Source: Polytrichum commune (taxonomy: Eukaryota > Streptophyta > Polytrichopsida > Polytrichales > Polytrichaceae). From it: a stretch of DNA of 64,000 nucleotides. Position numbers and translations under genes: made by a program. Below the pieces are notes generated by a model. It did no database searches. It saw only the letters and a program-made list of their open reading frames with translations, and was not told the DNA's origin. The stretch lies in contig OX485805.1 in the NCBI GenBank assembly GCA_950295325.1, positions 41,440,758 to 41,504,757 on the forward strand. The letters run 5' to 3'. This document shows, piece by piece, positions 1-64,000 of the stretch (position 1 is the stretch's first letter; each line of letters opens with the position of its first letter).

Positions 1-1489
1 TATCCGGAAGGTAGACATTTTTCAGTTTCTACTTCTGGACGAAGAACTCATAAACTACATATGAAGGGAAATGCAAATAACCAATAAATGAGCAGACCTC
101 ACCTGCATTTGGCTAGAGAGGATGGGAGATCCACTGCTATGTGAAGCAACAGGATCATGGTTCAGTTCTAACCTGGAGATTTGGGCATAATCAGTGAGAA
201 ATCTAGTGTTTCCAAAGTCCAACCGCTTTACATGTTGTGATCTTTCGGTTTCCCTATATTAATTTGAGGTATGCTCTACAGATTCCTCTAAATTGATTGG
301 TAATTTTCCTGAAGGCTTCAAACTGCAACCAGTTATTTCTCGAACGTAACTGGTTCATCTGTAACTGGCGGTCACTTCTCCCCATTCATTGGATCTAACA
401 AGTGAGTTCGGCAGGTGCAGTTCGGGAGGTGCAGTTCGGCAGTATGTCACATCACGACCCGGCATGCCTCGGGCAAACGGGCTCACAACCTGAAGGCCTA
501 CTAAACCAACATCATGACTCAGGTCTATAAAAATCCGAGCATCTGTCTGATGCCTCCCTTCTTGAGACAAACATCCAGCTGTGTTTGTGCCTTGGTTATA
601 ATCTGCAATGTTTTCCAATAAGTGTCTTGGCCTTGCTCTTTCCAGCTCATTGTCATTAATGTCAACAGTCTCTCCCATTCTCCTTAACTTTCTGACTCTC
701 TTAAGCGGGCTGGGTTCAGATATATGTACACCAATCCCTCCAACTGGATGAACCATAAGCTGACATATCCTTTCCAACCACTTCTTCCCTCACAATTAAA
801 GTGGGGCACTTCATACTTTTATCCACATTTCACAATTTCCCCTTCCAAGTCATTTCAAACCTCATCATCTCACCATCACTTGAGGTACCTCATTCAAATG
901 TGGGTGCTTCTGACATGAGCTGAAGGTGGCATTGTGTTGAACTTGTTTCAGTTCAAGCGAGTGTTGTGAGTCCAAGAGATGGTGGAGATGGTGGAGAAGG
1001 TGCATTCCACATTGCTTTGTGGGGTTTATTTATTCATTCCAATTTCATGATGTTTGGTATTGCATTCCAATTTCGTGAATGAACCTTGTCGATTATGAGG
1101 TGTGTACATTGTTAGGGGTCATTCACCATGTAGTCAAATGCCTCTCTTCTTCTGATATTTTAGAAATCGAGTTCATTTTGTTTGCACACAATTTTATTAT
1201 GACTTTTATTGACTGATATGGCATTGTGCGTTTCCTCAGCTTCTTCGGGTGAGCCTGCCGGTGGTACGTTCTGCGTCGGTCACGAGTCCAAACTTGGCTG
1301 TCATCTGTTCAATTTGCAGTTTACTATTAACTCATTAGTGGGATTTTCAAAATAAACATTCACTCACGATTTTGGCTCTGTATTCACGTATTGCTTTCTG
1401 GACTGTTGATATACATGTCGCATTCTCTTGAGGCAGAAGTCTCATGCAATATCTCATGCAATATCTGATGAATTTGCCTTCATTTTTAG
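1..1489. other. Region upstream of copy 1; no gene recognised
   Basis: I see no recognisable protein here. A minus-strand frame is open from 777 to 355 (about 140 codons, with no ATG at its upstream edge and an internal ATG a few codons in). It matches no family I know and could be an exon or chance. Copy 1 should have 5' exons here, by analogy with copy 2, which has four exons before its ParB-like exon. I could not find homologues of them. A short candidate exon lies between a CCTCAG acceptor near 1240 and a GTACGT donor near 1265. Confidence 0.3.
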
Positions 1490-4400
1490 ACAATCCAATA
1501 GATGCTCGCTCGAAGCTCCATACCATGGTCTCTAATGAGATTCCCAGCACCAAATCCAGGATTGAGGGACTTAGATTTCAACCGAAGAACAAGTCCAAGA
1601 TCTTCATTCCTCTATGTCGAATGGTTTGTCTTCCCGTGGTCCGTCCCTTCCTTAAGAATGATGTCCTTAAGTTGGCTTGGCATTTCCAGAAGAACGGTTA
1701 CATGGAAGGTAATGGTGTTTTCTATGTTGCCCTGGAGGACAATGAAGGCAAAACTTCAGACGTTTCCGCAGAGATCATTTCCACTTGGAGTCAGCATTGG
1801 GTGACAGTGAACAACGAATTTGAGGCCATGCTAACCGCCGATCCAACTCTCCAAGTCTTTTGTGGGAAGATGTTCCATGTTTGGGATGGCAACCACCGCA
1901 TCCAAACTTGGATGCCAATTATCAACAATGACCACCTGGATGACATTTCTTGGCATTATACGGTCGAGAGTATTATTCTCGTTGTGAATGGGGATGTTGT
2001 ATCCATGCTCACTGCCTTATACGAGGTCAACTGGTATGTTCTCATTGCAATCACATGCTCTCTTGATTTCATCTCATTTTTGTCATGGTACCTCATCTCT
2101 CATTTAATCTTGATTTTCTGCCACTCAGGAGAAATGAAAATTCACATGTGGTTGCAAACCTTGTGCATCGGCTCTACCGCACTCAGAGTCTTGCCAAACA
2201 GCCATTGGAGTTCTTCAAGTCTTTGGTGTCTCAAGATGATGTTCAAGCTGCGGAGACAAAACAGAAGAATCCTAAAACCAAGACTTGGTTCACCCTTACA
2301 ATTGCATCGCTCACCTCCATACTCTACCAGGTTCAATTGTTTTCATACTCTTCCTATGGTTTCATTCCCACTTTTAACTTCCTCTATATTTTTGCATTGC
2401 TAATATACTAATTCCTTGCTTTTCAAATGTCTCAGCAAGAAATTGGAGTGGTTGCTGCATCTACAGAGCGGAAATTTTATGATCGATATCCAAACCCTGA
2501 GGACTGGACATCTCAACGTGTTGATGACATCGTTGGCAAGGCGGTTACACGTGCCAAGGTGCATTTCAAAAGTGAGTTGACAAAAATCTTACCAATTGCT
2601 GATCCTCAGAACACTCCTGCTTTTCTTGCCGAAGTGAAGACTCATTATGAGTGTCGTGATGACGGTGTTGAGATGAAGTTAGAGAAGTTGTGGATGTTGG
2701 CTGTGTCTGCCATGGATCCATCTATGAAGGTACTTTGGCTTGAGAGCTGGAATCAGCCTCCAAGTCTTTGGGTGCAACTGAAATTCCCCAAGCAAGGTTT
2801 CAACGATGACGCCTTTTACACTTGGTTGAATAAGGCAACATGGTGGGCTCAAGTATGTGATTCTCCACCTCTCCTCTTTGTTGAGTTCTCAAAAATTGTT
2901 TTTTTGCTTTTGAACTTTCATTGCTAGGCCATTGCAAATTTGTTATCTTCTTTGTTCATAACTCCTCTGTCGTGCTATGCAGTTGGCAGTGGAAGCACAA
3001 AAACTTCTCGATGGTGTCCTACGTGATCAAAAGGCCACCATCAACTATCAACCTGATGGCCGGGATCCAATTCCAACCCTTTTTTATTATATTGAGCAGA
3101 TTCGCATATCATTATGGGACACGGCATTCTTCCGCGAATTCGCAGTGGAGAAATGAGTGAACAAGAACAACACTATCGACAAGCAGTACTTGTTCAAGCC
3201 AGCATTACACCGTGTCCTGTCCTCTTCTCCTCCAAGGCTATCTCTAGATCCCCTCCCTTCTTTGTTAATTTCTTGGAGAGAGATAGTGAGGATTTCATGC
3301 TCACTAAGGGAATCATAAAATCATGGGATTCTGTGCACTGGGAGCGATGTGGGTGGTATCTTGACTGCCCAGCTTCGAAGGCCCCTTCGTTTGACATTGT
3401 TCTTCGAGACTCCATCCAACCACCTTCCCTTCGAACTGGGACTCCCTCGGATACCGTCGACACTCCGCTTGAGGTGCTTGCCAGTCAACGGCCGGCCTCA
3501 AAATCCAAGAGGCAACTGAGGCAGAAGAAGGCTCCCGTTTCTGATCAGGTTCAGAGGGCCACTTCCCCGGTTGGGACGCCGCCCCTCTTCTCTGCAGCAG
3601 ATGCTGCACTTGCTTCAAGTGCATCTAGACTTCCTGCATCACCACCGAGTCCTTCAGTTATTCTAGCAGAGCCAATTACGAAGCGCCAGAAAGTTGATGT
3701 CCCGGAGTCCAGTACTGCCACCACGTTCTTGTCTCCCCCTAAGTGTCATCCCATGAAGGTGAAGGCTGTTGCATTGTCAACCGCATATACTTCTCAGCAA
3801 CTTCTTGTGAATGATTCTTTTGTTCGTATTGTGGAGGAGAAGACAATCACTGGAAAGTTCAGCACCAATTACGAAGACATTGTTTACTTTCTGAACAAGG
3901 TCTCCCCCTAATTTTCCAATTCACTACAGTATTGCTTTCATTTTTTCAATGTCATGTTGTAGGTTGGTAGTTGGATTTTTGTGGCATTTTTTCAATGTCA
4001 AGTTCTAGCTCGGAACTCCCAGGACTTACATTCCTCTCCGGTTTAGGTTGGCACTGGACGCCACTTCTACTTTGATGGCAAACTCATTCAGAAACCTACA
4101 GTGGACTTGCTTATTGCTGAGTACCCTGACGGGCAGAGAGTTCCTGGAGTTTTTAATCCCCCGTCTCAGATCCCACCTTGGAATGAGTACTCCGATACTT
4201 TTCTTAAAGTGACCATGGGATTTGCATATTCCTACTTGCATGACGATGGAGCCTTCATTCTTTTCTACCCCGACAGTCCCATGGTTCGCAAGGAGATTTC
4301 ATCATTTTTCAAGAATTACGAGATGAAGGTTCTTGACGAGTGGACCATCATCAATTATTTGCACCTTGCCAATCCCCTCGTGTCAGCCAAAAATGTTTGT

Positions 4401-6367
4401 TTCTTGTCCTTCTCTCTTTCCTACTATTTTAACTAAGTTTTTTCTTCTCTTCCGATTTTTCTTCTTAAGACTTAGCTGATTATTTGATTTACCTTTGCAG
4501 ACTTTGAAGGTCAAGGCTATTCTTATAGTCAGATCTGTCCCTACTTCTGAGGCTAGGCAGCCAAAGATCCTCACGATCACTCCAGACCCTTCAGTCCCTC
4601 AGGTGGACTTAGCGTGTGATGATGTCCTCTTCAATCCTGTCACATCCGAGACCCAGCTGATTCGTAAAAGCGATGGTTCGCCATGGCGAGGCCCGAAGGA
4701 GAAATCGGATGTTCTCATGAAGCTCTTTGTGCATGGATTATCTCCTCCAGATGGTATTGTCGCCGACCTAACCGCTTCCATAGGTACCTCATACCCACTT
4801 CTCCTTCCTTTTTATTTTTAATTTTCATACCATGTTTGTCGCGCACCTCTCCATGAGGAGTGCCCGAAACACCATGGGCACAAGGGGGACCCCGGAGTGA
4901 CACCCGGGACTTGTGGCGCCGTTGGTGAGAGGGCCCAAGTGATCCTAGTGTGGGTGAGGGCCCCGGGCGTTGGGAACGCCTCCCACCCACGGAGACTAGG
5001 AGGCACAAGGGTAAGGCCATGAGCTATGCGTAGCTCATGGCGTGGTGATTCTAGAATGCTCAAGAACACCTCAATCGGAGGTGTGAGCTAGCAGTTATGG
5101 CCATTTGAGTGGGGCGCTGTCCCGGGACAGCGCCTGGTACAGCAGTGCCTGGGCGTGATTCCCGGGACTGCCAAGGTTCAAAGAGGCATAACGTCCTCAT
5201 AACTTGCCCGAATGGGGTAAGTGAGGAGTGCATCGGCATCTACGTGAAGCGTAGATGAAGATGGAGTGGTCAAGTGTTAGCATCAGACATCATACAAGGA
5301 AGTTATGATGGTCTGAAGCTGTGGGGGCTTCTAGGCCCAGCGGCTAAGGGAAAATGTCCACTTGGCCCCAACTCTTGGTAGAGAGACAAGAGGTTGGTTG
5401 ACAGTGGGGTAGGGGCCCCGCGTAGAGTCCTAGAGGCTTATATGGGTGAGGTGGTGTGGCCTCACCCACCCGAGGCCGAACGGCACGGCCTCCATTGGCA
5501 TTGGCCTAATGTGAGGCCATAGTTGCCTAGTATGGTTCGGGTTGTTGTAGTGTTGCTCCGGCAACGCGATGATCAACATAAGATTGGACTTCCATGGATG
5601 GAAGTCCACATCTAAGGATTGGTTACCGATTGAAGGGGTGAGTCCCGAAAGCAAAGTAGGAGGGTTGGTTCCCCTCCTATGAACTATAAGGTCCGGGGTG
5701 AGAGGAGCTAACCATTAGCATGGCGGTATGCGAAGGGTTAGCACTCGTAACCTTTGCTAGGAAATGAAAATTGCCAAGATGGTCAAGGGGGACTAGCAAG
5801 GGTTGCGACAATGTTTCATGTCCTAATTTATCCCATTTCTCCAGGAGCTACTATTCGCGCAGCCCGTGCATGTAATCGCCACATTCTGGTTTTAGAGAAC
5901 GACTCTATGCTCTTTTCTGAAGTCCTTGAACCCTTGGCAGTTCCACCTCCAAATGCTTCGACTTTCTCTACTGCGGGCGACCTGAGTGACGATGACGAGG
6001 CCATTCCAGATGCCCCTTTGCACGATATATGTGAGTAAGTCCACGCCTTCGTTGGTTGATATTGTTTTCTATTTATCTCTTACTTGTAATCCATCCTTTG
6101 TCCATCTCTAAATCTTGCTCTGAACATGGCAGTTTAACAAATTCAGGGAGACCGTTACGAACTCCACCTTCAACTTGGTACTTTCCATCGCCGCCCCCAA
6201 GTCCTCGTGGCTTACCTGTATATGCTGAAGCCATGGCCTTGGCATATGCCCATGGTAGCTCTGGGAATTCGACATCCTTCTTCACTCCTAAGAATCATGT
6301 TGACCCTCGAGTTCTACGCTACTTTGATTTAGAAGCAGTGTCGAGCCCTCTATGTAGCAGTGATTGA
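1490..6367 (+). pseudogene. ParB/Srx-like + amino-methyltransferase-like fusion gene, copy 1 (probably decayed)
   Basis: Exons inferred from GT-AG sites and alignment with copy 2: 1490-2033, 2129-2330, 2436-2852, 2983-3899, 4047-4394, 4501-4783, 5845-6034, 6133-6367 (stop TGA 6365-6367). The first exon holds a ParB/sulfiredoxin-like module with a GNHR motif at 1888-1899 (context VWDGNHRIQTW). The 4047-4394 exon has the methyltransferase motif IV region (VDLLIAEYPDG; E-Y-P-D at 4119-4130). Motif I (VADLTASIG) starts near 4759 and continues across an intron as ATIRAARACNRHILVLEND. This is the motif IV-then-I order of beta-class N4/N6 DNA methyltransferases. A TGA at 3154-3156 stops the frame, and the downstream homologous sequence continues in another frame, so the gene is probably broken unless a tiny intron was missed. 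A proline/serine-rich linker separates the two modules. The 5' exons were not found. Chemistry and substrate are unknown. Confidence 0.7.
4837..5810 (-). mobile_element. Solo LTR of the gypsy family also present at 10059-17343
   Basis: This 974-bp block runs from TGTCGCGCACC to GGGTTGCGACA. It is the reverse complement of the two LTRs at 10059-11032 and 16370-17343, has the same length and shows several base differences. It is flanked by a perfect 5-bp target duplication, ATGTT (4832-4836 and 5811-5815). It lies inside the intron that splits methyltransferase motif I in copy 1. Without it that intron would be about 82 bp, like its neighbours. An LTR-LTR recombination remnant is the simplest reading. 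Confidence 0.93.
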
Positions 6368-6579
6368 AGTAATGGCGACCTTCTTAATCATACAAAGTAT
6401 CTTGAGCTCCCAGGAATTGTCATGGATATAGGCCCCTTTAATAAAAATTGTGTTCTAAAACTTTCAAGTTTTCAGTGAAAACCGCGGTCATAGAGCTCAA
6501 AAGTTCTCAAATTCTTGCTCTAGTCCTGATTATAGGGCTTTATTTTCAATACAAAATTTCTAAAAACTGTAGAAGTTAT
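6368..6579. other. 3' flank of copy 1
   Basis: AT-rich sequence between the copy 1 stop codon and the heptamer array. No open frame or clear repeat was seen. It is presumably the 3' untranslated region. It has no obvious similarity to the longer stretch that follows copy 2. Confidence 0.4.
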
Positions 6580-6614
6580 CGCTCACCGCTCACCGCTCAC
6601 TGCTCACCGCTCAC
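6580..6614 (+). repeat. Heptamer array (CGCTCAC)x5 after copy 1
   Basis: Five tandem heptamers: CGCTCAC three times, TGCTCAC, then CGCTCAC, 35 bp in all. A 35-bp array of five related heptamers also follows copy 2 at 35158-35192. The truncated minus-strand transposase-like frame ends inside this array (its stop TGA is made of array sequence), so the array marks a sharp junction between two sequence units. Confidence 0.9.
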
Positions 6615-8008
6615 AGAATAGCATTCCTCGGATGTGGGATACCGTGGCGGGCCATGACGTGGTTGAGGTTCTGCCAGAAGAGCACTTGCGCATCCTTATC
6701 CTCCGATTGGAAATCACAACATGAAATGGTCATAACCCGTTGATAAGTCCCATCGTAGACATGAGCGGCCATGGTGGTCCACCCTTTGACCCGCTTGACG
6801 TGATCGGACATCATCCACGCGTTCTCGAGGTCCCCACCCGGTTGCATCCGATGAACCAAATCCACTCCACTTCCAAGACCAACCTCGGACATCTTGAAAA
6901 CGAACACCTTGTCAGCATCGTCACCTTGTCCTGGGAATTGGTTCCTTTGGACGTAGGTCCAATTGCTAACGCCTCTAAGCTTAGCGATGCCATCCATAAC
7001 ACCGAACCTCCGCAAAAATTTGAAAGAGGTAACCTTAGATCGAAGGTTTGGGGAATTCAACTCTCTACAGCTCTCAAACACAGGTTCGAGCTCTGTTAAG
7101 GAGAGGAGACGGTGTTTCTCACTATTTTCAGAAAGGAGGAACTCACCAACAATGTCCTTGCTGGCTTCAAGGACGATCTTGCTGTGCGTGGCCTGAGGCG
7201 TACGCTCAACGTGCTCCTCGAGAAGTGCATTGATACACTTCCGACTGTCTCGGCAGTCTCCAACCTTGACTGGATGTTGATGAGTACCGATATGAATGCA
7301 GGCTCTTTGGGAGGACTCCTTCCCATGGACGTAGAAGATTTTTGCATCGCATAGTGCAATGCATTTGGGAGGCTGTTTGCAGATCCTGCACACAAGAGTA
7401 GATCCGGATGGCACAATGCCAGAGAGAGGGAAAGGCTCTTTAGTGAACCCATCAAATTCCATGTCGTTGACCTCAGAGAGACGATGGGCGCGTTGAAGGT
7501 AATCACAACTCGGGTTTTGGCATTGTAGATGGCCAACACAGGTAGAGGAACGAAATGCAAGGCCAACGTCGTTTGTAATGTTGGTGGTTTGAGTCTTCGT
7601 CCAAACATGGCCATCATATTGCTTGTCCATGCCGTCCATGGACTTGGCCCTGGATTGAGATGATGAGACTTCGGGTGCAGGGAGGACAAATAACTGGGTA
7701 CCATCAAAACGAGGGGGGAGGTGATTAACCTCTAGGATTTTGATTTTATCGTAATCTAGTTTCTTGAGAACGCTCTTACTACCGGGTATAGAACAAAGAC
7801 GATGAAGGCAGTGAACAATAGGTGGAAGAGGTTTGGACGTAGACGGTACGGAAGGAGAAAAAGGCACAGAGCGAGAAGGAGAAGGTGTTACATAGGAAGA
7901 AGAGGGAAACAAAGGAGGGGAATCATGAACATCAGCCTTCCTCACAGATACATCTTCAGTCGAAGAATCAGACAAGTCTACAACGTTGTCTACGTCAGGC
8001 TCGGTCTT
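6611..8008 (-). pseudogene. DDE-transposase-like gene, 3' part of a disrupted and truncated frame
   Basis: A minus-strand frame of about 465 codons is open from 8008 to 6611. It has an acidic/serine-rich N-terminal part, then Cys-rich stretches (STCVGHLQCQNPSCDYLQRAH and LVCRICKQPPKC) that look like a zinc-binding unit. It ends with VKRVKGWTTMAAHVYDGTYQRVMTISCCDFQSED..WQNLNHVMARHGI (positions about 6820-6630), broken here by dots. This last part resembles the start of the RNase H-like core of large plant DDE transposases of the MULE-like sort. The part that would carry the remaining catalytic acidic residues is missing because the frame stops in the heptamer array. The CACTA element at 8009-25589 interrupts the gene; it resumes at 25590. 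The exact superfamily is uncertain. Confidence 0.6.
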
Positions 8009-8827
8009 CACTACAACAGATTGGGTATTTTGTGACTGAAATTTATGACTGCCTTAAGTCATAAAATCCCAAAATATGACTGACGAGGCTCCGGATGAGG
8101 ATGACGCGCGCGGTGACTGGGTCTAGTCATTACCGACGAGTCGCTTCGGACATGAGTCATATGAATATATACGGTTGTGGAGGCGTATAAAAGGACAGTT
8201 TCTACGATCCCCACTGCACGTGGGGCATACCTTGACTAGCCTTGGAGTCAGTGCCCTTTTTTGACCTGCCCGGGCAGAAAAAATACCAAACCGACGTGGA
8301 ATGTGACTCCATGTGATCATGTTCTCTGCTGACGTGTAATATGACTTGCATGCGTCATAATTTTGCCGACGTGGCAGGCCACGTGGAATGTGACTGCTAG
8401 TTTTTTGACTGCTTGTAGTCATGTTTTTTGGGGCGTTACTCACATTTTTTGCGGGGATGACATTGTTATATAACGTTCTGTAGTCATATTCTTAGCAACA
8501 TGTTCTGCACAATATGACATGATGGAGTGATATTCGCGTAGATGGAGAGTCACATTGCGTAGTTCTTTGTGCGTTGTGATAACTGTATTGAGTTAGATTC
8601 GTATTACTTGTAATTTTGAATGTCAGTCACATTTCGTGCCACATCCCAAGTAATGATGACACATTCAAGTCATGCGCTACATGACTGAGCCAAGTAAGAA
8701 ATTGAGCACACAAATTGAGTACATAAATTTCAATAACTTGAACGACTTTATGTAGTCCATGTCTCCAAGCATATCCAAATGTGTTCATCTTTCCTACATG
8801 ACCCCTAAATGCGTAAACTACCGAAAT
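8009..8827. repeat. CACTA left terminus and subterminal motif region
   Basis: After the 29-bp terminal repeat come many short TGACT/AGTCA motifs in both orientations (for example at 8036-8100, 8140-8165, 8300-8420, 8470-8530, 8640-8690), often paired around AT-rich spacers. Such subterminal motifs are where the element-encoded binding protein acts in En/Spm elements; that role here is an inference. No coding sequence was seen before the stop codon of the minus gene at 8828. Confidence 0.75.
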
Positions 8828-10058
8828 CTAAGTGGCTTGTTGAGGTTCCAGCGGGATAGCCTTCAGTGCTTCCACTGGCCACTTGGTGATGGACTTCAGT
8901 GCATCGCCCAGACGCAACATCGGAGGATCGTCGTCGTTGTTGCCCTCGTACAGCAACACGGACTCTGCTCCTGGCTCAATCGAGGACACGCAAACTGATA
9001 CGTTGCCCTCCTCAATGAGGCGCCCGTGGAGTGAACCTCCTGCAAGGCTCACGATGATGCCTTGCGCCACTACGTTCGCCTTGGCCTTGTTCTCATCGTC
9101 CAGGTCAAACAATGCGACATTGGACCCCGTGGCCAACGGCAAGGGTGCGTCCTCCACCATCGCATTAGGCGTCTCCGACAATACGGCGGTGACCTCTTCT
9201 GCTTGTGTCTGCAGCAGAAAACGTAATTATCAACAATCAAAACAATCCGCGTGGAGTTACTGGAGCTTCAATACTCAATATATGACCTCACACTAGGCCA
9301 TGATTGCATAATATGATAGGACATACTCATATACCGCACCGTAGTCATCAGATATGACAACAATGAGTAATATAATTGCGACCTATAACTGAACATAGTC
9401 ATATGACTGGACACAGTCATATAACCCATGACTAGCCATAGTCATGTGACTGAACATAGTCATATTGCCTATGGCTGACCATAGTCATATGACTGGACAT
9501 AGTCATATTAGAATGACCACAAAAAGTAACACATTCGCCTAAGGTCCTCATATTGCTTCGTGGAGTGACATACCTATGCGGACATGTGTTATCAGCATTT
9601 TCCTTGTTTACGATTGGAGTGAGAACCAAATAGAAACAAAAAATATCCAAGAACAGCTTACCTGTGTCGATGAACCTACCAGGTTCGCAGGTACCGACGC
9701 TAGATGGACCTCCTTGGTCAGATACGCCAAGCAATATTCGATGTTGGATTGCTTGCGGGCCAATCCTTCGAATGGCCCGCAAATTCTGCCCAGGAAGTCA
9801 TCGTTGGGGTTTAGGGGATCCCAGCGCGGAAAGTTTAGGACATTTGAGGGGGGGGAACGCGCCGTCGCCGTTGTATCCCAATCGATTTGGAGACACCGTG
9901 TTGAGCCGTGCGTGGGGTCCGGAATCATATCAAATAGATTGCGGAGGTCTCTTATTGGGTTCTGGAGGGGGTAAGTCCTCCCCCACAGAAAGCTCCATTG
10001 AGTTGTCGTTCCCGATGCAAGAAATGCGCCTACAACCTCTAGTACGTTCTGCTCTAAG

Positions 10059-11032
10059 TGTCGCAACCCTTGCTAGCCCCCCCTTGACAATCTTGCCAAT
10101 TTTCAATTCTAGCAAAGGTTACGAGCGCTAACCATTCGCATTCCGCCATGCTAATGGTTAGCTCCTCCTACCCCGGACCTTATAGTTCATAGGAGGGAAC
10201 CAACCCTCCTACTTTGCTTTCGGGACTCACCCCTTAATCGGTAACCCATTCCTAGATGTGGACTTCCATCCATGGAAGTCCCATCTTATGTTGATCATCG
10301 CGTTGCCGGAGCAACACTACAACAACCCGAACCATACTAGGCAACTATGGCCTCACAATGGGCCAATGCCCATGGAGGCCTTGCCGTTCGGCCTCGGGTG
10401 GGTGAGGCCACACCACCTCACCCATATAAGCCTCTAGGACTCTACGCGGGGCCCCTACCCCACCGTCAACCAACCTCTTGTCTCTCCACCAAGAGTTGGG
10501 GCCAAGTGGACACTTTCCTTTAGCCGCTGGGCCTAGAAGCCCCCGGCAGCTTCAGACCATCATAACTTCCTTGTATGATGTCTGATACTAACAAGCGACC
10601 ACTCCATCTTCATCTACGCTTCACGTAGATGCCGATGGACTCCTCACTTGCCCCATTCGGGCAAGTCTTGAGGAAGTTATGCCTGTTTGAACCTTGGCAG
10701 TCCCGGGAATCACTCCCAGGCACTGCTGTACCAGGGCGCTGTCCCGGGACAGCGCCCCACTCAAATGGCCATAACTCCTAGCTCACACCTCCGCTTGAGG
10801 TGATCTTGAGCATTCTAGAATCACCACGCCATGAGCTACGCATAGCTCATGGCCTTACCCTCATGCCTCCTAGTCTCCGTGGGTGGGAGGCGTTCCCAAC
10901 GCCCGGGGCCCTCACCCACACTAGGATCACTTGGGCCCTCTCACCAACGGCGCCACAAGTCCCGGGTGTCACTCCGGGGTCCCCCTTGTGCCCATGGTGT
11001 TTCGGGCACTCCTCATGGAGAGGTGCGCGACA
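10059..11032 (-). repeat. LTR (3' LTR of the minus-oriented gypsy element)
   Basis: 974 bp, starting TGTCGCAACCC on + and ending GCGCGACA. Open frames within it (such as one starting near 10800 on +) recur in all three LTR copies and are not separate genes. A TATA-like CCATATAAGCC occurs near 10420 on +. Confidence 0.95.
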
Positions 11033-11044
11033 CTCACCCCCACC

Positions 11045-12308
11045 AAACGGAGTCGATGCCCTCATCGACTATACTCGTAGTCGGCACACCAATTCTCAAG
11101 TTGCCATCCTCTATGGTGCGGCATTGTGTTTACCTTAGGGCGCGACCCCCACAATGCATCTTCAAATTTGGCATAGCCCCAAAGGTGTCGTTCCTAGGTG
11201 GTCCGTTAGCGACCTTGGATCTTTCATCCAAGGACCTAACCTACACTAGACCCACCTACTTTGGGACTCACTTGGGTTGCCCCTCCTTTGAGGCCTCCCC
11301 CGTTAGGCTCCACTAGCCTAACATGACACATCTAGGCGAGACCTCAACGCTTCCACTACGTTGTCTCGGTTGCAACTCCGAGATGGCTTTCCATTGTTAA
11401 GCCACGCCTCGATCGCACGGGGGTGATGCCAAGTCCCGCCCGACTCGGTTCCCACTTTGCTCTTTCGAGACATGGGTTCATGACTCCCATGCGCCAACTC
11501 TCGTTAGCTCGCGGGTAGCACTTTTATGAGCACGCGCCATCACCTTGTCCCCGCCCGGACAAGCCCGCGGCTAAGAAGTTTCTTGGTTTTATACAAGGCC
11601 CGTCCAAGCCATGGCCCCCAATTACTCGGCTTACCCAACCTAGTTTGGCATATCTATTCCCCCTCTTCCATTAACCAAGCATAAGTGCAAGACTAGGACC
11701 TCATCTCATACTTTTCTCTTTGCACCACTAAAGTTTGGACTTTATTCCCTCAAGCCAAAGAACAAGTTCATGTTGTGGAGTAATTAACCTCGAAGCTAAG
11801 TGTGCTACTAGCGTCTCTCCCCCACTAAAGGAGATTGATGTCCTCATCAATGCCTATGCTTCATTTTATTGGAATCCTTAGCCTTAGTTTCTTCAAAGTG
11901 CTTCACCAATTCATTGGTGTTCACCATGTCTCTTGCCGCCACCCAAGCGGTTTCTTTCTCATGGTATCTTCACCATTTCACCAAGTACTCCTTTGTACAT
12001 TTTCTTTCATTTTCACTTGGACTTCCTACACTTGAGGATGCCCTCCTACCTCATGTTCCAAATGACCTCCACAAGGTCGGGACGTGGCCTAATCACTTGC
12101 TTGTGATCGGGCCACAAGGTGTCGTCCTAAAATGACTTTCGTAATGAGACATGAAATGTTGGATGCACTTTGATCTCCGGCGGTAATTCCAACTTATACA
12201 TGTCCTTGAACACTTGTTCCACCATGGAAAACGAAGCTCCAATTTTGGACATGAACTTTTGGAGTAAGGCCTTTGGGCAAGGTGAGGTTGTCCACATTCA
12301 ACAACACC
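11045..12308 (-). other. Gypsy 3' internal region, no clear domain
   Basis: Between integrase and the 3' LTR. On minus, the stretch after the integrase core (VQINAGRREVEYEVGQ at about 12330) is the usual position of the C-terminal integrase and possible chromodomain, but I could not identify a chromodomain. The rest, about 1.2 kb, looks non-coding. Confidence 0.5.
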
Positions 12309-13265
12309 TTATTGGCCCACCTCATACTCCACTTCGCGTCTTCCGGCATTGATTTGCACTCCGTAGCACCTTCGGGCTTTCTCCACCAACAACTTGGTCA
12401 TCTCCAAGACTTGTTTACCATCCTTGGCCAAGTCCTCACCATCTTGGTTGAACTCTAGTGTTGAATGTGCCCCCTCGAGAGCTAGGTTAATAGGTTGGAG
12501 CGCATCCACTCCATAAGCCACCACGAAAGACCACCCCTTGGTAGCCAAGTGCGTGGCTACATTGCAATTACACTCCGCTCGACCCACATAGTCCGCCCAA
12601 TCTCCTTGGTCCGCCCCCACCAAGTTCCTCAAGTATTGCTTCAAGACTCCATTCACATGCTCCGCTTTCCCATTCATTTGGGAATGCAAGGCCGTGCTAA
12701 ACCTTAGTTTCATTCCGACCTCCTTAGAGAAATGCATTGAAAATGCACTTGTGAACTTTGGATCTTGATCCCACACAATCACTCTTGGCAACCCGTGGTG
12801 CCTCAACCATCCTTTGAGAAAAGGCTATGCGGTCTCCAACGCGGTGGCGGTTCCCACAATCGGCACCATGTGTGCCAACTTGGCAAACCGCTCTACCATC
12901 AACAAGATGGCATCATACCCATGTGACTCCAGCAAACTTGTGATCAAGTCCATGCACTTACTATGCCATGGCGCCGACGGGATAGGCAACGGTTGCAAGA
13001 AACCGCCTTGCTTTTGGTTAGAGGCTCGGTTCACTTGGCACTTTATTCACGCCTTCACAAAGTGGGTTATATCCTCCGTTATGCACCACCAATGGTACCT
13101 CCATGACACCATTCTATGGCGGTTTTTTCTTTCTCCTCTATGGCCGGCAATAGGACTATCACATTCTTCCTTCAAAACCGATAGCCTCAACTTGCCTTGA
13201 GGCACATACACCCGACTTTGCTTACACTTGAACAATCCGTCCACCAACTTAACCTCTTTGAGCAC
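12309..13265 (-). pseudogene. Gypsy integrase region
   Basis: Minus-strand pieces in order. A zinc-binding N terminus (13265-13047: LYVPQGKLRLSVLKEE preceding CDSPIAGHRG). The core start at 13034-12825 (WHSKCMDLITSLLESHGYD..VERFAKLAHMVP, with the first Asp). The core end at 12806-12309 (GLPRVIVWDQDPKFTS..STALHSQMNGKAEHVN, with the second Asp and the Glu). Family spacing of D, D and E is as expected for a Ty3/gypsy integrase. The pieces lie in different frames, so the polyprotein is broken. Confidence 0.8.
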
Positions 13266-13649
13266 CTTGCTCTTGCGAAGCTCACCTAAAAGCTTTTGTG
13301 CCTCGGGGTAGTTAATTTATCCCTCCCGTATCTTGCATCACAAGTTTCCTTCGCCGGCACACATTAGCCACAAGGTTTGGATGGTTCTCATTGCTTGGAA
13401 CTCTTCCGGTCTACTTAGTGCATCCGGCACCACATTTCCACGGTCCGGTTTGTGGACCAAATCCACCTTCATAAGCGCCAAACTATCATGCCACCGCAAT
13501 GACTTGGCGCTCACTTGCGCTTGTATATGTTAAAATACTTTTAGGACACATTGTCCATGTAGATCTTTGCTTTGTGCGACCCCAAATAATGTCGCCACAT
13601 CTTCGAGCAATGCACTACCGCAAAGAAGTTCTTTGTCATGAGTTGGTTG

Positions 13650-14545
13650 TCTTCTTTGACAACTATCGAGCCTCAAGCCCCCATATGCAAAGGCCATCCA
13701 TCTTACATTAACAATCCATCATTGGCAAAGTTACTCGCCCCCGTATGCACCTCAAAAGGTTTGTCAAACTCCACGAACTTGAGCACGGGCGGCGAGGAGA
13801 ACTTGCTCTTAAGCTCCCCAAAGACTTGGTGACAAGGCTAGTCCCACTCTTGGGATAGCCATTTCTTTCACAAGTCCGACAACCATCGAGCTTCATGCTC
13901 CCATATGCAATGGCCATCTTTTTTTTTTACATCAACATCCGCCAACGATAAAGTCACTCGCCCCCGTATGCACCTCAAAAGGTATGTCAAACTCCGCGAA
14001 CTTGAGCACCGGCGGCGAAAAGAACTTCGTCTTAAGCTCCTCAAGGACTTGGTGGCACGGCTCATCCCACTCTTGGGATAGCCATGTCTTGCACAAGCCG
14101 GACAAGATTTAACAACCATTGAGCTTATTGCTGTCATATGCAATGGTCCTCCATCTTGGATCAACATCCGCCAATGGCAAAGTGACTTGCCCCCGTATGC
14201 ACCTCAAAAGGTTTGGCAAACTCCGCAAGCTTGAGCACGGGCGGCAAAGACAACTTGCTCTTAAGCTCCCCAATGGCTTGGTGGCACGGCTCATCCCACT
14301 CTTGGGATAGCCATTTCTTGCACAAGCCGGACAAGGTTCGACAACCATGGAGCTTAATCCTCTCATAAGCAATGGTCATCCATCTTGGATCAACATCCGC
14401 CAATGATAAAGTCCTTCGTCTCCATGTGCACCTCAAAATGCTTATGAAAACCCGGAAACTTAACCACATCTCGTGAAGGGAACTTGCTCTTGAGCTTCCC
14501 AAAGGCTTGGTGACAAGGCTCATCCCACTCTTGGGATAGCCATTT
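13650..14545 (-). repeat. Tandem 223-229-bp duplications of the RT end/RNase H start
   Basis: Four successive copies of one block begin around CCGTATGCACCTCAAAA at 13741, 13964, 14193 and (diverged) 14422. On minus each encodes a version of PPVLKLAEFAKPFEVHTGAS, the junction between gypsy reverse transcriptase and RNase H. A normal element has this once. The copies differ from each other, so the duplication is not recent. Confidence 0.85.
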
Positions 14546-14549
14546 TCCT

Positions 14550-14925
14550 CAATAAGTTGACTAAGGTCCTAGCAACCTTAAAACAAATCTAGAATGAAGT
14601 GGTGGTAGTAGTTGGCTAGGCCAACCAATGACCTAAGCATTTTTTGAGTCAAGGGCCAATTCTCCTCTTGGATTGCCTTGACATTCTTCATGTTTGTCCA
14701 CCAACTTCCTTTGTCACCACATGCCTCAAGAATTCAATTTCTTCTTGAGCAAAGTTGCAATTCACTCCTTGGCGGTAACATTTTGAGCAACACATTGATG
14801 AATACATCCTTGTATCTCACCAACATCCCACAAGTATGGTTTGGGGGAGGCCCATCTTTCCTAGCCTCCCCATGAGTTCCTTGGAGTTGCTCCAATTGAA
14901 CCACGACCATTATGTTTACCATTTT
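14550..14925 (-). pseudogene. Gypsy reverse transcriptase, core deleted
   Basis: On minus, the sequence goes from an RT entry segment (LVRYKDVFINVLLKMLPPRSE) almost directly to VNCNFAQEEIEFLRHVVTKE and then VKAIQEENWPLTQKMLRSLV. In intact elements about 150 residues lie between the first two, including the Y-x-D-D active site. That section is absent, with a frame change at the junction. Confidence 0.8.
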
Positions 14926-16329
14926 TCATTTGGTCCATTAAGACCAAATTCAACTTGGGTCCTCCTACCATAGGAGTCCTTGTCAATTTGAACCTCAATT
15001 CTTTGCCATTATGACACATCATAATGCACGGCAAGCACACCGGCTTGCACCTCACATCTATCATGTGAGTTTCAAAGAAGGCGGCCTTCACAATGACATG
15101 CATTTCATCTATTTCACATGGTGTGAAATTTTGACAAAAATCCAATGTCCCACATTGAAAGGTTACATGCATCGCGGCCTCCTTTGTCTCATGCGGTTTG
15201 CCCTTTCCAAACCGCACCTTGGTGGGCTTCACCACTCTACCAATCGGCAAACCCCAACTCCCTTGTGAGCTTTGGGGTCATGAAAGAATGCCTTAACTCT
15301 TTGTCAACCCATGAGACAAGTCTCCCATTCATTTGAGCCTCAAGGTACAAAATACTTGGCCTCGGATTAAGGCTACTAGCCTTGGCCACAAAGCCATCGT
15401 CCAACATTTGGTCCTCGGCAACTTGGCTTGGCTTGGTCCGTAAAGCCAACTTTAAACATTTCGTCCGCGGGACAAATTGGTTTGGTGCCACAAAACAAAT
15501 TTCTAATAATTTGTCCGCAAAACAAACATGTTTTGCCTTGGTAGCACAAAGCCACCTTCCCACACTCCGTCCGCGGCACGAACATGAATTGCCTTGGTAG
15601 GACAAACCCACCTCCCAACATTCCGTCCGCGGCACAAGTATGATTTGCTTTGGAAGCATAAAGCCACCTTTCAACATTCCGTCCGCGGCACCAACATGTT
15701 TTGCCTAAGTAAAATGGACCAAACAATTTGCACTCATTTCTTTGGGACCTACTTTGGCTAAAGCCACTTGTGGTGATGCACCGCCGAACTTCTCTTTGGG
15801 ACCATCGTCTTCAATGCTCTTGCAAACTTGATGGTCCCCACCATGTCCTCAAGAAGCCTTGGGGACTTAAACAAGGCATCCACCACCCGCTTTTAAAACC
15901 CCACCTAAAAGGATGCATTTCTTAGAAAGCTCGTCCGTTTTAGGTGTATCCTTCATTTGTGCGTTTGAATAGCGCACATAGGCCTTAAGAGGCCCCGGGT
16001 GCCTCATTAGCACCAAATTCATTCCAACATCAATACCTTCCAAGCATTTCGAATTGGAATTTCAATCCAACATTAATGCCCTCCAAGGTTTTGGGTGCTT
16101 TCGGTATTCTAAGCCCCAAATGTTTTTTGAGGTTTGCGGGAGCCTTTTCAAAGCACTCCTCCATTTTCATTACCAAATCCACCCTCATGCCCACCATTGT
16201 CATTAGAACCAATGGTATGGTCAAATTCCACTTGCACATGATCCTTGTTCCAATTTGAGCCTCACAACCTTTTGGAAACCCCGGGCTCACCATCATAACC
16301 CGCATTTTTGATAGCCATGTTTCCCTCAA
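14861..16329 (-). pseudogene. Gypsy gag/protease region with 56-bp tandem repeats
   Basis: A frame at 16329-16030 after the primer site is a candidate gag start. At 15250-14861 a frame (MHVTFQCGTLDFCQNFTPCE, then AAFFETHMIDVRCKP) fits the retropepsin-like part of plant gypsy polyproteins. Between them, 15461-15720 holds tandem repeats around CCGTCCGCGGCAC at 15461, 15511, 15567, 15623 and 15679, with a period of 50-56 bp. No single continuous gag-pol frame exists. Confidence 0.55.
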
Positions 16330-16369
16330 AGTGCGAGCTCAAAACTTGGAACCCTGCTCTGATACCAAG

Positions 16370-17343
16370 TGTCGCAACCCTTGCTAGCCCCCCCTTGACA
16401 ATCTTGCCAATTTTCAATTCTAGCAAAGGTTACGAGCGCTAACCATTCGCATTCCGCCATGCTAATGGTTAGCTCCTCCTACCCCGGACCTTATAGTTCA
16501 TAGGAGGGAACCAACCCTCCTACTTTGCTTTCGGGACTCACCCCTTAATCGGTAACCCATTCCTAGATGTGGACTTCCATCCATGGAAGTCCCATCTTAT
16601 GTTGATCATCGCGTTGCCGGAGCAACACTACAACAACCCGAACCATACTAGGCAACTATGGCCTCACAATGGGCCAATGCCCATGGAGGCCTTGCCGTTC
16701 GGCCTCGGGTGGGTGAGGCCACACCACCTCACCCATATAAGCCTCTAGGACTCTACGCGGGGCCCCTACCCCACCGTCAACCAACCTCTTGTCTCTCCAC
16801 CAAGAGTTGGGGCCAAGTGGACACTTTCCTTTAGCCGCTGGGCCTAGAAGCCCCCGGCAGCTTCAGACCATCATAACTTCCTTGTATGATGTCTGATACT
16901 AACAAGCGACCACTCCATCTTCATCTACGCTTCACGTAGATGCCGATGGACTCCTCACTTGCCCCATTCGGGCAAGTCTTGAGGAAGTTATGCCTGTTTG
17001 AACCTTGGCAGTCCCGGGAATCACTCCCAGGCACTGCTGTACCAGGGCGCTGTCCCGGGACAGCGCCCCACTCAAATGGCCATAACTCCTAGCTCACACC
17101 TCCGCTTGAGGTGATCTTGAGCATTCTAGAATCACCACGCCATGAGCTACGCATAGCTCATGGCCTTACCCTCATGCCTCCTAGTCTCCGTGGGTGGGAG
17201 GCGTTCCCAACGCCCGGGGCCCTCACCCACACTAGGATCACTTGGGCCCTCTCACCAACGGCGCCACAAGTCCCGGGTGTCACTCCGGGGTCCCCCTTGT
17301 GCCCATGGTGTTTCGGGCACTCCTCATGGAGAGGTGCGCGACA
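16370..17343 (-). repeat. LTR (5' LTR of the minus-oriented gypsy element)
   Basis: Same length and, by eye, the same sequence as the LTR at 10059-11032. Identity between the two LTRs implies recent insertion into the CACTA element. Confidence 0.95.
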
Positions 17344-17769
17344 CTACGGGGGACCATATCCCGACATCAAAATTAGAGAACAACATCGACAAAAACTTGT
17401 CGCAGTCGGTCATTTTTTTGATTTTCACATTCAGGTCCTTTGCGTGGTGGATGACTAGATCCGGGCCCCACTCTCTCCTATCGTGCAGAGGTCTGATATC
17501 GCAAAGAAGTCCTACAACATTCAACACTATAATTTTCCTACGCCCGGAGTCCGACACTCTTACCGAGGGGACCTTCGGGGGTAACGGCTGAATCTTCGGA
17601 GCATTGCCAGCCTTCTTCTTCTTCTTCTGTGGACTGCCTCCTTTATGTGCCCGTTTTGCTGGCCTCTTCGTCGCAGGCGCCTCATGGTCCTCGTCCTCCT
17701 GCAAGTCCACGGGTTGATCTTCACTCGCTCCAACCGTCATAACCTGGGAGGCCACGACCCAATAACACT

Positions 17770-17985
17770 CTAGCGTTAGAATATGACTCGGCCCTGTCAT
17801 ACACGACTGCTTGTGATAACCTCATGTCATGTTATATGACTGCTACTTGTCATGTTTATGACTGCATTGAGTCATATACTATGACCGCCTATAGTCGTAT
17901 AACATGACTGCCTAGAGTCATGTGATATGACTGCCTTCAGTCATATCATGTGACATAGTCATATGACTGTCCAATGTTGAGGCCA
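17770..17985. repeat. TGACT/AGTCA motif cluster in CACTA intron
   Basis: Lies in the intron between the exons ending at 18060 and starting at 17743 of the minus gene. It has at least eight motifs such as ATATGACT, AGTCATAT and GTCATGT, alternating in orientation. Confidence 0.8.
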
Positions 17986-18754
17986 CATCAAAGATACAAA
18001 GCTTGCACGTAAGTATAACTATCGGACAAGTATAATGTGCATATGACATGAATGCCAACCTCTTTCTGTCGAGCCATTGCACGCCGGGTAGGCCGTGCAT
18101 CGTGTTCCGCCAATAGCTTCTCCGCTTCGCCCTTCCTCTTCTTGGCTATGGGTTTCTTCTTTTCAATGACGGGTTGGCAACCCATATCTGCTAGGGTGTT
18201 ACGCAGGGGCTCCGATGCCGCGGTCGACCCAGTATGCCCGGATTCCGCCGACCTCCCAGTTGCCTGCATGTTCTAATGATCCACACGAGGCGTGTATTAG
18301 TGAACGATCCTAATGCATGACATACAACATTGCTGAAGCAAATGTGTTCCATACATGTATTCGACTGGAGTACTAGAGGGTATACAGACGCAACCTTTTC
18401 GGCGGTTACTTGGATCACGTCGACTCCCGCTTCCGCCGTGGCTGGCGGTTCCATGTCCGTGGCCGTCGTTCGCTTCTGCACCTCCAGCAGAAGCTGCTTC
18501 ATCATAGCCTTCACATCTTCCATCTCCCCCTTCATGCTATCTTGGAAGTCGTGCAGCTCTGTCCGCGTAACAAAGAGGGCTCTATCTCCCGCTCTTGCAT
18601 TTGGGAGTGGCCCTCTGGATGACGAGGACCGGCCCCGTCCTGATTTCCCGGGTGTCGCTAGCTCGGTTTCCACCTCCAGCTGCGTGGGGGGCCGCTCTAA
18701 ATCTGCGGCCTGTGAAAGGAGCAACTGTGGATCCATGAAAAATACGTAAACATA

Positions 18755-19010
18755 CTAAATATGACTATGGAAAGTCATATTACTAAGAATATGACTAGCT
18801 GAAGTCATATTACTCAACATATGACTAGGTGAAGTCATATGACTCACAATATGACTAGGTGAAGTCATATGTCTCTGAATATGACTATGTGAAGTCATAT
18901 TCAGGCAGCGTGTGACTATCTATGGTCATACGACTTCCGGTGTAACTATCTATGGTCATACGACTTCCGGTGTGATTATGTAAAGTGATATCATTCATTA
19001 TATGACTTCA
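18755..19010. repeat. Regular array of ATATGACT-N-AGTCATAT units in CACTA intron
   Basis: The best example of the CACTA motif. Inverted pairs ATATGACT / AGTCATAT with a spacer of about 6-8 bp (often AGGTGA) recur about every 31-33 bp from 18762 to 18900, then decay into related TGACTATCTATGGTCATA units to about 18990. It fills almost the whole intron of the minus gene (19058-18725). Confidence 0.9.
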
Positions 19011-19924
19011 GGTTGTCACATATTTATGTTTGAATGACTTGCACACAAAATCACTTACCAGTCTAGAGCGCACCTCCCCTTCGGACCTTCCAGAATACGA
19101 CAAGGTCTGCACGGTCTGCCGTGCGGCTTTCATGCGCGTGGCTTCCGCGATTTTGTCCGTCCGGGCAATTAACCTCTTGAAGTTGTCGACGTGCGCCTTC
19201 TTCACATACGGTGGGAGCGGGCCACAACTCTCTATGAGTTTCTTCATGTTCGACCTGCGAGTGCGCATCTGCTGCCGCAAAATCTGGAAAAAAATAGCTT
19301 CAGGCACGTCTCCGAGTCCACCACGGTACTCGAACTGTGCGGCCATCTTGTCTTTAATTGCCAACAACAAGGGCCGTGGGTGTGCCCTGAAGTTGTCGAC
19401 GCTCTAGTCGAGGTCGCGAGAGTACCCGCGTAGTCGCGTCAGCCAGTCAGGCCTGTGTATCCCTGTCGGGCACCCGGCCTCGTCGACCTCGACCCACAAA
19501 CGCTGACCACCACTGGAACTGTGCATCTCGTCACTCTTCTTCAAGGACCACCTAAGGTTCTTCAACTTCGACTGTCGAAGCCGCGCGCTTCCGTCGCCGC
19601 CTTCAACCTCTGCTGTCCGGCCAAGGCAACGCACCTTCTCCCGAAGTTCTGTCGGATCGGCTCCTTTTTGAGCCATACGCCGCAAAATGCTTACTTCCCG
19701 GAGCTCCAGCTCGTCAAGGAGCTCGTTACGATGCCCTATGCCTATGTCTGCCTCCTCGCTGTCCGCCGATGCTTCGTCGGCGTCCATCTCACAAGCCCGG
19801 AGAGTATCTTGCATGTCTTGGGACAGCAGGATATCCTCCTCCTCGACCGCCTTGCCCTTCTTTCCGCTAGATTGCAACGGCCATGACCTGGGTTCATTTG
19901 CATTACCCTACACACCCAGTCGTA

Positions 19925-20110
19925 CAGTATGCTATATGAGACCGTGGAGTCACCCTACATGACTGTAGTAAGTTACATGATTGCATCGAGTCACACTACA
20001 TGGCCGAGTGGAAGGATATGATTGCATAATATGACTGGACAAAGTCATATGACTACCTATAGTCATATTACATGACTGCACTAAGTATCATGTTCGGGGT
20101 CAGATTATGA
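19925..20110. repeat. TGACT/AGTCA motif cluster in CACTA intron
   Basis: Lies in the first intron of the minus gene (between 20249 and about 19890). It includes ATATGACTGGAC..AGTCATATGACT and related units, as in the subterminal regions. Confidence 0.75.
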
Positions 20111-20578
20111 CCTCCTGGAGTGATATGCATATACGGACATATGTTATCAACATTTTTTCTATATGTGTTTGGAATGAGACCCAAGTAACGCGAACGACTA
20201 AATGCGTTTCCAAGTGCAAGAAACTACGGAGATTTATGTTTTTACCTTCCGCCTCCTTGGTCTGGGCCGCTCGTCCTCGGAAGTCTCCTCTTCGTCCTCT
20301 TCGTCCTCGTCATCATCGAGGTCCGTTTCAGGAAGTTGTTTTTTTCCCTTCGCTCTAGTGGTCACACCCCAGCCACCACCCTGCTCTACAGATGGGCCCG
20401 GCTCTCCCACAGGCACGCCACGGCTGCTCTCAAAAACACGCGCAACCTCATTCGAAGTCATTTCCAAAACCGGCAATGTAATTGCCGGGAAACTAGCAAT
20501 TGTGCGAAAAACTTCCACTTGCATGCCATCAGGCAGATTAGCTATTTTTGTTATCAAATTGACAAGTACATTGTTCAT

Positions 20579-21254
20579 TTCGGCATTTTTGGTGGAAGTC
20601 GCGGGAACCACACTGTTCAGTACGAGCGTGAGTTATTAGACGGACATTACATCCCACAAAAATTGAAAGGTAAACGACTGCCAATGCTGTAACATGACTC
20701 AAATGAGTCATGTGGTCTCCACATTTTTTTGACTGGGAGGAGTCATAATCATGAAATTGTTCACAACATGGATTGAGGATGGTTGAAAATAAAAATTGAA
20801 ATTGAATGTTATGAATCTATTGCAGAGTTGACAACACATACACATTGTCAACACATACACAACACATACACCACACATACATGTTGTCATAACATACACA
20901 ACACATACACAACACATACACATTGTCAACACATAAAATTGAGTTTGAACCTTTGTGAATTCATCTTACGAAAGGAATATGTAACAAACACATACACGTG
21001 CTCTAGCTAGTAATAATTGAGTTCCAATGATTCAAACTTTCATTATCATCACGGGCACCAACCAATCATGCATGTGGGCAGCTTAGTTAGCCCTCGCTAC
21101 ATTGTTACTCAATATGACACCCGAAATATTTAGCCTATGCATTATGGTTTCAATTCCCTTTCAAATTTGGTAACTCTGGACTGTTGGGTAGTATGGAATT
21201 ATTCATTCATTATGTGATGTCAAACAAAAACATTGTTCATACACATGATCATAA
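20579..21254. promoter_or_regulatory. Intergenic region between the two divergent CACTA genes
   Basis: About 680 bp separate the divergent starts at 20578 (minus) and 21255 (+). The region should hold both promoters. It contains an ACATACACAACACATACAC-type simple repeat (20826-20935), and TGACT-type motifs near 20692-20750. I see no unambiguous TATA box. Confidence 0.55.
20826..20935 (+). repeat. ACATACAC-rich simple repeat
   Basis: Imperfect tandem repetition of AACACATACAC and CATACACATTGTCAAC units. Open frames through it (rich in Thr-His on +, Cys-Val-Met on minus) are repeat artefacts. Confidence 0.85.
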
Positions 21255-22687
21255 ATGCACGATCATAGACAACCAATAGAAGCCACATATGATGCACAAC
21301 AACATGGATGTTCGAAGAAGTTGCTCGGGGATGCATTGGTTGAAGACGATGAAGGGGAGGATGGTTTCACAACGAAGGACAGTGAAGGTAGCGAGGGGGA
21401 AAGGGAAGAAACGAATGACCCCATGGAAACAAGAGGGAGTACGATGAACAGTGAGGACCCCAGTGGGGTAGACCACCAGAAGCTCTTATGCGAAGCTGGA
21501 ACTCCACTGTATGAGGGAAGCCCCTCGAACCGTCTCACATCGACACTCTTGATACTATTGTGTTGCACCACATTCGCTGTACCAAACAACTTTGTGGATG
21601 AGTTGTTGAAGTTGTTGAAGGAGACAATTTTACCCAAGGACAACACACTACCGAAATCATTTAACGAGGCGAAAGGTTTGTTGATGAAGTTGGGGTTGTC
21701 CTACAACTCAATACATGCGTGTAGAGATGGATGTTGTTTGTTTCGGAAAGAATTGGAGAATGCAACGGAGTGCCCAACATGCCACAAATCGCGCTTTGTA
21801 GAGAACTCCGGTACAATTCCAGTCAAAGTTTTGAGACACTTTCCCTTGATTCCTCGTTTGCGAAGGATGTACAGCTGCACACGGATCGCGGGCCTAATGA
21901 AGTGGCATGTAGGTGGGAAAAGTAAGGACAAGGTGATGAGGTCCGTGGTGGACTCAAAGGCTTGGGACCACGTAAATAATAGGTGGCCATGGTTTGCGGA
22001 AGATGAACGGAACGTTAGGCTTGGCCTTGCACTGGATGGCGTAAATCCATTTAGGAACCAAAGTCTCAGCCACTCTACTTGGCCCGTGGTCATGCTAAAC
22101 TACAATCTCCCCCCTTGGTTAGTGACCAAAAACTTCTTCATGATGCTTGCGCTAATCATACCAGGAAAAGAGAGTGTAAAGGACAGGAACGTGGATGTGT
22201 ACATGGCACCGTTGATTGAGGAGCTCCAAGAGCTTTGGAAAGGGATCGATTGCTTGGACGGATCGCAAGGAAACCCCAAAGAGAAAACATTTAAGCTACA
22301 TGGCATGCTTTTGTGGACGGTGAATGACTTCCCGGCGTACGGTTTGATTTCGGGGCAAGTAACAAAAGGACATAGGGCTTGCCCCGTGTGTGGCCCCAAC
22401 GTGGCAACACGGCGTTCCAAAGCGCTGAAAAAAATGTTTACCTTGGGCATAGACGACAACTGCCAATGACCCACCAATGGAGACGACAAAGGTCCAATTT
22501 TGATGGGCAGCCGGAGATGAGACCACCGCCAAGAAGGATGAGTGGTCGAGAGCAATTGCGATATGCGAACGAGCGAGAAGAGTGGACGAAAAAACACTAC
22601 AGAAACCAAACTGGGCAGACGACAGACCCCGTACACGAACATGGAGTGAAGAGGAGGACATGTCTATATGACCTTCCATACTGGAAA

Positions 22688-22863
22688 GTACGTGTTTCTT
22701 ATTATGAGAATTAAGGGAGTGGACGTAGTGACATGATTGCATATAGTAATATTGTTTATGAGTATTATGTGAGTGGACGTAGTCATGTACAGTCACATGA
22801 TTGCACGTAGTGATATTGTGATTCGCTCCGGAAAATTTCTCACTGGGTCGAGTCATTGTGCAG
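22688..22863 (+). repeat. TNP2 intron 1 with AGTCA-type motifs
   Basis: GTACGT donor and TTGTGCAG acceptor. Inside are two near-copies of GTGGACGTAGT..ACATGATTGCA about 60 bp apart plus TAGTCATGTACAGTCACATG. These are the same motif class as in the subterminal regions. Confidence 0.7.
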
Positions 22864-23762
22864 GATCTTCTAATTCGACACACGTTGGATGTTATGCACT
22901 GTGAGAAAAACATCGCTGAGAATGTGATGAAAATCATATTTGGAGAGAAGGATACACTTGGAGTTCGTCTGGACATGAAGGAGGCGTGTATACGCCCGCA
23001 TCTTTGGCCCGTAGCAGGAACAAAACCCGGTAGCGTGATTCTACCTCGATCCTCGTACGTTATGACGAAAGAAGAGCGTGAAGTCTTTGTGGAGCAAGTG
23101 CGTGCACTGCGAACCCCCACTCACTATGTGGGACAGTTGAAGAAGCGCGTAAACGTAGATGGACAAATTAAAGGCCTGAAATCCCATGACTACCATGTCC
23201 TCATGCAGCAAGTGTTGGCACTATGTGTGCGCTGCACAATGGAAAAGGAAGTGCGGACATCAATAATAATGTTGAGCCGTGTATTCAGGAGGGTGTGTGC
23301 TAAGTCCATTGATCCTGCAACAATACAGGAGATGAGGTGTGAAGCGGCCATAGCACTATGCATGTTGGAAAAAGAATTCCCGCCATCATTTTTTGACATC
23401 ATGAGCCATTTGGTCCTGCATCTCGTGGAGGAAGTGGAAATTTGTGGACCTGTACATACACGTTGGATGTACCCTATCGAGAGGTACCTGAAGACTCTAA
23501 AAGGGTATGTCCGAAACCGTACTCGCCCAGAGGGTTGCATGGCTGAAGGCTACGCCATAGTAGAGGCATTGGGATTTTGTACGGAGTATATGCAAGAATA
23601 TACAGTCACCACTCGAAGAGTGTGGGATGACAAAGAAGACCCATCAATGTATGATGAGATCCTCGAAGGTGGCGGGCGGGCGCGTCATCCCCCATCCGAC
23701 CTTCGACAATGGATACATGAGTTCGTGGTAAACAATGCGGCACCACTGGAGGAGTGGAGGAG

Positions 23763-24053
23763 GTGAGTTCACATTTTAGTAGAAGAACCTTAAATGCACC
23801 ACCTCTCATAGAACAACAGTGCAGACCATACGAACTATAACAAAACACATCTTTTGTGACAAAAAAATATGACTGCAGTCAGTCATATTTTGGGATTTAT
23901 GACTGAGTACAATCACAAAATGTAGTCGTAAAATATGCATTTCGTTGTAGTTATCGCGACACAGTACGACTACTGTTGTATGCAAATATGACTGCCCTTA
24001 GTGATTTCAGCAAGTCACGGGTAATGATGTGGTGGGTTGTATCCAAAATGCAG
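23763..24053 (+). repeat. TNP2 intron 2 with AGTCA-type motifs
   Basis: GTGAGT donor and ATGCAG acceptor. The second half (23865-24010) holds ATATGACTGCAGTCAGTCATATTTTG and further TGACTG/AGTCGT units. Confidence 0.7.
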
Positions 24054-24933
24054 GAAACACGAGGATGACATGTCACGGCGGGAATGTGAGCGGCACGAAT
24101 ACAGGCGCAAGAAGCGGAAGGCGCGGGTAATGTACCCAGCGGAGCTGCGCGACGAGGATTTCCACATTTGGTTTCCAAAAGCAGTGATGCGCACCATAGA
24201 AGAAGGCACGGAGGAGGTACATGAAGACGTTAGGGCCTTGATGTTACCTCCATCGGATGCAGCGAAGTCGTATCGATCCATGTATGCGTTTGGAAACCAC
24301 ATCCGTGTCCGAAGCGCACAGGCGCAATTGACAACGATGGACTCTGGGGTGGCCGCAACATTTCGACAATTATGTCGCTCGGGCCTGAAGGACACAAATC
24401 CAAAGGCAGCGGAGTTGGAGTATGTGGGTTGGGTGGAGGAAATCCTATCTGTGGACTATGGATTCTTCGAGGTGGTGGTCCTCTATTGCAATTGGGTCGT
24501 TGCAAACATTAAGGGAGATGGGGCGACGATGAAGCGCGACGACTATGGTTTCACCAGTGTAAACTTTGACAGATTGATCCCGTTCTCAGCACAATCATTT
24601 GCATTTCCTCTCCACATCGAACAAGTTTTTTTTGCACCTGACGTAGCGAAGTGTGGATGGGAAGTTGTTTTGCGCAAGGAACCGAGAGGGGTTCGGGTAT
24701 TCTCCAAACAACAAAGAACGGATGAAGTACAGTGCATAGCACTAGGTAGGACTTCTGATTTTCCCGGATTACAAGTGACGGCGTTTCAGGACGATATCGT
24801 ACCGAGAACACCCATATTGGGCGATGCAGTGGAAGTAGGGCCAGGAGTGGTTGCCAAGGCACTAGAATGTCTAGAGGGACCGGATGACGCATCGGTAGAT
24901 GACTCCGAGCACTGCGTATCGGACGGTGATTGA

Positions 24934-25589
24934 CTTCCCGTCCGTGCAAGAAGTTGTATAAATGAAACTTAGGTTTTTTATATATTTAATTTCAATTATA
25001 TACATGTTCAATTAGTCTCTTGGCAATAGTAAAAATCAAATTTCCTCCCCAATTTCCCCCCTATACTCCCTAAAACATCAATCAAGTAATTATTCAATAA
25101 ATAAACATGGGCCATTCCCAATTCTCATTGCCGTTCATACTATAACACACAAAGTACTTAATTTTGACCAATATCTGTCATTATTAAATAAATACTCCAC
25201 ACCATAATACTAGATAATGAGTCATGGGGCAAAAACACAAGAGGCCCATCTAGGGCAGCCTGAATTATCAAGGGCTGCCCAAAAGAAGGAAAAAAATGGT
25301 CCTAGTCAGAATGTGACTGAAGAATATGACTCGCAGAAAAATATGACTGCCACACATGACTGGGCGTCCACCATAGACGTTCCCCGTCGTTCCCTATAAA
25401 GGCACTCGCCGTTCCCATACGCCATATACAGTACATTTGCCGAATACGACACAAAAATATGACTGCGAGTCATATTTTTGAATTTCGTACCCGACAAAGG
25501 TCGAGGCCTGCCAAAATGTGACTGCATGTAGTCACCAGTCATCCCCAGTCATATTTCCCTAGTCACAAAATACCCAATCTGTTGTAGTG
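24934..25589. repeat. CACTA right subterminal region and terminus
   Basis: The first 270 bp are AT-rich and should include the TNP2 polyadenylation region. From about 25310 to 25560 there are dense TGACT/AGTCA motifs, then the 29-bp terminal repeat ending GTTGTAGTG. No gene. Confidence 0.8.
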
Positions 25590-25967
25590 CTTGACACTTA
25601 TTACCGGAGGTGTGCTAAAGTCAGCAGTGGAAGATCGAAGAGGAGCAAGGAGTTATGTTGACTCTTCCATCTGAGAAGCTGGCCAGCCAACAACACTATA
25701 CTTTCCAGCGCGAAGCTCCCACACATTGCCATTGTCAGTTAGCTTGGAGGACTCATGGAAGGAATGAACGAGCAATCCAGTATCATCGAAGATCTCACGG
25801 TCTACCCATACTGTATCAGGTTGAAGAGAGAACCTAAGGCAAAGATGAAGCTCCGAGACTACAGCAATACCCTGTGCATCAATGGGGAAGAGAATAGGAA
25901 CACCGATGCCATGGGAACGAATTTCGGCCATCTCAGAGATGGGAGGAAGAATTGACGATGAAGCCAT
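25590..25967 (-). pseudogene. DDE-transposase-like gene, 5' part beyond the CACTA insertion
   Basis: Removing the CACTA element and one CTT duplicate joins this segment to 8005-6611 in frame (..ISVKTEPDVDN..). On the minus strand an ATG at 25967 opens MASSSILPPISEMAEIRSHG and runs to about 25663. A short 48-nt intron (25662-25615, acceptor TTTAG after a pyrimidine tract) would then lead to the exon ending at the CTT site. The product is about 100 residues of no recognisable fold and would be the N terminus of the transposase-like protein. Its start codon is about 320 bp from the divergent start of copy 2. Confidence 0.5.
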
Positions 25968-26283
25968 GAATGAAGAGGACGCAAACAAAAAGGACCAAAG
26001 ATTTAAATGTCCATGTGAAAGATAAAGGAGATGACGATGAAGGTATAAAAATACACCCATGATAATCTGGAAGAGACAAAATTGTCAGACCCCCAAAAAA
26101 GGATACCCTTAATGAAAAAGACGGTTGTCAGACAGTGAAGCGCGCCTCGCAAGGGGAGGTCATGCAATTATATATAGAGAAGAAAACGAGTGGTCATTGT
26201 CTTTCCAATGTGAGAGTTTGATGTGGTGAGGTTGTGGAGAGGGAATAGAACGAGTTGGTGTGAATTGCGGGAGGGTTGAACAC
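25968..26283. promoter_or_regulatory. Candidate bidirectional promoter between transposase-like gene and copy 2
   Basis: About 316 bp between the divergent ATGs at 25967 (minus) and 26284 (+). An AATTATATATAGAG TATA-type box at 26166-26179 lies about 105 bp before the copy 2 ATG. A direct short repeat (TTGTCAGAC near 26081 and 26126) flanks a C-rich stretch. The promoter role is inferred from position. Confidence 0.45.
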
Positions 26284-29200
26284 ATGAAGGAAATAGGAAA
26301 TTCACAACCTTTGACAACGGAACCATCACAGAATAAGAAGAGGAGGTGAACATCTACACATTACACTAATAGGAAGAGGAAGACGGTGAGGACACAAAAG
26401 ATACAGACACCAAAGGCGCCAATCAAAGGCCGAGGGACACCCGAGGATTTAAGGAAGAACATCAAGACTAGGCGTAGACCAGCTTTGAGGTTAGATTGTG
26501 AGATTCCGCCATTTCATTTATCACCGATTTTGGAACAGGCGGACGGAAGTAACGCCCATACAATGACAGACGATGAGGAGTTGGGAAGTGACCACATACA
26601 CGAGGAAACACCCCAAGAGACGGAATCTACAAGTGTTGTAAGCAATCTTCAAATTCCCATGAATTCAGTTAATTGAGAAGAGCAGTAAAATAGTAGAACA
26701 CAATGACAAGTGATTCAACAATGTCGTTTTGTATGATTTGTGAAAATTGTTATGGACATTGGTTTATCTCGAATATAGGAGGTTGGGAAGAGTGGGGAGA
26801 GTGGAAATAGCTCCGACGAGGAAGAAGATGCGGAGTTAGAACAACAAGCACAAAACGCGTCGGTAGAGCTAGGAACGGAGGGAGCAACTCCATCGGGACA
26901 ATTCCATGTTCAAAGAAGATCAGAAATGAGGGAGTCCAAGGGAAAAACGGCCAAGGATGAAAGAAAAATATTTTCCGTGGGAGAAGGGGATGGTGAGGCC
27001 GAAACCCTAAATGGGGGGGTCGGAGGTACTACATCTAGGGTTCTCCGAAGTAAGGCGGCCACACCACAAAGGGCCGCCAACCGAGGGAGAGGGCGAAACC
27101 AAGCTAGGAAGGAGGGAAAGAAGTTGGAGAAGAGCACTTTGGAGAAGGCCATGGCCACGGAGGAGGGGAACTCGGGTGCTAGTGGTGATGGCGTCCACCA
27201 AGTTTTGGTATGGTTTGAGAACTCAAAATCAGATTTTGTTTGAAGTTTGTGGGTTGTGGATGGGATTCGGGTGATTCCAGGTGGCCATATATGGTGGTAT
27301 CGGCCGAGAGGGAGGAGCCCTCGGATCCGAGGCCTCATGTCTATGATACTAGGATTTCATATTTTGCTTGACTTTGTGGGAGGAGGTTGAGTTTCGGGCG
27401 ATTTCAGGGTGGCCATTGTGGGTGGTTTCGGCCGAGAGGGAGGAGCCCTCGGATCCGAGGCCTCACGGCCATGATACTTAGATTTCAGATTTTGATTGAC
27501 TTTGTGGGATGAGGTTGGGTTCGGGTGATTCCAGGGTGGCCAAATGAGATGGTTTCAGCCCTAGAGCGAGGAGCCCTCGGATCCGAGGCCTCACGGCCAT
27601 GATACTTAGATTTCAGATTTTGCTTGACTTTGTGGGATGAGGTTGGGTTCGGGTGATTCCAGGGTGGCCATATTCGGTGGTTTCGGCCCTAGAGGGAGGA
27701 GCCCTCGGATCCGAGGCCTCATGGCCATGATACTTAGATTTCTGATTTTGCTTGACTTTGTGGGATTTTGTTAAGTTCATGTGATTCAAGGGTGGCCAAA
27801 TGAGGTGGTTTCGGCCCTAGAGGGAGGAGCCCTCGAATCCGAGGCCTCATGGCAATGATACTTAGATTTCAGATTTTTGCTTGACTTTCTGGGATTTTGT
27901 TAAGTTGATGTGATTACTGGGTGGCCATATTAGTTGGTTTCGGCCGAGAGGGAGGAGCCCTCGGATCCGAGGCCTCACGGCCATGATACTTAGATTTCAG
28001 ATTTTGCTTGACTTTGTGGGATGAGATTTGGTTCGGGTGATTCCAAGATGGCCATATTAGGTGGTTTCGGCCCTAGAGGGAGGAGCCCTCGGATCCGAGG
28101 CCTCACTCCCATGATACTTAGATTTCAGATTTTGCTTGACTTTGTGGGATGAGGTTGGGTTCGGGTGATTCCAGGGTGGCCAAATGAGGTGGTTTCGGCC
28201 CTAGAGGGAGGAGCCCTCGGATCCGAGGCCTCACGCCCATGGTACTTAGATTTCAGATTTTGCTTGACTTGGTGGGATGAGGTTGGGTTCGGGTGATTCC
28301 AAGGTGGCCAAATGAGGTGGTTTCGGCCCTAGCGGGAGGAGCCCTCGGATCCGAGGCCTCACGGCCATGATACTTAGATTTCAGATTTTGCTTGACTTTG
28401 TGGGATGAGGTTGGGTTCGGGTGATTCGAGGGTGGCCAAATGAGGTGGTTTCGGCCCTAGAGGGAGGAGCCCTCGGATCTGAGGCCTCACGCCCATGATA
28501 CTTAGATTTCAGATTTTGCTTGACTTTGTGGGATGAGGTTGGGTTCGGTTGATTCCAGGGTGGCCAAATGAGGTGGTTTCGGCCCTAGCGGGAGGAGGCC
28601 TCGAATCCGAGGCCTCATGGCAATGATACTTAGATTTCAGATTTTTGCTTGACTTTCTGGGATTTTGTTAAGTTGATGTGATTACTGGGTGGCCATATTA
28701 ATTGGTTTCGGCCGAGAGGGAGGAGCCGTCGGATCCGAGGCCTCACGGCCATGATACTTAGATTTCAGATTTTGCTTGCCTTTGTGGGATGAGATTTGGT
28801 TCGGGTGATTCCAAGATGGCCATATTAGGTGGTTTCAGCCCTAGAGGGAGGAGCCGTCGGATCCGAGGCCTCACGGCCATGATACTTAGATTTCAGATTT
28901 TGCTTGACTTTGTGGGATGAGGTTGGGTTCAGGTGATTCCAGGGTGGCCAAATGAGGTGGATTCGGCCCTAGAGGGAGGAGCCCTCGGATCCGAGGGCTC
29001 ATGGCCATGATACTTAGATTTCAGATTTTGCTTGACTTTGTGGGATGAGGTTGGGTTCGGGTGATTCCAGGGTGGCCATATTAGGTGGTTTCGGCCCTAG
29101 AGGGAGGAGCCCTCGGATCCGAGCCCTCACGGCCATGATACTTAGATTCCAGATTTTGCTTGACTTTGTGGGATGAGGTTGGGTTCGGGTGATTCCAGAG

Positions 29201-32200
29201 TGGCCAAATGAGATGGTTTCGGCCCTAGAGGGAGGAGCCCTCGGATCCGAGGCCTCATGGCAATGATACTTAGATTTCAGATTTTTGCTTGACTTTCTGG
29301 GATTTTGTTAAGTTGATGTGATTACTGGGTGGCCATATTAATTGGTTTTGGCCGAGAGGGAGGAGCCCTCGGATCCGAGGCCTCACGGCCATGATACTTA
29401 GATTTCAGATTTTGCTTGAAATTGTGGGATGAGATTTGGTTCGGGTGATTCCAAGATGACCATATTAGGTGGTTTCGGCCCTAGAGGGAGGAGCCCTCGG
29501 ATCCGAGGCCTCACTCCCATGATACTTAGATTTCAGATTTTGCTTGACTTTGTGGGATGAGGTTGGGTTCAGGTGATTCCAGGGTGGCCAAATGAGGTGG
29601 TTTCGGCCCTAGAGGGAGGAGCCCTCGGATCCGAGGCCTCACGCCCATGGTACTTAGATTTCAGATTTTGCTTGACTTGGTGGGATGAGGTTGGGTTCGG
29701 GTGATTCCAAGGTGGCCAAATGAGGTGGTTTCGGCCCTAGCGGGAGGAGCCCTCGGATCCGAGGCCTCATGGCCATGATACTTAGATTCCAGATTTTGCT
29801 TGACTTTGTGGGATGAGGTTGGGTTCGGGTGATTCGAGGGTGGCCAAATGAGGTGGTTCGGCCCTAGAGGGAGGAGCCCTCGGATCCGAGACCTCACGGC
29901 CATGATACTCAGATTTCAAATTTTGCTTGACTTTGTGGGATTTTGTGAAGTTCATGTGATTACAGGGTGGCCAAATGAGGTGGTTTCGGCCGAGAGGGAG
30001 GAGGCCTCGGATCCGAGGCGTCATGGCAATGGTACTTAGATTTTAGATTTCTGCTTGACTTTGTTGGATTTTGTTAAGTTCATGTGATTACAGGGTGGCC
30101 AAATGAGGTGGTTTCGGCCCTAGAGGGAGGAGCCCTCGGATCCGAGGCCTCATGGCTTTGATACTAGGATTTCAGATTTTGCTTGACTTGGTGGGATGAG
30201 TTTGGGTTCGGGTGAATTCGAATCATTAATATGAATTCATCACTTTGAATTCAAATCATTTATTTTTGGTTGGGATTGTATTGGCCTTGCTAATATGCTT
30301 TCATGTTGGTAGGATTTCGACTTCTCTCTAGCTGGGCAGTCCCAACAAAATTCCGAAGAGGTCGTTCCACTGGCTTCTCCCGCGGCTGATGTGGATGCTG
30401 CCCAAGTTGTTCTAGGAAAGGTGATTATACTATTTACGCTTTTTGCAATTGTCTACATGTTTAGCCATCCCCCATTGGATCAACATATTATGAGTTCTTT
30501 CGTTCTAAACATGTTTGGTTTTTGTGTTTTTTTAAGGCTTCTTCACTTGGCCAAGATACGGTCATCGCAGTTGCCGACACGGATCCGGTTGTTAGTGAGC
30601 TCGAGCTTCGCAAAACACAAAAGGAGGATTCTAATGGTGTAATCCAACGCCTCCGGATTAAACCCATTGTAAAGTCCCGCTTTTTTATTCCTTTATGCCG
30701 CTTGCGATGCCTACCTCTTATCTGTCCAATCAGTGAGGTGGAGGTGCAGCGTCTAGAATGTGAATTTGTGATGGGGTACCGTGAGGGAGATCATGTACTG
30801 TATATGTCCTCGTTCAATGACGTTTCTGTGGACATGCCGGTCTCCCCTGATATTGTGTCCTCTTGGAGCCCTCTATGGCAAGAGACCAATGCTGAGTTCG
30901 AGGTCAAACTCAGAGATGGCCCAGATCTTGCACATCTATCTGGCAAGATGTTCTTTGTATGGGAAGGAAACCATCGACTCTCAGCATGGTGGAGGCACAT
31001 CAACAACAACCATGCCAATGAGAAGAGTTGGCATATCTCCGTGGATTGTATTGTGGTCGACCCCAGGGAATGCACGGGTGTCTTCCTCAATGCCATGAGC
31101 GACATTAATTGGTAAGCATTTTCCATTTGTTTTTTTATTTTTCTCGATCTTGTTATTCGACTTCCAACACATCTATTCTTCCAGGTCAACTGAGCATGAC
31201 CACGTGAAGGCAAGCATTCCTGCCAAGCTCCTTCGAATTCGTACGTTTGGAAGGTTGGACTTGTCGACATTCAAGGATCTCATTTCCCCGGCTGATTACA
31301 AAGCTTGCGAGAAATCGAAGGAGATTCGCCCTACTTGGTACAACCTCACCGCGGATGTCTTCGTGAAATTCCTCTACAAGGTATTCTAATGCATTCCCTC
31401 TTCCCCGTCTTCCAACCTTCTCAATTTCCATTCCGATTGTTTTTGCTTACAATGTCTTCCCTTGCAGAGAGACATTTCGGCTCAAGGAGACCTCGCTGTC
31501 AGGCAATATCGTGAAACCACACCCATTGCAGAGAGGAATGCCACTGATATTTGGAATGTCATGACCAAGGCCCAAGAGAGGACGATCAAGAGCATTCGGT
31601 CACGCACCTTTGAGAAATACATCTCCGTTGTTCACCCTGACAATGGAGATGACTTCTTTCACGAGGTATCATTTTTTTCGTGTTCCTAGTGCTCTTCGTA
31701 TTTTTTCAATAGCCAACTCTTCGAGAGTTTTTACTCATTTCACTCTTTTGGTTGTTTCAAGATTGACCGACACTTTAATGAGTTCCACTCGCCCGACATG
31801 ACAATTGAGAAGTTGCAAAAGATTGTCACGTGTCATGTTGAATCTTCATTCAAATCCAAGTGGCTTCATTGGTGGAACGCACCTCTTCAAGAGAGGTCGG
31901 ACAACAAGTTCCCCATCGATAAGCCCTTGAGGGAGAAAATTCTGGACGACTGGCTTCACAAGGTGTCCTTTTGGGCTCAGGTTCATACACCCCCTCCACC
32001 TCATTTTCTTTCACTTTTTTTTATTCTGCTTGTTCCATATCTAATCATCTCACTCTGTGCAGTTGGAGACAGAGGTCTCCATTGAAATTGATACCTTTCA
32101 AGAGAACCTCGGCGTCGACATTGATTGGGATGCATCCGAGACTATCTTGCGCCCTCGTGAGTATGTTGATCATTGGCGGATTGTCCTTTGGGATAGAGCC

Positions 32201-34534
32201 TTCAAACCTTATCTCGGCGATAACCCGGACATCGCCTTTGCCAAAGGTGATAACATCTCGGAGTTCGAGGAGGGGGCTCTCGCTATCAAGTGCGTTACAT
32301 ATCGGTAATGCATCTATCCTCCTCCTTTGCACTTCTCCCTCTTCATGGTTCTTGCTCCAACCCATGGTTTTCTTACTCTCTTGTTTTGTGTTGTAGTTAT
32401 ATCATGAGAGAGTTGGTTGCAAAGAATGCATTGGCATTATCTTCCTTGCCCGCCTACCTCTCGGACTGGGTGAACGTACTTTCTAGCCTTTGCGTATACA
32501 CGACCAAGCAAACAACCAAGTTTTCCAAGTCCCATTTGCAGGCTGCGGGATGGTACTTTGATTGTTCCGCAGGATTTGTCCCAGTGGAAGAGAAGCCTCT
32601 ATTTGATAGCCTTGTTAGTAGTGCTCCCGAGGACAACAATGTCACCTTTGAGGAGCCCGACATCATTGAAATTCCCCCTCCTCCGCCTAAGGTACCAAGG
32701 GGAAAGGGTAGAGCAAAGAAGACTGCCACTCAAGCCTCTTCCCAAGTTGTCACTCGGAGTGGTTCAAAGCCTCCCTTTGAGCCACCCACCCTTCCACACA
32801 GTCCATCTCTCGTTCCCTCGGTTCTTCCATCGGTTGCCCCCTCCGGTACTCCCTCGGCCTTTCGTCCACAATCTAATGCTACTCCTTCTCACAGTGGCAC
32901 TTCTCTTCTCTCCTTGCCTCGCAAGAGGAAGGCCGCCCTCTTGGATACGAGTGCCACCTCTTCGGAGTCGCCTACCACGCTTGCCCTCATCGAAAATGTG
33001 GACATGGTGCAACTCATGCTGGATTCTGACATTGCAGGAAGTCCCCTCCCGGCATATACGCGCATCCAAGAGTTCATTGCCAAGGTTTGTATGTTTTCCT
33101 TTGGAATTGATCATACTCCTTTTCGTTTGGATTGTTTTTTTTTCCTTCTTCATTTTTTCTCATTAATTTTTCCTTGCAGGCTGGGGCAGGTCGTTCCCGT
33201 GTGAACACCTCCTCGAATATTCACAACGGGCTCGATTTGATTTTCGCGGACATTCCCGAGAATTTGCCGGTGCCCAACATCTCCACCGAAGTTCATGTTT
33301 GGAACAAGCTCCACGAGTCATACTATGAATGTCTTTTTGCATTTGCAAAATCTAACCTATATGATCATGGTGTCGTTGTGCTTGCCCATTGTGCGAGTGC
33401 AAGTGTTTTTAGGCTTATTTTTTATTGGGCTCACACTTACGACTTTTACGTGGCCGAAGATTGGTTCGGGATGGCTGATTTGGACCTCCAAAACCCCGTG
33501 GTCCCCTCTGGAGTGGTAAGCAACTCTTTATCTTCCAACCCGCATTTGTTTTGCTTTTCATTTCACGAATTCAGTCTTATGAAATCGTATTCATTTTTTC
33601 AGACTCGGAAATTCAGTATCAAGGTTCTTGTTCGTGTTAACTCCGTTCTAAAAGTGCGACCGGAGGCCGCACAGGAGTATGGTTACCACCTCCAGCGTGA
33701 TGGCTGGTTGAATACCTTCACCGATGATAAGTGCCAGGCCATGCGCAGTGATGGGGTACCTTGGAGGGGTGCTCGCGAAAAGCATCACGTTTTTTTTTCT
33801 ATCATTTTCGCTACTCTCACCGACAAGAACGATATTATTATGGACTGGCAGTGTGGTGTAGATAAGCATTATCTTTCCGCATCGTCCTTACATTGAATTT
33901 TCCTTGATTTTTTTTACCCAAGTTACCATACTAACCTCCTACATGTCTTTGTTTTAGGTGGTTCGATTGTAGCATGTCGCTCCCTTGAGCGGCATATTGT
34001 GGCTCTTGAGAGTGACCCCGTCATTTTCAATGCACTCCTACTCCCTATGCGCGATCCCCAGCCTGCTCTAACTACTCGATCAGTTCCACCACCGTCTACA
34101 TCTATGTTTGATCCGCCTCAAAAGAAGACCAAAAGGGCATTCAGGTTCCTTTGTGCATAAGTTCGAATTTTTTTGTTTTTGCGTGTATGCCTTGATGTCA
34201 TTTACCCTTCCTCCTTTGTCATATTGTTTCTAATATTTTTGCTTTGGTGTTCTGAGACCCCACAGAGAACGCAATCCTTTGTCGACGCATGTTTTCGAGT
34301 CCTAAGGCCAAGTCCCCACTTTCTAATCGCGTCCTTACTGCGGACATGTTCTCAACGCCTTCCACGACGTTCGAGCTCCCTTGCTATGCGGCCGGGCTTG
34401 CCAATCTTTTAGCGGAAGCTCCGACTCCACCTCCTAGTCGCATCCGACCTTTCAACAAACTAGTAGAGGTTTATGTAGACATAGAGGCGGAGGAGGGCGA
34501 GGATAGTGATAGACAAGGTAGTCCTAGTTGTTGA
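26284..34534 (+). CDS. ParB/Srx-like + amino-methyltransferase-like fusion protein, copy 2 (apparently intact)
   Basis: Inferred exons: 26284-26345, 26373-26637, 26779-27207, 30313-30420, 30537-31111, 31185-31380, 31468-31665, 31762-31980, 32063-32304, 32397-33084, 33180-33515, 33603-33855, 33958-34144, 34300-34534. They total 3,993 nt (about 1330 residues) with all phases agreeing. The first intron (27 nt) is doubtfully short, so the extreme N terminus is uncertain. Residues 1-250 are basic/acidic and disordered with NLS-like KKRRKRK and RGRGR. About 315-480 is the ParB/sulfiredoxin-like module (FIPLCRLRCLPL.., GNHR at about 432-435). A Pro-rich linker holds GKGRAKK and PRKRKA. About 1010-1240 is methyltransferase-like: motif IV position GLDLIFADIPEN (D1018), VPWRGAREKHHVFF, then motif I position IIMDWQCG (D1187) and VALESD. 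The chemistry is unknown because catalytic residues are altered. Nuclear location is likely from the basic segments. Confidence 0.75.
27241..30215 (+). repeat. 128-bp minisatellite array inside intron 3 of copy 2
   Basis: About 23 tandem units of 128 bp. GATACTTAG recurs at 27473, 27601 and 27729, exactly 128 bp apart. Each unit carries a palindrome around CCCTCGGATCCGAGGCCTCA and a GGTGGTTTCGGCC segment. A variant unit with TTGATGTGATTACTGGG recurs at 27901, 28669 and 29309, i.e. 768 and 640 bp apart (six and five units), showing higher-order structure. The array sits between a GTATGG donor (27208) and a TAG acceptor (30312) that join exons in phase. The minus frames through it are repeat translations, not genes. 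Confidence 0.97.
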
Positions 34535-35157
34535 CTACGTCTCGGACCTCGATTTTGTTTGTATTGATTTTACTTTATAAGTTTATTTCTTGAATTTTTA
34601 AGTGGCTATTGCAAACGTCATTCATTCCCTTATTGAAGTTGGTTGGTGTTTGATTTCAATTCTCTAGATAGGTTCGGGTGGACAGGTTGAATATACTTTG
34701 GAGGTTGTCTAGTTTAGTTGTACTTGAAACAACCTAAGGATGTGAGTGTCTTTGAATGGTTACAATGGTTTCAATGTTTGTGTTAAGGTTAAATTATTGG
34801 CCCCATTGCCGAACCTTGAATGTTGTTGGTAAGGTTAGGCTCTCGACCACATTTCAAGATGCTTGAATGTGTGTGTTAAGGTTAACTCATATGTTCATCA
34901 TATGATTATGTTGGTATTCAATTGATGACGTAAGCCCTAATTTAATATGAATGTATTTGAAACCTAGACTATAAGAAGTTTGATAACAAATGCAATCTTC
35001 CACGCCTATAGATTCCGTTTGTTCCTCGAACAAGGTTTGGTTAATATCTCCACGGGAATGGGGTGTCTTTCCAAAAAAATTGAAGACATACTATCCCTAA
35101 AATCCACGGAAATAGGCAACCCTTCCCCTAAAATTATCCAACAAATCTAAAATTTTC
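34535..35157. other. 3' flank of copy 2
   Basis: AT-rich, with no open frame of note. Sequence such as GTTAAGGTTA and GGTTAGGCT is repeated loosely at 34780-34880. It presumably contains the copy 2 polyadenylation site. Confidence 0.4.
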
Positions 35158-35192
35158 CGCTCTTCATTCTCCGCTCTCCGCTCTACGCTCAC
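35158..35192 (+). repeat. Heptamer array of five units after copy 2
   Basis: Five heptamers: CGCTCTT, CATTCTC, CGCTCTC, CGCTCTA, CGCTCAC. The number of units, total length (35 bp), strand and final heptamer are the same as at 6580-6614 after copy 1, although the surrounding DNA is not alike. Confidence 0.85.
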
Positions 35193-36557
35193 ATACTTGA
35201 GTTTCCCACCTATATAGCTAGTAAAGGGGGAAATCGGGTCCAGTTTCAATTGAGGAAGGCGCCTTCATGCTTGACAGATTAAGGTAAGACGACAAACTCG
35301 CACGTGTTTGCACTTGCAGGCACATAGGAGACCGAAGAATATCTTATGGCTATGTCCATATGCTCCAAGTGGACATGGTGAGAAACCCTTCCACAAATAA
35401 CGGATTATTGAGGTAGGAGTGGATGCACTTGTAGCGGCGAATTCCTACCGTCGATCAAAATGAGCATGCAAGAGAAATACAGAGATGCAGATTCCTCATT
35501 CATTCCATGGCGCCAGAGAAATTACAAAACTCGAAAATCTGCCATGCATACGAGACCCACCATCAAAATTGTTGAACTCATGGGGAGGAGGCTAGCGATT
35601 CATGTGCAAACGACAAAGAGCATCACATCACATCTCCTCTCCTCTCCTCAACTCTGCCGCCCAAGCCCACTCCAACTCCAACTCCTTGGCTTCAGCAGAA
35701 GTTACTTGGTGAAGTGTGAGCACAACATTCATGGACTACTACATACACAGCCCCTCGAAGCAGGCTTCTTCCAGGAAGTGGCGGTTCAGAAGATATGGAA
35801 GAAAGATTGGCAGGCCTGGGGAGAATGCCGACTGACTTACAGTCAACGATGACTCTTCCGAATTCAGGAAGGGCACTCAGCATTTCCAAAGCTCGTCCTT
35901 GAGATAATGCTTCTCCAGAAGTGAAAAATCATACAAAATTCATTATTAAAGTTCTTGGCCACCAATAGAGGGCCTCCATAAAGACAGTGCACTGTTACCG
36001 ATGGGGGACGTTAAAGCCACGAACTTATAGGGGAGGTAGATTCGGGCAGGGGCAGCCGCCCGCCCATCCACAAATTTCAGATTTTTAGGATCCGACCGAA
36101 AATTGTTGCCCGCCTGCCCGACGTTAAATAAACCATTGTCCTTGCATTCTTGAAGACCACTTATCCATAAATCCCATCTTGAGTACATTTCACTTTCAAG
36201 GCCCAAAATCCACTATATATGTTTAATTTCATTGAGTAAATAAACAATTGACTCGGATTTCATTTTTAAATTGGAACTATCATCAAAGTATGTAAATAAC
36301 TTGGAAGTCAAAAATATTATAAAACCCTCATTAGCACCGAGGTTATGATTTTTGTGACTTGCCATTGCAAGGGTCTTTGTCATTATTAAAACTTCAGTTG
36401 TATTGGGTTGAAATGACACGTATTACTAGGTTACTTTAGTACTATAAACTGTAGCTCAAATATCCGGAAAGCATGACCCATAACATTAGGAGAACTTCCC
36501 AGACTCACTTACATACTTAAGTTCAGCCTTGTCCTGTAATTTTCTTTGTAATCGGGA
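35193..36557. other. Stretch without a recognised gene
   Basis: An ATG-started frame at 35460-35852 (130 codons, +) has no recognisable motif and may be chance. 36010-36130 carries C/G-rich GGGCAGGGGCAGCCGCCCGCC and GTTGCCCGCCTGCCCGACGTTAAATAAACC, related in reverse to the repeat at 40040-40230 and 45050-45260. Confidence 0.35.
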
Positions 36558-36669
36558 AGGCTCTACAGCTGAGACGGTGATAAGAGAGGTGGTGGAAGGT
36601 AAGTACAAGGCCGACAAGACCATTGTTCATGGTCTCTTGCGGATGTATTTCCACAATTGTTTTGTGCAA
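36558..36669 (+). pseudogene. Class III peroxidase exon fragment
   Basis: The + frame reads CNREGSTAETVIREVVEGKY..ADKTIVHGLLRMYFHNCFVQ, which aligns with the start of plant class III (secretory) peroxidases: the (A)E.IVR..V helix and the LLR-x-FHDCFV distal haem pocket. The invariant Asp after the distal His is Asn here (FHNCFV; TTC at 36649). A GTATGTG donor follows CAA, as an exon end would. No signal peptide exon was found before it and no later exon after it, so it is a relic. Confidence 0.7.
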
Positions 36670-36919
36670 GTATGTGAATGAACAATTTGCCCCACCAAAT
36701 CTCAAAAAGTGATGTTTTGGCTGGTTAAATAATGGGTTAATTATGAGGCGTCTGAGCTTGACACGAGGATGATTTGAGGTAGACTTTGCAAAGTGCATAG
36801 ATCCTCTCCAAATTGAGTATAGTGTACAATGTTCAATTCACAATGCATGAAATGAAGCTAGATTGGAAGCATTAATGTTGTTGGGGTCTGTGATTTCAAT
36901 GCCATCAATTTGAATTGGC

Positions 36920-37165
36920 ACACAAATTGGCTTAAATTATGCACCTTTGGTACTCATTCCATCAAGTATACCTATTTGTGAGAGAGGATTTTCCAAACAA
37001 ATTGCAATCAAAAGCCACTTGCACAATAGGTTGAACTTGAAGACCCTTGATGCTCTTATACGGGTCTCTCCTTGTGGGCTTGAAGTGGATGCAATGGATT
37101 GGGCTATAATGGCCAACATTTGGAGAAACATGCGAGACCGAAGGATCCTCATGCTCGATTCATAG
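36920..37165 (+). pseudogene. hAT transposase C-terminal dimerisation fragment
   Basis: The + frame ending at 37163-37165 reads IPICERGFSKQIAIKSHLHN, then LKTLDALIRVSPCGLEVDAMDW, then IWRNMRDRRI. This is the hAT-family C-terminal dimerisation region in the form common in plant transposon-derived proteins (S-x-x-ERxFSxxnxIKsxLRNRL, then W..rRDRRI). The catalytic part is not present upstream. Confidence 0.7.
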
Positions 37166-40020
37166 TTTTTTTGTTACAAATCAAGATTGTATTTTGATTC
37201 TTCAAAATATTGGGTTTTCTAACATATTGTGTAACGCAAAATTGAGGTGGCATTTTAGAATAAAGTGGATGTCAATTGACATTCGTTTTTGTTTTTGAAA
37301 ACGTCACGTCACACTTTGGATTTGAAGTTGCACGTCAAATAAAATTTGTCAAACAAACACATTGTCTAGAACTATCGAATTCATATATTTTTTTTAATTG
37401 TTGTCCAACACATTTAGGAACTCATTGTTTGGATGTCATATGGATAGGTTACAAGGCATTAAACTTCTATTTGTACATGACCTAAATTAAAACCAACACC
37501 CAAATCACATGTTCAAGTAGTGTACATTCTCATAATCGCTATATACCTATTGCACAAGATTTCTAGGTGTTGATTTCCTGTCAATGTTGGTGATGAATGT
37601 ACATACATTCAATTTTAGATTACGTTGATTATCCCGATTAGTGTGTGTTACCACAGAAAGTTACGCAGTGCAATAATGCCATACTCAGGAGTTGGTTTCT
37701 ACTAACTAAAGCTCAATTGGTTGTTTGGACATGACAGCACATAAATGGCTTTCCTTGGTAAAATGTTACATTCTCATTGACTAGTTGTAGGACTCCATAA
37801 CTCCGAATAGTGCGATGCACTAATTGGGATAATTGATGTACAGAATTGGGGAGCGGAGAGTGGAAGACGTAGGAGTTTAGGCCCGTGGTAGAGACTATTG
37901 GTAGAATAAGAGCCTCCACAAGGCAGAGCCACGTGTTGGGCCCCTACCAAAGGTACAACTATTTTCTTTCTTGAAAATCTTGAATTGTGGCAAGCAAGAG
38001 TAATCCATGTATACAAACGTATGTTTAGGAATGTCTTAATTGATACTAAGTGGACTACTTAGATAAGGTTGCTTGGTTTAAGTACATGATGTGCGTATCT
38101 GTAGAATTTTCTCTTGTGTTAGAGAAAATAAGGGTTGGTTAACCCCCCTAAGTGTCTAAGAGACGCACATTGAGCCTTCTACAAGAAAAAAATAGCATAC
38201 ATGAGCTACGTACTTTCCACGGGGAGGTCACTTCATTGTCAAGTTGACACCACAGGCGGACAAAGTTTGCTACCCCTATATTACATGCCATATATAATTT
38301 TAAAATTTATGATATTTTTTCTACATATACATAACCATTGATAGTATCTTTTGTATACTTTTTTGAAATTTTTAGTCATCTTTATTTTTTTAGTAATTTT
38401 TTTAGTTCAATTCAGTGTCATTCTAGCTAGAAATGGTATGTTTTATGAAAAAAACAAATCATCAAATTTAGTTACCACTTTTGACTATGTCATAGGTACT
38501 GTGTATATCTACTCATGAAAGTTTTTTGATAAAAGTTTGACCCATTTTAGTGGTGCAACTTACCAAAAGAAGATTTTTTTTGGTCGCACGTGGTGTTCAA
38601 CTTGACAATGGAGTGATCTACCCGTGGTACTTTCCTGTTTAGTTGATCACGTCAAAAGTGATATTGTCTAAAATTAGTTTATTTGTGTGAGTGCCCTATT
38701 TAAATAAGTTGAACATTTGGATGTAATTGAACATTCAAGTTCATTATGTAGAGTGGGTGCCTTTGGGGCCAGGGATTCGTGGCTCTTAAGTAAAGTCATC
38801 CGGTAACAAAAATCGGATGAGTCCATCAAGAAGCTCAGATGGAGCTTACTTTAGTGAAACGCCTCCGAGTTGGCATGTAAGACCTATTTTCTCCCTCATA
38901 GCTATTGTGAACTACTAATTATTTTGTAAATATCAATTAGGTGGCAAGGGGCAATGATGTGGCCTTGGAAGTTGTAAGCCTATTTTCTAACCTCCCATGA
39001 GTTGTTTCCAAGGCCATGATGTGAATTTGAATTTCACATGGTTATTTTGATAAATATCACAAGATATTATTGTGTGCAACATATAATTATGACATATTGT
39101 CATAGACATTTTGTTTGTTTGTTCATAATTCATTTATATTGCACGGGTGTGATTGCTCAAATATTTGTAATGTGTCAAAATAATATATATCACCTTATGG
39201 TAAATTGGTGAACTACATAAATCAATTCAATATTATTATTATTTTATTTTAATATAATGAAATTGATTAGATAATACAATATATGATGAGGATAAAATAT
39301 TAAAATAATTTAGATAGGTTATAGTCAGAAACTTATGATTTTCTGAGTATACCCCATGCATAACATTGTCCCACAAGTCTAATTCCAAAATAACATACCA
39401 TCTAGGTATACCTCATATTCTATTACCTAATAATAAAATTGATTGTTATATAATATTTTTTGTTATATGTTGTATATTCTATCTTCATTGTTTCATTTTG
39501 GTTATCTTATGAACACTTGCACTAATCTATCATTAGAATGACAAAGATAATTTAAATGACAAAGATAATAATGTGATTTCAAAGATAATACAATATATGA
39601 TGAGTATAAAATATTAAAATGATTCAAGATAGGCTATAGTCGGAAACTTATGATTTTTTGAGTATACCCCATCCATAACATTGTCTCACAAGTCTAATTC
39701 CAAACAACATACCATTTATTTATACCTCATATTATATTACCTAAAAAAATTATTTTTAAATTTAATAATATTCTATTTGCTTTTTATTCTATCTTCATTG
39801 TTTCATTTTGGTTATCTTATGAACACTTGCACTAATCTATCATTAGAATGACAAAGATAATTTTAAATAATAAGTCACATAATTATAATTTTAATGTTAT
39901 TGAGTATTTTGCAATGTTTTTCCACCTCCGAGTTAATTATGTGCTTCATTGATGGTTTCACTTGCGGAATGAAATCCTAATCAGTTGCTTATTTACTTAT
40001 TCGAAGTGCACATATAGATT
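37166..40020. other. AT-rich stretch without recognised genes
   Basis: No coding exon recognised. The only clear structure is the tandem duplication at 39290-39870, listed separately. Short frames here lack family similarity. Confidence 0.5.
39290..39870 (+). repeat. Tandem duplication of about 310 bp
   Basis: Two consecutive copies. TATAGTCAGAAACTTATGA (39321) and TATAGTCGGAAACTTATGA (39635), then GAGTATACCCCAT.CATAACATTGTC in each, and CTATCTTCATTGTTTCATTT at 39480 and 39789. Each copy ends with ATCATTAGAATGACAAAGATAA. Confidence 0.85.
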
Positions 40021-40250
40021 GGATTTTAGACCTTGAAGGTGAAGTGCACTCAATATGGGATTTGTAGTCAAGCGGCCTTCAAAAATGCAAAGGCAATGTT
40101 TTTTTCAAAGTTGGGCGGGATGGGCAACATATTTTGGCCAGGTTGAAATTTTTTTTTGGAGGGTTTCCCCAACCCGGATTTGTCACCCCGAAAATTTGTG
40201 AGCGGGTATTTAACGTCCACCCATATTAATTTCTTAAAAATAACTGGACT
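40010..40250 (+). repeat. Interspersed repeat, copy also at 45040-45270
   Basis: Shares TGAAGTGCACTCAATATGGG, TTTGTAGTCAAGC and CAAAGTTGGGCGGG with 45040-45270 in the same order and strand, and continues into a C/G-rich PPxP-like stretch. The same opening TTGCTTATTTACTYA..AAGTG is seen in both. Element type not determined. Confidence 0.75.
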
Positions 40251-40614
40251 AGTAATGATAGGTTGGCAACGCATGATGCACCCACTTGCTTTTATATGAG
40301 GCATTTTTAAAAAAAAATTATGTCTAACCCCCTTTGTATTATTGCCTCAAGTATTAGATTAGAGTAGGATTATTTAGAACTAATAGAACTTGGTATTTTT
40401 GAAACCCTTGAGACAAGGAGCCGACTACGTAAGTTAGTGTCTAAAGTGATTCATCTCATCCACAAAGATGAATGAACTCTCACTAAGTTCATGAGTGCCA
40501 CGAATCCCCGGCCTGCCTTTGGATGCAAATACATACATTGTATTTTCGCCATCAATGTCTAGTATGAGTATATTTTCATTTTCTCCTTGACATAAGACAA
40601 TGTATATGATAAGG

Positions 40615-40652
40615 TTACAAACACACACACACACACATAGAGAGAGAGAATA
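40615..40652 (+). repeat. Microsatellite (AC)n then (AG)n
   Basis: ACACACACACACACACA followed by AGAGAGAGAGA. Confidence 0.9.
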
Positions 40653-40854
40653 TGATATATGAACTTGGCAAAATTCATATAAATTGTGTACATGGCCGTA
40701 TATTGAGACCCCAAGTCCTTTAAGGGCTAAGAGGGGTGAGCTACTTCAAGTTGCTTTCAAATAAATGTCATTACTTCTTGAAGGACATTAAAATTATCCT
40801 TTTAACTAGATATGGGATTTCGTCAAGAGGTGGTACCCTATGGTTATAGTTGTT

Positions 40855-40990
40855 GTTGTTGGAAGTATGTAACTTAAAGCAGCAGCTTCGAGTTTATGGG
40901 GGTTATCATTTTCCATCTTCCAGGCGGAGTCCCTTTGGTTATGGACCCTACCACCCACTCCACGACTGCACATGTAGAATGGCTCATTTC
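40855..40990 (+). repeat. Repeat shared with 51780-51910
   Basis: GGAAGTATGTAACTTAAAGC through TTATGGACCCTACCACCCAC and GTAGAATGGCTCATTTCC occurs in both places with a few substitutions. The continuation is different. Confidence 0.85.
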
Positions 40991-40999
40991 CCAAATATG

Positions 41000-43280
41000 A
41001 TGCTTAGTGTGACTTACTGTTTGAATTTACACGATGCTATATCTTCTTACTATTGAAATAAATTTTTACCAAGTAAAGTTGTCAATGTTTTATAATGTCC
41101 AAACTACCATTTTAACATTTGTTGGTAAAATATGAGATGTACAGTAGATAAATATAGCATTGCGTAATTCCAAATAGTAAGTGACACTAAATGTCATATT
41201 TAGTGTACTCACTTCTTGCAACAGCAGCTGCTAGTAATAGCGTTGTGGTTGGTTTCCTAACACTTAACAAGGGGTAGTGAAGAGTAAACTTAATATCTTA
41301 TAAGTCGGTTGTTGATTCATCCCAATTTGAGTTTATTAGACTAACTTTGGGTATGTACTTTTGATTTATATTTTATTGTAGCCAAAATGACAATTACCCG
41401 GGCTCTATAACAATAATCAACATTTTCACCCCGCTCTTGCCGAGTTTGTCCGACCCCTCGGTAGATTTTGTGAACGTTCACCCAATGTTGGGTCGGGGCT
41501 ATGTAGTTGCATTGTTTATGGTAAAATTGGTGGGCACACTTTTGGGGTGACTTACTGTTCATTGTATTGTATTGTGGCTCATTAGCAATCATCGTCACTC
41601 ATTGAAATAGCGTGGAACTTTATATTTGGGTGAAATTTTAATATTTTGTGCATCAATTTCTCCATATTCTTGAGTTACACATGAGACTTCAATGGAGTCT
41701 ATGTGATTTCATACCATACCCAACTTTATGGATTTTCCTATTTTTCGTTTTGACCAATTATAAGATTCAACAAAGAGAATTCCTAACAATGGCGATTTCC
41801 AACTTTGTTGACGTCTTAAAAAAACATCTTGAATTTTAGATTCAACATTGTCCATGTAGGACATATTTGAACTGGATATAACTTTGTTGCGAATCTTTTA
41901 GATGCACAACATTTTTCATTCATCATTATTAGTGTAATTTACAACGCAAACCTCCAATGTTACATATTGTGGGTTGGAATATCCAAAGAAAGTATCCATG
42001 ATGTTTTTAAACTCAGTTTCCTCATTTATAGTACAACCCACATTCTTTACAAGAAACAATGTACATGCCGTGCTCGGATTTCGTTTCCCCTCACCTCCTA
42101 GGGGTTACATTGGGAGAGAGTGCACATGAGGGATTTATAGGATTATTGTTGATTCATCCAAATTCAATCCCGACTAAATCATGATTTTTGTTTCACCCTT
42201 AATTGGATTTGAAATTGCCTAAAACTAGAAATCTATGCTCTCTACATAACAATCAACATTTTCACCCTCTCACTTGGTAGGTGCTACGAAACATCACCCT
42301 CCCCCACAAACGTCTTGTGGTAGTTCACAATTAAACAAATTGGGCCGTTAATCTTAAACATTAGATTAGGGCCATGGCTACATTTTATTTCTATGTTCCT
42401 TTGAGCCCCCCCCCCCCCCCCTTGAATTCGTGATCGATTTATCTCACTTGAGTTTCACTACATTGATTGTGGGCCACATTATTAACAAAGTATTCAATAA
42501 AAACAATTGGGGATGTATTATGAAGCATTAGATATGAACATTGTAGGTTACGATATTTATATTGGGTTGAAGTAGTGTGTGTGGAGAGCATTTACAACAA
42601 CTCCTTTTAAGCTATTGTATCCATGGAAAGAGCATTTCAAAGATAAACTTCGGTTTTGGTCCAGGAACAAGTTAGTTGTGTTTCATAAATGACTTGAGTA
42701 GGTGGATGAATCGATCATTGTCACAATGTTTATGACATGAATATGAAGCTAATTAAGTGTCCACGTTTGTGGACCATTAGGGAGGAGCTACACAGTCTAT
42801 TGTATTGAGTGTTATGGATTCTTTTTGTCTTGCGCAATACTAATTATAAACTGCCCGTGTAGTGTCACCAATACTAAATGTAAACCTAACATTATTTGTC
42901 ATTCCTTGTAAAAAAATTTGGGGATATAGATTTACGATGTTGCAATTATTGTCACTGACAAAATGATTTGCATCCAAAAATTAAGAAAGAAGTTTAATTA
43001 CATAAATGTCAGGATTGCAGAATATACCAAACTCAAACTCGATGAACCGAAAGTAAGTTGGGATGACGGTACTTGCAAACTTATTCATAAGGAACATCCT
43101 TAGAAAGCTTACCACACTGACATAAAACACCATACGACATTAAATACAATATTTAGTGTACTTACAACCCGCCCCTTACCAATATTCCCATCATTGTTGT
43201 CCCTTTTGTGGCTGGCAAGTCCACATAGGTGGTGTTTGAGTGGAGGTTTGTGTTTTGGTTAGTGGGTGTTGGTGTTTGCG
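41000..43280. other. AT-rich stretch without recognised genes
   Basis: Holds one copy of the CACTAAATA hairpin (41184-41206), a C homopolymer near 42409-42421 and no exon I can recognise. The second half of the region (43000-43160) begins the family that is repeated at 43680-43830 and 52300-52450. Confidence 0.4.
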
Positions 43281-43289
43281 GGTGGAGGT

Positions 43290-45620
43290 TACCACAAAGT
43301 GTTATGATGATTGGTTCCGGTTGCTATGGGTTTCTCTGCGGTAGGCAAGGGTCTCCTTCAGTTTATGTTGGTTGGTATGGGGTGTTGTTCGGCTAATATG
43401 CGGTGTTGTTTGGTTGGTATGGGGTGGCTTAAAACCAAAACCACTAAAAACATAGCATTTGCGATTCAAAATATGCATCAAACATTCAATGTCAACACAC
43501 ATTTGTCCTTGTATACCTTTAAAAAGACCAAAACCCACAAAAAGAAATTTCTTGTCCATCAACGATCAAACAACACCACACGTTTGACCTTCTGCTCTTC
43601 ATAAGGCCAAAAATAAAAAATGAAGAAGCTTGAAGGCCTCAGAAATATGCCGCAAACAAATATTGCCTAATTTTTATGAAAGTATTTAATCACATAAATG
43701 TTACGATTGCAGCATATACCAAACTAAAAGTGGATGAACTGAAAGTAAGTTGGGATGACAGTGCTTGCAAAGTTATTCATAAGGAACATCATTAGAAAGG
43801 TAATGACACTAAATACAATATTTAGTGTACTTCGTGTGAGAGGGTCACCGAGTAAGTGACAAGTTGTCATTTATGGTAAGGTAGAAATTTGGAAAACAAT
43901 GATTGACTGCTACTCGTGCACTAGTAGACTAGGAGTAGAATGATTCTTATGTAGACCCAAACTGACTAATGGTAAAATAAGTGATCTGATGAGGATGCAG
44001 TGATTGGTCGGATACGTCCTATTTCATGCCACTTGAGATCAGTTTTGGGTGCCATTGAGTTATTTGTTTTATGAGCATTCCTATACAGAGTAGGATATAA
44101 TAATGCTGAGATTAGGGAGACTCTATTATACAACTAGGGAGTTCGACTTACTTGCGTTGTAAAAAAAATGCAACAAATTCTTTACAGGGAGTAGAACTAC
44201 GAAACAACTTGCCAATTCCTCCTCATTCCCTCACCTCCGTCTCTGCAAGAAGATTGCACAAATCTCAGCTTCTTCTCACCGTCAATTGGAGTTGTCCCTT
44301 GAGATTCACTTTCAGTCTGGAGCATTCTCGATTACACGCAAGCGTGGAGTGCAGCATAGCGTACCTTGAATTTGATGCACAAAAGTTTGTTTTGGTGTTT
44401 CCAAGGCAGACGGTGTCGCATGGCAAGGCTTTTTCAAAGGCCTTACACCTTCATGCTGCCTGGCAATGACCAGGTCGTCAACGCAGTTTCCTTGCAGATG
44501 AGATGAGCTTGAGGACCAGGTCCGGCGGAGATGGAGATGGAGATGCTGTGTAACTTAGGCCTAATTACTGGGAGTGGCAGTCGGCAACACTGCTCTGTAA
44601 TGCCCTGTAGTGTGCCCTGTGTTTTTCGAAGCCCTGTAATGGCGGCCAAGAACTTTCCTAATGAGTTTTGTATGATTTTTCACATCGTGGGAAGCCTTAT
44701 TTCAATTGAGGAGCAGCTTTGGAATTTGCTACGGTGGGTGGCAGAGAACACTCAACAGAGGCTTCACTTAACTAGTTTGAATGCGTATGAATACATGTGA
44801 AAGTAGACAACATTACCTAAAATATTATCAACTATACATACTTAATCAGCACACTAATTTGAGTGTCATTTTAGAATGACGAAGACAAATTAAAATTGTA
44901 ACTCACAAAAATTATATCCTCAGTGGTAGTGAGGGTTTTGTAATATTTTTGACTTCCAAGTCAATTACATGCTTTATTGAGGGTATCACTTTCATAATGA
45001 AATCCCAATCAATTGCTTATTTACTCAATGAAAGTGAACATATATATATTGGATTTTGAGCCTTGAGAGTGAAGTGCACTCAATATGGGATTTGTAGTCA
45101 AGCAGCTTCCAAGGATGCAAGGGCAATGTTTTTTCAAAGTTGGGCGGGGCGGGCAGTAGAGTTCGGTCGGATTCAAAAATATCCCAAGAGGGCTGCCCCC
45201 GCCCGGATTTGACACCCCCCAAAGTTTGTAGGGGGGTGTTTAATGTCTGCCCGAGACAACCCATACATTGGTTTCTTGGAGACAAGGGTTTAGGAATCCA
45301 ACAAGGATCGAGTGTATTGTTGGGTTCGCCCAAATCGTGTGTTAGCCAACCCTCTTGTCATGGCCAAAACTTAGGACTAATCTTGCTCTCTTTCATCATC
45401 TAAGGTAGATGTGCCTAATTCGGTTACTTATCTTAATCGCACACCTTTGTGTGGATGGTATGTGGTAAGGTGGGACTTTTCAAAAATGGATACCAAAATA
45501 ATTAACAAGCGCTTTAAAGAGATTGGACTACGTGTTCTAAATATGATAACCATTTTAAGCTTAGTAGTCAACATAATTTGTGTGCGTACGTGGGGGGGGG
45601 GGGGGCTATATGACCATTTA
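43290..45620 (+). repeat. Left copy of a duplicated segment (other copy 51930-54940)
   Basis: Blocks at 43290-43850, 44040-44790 and 45230-45620 recur in the same order and orientation at 51940-52490, 52660-53110 (and again 53820-54510) and 54540-54940. The blocks differ by substitutions and small indels. Frames within (for example 44152-44469) are not recognisable proteins. Confidence 0.85.
44395..44535 (+). repeat. 140-bp repeat, four copies in the window
   Basis: TTTCCAAGGCAGACGGTGTC through TTCCTTGCGGATGAGATGAG to GGTCCGGCGGAGATGG is found at 44395-44535, 53024-53158, 53822-53960 and 54155-54300. It may be part of the pogo/Tigger-related unit because a Tigger-like C-terminal frame directly follows the second copy. 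Confidence 0.8.
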
Positions 45621-45639
45621 ATGCCCACAAGTATGACAA

Positions 45640-46690
45640 CTGCAAGTTACCACTAGAATCCTCGGGGGGTGCACCTTTCATTAAAACCTAGAATCACGTG
45701 CGTTCACTACATACTCTAAAAACCCCCTATATACAAGTTATTTTTTGTGAAATGAAGTAATACACATACAATTGCAACAATAAATATACAAGTGACAATA
45801 TGTATACACAAAAAACATCCATTCATATATAGTCATTAACATAAGTATACAAATATACTTTTGAACAATAATCAACCCCTATAATATGTATAACAAAATA
45901 TCCTAGCTTTCATCAGCAAAGTCGTTGAAAACTTTTTCATCTCCCGGATGTAACTCATAAACATTTGATTCACCAATATATGTCATTGTAGCCAATGCAA
46001 TTATTGTCTCTAAGTCTACCATCAAATGATCAGTAAGATCATATGTTCACTTGTTGTTAGGCCCTTTTTGATACCAACATAAACCAATCTCCACGTTTGA
46101 TGGACGGTCCATCAAGTCAATTGGATCCCTATACTCCACCCAACGACTACAAAACTTCCTCCGCATCCAATATGAAAACTTATGATATGTAGTATAGTAA
46201 CAATACCATACAAGTACAATTATTGTATACTTTTTAAAGGCCTTCCATATATGTACGTAACTATAAATTATAACATGTATACCATATGTATACATAATAC
46301 GGCAAGGTCCAAATCAATACCCCTCCTGTGCACTCACGTATACTCGTACATGTTTAGTACAGTGCACCCCCCGAGCTAGAATCTTGTGTAGGCCTTGATG
46401 TTGCTATGAGATTGAGAAGGGTTGAGTGCCAATGCTTTCGTAAATACAAAAAGAACTCCCTATGTCTTTTTGTGAATTTAGATAGGCTCTCTCAATTACC
46501 AATTATAGTAGTAGGTAGTAAGTTTGTAGTGACAATGAGTGCATAAGAATATGTGCATTTTGAAGTTGAGGTTGATCTAAGTCATCCTTATGTTCAATTG
46601 AGGAAGATATATTGAATGTACTTGGTGCATCATAGGTATCTAAAATCATTGAGGATGATTAAGAAATTAGTAAAGTGGTAGTTCCTAATG
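45640..46690. other. Non-coding stretch
   Basis: AT-rich. No recognised coding or repeat feature other than the G homopolymer ending near 45603. Confidence 0.35.
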
Positions 46691-46865
46691 TTTCATTTTC
46701 TCAAGTGCGAGAAGCAATGGCAACCCTATCTACATTTATAGAACAACAATAGAGTAATGTCAATGAACTCATGACAAATCTTTTGTCTTTACAAAAATCC
46801 ATCATTGTTTTATGTACTCAAGAGTCTCATCAAACAACAATAGACTCTTATTTTGGTCACTAAGT
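46560..46865 (+). pseudogene. pogo/Tigger-like transposase C-terminal relic
   Basis: From about 46700 the + frame reads SQVREAMATLSTFIEQQ, a TAG, then NVNELMTNLLSLQKSI and ESHQTTIDSYF before a TAA. It parallels the better preserved fragment at 53120-53557 (..ASRQTTIDSFF), including the closing (K/R/H)QTT(I/L)DS(F/Y)F typical of plant pogo/Tigger proteins. Downstream AAGTGTTAC-type sequences (46920-47050) match those after the other copy (53690-53800). Stops make it a relic. Confidence 0.55.
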
Positions 46866-48340
46866 AAGTGTAAGTTTTCAAAAAAAATCAAAAAATCAAA
46901 AAAAATGTGAAGACATTTAGAAGTGTTACTAATGAATTTATTTTCATCATGTAATTGTTACTCTCATAAGTGTTATTGTTTTTTTTAAATCCATCCTCTA
47001 TAACTAGTATTGTATTAGAATTCCATAAGTGTTACAAATTATATACTCCTGAAAGGTAACATTTAGAGAGGCAAGATCGCATCTATAGATTCTCACTATG
47101 TAAGTCAAGCCCAAGGTTTGTGAATCTTGTGTTCAATAAATTAGCCGTAAAAGGCATAGGTTGGCCAATGTTTTATTTGAGGCATATGTATGGGGTGCCA
47201 ACTTTGTATGGCCTACCTCCATCCATGAAGTGAAGTGAAGTGAAATGATATTGATTTGAAAGTTCAGGGCGTCAAAAAAGCTAATGAAACTGAAAGTACA
47301 TCATGATGGTTCCAAACCAACTAATTCTCTAGAGTGGCGGAGTGTGGTTGCTTCCGTGAGATAGAGGCTAATGTCAACTTGATGGTTCAATTGAAAGAAA
47401 GACTTGAAACTCCCTAGAACTACACTCTTACACAATGATGAAAATTTATGTCTAATGAGATTATAAAAGAGCATTCCAACACAAAATGTGCCCCGTTTTC
47501 AACTGCATCATGTGAAGTATGAATGTCATTTCCAATGGTAGATGCACTTGTCCGTCACATTCCTTTAGTGTCCATCAAATAGAGCATCCCAACTTGTGAA
47601 CATTTGCTAGCAATGCGACTCTGAAGTGCATGGTGATACACCATCCAAGAGCTTGCTACCAACTGTGAGTGGCGGCACTTGACACAATATTTGGCATGTC
47701 CCCCAAATTTGAACTCTTGGTCTTACTCAAAAAATTGAACATGCAATTCATCTCGGTACTAGGAATTAGGGAGAGAGGGAATTAATCGTATACGAGTGTA
47801 GTATCTCCCATCCATCGAGCACAAAAACTTGATCTCTACATAGGTTTGTTGTCGATTCATCTCAAATGACTTCTGAGTAGATTATTTTGGGGCCTTTGAA
47901 GCTAATTTTAGTGTCAAATCAATTAAACAAATGTACTCTCCATGTTGCAAATTATTTTAGGGCTTTTATGTTGGATGAATGAGTATACACTTATATACAT
48001 AATTCCTTCTCTTCGGGAGTTTACGGGTAACTTCTATCATTTGTATCATTTTGTATCATAACATTATAGAGCTCAGTATGTACAGTGGTTGGGCAGGAAA
48101 TAAGCCAAATTTTATCGTAATTATACTTGGTTTATTCACAAAACATAGCACTGTACTGACAAATTCATGCTAAAGACTTGGGTGAGGCAATGTATTGATA
48201 TTATTAGAATGGAACAATTGATATCGGTTGACTAATGCTATGTGCCACTAGGTGGGGCCGGGAATAAACCAAATTATATATGGAGTTATATTTTATTTAT
48301 CCTCTCAACACAACATATTCAAACTTGACAAACTCACAAT
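46866..48340. other. Stretch without recognised genes
   Basis: Contains the presumed 3' end of the Tigger-like relic (to about 47080). Otherwise no recognisable exon or repeat. Confidence 0.35.
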
Positions 48341-48380
48341 ATTCGTTAATCGGAGACTTTGGAAAGTCTCAAAATAAATG
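48335..48380 (+). repeat. Hairpin repeat, copy also at 60295-60340
   Basis: The two places share ATTCGTTAATCGGAGACTTT followed by GGAAAGTCTCAAAAT. Inside is an 18-bp perfect hairpin GAGACTTT-GG-AAAGTCTC (48353-48370). Flanking DNA differs. Confidence 0.85.
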
Positions 48381-48889
48381 CAAATGATTTAATATTTGGT
48401 CCAATTTCTTATTCTGATGACATATATTTGTGCCAAATTGGTTAGTGTCGCCCATGTGAATCCGTTTATTAAGTCACATTGAATATATATATATATTTTG
48501 TGTTTTTTGTTTTTTATTTGAAAAATCATGCCCTTAAGTACTCTCAAAATCATTAAAAAGTCTCCAATTACCATATATAATGATTGACGCAATGCCATTA
48601 TTATATTAGAACGGAATAATTGCTAGCATTTGAATGATATTATGTGATCTTCCTTCCTCAATATATCTATCTATTGTGCTTGTGATGAGAGGCATCAATA
48701 TGAGCACATCAAGCGGAGGTCTAGGCTATGTGGGGGTTCCAATGGCACCTTCATACATACACAATAGAATTAATCAAAAAATTATGTGGATCAATTGGCA
48801 TCACATTGTCTTAATGATCTCTTGTTTGAATGTAACTGGAAAATGTTGGAGGGCTTCTTTGAGTTTTAGACGCCAACATGTTTTATCCT

Positions 48890-48917
48890 TGGGGGGGGGG
48901 GGGGGAGGAGGGGGGGT
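48890..48917 (+). repeat. G homopolymer
   Basis: A run of G of about a dozen bases followed by GGAGGGGGGG. Similar G or C runs occur at about 42409, 45593, 54908 and 57545. Confidence 0.9.
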
Positions 48918-48999
48918 CGATGCCTCTTATATTAATGCACACACGTGCATTGAGGACCTGTTTATCCGGGGGCTATTTACCTTGCAAAAAATATCACAA

Positions 49000-50290
49000 G
49001 GTATGGTATTCTTCAAAATAAAGGTAAATGCTTGTATTTTAATACACCCTATAAGTAATTATAATTTATTATAGGAATCATTTCAAAATACCTTATTTTA
49101 CTTATACTGCCAAAGAAAATTGGAAAGAAGATTGTAATCCAAACAATGTGTTGAAATTTTCCCTCCCGGCACATAGGTAGAGAACACTAACTCCACATTG
49201 GATGCATTGGTTCAATAAAGTTCAAGCCAGCCAACCTGCGAAGTCATCCATCCAAGCTTCTTCAACATAAAATTACCTCTTTTCATCCACTAGCACAAAC
49301 CCTACCCTAGACCCGCTACCCCTAGGAATAATTTCCACGTTATTTTACATGTACTAACTAGATAAAAAAGGCCATTATATGCGATGGTATTTTTCATGTA
49401 AACATATTTCATCATTTAAAAACCCCCTATATTATATGTACGTTTTTGCAAAATTTATCTACAATGAATTAATCAAACTTTTTTTTTATCGCACGTTGTT
49501 TCTACGATTTTCACAGGTGACCTCCCCAAGGTTTTATCTTTGTATGTCTAAGAATATTCTCATTATCTTTGCCATCTATGTGCACATCCATCTCTTTGCT
49601 CCTCTCACCACTTGTGTACTCCTTACACAGAATCAAACGTACGAAAGAACTCAACTTTTGTCAAAGTTTTTTGCCCCAAAGTAAAGAAAATTGACCTCCT
49701 TCCCTGATTTTATTTTTAGCTTACTGGCCCAAGTGTTGGAGTGGCAAATATGGAGACTCCATCAAGAAACTTGAGTCGGTCCCCACTTTTGGTGAATGTT
49801 CAATTAACTCGAATGCACATAGAAAGCCCACTGCTCGGTACATATGAACCGGTTGAAGTTCAATACCGCAATAAAATTAGAGGAATTAAGAGAATAACCT
49901 CAAATCAATCAAAAGAATACCCATAAAAATATCAACATGTAACCGGTTGGACTTGGAAACACTAGGATCTTGACCAGTTATGCCCAAAAATCTCCCCAAA
50001 CACTATGGTTATCCATAAAGTCCCTCGAAGAGATATGAAACCGTGCGTCTGGTTTCATGCGTTAAGCTATGATTTGGGCTCGGCATCATCAGGTGCCCTT
50101 TCTTAAGTGCTCCAGAATGTTCCGGGCCTGGGGAGATGTGTCACTTATTAAAGTTACATAATATGTGTGAAGTTATGGGGCCAAGATATGAGAGAGGGAA
50201 TTATCGGAGACAAGCATACCCATCATTCATCCAACATAAGAACCTTGAAATACTATGTAGCATGGAGGTTACTTGTTTTAGTTGGTTTGA
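49000..50290. other. Stretch without recognised genes
   Basis: AT-rich. Short open frames (for example 49379-49684) have no recognisable similarity. Confidence 0.35.
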
Positions 50291-50770
50291 AACCGGAATC
50301 AATTTTAAAGACCCCAAAATGCATTAAATATAATATTTAGTTTCACTTACTATTTGGAATTACGCAATGCTATATCTATTTATTGTATATCTCATATTTT
50401 ATGAAGTATATTGGATTTGGACCCCAAGTTTCTCGGACATGAACCCTAATGTAAACCCGCAATTATAGAGGTTGCGACTTCAAATATTGAAAAATTGAAA
50501 CCAATTGATCAACTATTAACGTCCCCTTTCCACTACACTAAACATGCTTGTTGGCGTAACTTTGTGAATGCTATGGGTTATTGTGTGGACTTGAGGTTCC
50601 AAGATACTACTCAAGAAAGTCATATTCACTATTTGCCACATGAAGAGATGATGGGTTGTGTGAGCGTGTTTGTTATTGTTGCGTAAGTATGTGCTCTTAC
50701 TTGTTTACTATAATAAATTTGGTGCATTATTATAATTACTATTACAATGAAAGCCAATATATTGGATGTT
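50285..50770 (+). repeat. Interspersed repeat, copy also at 57775-58250
   Basis: Shared blocks in order: AAAGACCCC(A)AAA.TGCA.TAAATAT, the TATTTAG hairpin, TATATCT.ATTTATTGTATAT, GGACCCCAAGTTTCTCGGAC, GAAACCAATTGATCAACTAT, AACATGCT.GTTG.CGTAACTT, and TTACAATGAAAGCC.ATATAT. A truncated version occurs at 55215-55265 and in reverse at 41140-41215. Confidence 0.8.
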
Positions 50771-50839
50771 TGAAATATGTTGGGAAACTATAATTTTTTT
50801 TTCTTTCTTCTCTTAAGTGTTAATCTCATTGTTTAAAAT

Positions 50840-51780
50840 TGATTATTTATTGAGCCAATCATCATGTATCCGCTTACAGAGAACCTAATCATTTTGCGAC
50901 AACCAATTTCAAACCCCAATGCTTGAATGACACATGCCCTCCTCACAGAATTTGAATTCCCACAACCAAAGAGAAGAAAAAGATTAGTGTTAGTCACACT
51001 AATGAGCTTGTTTAGTATAGACTCGGAGGTTGGAAGCTTGAAGAATTGGAGCCTCCATGTCAACATGGGAATCTTACTCGTGCTCACTTGCTCAAGTCCA
51101 CTCCACCACTTGAGTTTTCAACTCATAAGCTCGACCTTTTCACTGGGCCTTACAATGCTTAGATGGTGCCTTGATGGATCCCATGGGAAACGTCTATGAC
51201 AAGCACTTGGTCGAAATTTCAAGCTACCTCGTGGAGGTCACTTGGGAGGAGTATTGAGAGTTCAAGGTGTTGTTTTGTGGGTAGTGGGTAGTGGGCTTTC
51301 ACTTTTTTGGGGGTTCGTTATTATTTCTCTTTGTCATCCCATTCGGCTCTCAACTTAATCTCTAGGGTAAAGGAAACTTGAGCCACCCATGACACGAGGC
51401 AACATCATACATGTGAAAGATGGGGAAAGGACCCTTCATTCATACTTGCTCATGGACTGTTCTCCCTCTTTAGTATGACACATTTGGGAAACACAAAAAA
51501 AGTCGTATTATCGAGGTCTCGTCTTCTCATTAATATGATAAATGGCGTAAAGTTGTCGTATTATCAAGGGAATGCGAAAATATAAGTAATATGAACCTAA
51601 AATTGTATACAACGAGTTTAAATAATATAGATGGTATGAAATAATAGCTTCTAACTCCAAACAAATACAAATATTCTCAAGAACTCTTGAAATAGGAGTC
51701 CAACGATACCACCGCAATGCGTCGAACACAACTCCATTGTTTAATTTCATGTCTTTTTTATAGCAACCGCAGGAGTTGAC
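50840..51780. other. Stretch without recognised genes
   Basis: An ATG-less frame at 50927-51199 shows no motif. Nothing else supportable. Confidence 0.3.
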
Positions 51781-51929
51781 TGGAAGTATGTAACTTAAAG
51801 CAGCAGCTCCGAGTTTATGGGGGTTATAACTTTCCATCTTCCAGGCTGAGTCCCTTTGGTTATGGACCCTACCACCCACTCCACAACTGCACACGTAGAA
51901 TGGCTCATTTCCACTACACCAAATATGAC

Positions 51930-54900
51930 AAAGTGTTATGGTGATTGGTTATGGTCGCACTAGGCAAGGGTCTTCTTCAGTTTATGTTGGTTTGTATGGG
52001 GTGTTGTTCGGCTAATATGTGGTGTTGTTTGGTTGGTATGGGGTGGTTTAAAACCAAAATCACAAAAACATAGCATTGACGATTCAAAATATGCATCAAA
52101 CATTCAATGTCTGCACACATTCTCCTCATATACCTTTTGAACGACCAAAACCCACAAAAAGAAAGTTCTTGTCCATCAACAATCAAACAACACCACACGT
52201 TTGACCTTCTGCTCTTCATAAGGCCAAAAATCAAAAAAGAAGAAGCTTGTGGGCCTCAAAAATATGCCGCAAACAAATATTGTCCAAATTTTGTGAAAGT
52301 ATTTAATCACATAAATGTTACGATTGCAGCATATACCAAACTAAAAGTGAACGAACTGAAAGTAAGTTGGGATGACAGTGCTTGCAAAGTTATTCATAAG
52401 GAACATCATTAGAAAGGTAATGACACGTAATACAATATTTAGTGTACTTCATGTGAGAGGGTCACCCAATAAGTGACAAGTTGTCATTTATGGTAAGGTA
52501 GAAATTTGGAAAACAATGATTGACTGCCACTCATGCACTAGTAGACTAGGAGTAGAATGATTCTTGTGTGGACCCAAACTAACTAATTGTAAAATTAGTG
52601 GTCCGAAAAGGATGCAATGGTTGGTCGGATATGTCTTATTTCACACCACTTGGGATCAGTTTTGGGTGCCATTCAGTTATTTGTTTTATGAGCATTCCTA
52701 TACAGAGTAGGATATTATAATGTTGAAGTTAGGGAGACTCTAATATACAACTAGGGGGTTTGACTTACTTGTGTTGTTGAGAAAATGCAACAAATTATTT
52801 ACAGGGAATAAAACTACGAAACACCTTGCCAATTCCTCCTCATTTCCTCACCTCCGTCTCTGCAAGAAGATTGCACAAATCTCAGCTTCTTCTCACCGTC
52901 AATTGTAGTTGTCCCTTGAGATTCACTTTCAGTCTGGAGCATTCTTGATTACACGCAAGCGTGGAGTGCAGCATAGCGTACCTTGAATTTGATGCACAAA
53001 AGTTTGTTTTGGTGTTTCCAAGGCAGACGGTGTCACATGGCAAGGCTTTTTCAATGGCCTTACACCTTTGTGTTGCCTGGGAATGACCAGGTCGTCAACG
53101 CAGCTTCCTTGCGGAGGAGATGAGCTTGAGGACCAAGTCCAGCGGAGATGGAGATGGAGATGGAGATGAAGTTGCTACTTTACTTCATCAACTGACGTTG
53201 TTGTCATCTGATAGTGAGGTGGGTGACGTGATGAATGCTAATGAATACCTCAATTATGAGATGAAGTTTGATTTAAACAATCCCTATGAACCTACCGATG
53301 AGGAGTTTTTGTATATGTATTCCTCATAACATCAAGAAATTGATGTTGATGAGGTTATGGTTGATGTGGTAGAAGAAGTTGTAGGATTTAGTGTTGTTGA
53401 GCGTTCTCTAGAGACTTTGAAGAAATACTTTGAACAAAGACCAAATGGTGCCCTATCACACATCAAGAGCATTCAAGGACTCCAAAAGGAAGTTTCATCT
53501 CATCATTTGGAAGCTTCTCGTCAAACTACTATAGACTCTTTCTTTCGGTTAGTTTAGTTGGAAGAATCTCGTCAAGTTACTACTATATAAATTATTTCAT
53601 TCAAGTAGTTTAGTTGAATTATGTATTATCATTTCCACTTTCATATTTATTTTGTAAAACGTTATATTCTTCATTTTCGGAAATTTGAAGTGTTATTTCT
53701 ATAAATTTGATTAATCATCGGTATGAATTCTATAAGTGTTACTTGTTATAATGTTATATATGTTATTGTTTTGCTACTCTTGACCTGTAACATTTATAGA
53801 GTCTTGACTGTAGTGTGTTTTGTGTTTCCAAGGCAGACGGTGTCGCATGGCAAGGCTTTTTCAATGGCCGTACACCTTCGTGTTGCCTGGCAATGACCAG
53901 ATTGTCAACGCAGTTTCCTTGCGGATGAGATGAGCTTGAGGACCAGGTCCGGCGGAGATGGTGACATCACATGCTGCAAAACATTGTCTAACTTAGGCCT
54001 CAACATTGGGAGTGGCAGTCGGTAACAGCCCACCTTCTGTTACCGAGCCCCTGTAATGGCGGCCAAGAACTTTAACAATGAATTTTAATAGTGAACTTTA
54101 ACAATGAACTGCGTAATGTGCATTAAATTTGATGTACAAAAGTGTGTTTTTGTGTTTCCAAGGCAGACGGTGTCACATGGCAAGGCTTTTCAAAGTCCAG
54201 TCGGCCTTATACCTTCGTGTTGCCTGGCAATAACCAGGTCGTCAACGCTGTTTCCTTGCGGATGAGATGAGCTTGAGGACCAGGTCCGGCGGAGATGGAG
54301 ATGCTGTGTATCTTGGGCCTAATTACTGAGAGTGGCAGTCGGCAACACTGCCCTGTGTTTATCGACGCCCTGTAATGCCAGCCAAGAACTTTCATGATGT
54401 GCTCTGTATGATTTTTCACATCGTGGGAAGCCTCATCTCGATCGAGGAGCAGGTTTGGAATTTGCTACGGTGGGTGGCAGGGAACACTCAACAGAGGCTT
54501 CGCTTATTATGAAGATCAACTTATCTGGCAGGGTGTGTTAGCGGCTGGAGCGAGACAACCCGTACACTGGTTCCTTGGAGGCAAGGGTTTAGGCATCCAA
54601 CAAGGAACTAGTGTACGGCTGGGTTCGCCCAAATCGTGTGTTAGCCAACCCTCTTATCATGGATCGTGTTCAAAAGTTAGAATTAATCCTGCTCTCTTAC
54701 ATCATCTAAAGTAGAGGTGTCTAATTCGGTTACTTATCTTCATCACACACCTTTGTGTGAGTGTTATGTGATAAGGTGTGACTTTTCAAAAACGGATACC
54801 AAAACAATTAACAAGCGCTTTGAAGAGATTGGACTACGTGTTCTAAACATGATAACCATTTTAAGCTCAATAGTCAACATAATTTGTGTGTGTGGTTGTG

Positions 54901-54940
54901 TGTGTGTGGGGGGGGGGGCTATATGACCATTTAATGCGCA
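51930..54940 (+). repeat. Right copy of the duplicated segment
   Basis: See the left copy at 43290-45620 for the matching blocks. This copy has an extra block (about 53120-53820) carrying the Tigger-like frame, and two further copies of the 140-bp repeat. Confidence 0.85.
53120..53557 (+). pseudogene. pogo/Tigger-like (DDE_1) transposase C-terminal fragment
   Basis: An open + frame from 53120 is interrupted by one in-frame TAA (53327-53329) and continues to 53557. It has an acidic NPYEPTDEEF segment, then VVERSLETLKKYFEQRPNG, a predicted helix, and a closing ASRQTTIDSFF. Acidic linker plus QTT-I-DSFF at the end is the usual C-terminal layout of plant pogo/Tigger-type transposases. The catalytic DDE core is absent. 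AT-rich sequence with CATAAGTGTTAC-like motifs follows. Confidence 0.55.
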
Positions 54941-54949
54941 CAAAAGCCT

Positions 54950-57770
54950 CAATTTGATAACATATTCGATATTCACATATATGATGAGCTTCAAAAATCA
55001 TAGAGGAAGTGGCTACAACATCTATTTTAGTTTGCTAACCATCTCATACTAACCGCGTGTTTCATATCTTAAAAGAAGTGGAGTAGTGGGGGAAAAAACA
55101 CATTATCATTTATGACCCATCTTCCTTACCCAGACAAATCTGCTAGACTCATCAAGTGGAACTTGAAAGAAATCTTCCAATTTGGCTCGGGAAGAGAGGA
55201 TGATCCCCACATCGTTACACTAAATATTGTATTTAGTGTCACTTACTATTTGGAGTTATAGTAATCACACTTGAACCAGAGTTGGTTCAAATGAACCGGA
55301 GCCGTTGGTGCAAACTTAGTTGGTAGGTGTGTACTTTACTCAAATTGCTTTCTAGACCCTCTGATTTGATGAATTGCAATGAGAAATGGATGAAACTTGA
55401 GGCAACCCGCTTGACCAATGTGCAACGATGTGAAATCATTGTAGAGTTGAGCAAGCCGAACATGCCAAGCAACCATGCACTGGGGTGGGAGTATGAAGTT
55501 GGTGAAGGTGCCATCCGGAAAGCCTGGGACAATTAGGAGAACATATTGCAACAAAATCCAGCCTAGAGAAGATCCCCACATCATTACACCTATTGGGAGA
55601 TGAGGAACAAGGGTGCAAAAACCTTGCCCTCTATAGGTTATGGATGATTCCATCCAATTAAAATTCACTTTTCTAATTCGAAGACAAACCTAGCTCGGTG
55701 AAAACTAACCTAGATAAGTCACTTTAGACTAGTAGGCTATCGTTGGAGGCAAGTAAAACATTAATGAATTGGGAAGATGGTAAGCCATGTAGCAAGCCAC
55801 TTAGGATTACTATGCTTGATGTGATCAAATATCATTTTGGCCACATAAGTGAGAAAAAACCAGAGGTAGAAGAGAATAAGAGTCAACAACCAATTTATTG
55901 GACTACTCTTAAAACTTCCCCGTATCTAGATAATAGTAGGTAGATCCTAGGATATAATCTACCACACGATGGATGTAAAAGGAGATTGAGGAGATATGTT
56001 CTCTTTTTGAGGATTTCTAAAAGAGCATTACTCATCTACTTGGAAGAAATAAAAGTTATAGACATCTAGGCGGGTGGTACATGTGAGGCACCACCTCCCA
56101 CTCTAGAGAGTTAGGATTAGTGTTAGCATCCCTTTGTTCATGATAATAGGCTACGTAAGAGCTAGGTCCTTTGTATCTCTACCATTATGCATACAAGACT
56201 TTCAAGCTCAAACCTTCCCCTTAGTTATTTGAGGTAGGCGCAAAGTAATTGATAACATAGACTTCATCAAGTTGATGAGTGCTATGAATAGAAACGCACA
56301 TGAAGTAAGCTAGTCACATGAGTTGGAAGTTGAGTGTGATTGAGAAATTATTATATAACTTATAAGAAGTGAGAGAAAGTGTAAGTATTGAAAGGCAATT
56401 GTGTGATGAGAGATCATAGAAGCTCACATGCAATGAGAATAGTTGTATCACAAAGTTGGTGAGTAGAGTTGGAGCTTTGAGAGATTGTGAGTAGAGTTGG
56501 AAACTTAGAGTTCATCAATTGAGAAAGAGAGGAGAAGATTAGAGACATTAAGAAAAAAATTTGAGAGAAAGAGAAAATTAAAGAGTATCGGAATGTGAAT
56601 GTATGATGTTGCATGCAAGGACGTTGGATAATTCAACAAATATATCTTCCTAAAATCAATGTCGCTATGAGTCTAGAGTTATTAATTGCTCAACATAAAC
56701 CAAATTAAACTTAATTCCTTACAAATCTATTGCATTATGCCAACATTCTTTATAATGATTCTTGAACCTACGTTATCTAAGATCCAAAATCATGATTGAT
56801 TGCATAAGAAAATGAATACAACGAGAAGTATGAATATTAAAGGTGTTATGACATAATTTTTAATATGATAAATTTGAATATATGATTATATTGACAAAAA
56901 ATATTGTATTATTTATGATCTAAAAATAAAATATGACCAATTATAATTGAACCTTTGTAGAATTCAAATATGTGCTAAAAATAGACCGAAATATATTTAT
57001 AATCAGGATTGAGATATATTCACTCCAGACATTATTCATTTATAGCTGATATACCATAAATCAAGGAGCTATACTAAAAATATACTACAATCCATTTATA
57101 GCTGAAATTATAATACAATTATTGTGAATGTGCTAAAAGTATATTATATCTCATATATTTGCGATTTCCAAAACACTAAATGTCAATAATATGAGAGGGA
57201 ATTTGCCTCTTCAACTCGAGGGGGAGGGGGTAGTCATTGGTTGGAGTAGCAATATACGTGCGAACAAATGATAGGGTATTTTAAAAACATGGGGGCAAAA
57301 AATTATAAATGGACTTAAGAGTAATATAGGGTATCAAAAATGGCACTGGACATCTTTAAAGTAGTATAGAGTATGGAATAAAAGGTAATTTGGAATTATA
57401 AGTAATGCAAGCCATTTTTCTTTTAACCCAAAGTAGAAAATAACATAATGATAGCATGTGAAAAAAGAAAGAGAATTGAAAGTAATACCCCCTTATAAAA
57501 TAATGGTTGTTCGCACCTATATCCTTAACTTTTTAACACATTGCCCCCCCCCCCCCCCCGAGCTCTTCAAGAGTTGATAAGAAAATGGAAGGTTAGTAGA
57601 GATATTATTACACATGTAAAGAGGAAATCTTCTCTACATGGTAAGAGAGTGTCCAACAACAACTTGATCATTATGAAAAATAATTTCCATACATGTTTCA
57701 TCGAAAAGAAATTCCGATAACGAAGACTAACAATTAGGAGAATAAGAAGAGAATAGAGAAAGATTTTTTT
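54950..57770. other. Stretch without recognised genes
   Basis: Has one CACTAAATA hairpin (55217-55239) and a C homopolymer near 57545-57559. Short frames at 55336-55668 (minus) and 55743-55943 (+) show no family similarity. Confidence 0.35.
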
Positions 57771-59589
57771 TGAAAACGGAATTAACTTTAAAGGCCCCAA
57801 ACTGCACTAAATATGATATTTAGTGTCACTTATTATTTGAAATCATGCAATGCTATACCTATTTATTGTATATCTCATATTTAGTATAGTGTATTGGTTT
57901 TGGACCCCAAGTTTCTCGGACATGGACCCTAATGTAAACCCTCCATTATAGAGGTTGCGAGCTCAAAATTTGAATATTTGAAACCAATTGATCAACTATA
58001 AAGGTCCCATTGTTAGTACACTAAACATGCTCGTTGCTGTAACTTTGTGAATGATGTGAGTTCTTGTATGGACTTGCGGGTCCAAGATACTGCTCAAGAC
58101 AATCAAATTCACTATTTGACATATAAAGACGTTGTGTGAGTGTGTTTGTTATTGTTGTGTAAGTATGTGGTCTTACTTGTTTAGTACAATTAAATTGGTG
58201 CAATATCACAATTACTATTACAATGAAAGCCCATATATTGGATATTTGAAATATGTCATGAAATTATATAAATTCTTTTCCCTCTCTTAAGTGTTAGCCA
58301 TGATGATGTGCCTAAGACACTTAGACACATCACAAAATCTATAACTTTGTTTATTTATTTGCATAGTAACCACAACAAACATAACCGTTATTCTTTTTAC
58401 CTTTTAGTTAATACATAAAAATTGTAATGTTGAAAAATTAGTGTGGGGAACCTAACTGCATATATTAGTGTAGAGGGGGAACGTTTTACACACCCCCATG
58501 GCATGTGTAAGTTGGGAAATGAAGCCCGTCTTTTAGGGTTTAGATCGTCTACCCTCTCTAAGCGCTAACTCTTTAAAAAACCAAAAGACAAATGGTTTTG
58601 TGAAAGAACTCATTGCAGCTGCCCCCCACCCATCCTTCCCAATGAAAGTGAGGCCATTCACATCTTTCTCCATGAATCAAGTTCCCAAAGTCTGGTAAAA
58701 TCAAAACATTAGCTCACATTATAGCCAATTTAAAAGTTTGGGAGGCACGGACGTTGCCCATGTGGCAGCCACATGGCAAAATGCTGACTCACCCCTTTAG
58801 CCACTTGCCACACGTGCCCTGGAATCAAACTCAATAACCAATTCAGTCGCATACGTTAAATGCACTGCAATCAACAATAATCAGCTACTGGAGGTACTGA
58901 GATTTTATTGTGCTGTCCGGACCACTTTCAATGTTCACGCTCCGGCCACCGGTTCGGGTAGTTCGGAAAATGAGCACGAAAACTAAAGCAGCCTTTCCCC
59001 CAAAAACATTGTGATGCGTTTGAATATTGTTAGGCTACACCCTTCATGGTCTTTAGTGTCATTTATTTCCCAAATATGAAGTGGCACTAAGTACCATAAA
59101 CGGTGTAGAAGTAAGTTTTGAGTGTAACTTAACATTGAGTTTCAAAACACTGCAACTTGTGATAGTAATTATAGTTGAATCTCAATTTGATCAATGAAGT
59201 CTTAGTTTATTGCTCGTTAAGTCGATGTAGAAGTATTCCTTCATTTAAATTATTGACATGTCCTACATCTAGTGTCTAGGGGTATTTGTGGGCATGGATA
59301 ATCGGCTGAGATCCTAGTGGTGTTCCCAAGGCCAACGAATTATGTGTTGTGATCTTCCGGTTTTCGTTACTAATTTTAAGGTACATTCCGTAGATTTCTC
59401 TAAGAGGACTGATAATGTTCTTGAAAGTCTTGAACTTCAAAAGGTCATTTCTCAAACTCAACCAATTTATTTGTAAATATAGGTCAGTTCAACTTGTGCA
59501 TTGCATGGATGCATGGGAGGCAAGGATTTGTTTATGCGGTCGGAATCGTCTCCCAGTTGTAGACAAAAAACACTGCCCCTTCATGTATT

Positions 59590-59613
59590 GGAGAGAGAGA
59601 GAGAGAGAGAGAG
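59590..59613 (+). repeat. Microsatellite (GA)n
   Basis: About twelve GA units. Confidence 0.9.
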
Positions 59614-60294
59614 AGCTCTTTGCATGCTCCAAAGCACTTACTTATAAACAACATGGAGTTTTGAAAGGGTGTACTGGACCAAAGATATGACTTGTACCAT
59701 CTAGCAATCAACCCAAAAGACTTGAAGACTCAAAAGATTGCAAGAATAAACAAACAAAACAAAGAAAATGCTCAGGAACATCATGGCCGCATGTTGAAAA
59801 ATACAAAACAAAAAAGAAAACTACAATAGCAACGTAAAGTTTTCTTTCTCCAACCGACTCATTGTAGGGACCAATAAAGTTATCATGAAGTTATAAATAC
59901 AATCTCGTCTACATAATTTGAGTTGAGAAAAGAAACCGCAAACGCTACGAACATAAGAGTCGTGGGCAACCTGCATCACTAAAAAAATGTCCTATGTCAA
60001 TAGAAAATATGCAAATCTATCACCATCATAGATTTGCAAATGTCTTGGAGTGATTAGTGACGACTGCCTAGGACTCGTACGTTCGTAAGTAGTGCAAGTT
60101 TGGACATTCAAAAGGCCCGAGTGAGGTGAGGCACAAGACAAGAATTAAAGGAAAAGTGTTCTCCTTTGATTTGCTTTGGTTCCAGGGATTGACAGCACAA
60201 CACTCAATGCATCTCTGAGAGGGCTACAACACTCGAGGAAGGGAAGAACATTAAAGAAGAAGAAGAAAATAAACGGACCCAGAGGTTCAAACAC

Positions 60295-60340
60295 TATATT
60301 CGTTAATCGGAGACTTTGGAAAGTCTCAAAATCAAATTCA
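60295..60340 (+). repeat. Hairpin repeat, second copy
   Basis: Same block as 48335-48380 with the same GAGACTTT-GG-AAAGTCTC hairpin (60309-60326). Confidence 0.85.
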
Positions 60341-61219
60341 CCCATAGTTTGGGATGCCAATATTGTGAGCATACATTATAATGGGAACATTGGGAACATT
60401 GGGAAAATGATAGTTCATAAGTTTGTACGCAAAGAATATTCACATTACTAAATATAGTAATTTTAAATATCGTGATCAAAACATGAACTTTACATGGAAA
60501 ATAACAATCAAATCTCCCAAAATATGGTTTTATGTCATTATAGAGTCTAGGATGCGCATCCCATATGGAAAGGTCTTATTGAATTAGATGGCATATCCCA
60601 AACTTATTTAAAATAAGTTTGAATGTAGCCGCAATACAACCAAGTCTATACAATGCCCCTATTTTCACACTAATTCCAACCTATGTTATGTCCACCGAAA
60701 GATGTATCCACAAACACACCCACCACGATTGTCCCGTCAATATTGTCAGCCGATCGGGAAGAGAGTTCACATTCATTATCTAAAGACGATGCATATGTCG
60801 ACAACTCAAAGGCACTATCTACTACATCCACTACCATCACACCTAAAAAACTACCATGGAATGGACAACCGCATAACCGATGCTATGCAAATAAGAGTGG
60901 ACACACTATATGTGAGTATATATGACCTGAAATACATACATTTTCCAACCAAAGAGACAATAATGACTAGCAAACCAAAGACACGCTCGCATTGTGGACA
61001 TTAAAAAGTAGGTGTTGGGATACCATTGGAGAACCTCATAAATAAACACGAACATGTGTTCCAAAACAATCCATGGTCAAGTGCAAATAATCCTTATTTT
61101 TCCATTCCAATAAACATGGGCATCACATGGTGTTATTTATTATCTTTAGAAGGCATTGAAATGATTTGTTAAGTAACCATGGACATGGTTCTACATCAAT
61201 ACAAGACATGATTTTCACA

Positions 61220-63245
61220 TATGTTCACGAACGCGCGGTCGTAAAGCACATCCCATTTCATGATCAAATGTGCATGGGACAAACAACACATGATGTTAAA
61301 GATCACACGATACATATATTCACATTGGTGTCAAAGAACATTATACATGCATATGAAAAAAATTGAATGATATGGATTTAAAAAATATTAGTCGCATACA
61401 CAGTCGACACGATGTATGTCGTCGATTATAGGCCCAAAATACAAAAATTACGACTTGGGATATACGAATGGGCGTTCGTATACCTCCCTATACATATTCC
61501 AGGAGGGTATCTTTATGAACGGCTGCGCGTATGTCACATGTTGTATTTTTTATGGCAAATAAAATTTAGACTGTAATAATTGAGGTATTTTACGGATGTA
61601 CTTTCGCAAAACGTATGCCATCATACGGGTATTTGGGGCAATTGGATTGGTATACTCCATACGAATGGCCGTTCGTAAAGCTTTGGTAGGTATCTTTATG
61701 AATGCCCATTCGTATATCATCATGACAGACTTGTATCATATATCATCATCATATTTGGGTCGATGCATAGATGTGTCTATGTATGGATGTTGTTTGGATA
61801 CATAGACCATATTCACAGGTGGTATTTACAAACGACCGTTCATAAGGCTTTGGGTCATATCTTTACGAACGTGCGTTCGTATATCACCATGACATATTGT
61901 TTGGGTATATGCATAGATGTATGTCCATCTATGGATGTTCCTAGACACATAGACCATACTCATAGGTGGTATTACGAACGCACGTTCGTATATCACTATG
62001 ATATATTGTTTGGGTATATGCATAGATGTATGTCTATCTATGGATATTGCTAGATACATAGACCATACTCACAGGTGATATTTACAAACGCACGTTCGTA
62101 AACTCTTAGCCATCACATGTGATTGAATCATTAATACAAATGCGTTCATTTGTGATTTACGAACGCGCGTTTGTAAACTCTCAATCACCATATATGTTTC
62201 AACCAATACTATAAATGCGTTGATTTGTGATTTACGAACGTGCGTTTGTAAACTCTCAACCATCATCTATGTTTGAACCAATACTACAAATGCATTGATT
62301 TGTGATTTGTGATTTATATTTGTACCATAGGTTGGTTGAAGCTTAGAAACATTGGATCTGGATTCGGTTTGCGAAAACCACCTTTGACCAAAAACGTTAG
62401 CTAGTCATAAGGATCCGAAAACTCCACTATAGGTTGTAGAAGGTTACAAATGCCAGCTCTAAGCTTATATTATGGAAATAACATCTAAAAGTTGGCCATT
62501 CAGACCAAAAACGTGAGCTCGTAGGTAGTGTCCAAGACATATTTTTTAGCCTTAAACGGAAGTTTAAGGCGATCATACGTCAAAGGAGTTTTCTAGAGAT
62601 GCACTAGGTTGGGAGGTGTTTTTGCAAGGCTTGGAAATGACTAGCAAGAAAAGAGTTAATGTAGCAAGGAAGGATTGCAAACACCCATCAACAATGGGCT
62701 TTCATATATACGTACTATGCAGCATTTGGTTGCTGCGCAGAAGTTTACGAAAATGTGGGCCGATGTTTATGAACGCCCGTTCGTAAATGTGCATCGAGGT
62801 TTACGAACGCCCGTTCGTAAATGTGGGCCGAGGTTTACGAACGCACGTTCGTAAATGTGGGCCGAGGTTTACGAACGCACGTTCGTAACTGTGCAGCACT
62901 TGGTTGCTGCGCAGAAGCTTACGAAAATGTAGGCCGATGTATACGAACGCCCGTTCGTAAATGTGTGCCGATGTTTACGAACGCACGTTCATAACTGTGC
63001 AGCACTTGGTTGCTGCAAAGAAGTGTACGAAAATGTGGGCCGAGGTTTACGAACGCCCGTTCGTAAATGTGCGCTGACGTTTACGAACGCACGTTCGTAA
63101 CTATGCAGCACTTAGTTGCTGCGCAGAAGTGTACGAAAATGTGGGCCGAGGTTTACGAACGGGCGTTCGTAAATGTGGCGGAGATTTACGAACGCCCGTT
63201 CGTAAATGTGGGCCGACGTTTACGAACGCACGTTCGTAAAACTCC
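61220..63245. repeat. Array of 22-bp palindromes (TTTACGAACG / CGTTCGTAAA)
   Basis: At least twenty occurrences of inverted arms TTTACGAACG and CGTTCGTAAA around a 2-bp centre (CC, CA, TG or GG). They are spaced and diverged at 61220-62300 and dense at 62760-63240 (about eleven, 30-75 bp apart). In the dense part a second hairpin, GCAGCA..TTG.TTGCTGC, recurs at about 62720, 62897, 63000 and 63103. Frames reading YERAFVN-type repeats are translations of the palindrome and not evidence of a protein. Confidence 0.9.
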
Positions 63246-64000
63246 GGAATACGCGGCGGTATATGCGGTGGATATACGTTGTACATACATGAAGTGTGTA
63301 GTGTGGACGTATAGAAATGTGATATTATGCGCGCACTCCTACAAGTCTCTAGAGGAGTCTCTAGAGCATGCCGCAAAAAAGAGCTATGGTGTGGGGGGGA
63401 AGACCTTTAAGTACTGCTCTAGGGCGATTCAAAATCCCTTGGATGCTCTTTAAAAAGCGGATTCCCGCCGCCTACCTTAACCTAACAATATGTCATTCTA
63501 TCCATGCGAAACATGTATGACGCTATGTATGGAACATGTATGGCATGCATGCAACATATTGAAAATATTAATGTCGCTCGCACACCTTAGGTGTTACCAA
63601 GGCCTCAGGATAGAAACATAAATACTATAATAGTCAAATGTTATTGAAATATGATGATGCTTAACATTAAATAAATGATTTGCGACCAAGTTATGAAATC
63701 CAAGTTTTTGGGCAATTGATACCTATATGTTACCAAGGTCTAAGTGATATATATATATACACATATATACAATGAGGTAGGAGTGGGTCAAAATTAGTTG
63801 TGGAGGCCCCTAAAATTGCATATATTATATGATTCACATCAAAACATGTCCAGAATATGCTCACTAAGTGTGTGGCCACCAATAAAAAGTCGGATTAATT
63901 TGGAATGGCTTGTAAGGTAGAGGAAGGATATGATATGAAACCATACCTAGGTATAATGTAGGTCTTAATTTAAGTGCAAACCTAGATGTGGAAAGATTGA
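63246..64000. other. Window end, no recognised gene
   Basis: From 63246 to about 63480 the DNA is more GC-rich than its surroundings and contains a GAGTCTCTAGAGGAGTCTCTAGAG direct repeat (63340-63365). The rest is AT-rich with a TA microsatellite near 63750. Confidence 0.35.

Follow-up and report, generated by a model that had tools for sequence, protein, structure and literature searches.

Two accessory genes in nested transposons

The window, the whole stretch of 64,000 nucleotides analysed here, contains two related genes, copy 1 and copy 2, which almost certainly belong, as accessory genes, to two large cut-and-paste DNA transposons of the same family, one nested in the other. The overall best explanation, which we regard as reasonably probable, is that their product is a ParB-methylase-like transposon accessory protein that would bind the palindromes of its own element.

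An earlier note on this DNA had described two GNHR genes. Both were located on the plus strand, with GNHR at 1888 (GKMFHVWDGNHRIQTW, copy 1) and at 30966 (GKMFFVWEGNHRLSAW, copy 2) and with methyltransferase-like exons downstream; six-frame translation of the whole window gave no third GNHR. Copy 1 occupies about 1432-6366, outside the interval 26284-34534 that is copy 2. In the exons 3' of GNHR, a motif-IV-like stretch (VDLLIAEYPDG in copy 1, LDLIFADIPEN in copy 2) is followed in both copies by PWRGxxEK and, 3' of this, by motif-I/II-like stretches (VADLTASIGATIRAA..RHILVLEND in copy 1, IIMDWQC..GGSIVACR..RHIVALESD in copy 2), so both have the motif order IV to I. The distance of about 580 residues from GNHR to motif IV that the note gave for copy 2 is reproduced in our predicted splice model. 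The features of the window are as follows; the exon boundaries of both copies are predicted splice models, made from sequence alone.

1..6629, plus strand: copy-1 transposon, right part, with terminal inverted repeat and target duplication, inside the transposase gene of the copy-2 element
1531..2033, plus strand: copy-1 ParB/Srx-like exon part with GNHR (1888)
4047..4394, plus strand: copy-1 methyltransferase exon M1, motif IV region, VDLLIAEYPDG
4501..4783, plus strand: copy-1 methyltransferase exon M2, PWRGPKEK .. VADLTASI
5845..6030 (end approximate), plus strand: copy-1 methyltransferase exon M3 (GATIRAARACNRHILVLEND)
6630..8008, minus strand: copy-2 element, transposase gene middle part, protein 88.6% identical to a relative in locus L015
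8009..25589, no strand assigned: CACTA-type transposon with CACTACAACAGATTG ends and a 3-bp duplication CTT, in the transposase gene of the copy-2 element
25590..25952, minus strand: copy-2 element, transposase gene N-terminal part
26284..27207, plus strand: copy-2 accessory gene exons 1 and 2 (predicted splice model), basic and of low complexity
27229..30215, no strand assigned: 128-bp tandem array of 23.3 copies in a copy-2 intron, with 20 TCGGATCCGA cores and 16 exact CCTCGGATCCGAGG palindromes
30537..31111, plus strand: copy-2 ParB/Srx-like exon with GNHR (30966)
33180..33515, plus strand: copy-2 methyltransferase exon M1, DLIFADIPEN
33603..33855 (end uncertain), plus strand: copy-2 methyltransferase exon M2, PWRGAREK .. 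IIMDWQC
33958..34144, plus strand: copy-2 methyltransferase exon M3 (GGSIVACRSLERHIVALESD)
34266..34534, plus strand: copy-2 last exon
35186..35207, minus strand: copy-2 element right terminal repeat (GGGAAACTCAAGTATGTGAGCG), with target duplication ACCTATATAG next to it at 35208

Copy 2 looks decayed. It has an in-frame TGA at 26347-26349, where the relative in L015 reads through, and lacks near 33862 the GT of the M2 donor of its relative in L016; the end of M2 is uncertain because this donor is altered in copy 2.

The copy-1 element has its left end outside the window, at C3:41430524 of the genome (G000), with terminal inverted repeats GAGCGACGCTATTTTG../GAGGAATGCTATTCTG.. and target duplication GGATGTAGGA/GGATGTGGGA; its transposase is in L071, on the minus strand. 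The left end of the copy-2 element is at C3:41427479 of the same genome, with the same 10 bp as ACCTATATAG just before it. Placing the left boundary at GATTTGGACTGCAG was wrong, as an unrelated repeat adjoins that point in L017, and an element without matching inverted repeats (Helitron or others) was dropped once the true left end had been read. The CACTA-type transposon at 8009..25589 seems to contain more nested elements.

Copies, ends and transposase of the family

The accessory gene is present in hundreds of copies in the genome. For each GNHR exon, 150 of 150 scored copies matched, the candidates numbering 1269 and 1211. Four elements measured outside the window were 15.0-18.1 kb. Their family has imperfect terminal inverted repeats, and all six elements with both ends read had 10-bp target duplications (four perfect, two with one mismatch). 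Genome-wide, the right end matched 98 times at up to one mismatch and an internal left marker 105 times at up to two, the reversed control giving 0 in each case.

A transposase gene stood head-to-head with the accessory gene within 30 kb in 82 of 117 cases (random mean 0.7), while convergent and same-strand arrangements were found three times each. The accessory gene and the transposase of this giant DNA transposon are on opposite strands. Over 344 aa of the transposase, ten copies scored the same as the query (821 bits, 100%), which suggests recent movement. By eye, the transposase has conserved D-containing blocks and, in L055 and L040, a C-terminal CxC..CxH motif of SWIM type; in Pfam no MULE match was found, and SWIM appeared at E=0.97 only. 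Target duplications of Mutator-like elements are 8-11 bp in the available text of PMC6446971, and the present family has both a duplication within this range and terminal inverted repeats. By duplication length, inverted repeats and the CxC..CxH motif, the element type is Mutator-like. The plant setting proposed earlier agrees with 13 LOB domain matches, versus 0 of 14 control genomes.

A permuted methyltransferase domain

By its motif order and profile matches, the C-terminal part of the protein is a permuted beta-class amino-methyltransferase domain. It is under purifying selection, and its homology to methyltransferases is very probable. Such a domain had been claimed in the earlier note. 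Searches with a profile of the C-terminal domain matched 5HFJ (E=1e-6) and 6PBD (E=2.9e-6, over profile 16-231), and eight of ten members matched PF01555 (N6_N4_Mtase), the best at 2.8e-7. Phage methylases matched 97-100% of a consensus (best E=3e-8). hhalign against ParB-methylase fusions gave 90% (E=1.4e-6), the methylase score being 48.1 versus at most 21.1 in 40 column shuffles. Relative to the PF01555 gathering cut-off of 26.7 bits, copy 1 (19.6 bits) and two models of copy 2 (13.4-14.9 bits) scored below, and the relatives at C1:9662150 (30.6 bits) and C4:44111740 (32.2 bits) above; the final splice model of copy 2 had no Pfam match at E<=1. The observation is more than a chance resemblance: both modules (GNHR and methyltransferase) are found again in about ten subfamilies within this genome, and dN/dS is 0.09-0.18 in 4 of 12 pairs, those without saturation.

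The permuted order IV ... I of the beta class runs across the whole domain. The catalytic (D/N/S)PPY/F/W is replaced by a DxPE-like motif in all ten aligned members, the variants in this alignment (A1) being ADIPE, AEYPD, ADYPD, ADLPE and ANVPE. Outside those ten, motif IV reads DIPY in L061 and DIPD in L062. Since the motif-IV Tyr is acidic in the sampled subfamilies, the methylase fold probably serves as a SAM/DNA-binding or otherwise altered domain. One lineage, of 577 aa, has retained DIPY and scores above the Pfam cut-off; it may still be catalytic.

The GNHR module

The assignment of the GNHR module to ParB/Srx, made in the earlier note, is suggestive only: the module may share the ParB/Srx order of helix, strand, GxxR, helix and strand with a conserved Arg, and its profile signal is weak and post hoc. 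No ParB match was found for it in Pfam, PDB or PHROGs, and hmmsearch, hmmscan, PHROGs, tblastn and hhalign gave nothing significant for ParB; PF02195 itself occurred at four places in the genome, on small contigs only. hhalign of the unaltered module against ParB gave 0.3-0.4%, the 0.4% coming from a ParB profile that does find Srx and SbnI in PDB. After post hoc removal of a 43-column insert, the value was 5%, with GNHR placed on GGRR (score 20.2, P=0.0079); none of 150 shuffles reached 20.2 (maximum 19.7). Of 39 alternative deletions, one that overlapped the insert reached 21.1 with the register unchanged. AlphaFold models were unusable both for the ParB-like exon, built from two window sequences (mean pLDDT 32.5), and for the M1-intron-M2 reading frame (36.4). 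From the motif order and the weak post hoc profile signal, we infer that the N-terminal GNHR module binds DNA and is of ParB/Srx type, interrupted by an insert of 43 residues, and we lean slightly towards its having a ParB/Srx fold.

Palindrome arrays

Tandem palindrome arrays beside the ParB-like exon are new here. They lie mostly 5' of this exon, the same place in several subfamilies whose unit sequences are unrelated, and are mostly intronic by the predicted splice model. The array consensus units hold palindromes of up to 32 bp; subfamily palindromes include TCGGATCCGA, TCGGAACCGA and CCGTTAACGG. CCTCGGATCCGAGG occurs 2434 times genome-wide (reversed control 0), and 44 of the 50 sites listed are in two independently delimited elements. 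Seven of the 19 locus groups contain 3-95 repeats of TCGGNNCCGA, with spacers AT, AC, AA, TA, GA and CA, where a Markov model predicts 0-0.2. TCGGNNCCGA is missing or nearly so (0-2) in the other 12, copy 1's type included, of which some stop short of the intron in question and others have another palindrome. Between subfamilies, the 12-14-bp palindrome cores are 0.98-1.00 identical and the flanks 0.24-0.29, the level of random sequence.

The window has a further palindromic tandem array at 61864-63238 (TACGAACGNNCGTTCGTA, 11 copies), beside which no ParB/methylase gene was detected; a methylase gene there was rejected, tblastn giving E=0.039 only and no gene being seen. Palindromic arrays are therefore not exclusive to these elements.

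Proposed mechanism and alternatives

The accessory protein would bind the palindromic repeats within the element that encodes it, much as parS or sopC arrays are bound by ParB, and the bound protein might mark or shield the element DNA, either for escape from host silencing or for help with transposition. Self-recognition of the element through palindromes is a possibility that we hold tentatively. More speculative still is the full form of the idea, a parS-like self-recognition in a eukaryotic transposon family, in which a catalytically altered (DxPE) ParB-methylase-derived protein would bind subfamily-specific palindrome arrays, protein and palindrome (TCGGNNCCGA class, CCGTTAACGG class) would co-evolve between subfamilies, and silencing or transposition would be controlled.

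The palindromes might instead be intron RNA hairpins, transposase-binding sites or recombination-prone satellites. Their predicted intronic position, a length sufficient for hairpins and the array without a gene at 61864-63238 agree with this, but the recurrent position 5' of the ParB-like exon despite unrelated units, and the common TCGGNNCCGA core with a variable 2-nt centre, which looks like a dimer-binding site, make it unlikely on balance. Methylase sites are often palindromes, and the protein could be an active N4C or N6A DNA amino-methyltransferase with the palindromes of the element that carries it as targets; such a role has been proposed for the Ectocarpus protein. The full-length permuted domain under selection, the DIPY lineage and a GxG-type motif I kept in the copy-2 subfamily (DWQCGVGGS in L016) would fit such an enzyme; the acidic residue in place of the motif-IV Tyr argues against it, as does rotifer N4CMT, which is inactive with SPPY Ser and Tyr changed to Ala in the accessible part of PMC8885841. 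We consider an active enzyme quite improbable.

The earlier note had proposed a plant host gene family that arose by ancient bacterial transfer and then gained duplications, introns and nuclear signals. The bacterial and phage relatives of the methylase domain, the introns and the basic stretches are in keeping with this. Against it, the gene is part of a transposon family with inverted repeats and 10-bp duplications and was multiplied by transposition; the termini, the linked transposase, the copy number and the recent near-identical copies contradict it for these two copies and leave it a very small probability. The reading as a transposon accessory protein is the one compared below.

Comparison with known systems

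In bacterial and phage ParB-methylase fusions (L065, L066 and the contaminant-like contig C12), a ParB-type module precedes a permuted N6_N4 methyltransferase domain, and the element protein has the same order with its putative ParB-type module. Those fusions differ in their short linker, canonical DPPY and single reading frame, and ParB_N of the C12 fusion is recognised by Pfam. VANC of Arabidopsis VANDAL is likewise an accessory gene of a Mutator-like element, and it binds short motifs in the non-coding DNA of its own elements. Compared by description, in the available text of the sources, it differs in directing hypomethylation and is given no methylase domain (PMC5735166, PMC10398659, PMC13317346). 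Bdelloid rotifer N4CMT is also a bacterial-type amino-methyltransferase in a eukaryote tied to transposon biology. Unlike the element protein, it is described as a captured enzyme, bears a chromodomain and SPPY and places 4mC on transposons, and the portion of the source available does not describe it as transposon-carried (PMC8885841).

The open question touched here is how transposons escape epigenetic control by the host or turn it to their own use. Hundreds of plant transposons carry a bacterial-type DNA-modification protein under selection, with candidate binding sites, and the palindrome switch between subfamilies is a natural experiment on specificity.

ParB-methyltransferase transposon genes are known from algae, in the available text of PMC12477816, where Sola1-1_Ec32 of Ectocarpus is a giant DNA transposon of 21.5 kb with an accessory protein of 1104 aa. 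By described architecture and gene layout, the likeness is in an accessory gene antiparallel to the transposase gene and in the combination of ParB-like and N4C/N6A methyltransferase domains. The present family differs in its probable land plant host, 10-bp target duplications and Mutator-like rather than Sola1 features, and in the DxPE motif, the profile-undetectable ParB part and the palindromic arrays, which that text does not mention for Sola1-1_Ec32 (PMC12477816). By architecture, the protein class described from algal transposons is found here on a second element type, in a probable land plant.

Copy number and element ends

Both GNHR exons (ParB/Srx-like exons) described in the earlier note were present in the window as read, and the spliced exons downstream of each carried methylase-like landmarks. 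In the assembly 13 LOB-domain matches were recorded, with none of 14 control genomes giving one; as LOB is a land-plant/streptophyte family, a land-plant source is likely. The features are listed below.

Window ~1432-6366, + strand: copy 1, spliced gene
Window 26284-34534, + strand: copy 2, spliced paralogue of copy 1
Window 27229-30215: 128-bp tandem array, 23.3 copies, intronic, 5' of copy 2's GNHR exon
Window 8009-25589: CACTA element
C3:41427479-41475964: copy-2 element, 48,486 bp, both ends read
C1:9660800-9664200 (L061), C4:44110300-44113700 (L062) and C1:9655800-9660850 (L069): divergent lineage

The proposal of a duplicated host gene family was overturned by copy number, termini and 10-bp target duplications: the accessory gene, in copy 1 as in copy 2, is a transposon gene. 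In the assembly (407.8 Mb, 64 contigs), at least 150 matches each were found for the copy-2 GNHR exon (150/150 scored; 1269 candidates), the copy-1 GNHR exon (150/150; 1211 candidates) and the copy-1 motif-IV exon (150/150; 1075 candidates); these are lower bounds because 150 candidates were scored per search, and the lists partly overlap. In the youngest subfamily, three copies shared ~99% identity across long stretches of sequence other than the arrays, where identity was somewhat lower. One copy-1-type GNHR match (C3:58502281) lay within a 1905-aa open frame, far exceeding the others in its list.

The element has a sharp boundary at its right end, CTTGAGTTTCCC; its left end is GGACGACACTTGTATGTGAGCG. 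Target duplications of 10 bp flanked all six elements with both ends read; four were perfect (TGTTTTATGC, TCCTTATATA, GTTTCCAAGT and copy 2's ACCTATATAG), and those of L040/L037 and of copy 1 had one mismatch each. The four such elements outside the window measured 15.0, 15.5, 16.2 and 18.1 kb, computed from end positions. The transposase gene of the copy-2 element is interrupted by the copy-1 element and also by the CACTA element, inside which frames at window 21255-23766 and 11-15 kb resemble, by eye and by their motifs, a CACTA-type transposase and fragments of a retrotransposon polyprotein. In copy 1 the final methylase intron holds a ~1-kb repeat (window 4830-5830) with a GCGCTGTCCCGGGACAGCGC palindrome; sequence resembling this repeat lies next to the element of L017/L018.

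Transposase partner

The partner gene is encoded on the other strand and comprises a 766-aa reading frame and C-terminal exons. Its 344-aa core had at least 117 genome matches (117/117 scored; 1880 candidates), ten of those listed scoring exactly as the query. Taking the 150 listed copy-2 exon matches as partners, a divergent GNHR exon lay within 30 kb of 82 of the 117 listed transposase matches and within 15 kb of 66; random placement gave a mean of 0.7 divergent pairs within 30 kb (maximum 4 in 200 trials). Convergent and same-strand arrangements numbered 3 each among the 117. The relative in L055 shared 47% identity over 720 aligned residues, and the C-terminus reads CTC...CKH in L055 and CNC...CKH in L040. 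Mutator-like elements have 8-11 bp target duplications, SWIM and extra genes (PMC6446971). The C-terminal motif and 10-bp duplications fit this type; a Pfam search of the transposase gave no MULE match, and the element is therefore named Mutator-like with membership unproven.

Palindrome arrays

The copy-2 array holds 20 TCGGATCCGA cores, the window's entire set, and 16 exact CCTCGGATCCGAGG. This 14-mer occurred 2434 times genome-wide (reversed control, 0; calculated simple chance, ~1.5). Among the first 50 sites listed, 33 lay in the element C1:2247774-2261912, 11 in C1:12936313-12947496, 5 at C1:2490252-2497087, where PF01555 matches weakly nearby, and 1 at C1:474660. When subfamilies were compared, identity was 0.98-1.00 in the 14-bp core and 0.24-0.29, the random level, in the 33-bp flanks.

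Other subfamilies carry other palindromes. GCCGTTAACGGC was found in L045, L046 and L057, its core identical across the 12 sites compared and its flanks 0.26 identical between L045 and L046. KGCCGTTAACGGCM occurred 512 times genome-wide (control, 2), and by manual reading 46 of 50 listed sites were within 10 kb of listed copy-1 GNHR or motif-IV exon matches. Further examples are TCGGTACCGA (3 times in L053), TCGGGACCGA and TCGGCACCGA (12 and 5 times in L056+L049), TCGGAACCGA (15 times in L050) and TCGGACCCGA (6 times in L007). L019 carries CTCTCGATTCCGAGAG 7 times and lacks TCGGNNCCGA. Arrays stand 5' of the GNHR exon in L045, L053, L056, L004, L007 and L013/15/17, and on both sides of it in L050; in L046, 4 of 5 sites lie shortly 5' of methylase exons. 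The core, which was derived from the very loci in which it was counted, numbered 2 in the copy-1-type L044+L054, 1 in L055+L051, and 0 in L045, L046+L057, L047, L048, L052, L061/L069, L070, L071, the right halves L014/16/18 and copy 1's part of the window.

A tandem array at window 61862-63240 has 11 palindromes TACGAACGNNCGTTCGTA (TACGAACG-NN-CGTTCGTA, with a variable 2-nt centre), spanning 61864-63238, in the same grammar as the transposon arrays; no ParB/methylase gene was detected nearby.

Methylase domain

Profile comparison of the two modules, as the earlier note had suggested, succeeded for the methylase (90%, E=1.4e-6) and failed for the ParB-like module as it stands (0.3-0.4%). The methylase match was to a profile built from the ParB-methylase fusion of contig C12 and two such fusions from viral contigs; it scored 48.1, with none of 40 column shuffles exceeding 21.1. 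Using hmmsearch, the profile of ten methylase domains (~ten subfamilies) matched 5HFJ (1e-6), 5HEK (1.1e-6) and CcrM 6PBD (2.9e-6) among 15 matches listed to E=10; the CcrM match spans profile positions 16-231 and the other two chiefly 178-235. PF01555 was matched at E<=1 by eight of the ten members (best 2.8e-7; copy 1 alone, 9.6e-4). Copy 2 in its final splice model was one of the two without a match at this threshold, and other splice versions gave 0.075 and 0.027. The consensus had 734 matches to E=10 in phage records (best 3e-8), 23 of which spanned 80% or more of the query.

Motif IV reads D/E/N-x-P-E/D in 10/10 aligned members, and DIPY and DIPD in L061 and L062 of the divergent lineage, whose methylase region is a single 577-aa reading frame. 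Motif I is DWQCGVGGS in L016, a copy-2 relative. dN/dS, usable in 4 of 12 pairs with the rest saturated, was 0.09 and 0.11 for the GNHR exon and 0.18 and 0.09 for the methylase, dS near 3 making two of these four values rough.

In L069, frames at 1800-2961, 5' of the GNHP-type exon, appeared protein-kinase-like by eye (GRGSYGVVWK, HCDLSFTN, GDWGSA). Contigs C10, C12 and C23 (47, 61 and 20 kb), probably contaminants, carry bacterial/phage-type ParB_N genes, with an N6_N4 methylase in the same frame in C10 and C12; in the C10 frame a long insert separates motif IV from motif I.

ParB/Srx-like module

The ParB/Srx assignment held for motif order, judged by eye, and found no significant profile match in Pfam, PDB, PHROG or hhalign. 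The order follows ParB: IPLCR - DVxxLExxF..GY - YVS - 43-residue insert - KMFxVW(D/E)GNHRxxAW - WHxSVDxI. Neither Pfam with nine module members nor PDB with either of two module alignments (A2, A7) gave a ParB match, and phage and PHROG searches of the module gave none. With hhalign the module scored 0.4% against ParB, and 0.3% with wider sets. Removal of the insert from the wider sets, a post hoc choice, gave a score of 20.2 (P=0.0079, probability 5%) in the expected register, reached by 0/150 shuffles and by 0/60 in a separate run; with narrower sets the same deletion made no change (0.5%). Of 39 deletions placed elsewhere, one that overlapped the insert reached 21.1, again in this register. 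These results are no more than suggestive of a ParB/Srx identity.

Comparison with known systems

ParB binds palindromic or iterated sites. The simplest account would be that the transposon's accessory protein recognises its own element; we infer that it may bind the palindromes, methylate DNA and affect silencing. VANC proteins of the Mutator-like VANDAL elements bind motifs in their elements' own non-coding DNA and counter silencing (PMC10398659, PMC5735166, PMC13317346). No land-plant or Mutator-like case was found in the literature searched, which covered few subscription papers. PMC12477816 describes a 21.5-kb Ectocarpus Sola1 element in which a gene with ParB-like and N4C/N6A methylase parts runs opposite to the transposase, and points to further cases in green and red algae; this kind of gene was therefore already known. 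As described there, the Ectocarpus gene belongs to a Sola1 element of an alga, whereas that of P. commune belongs to a Mutator-like element of a moss.
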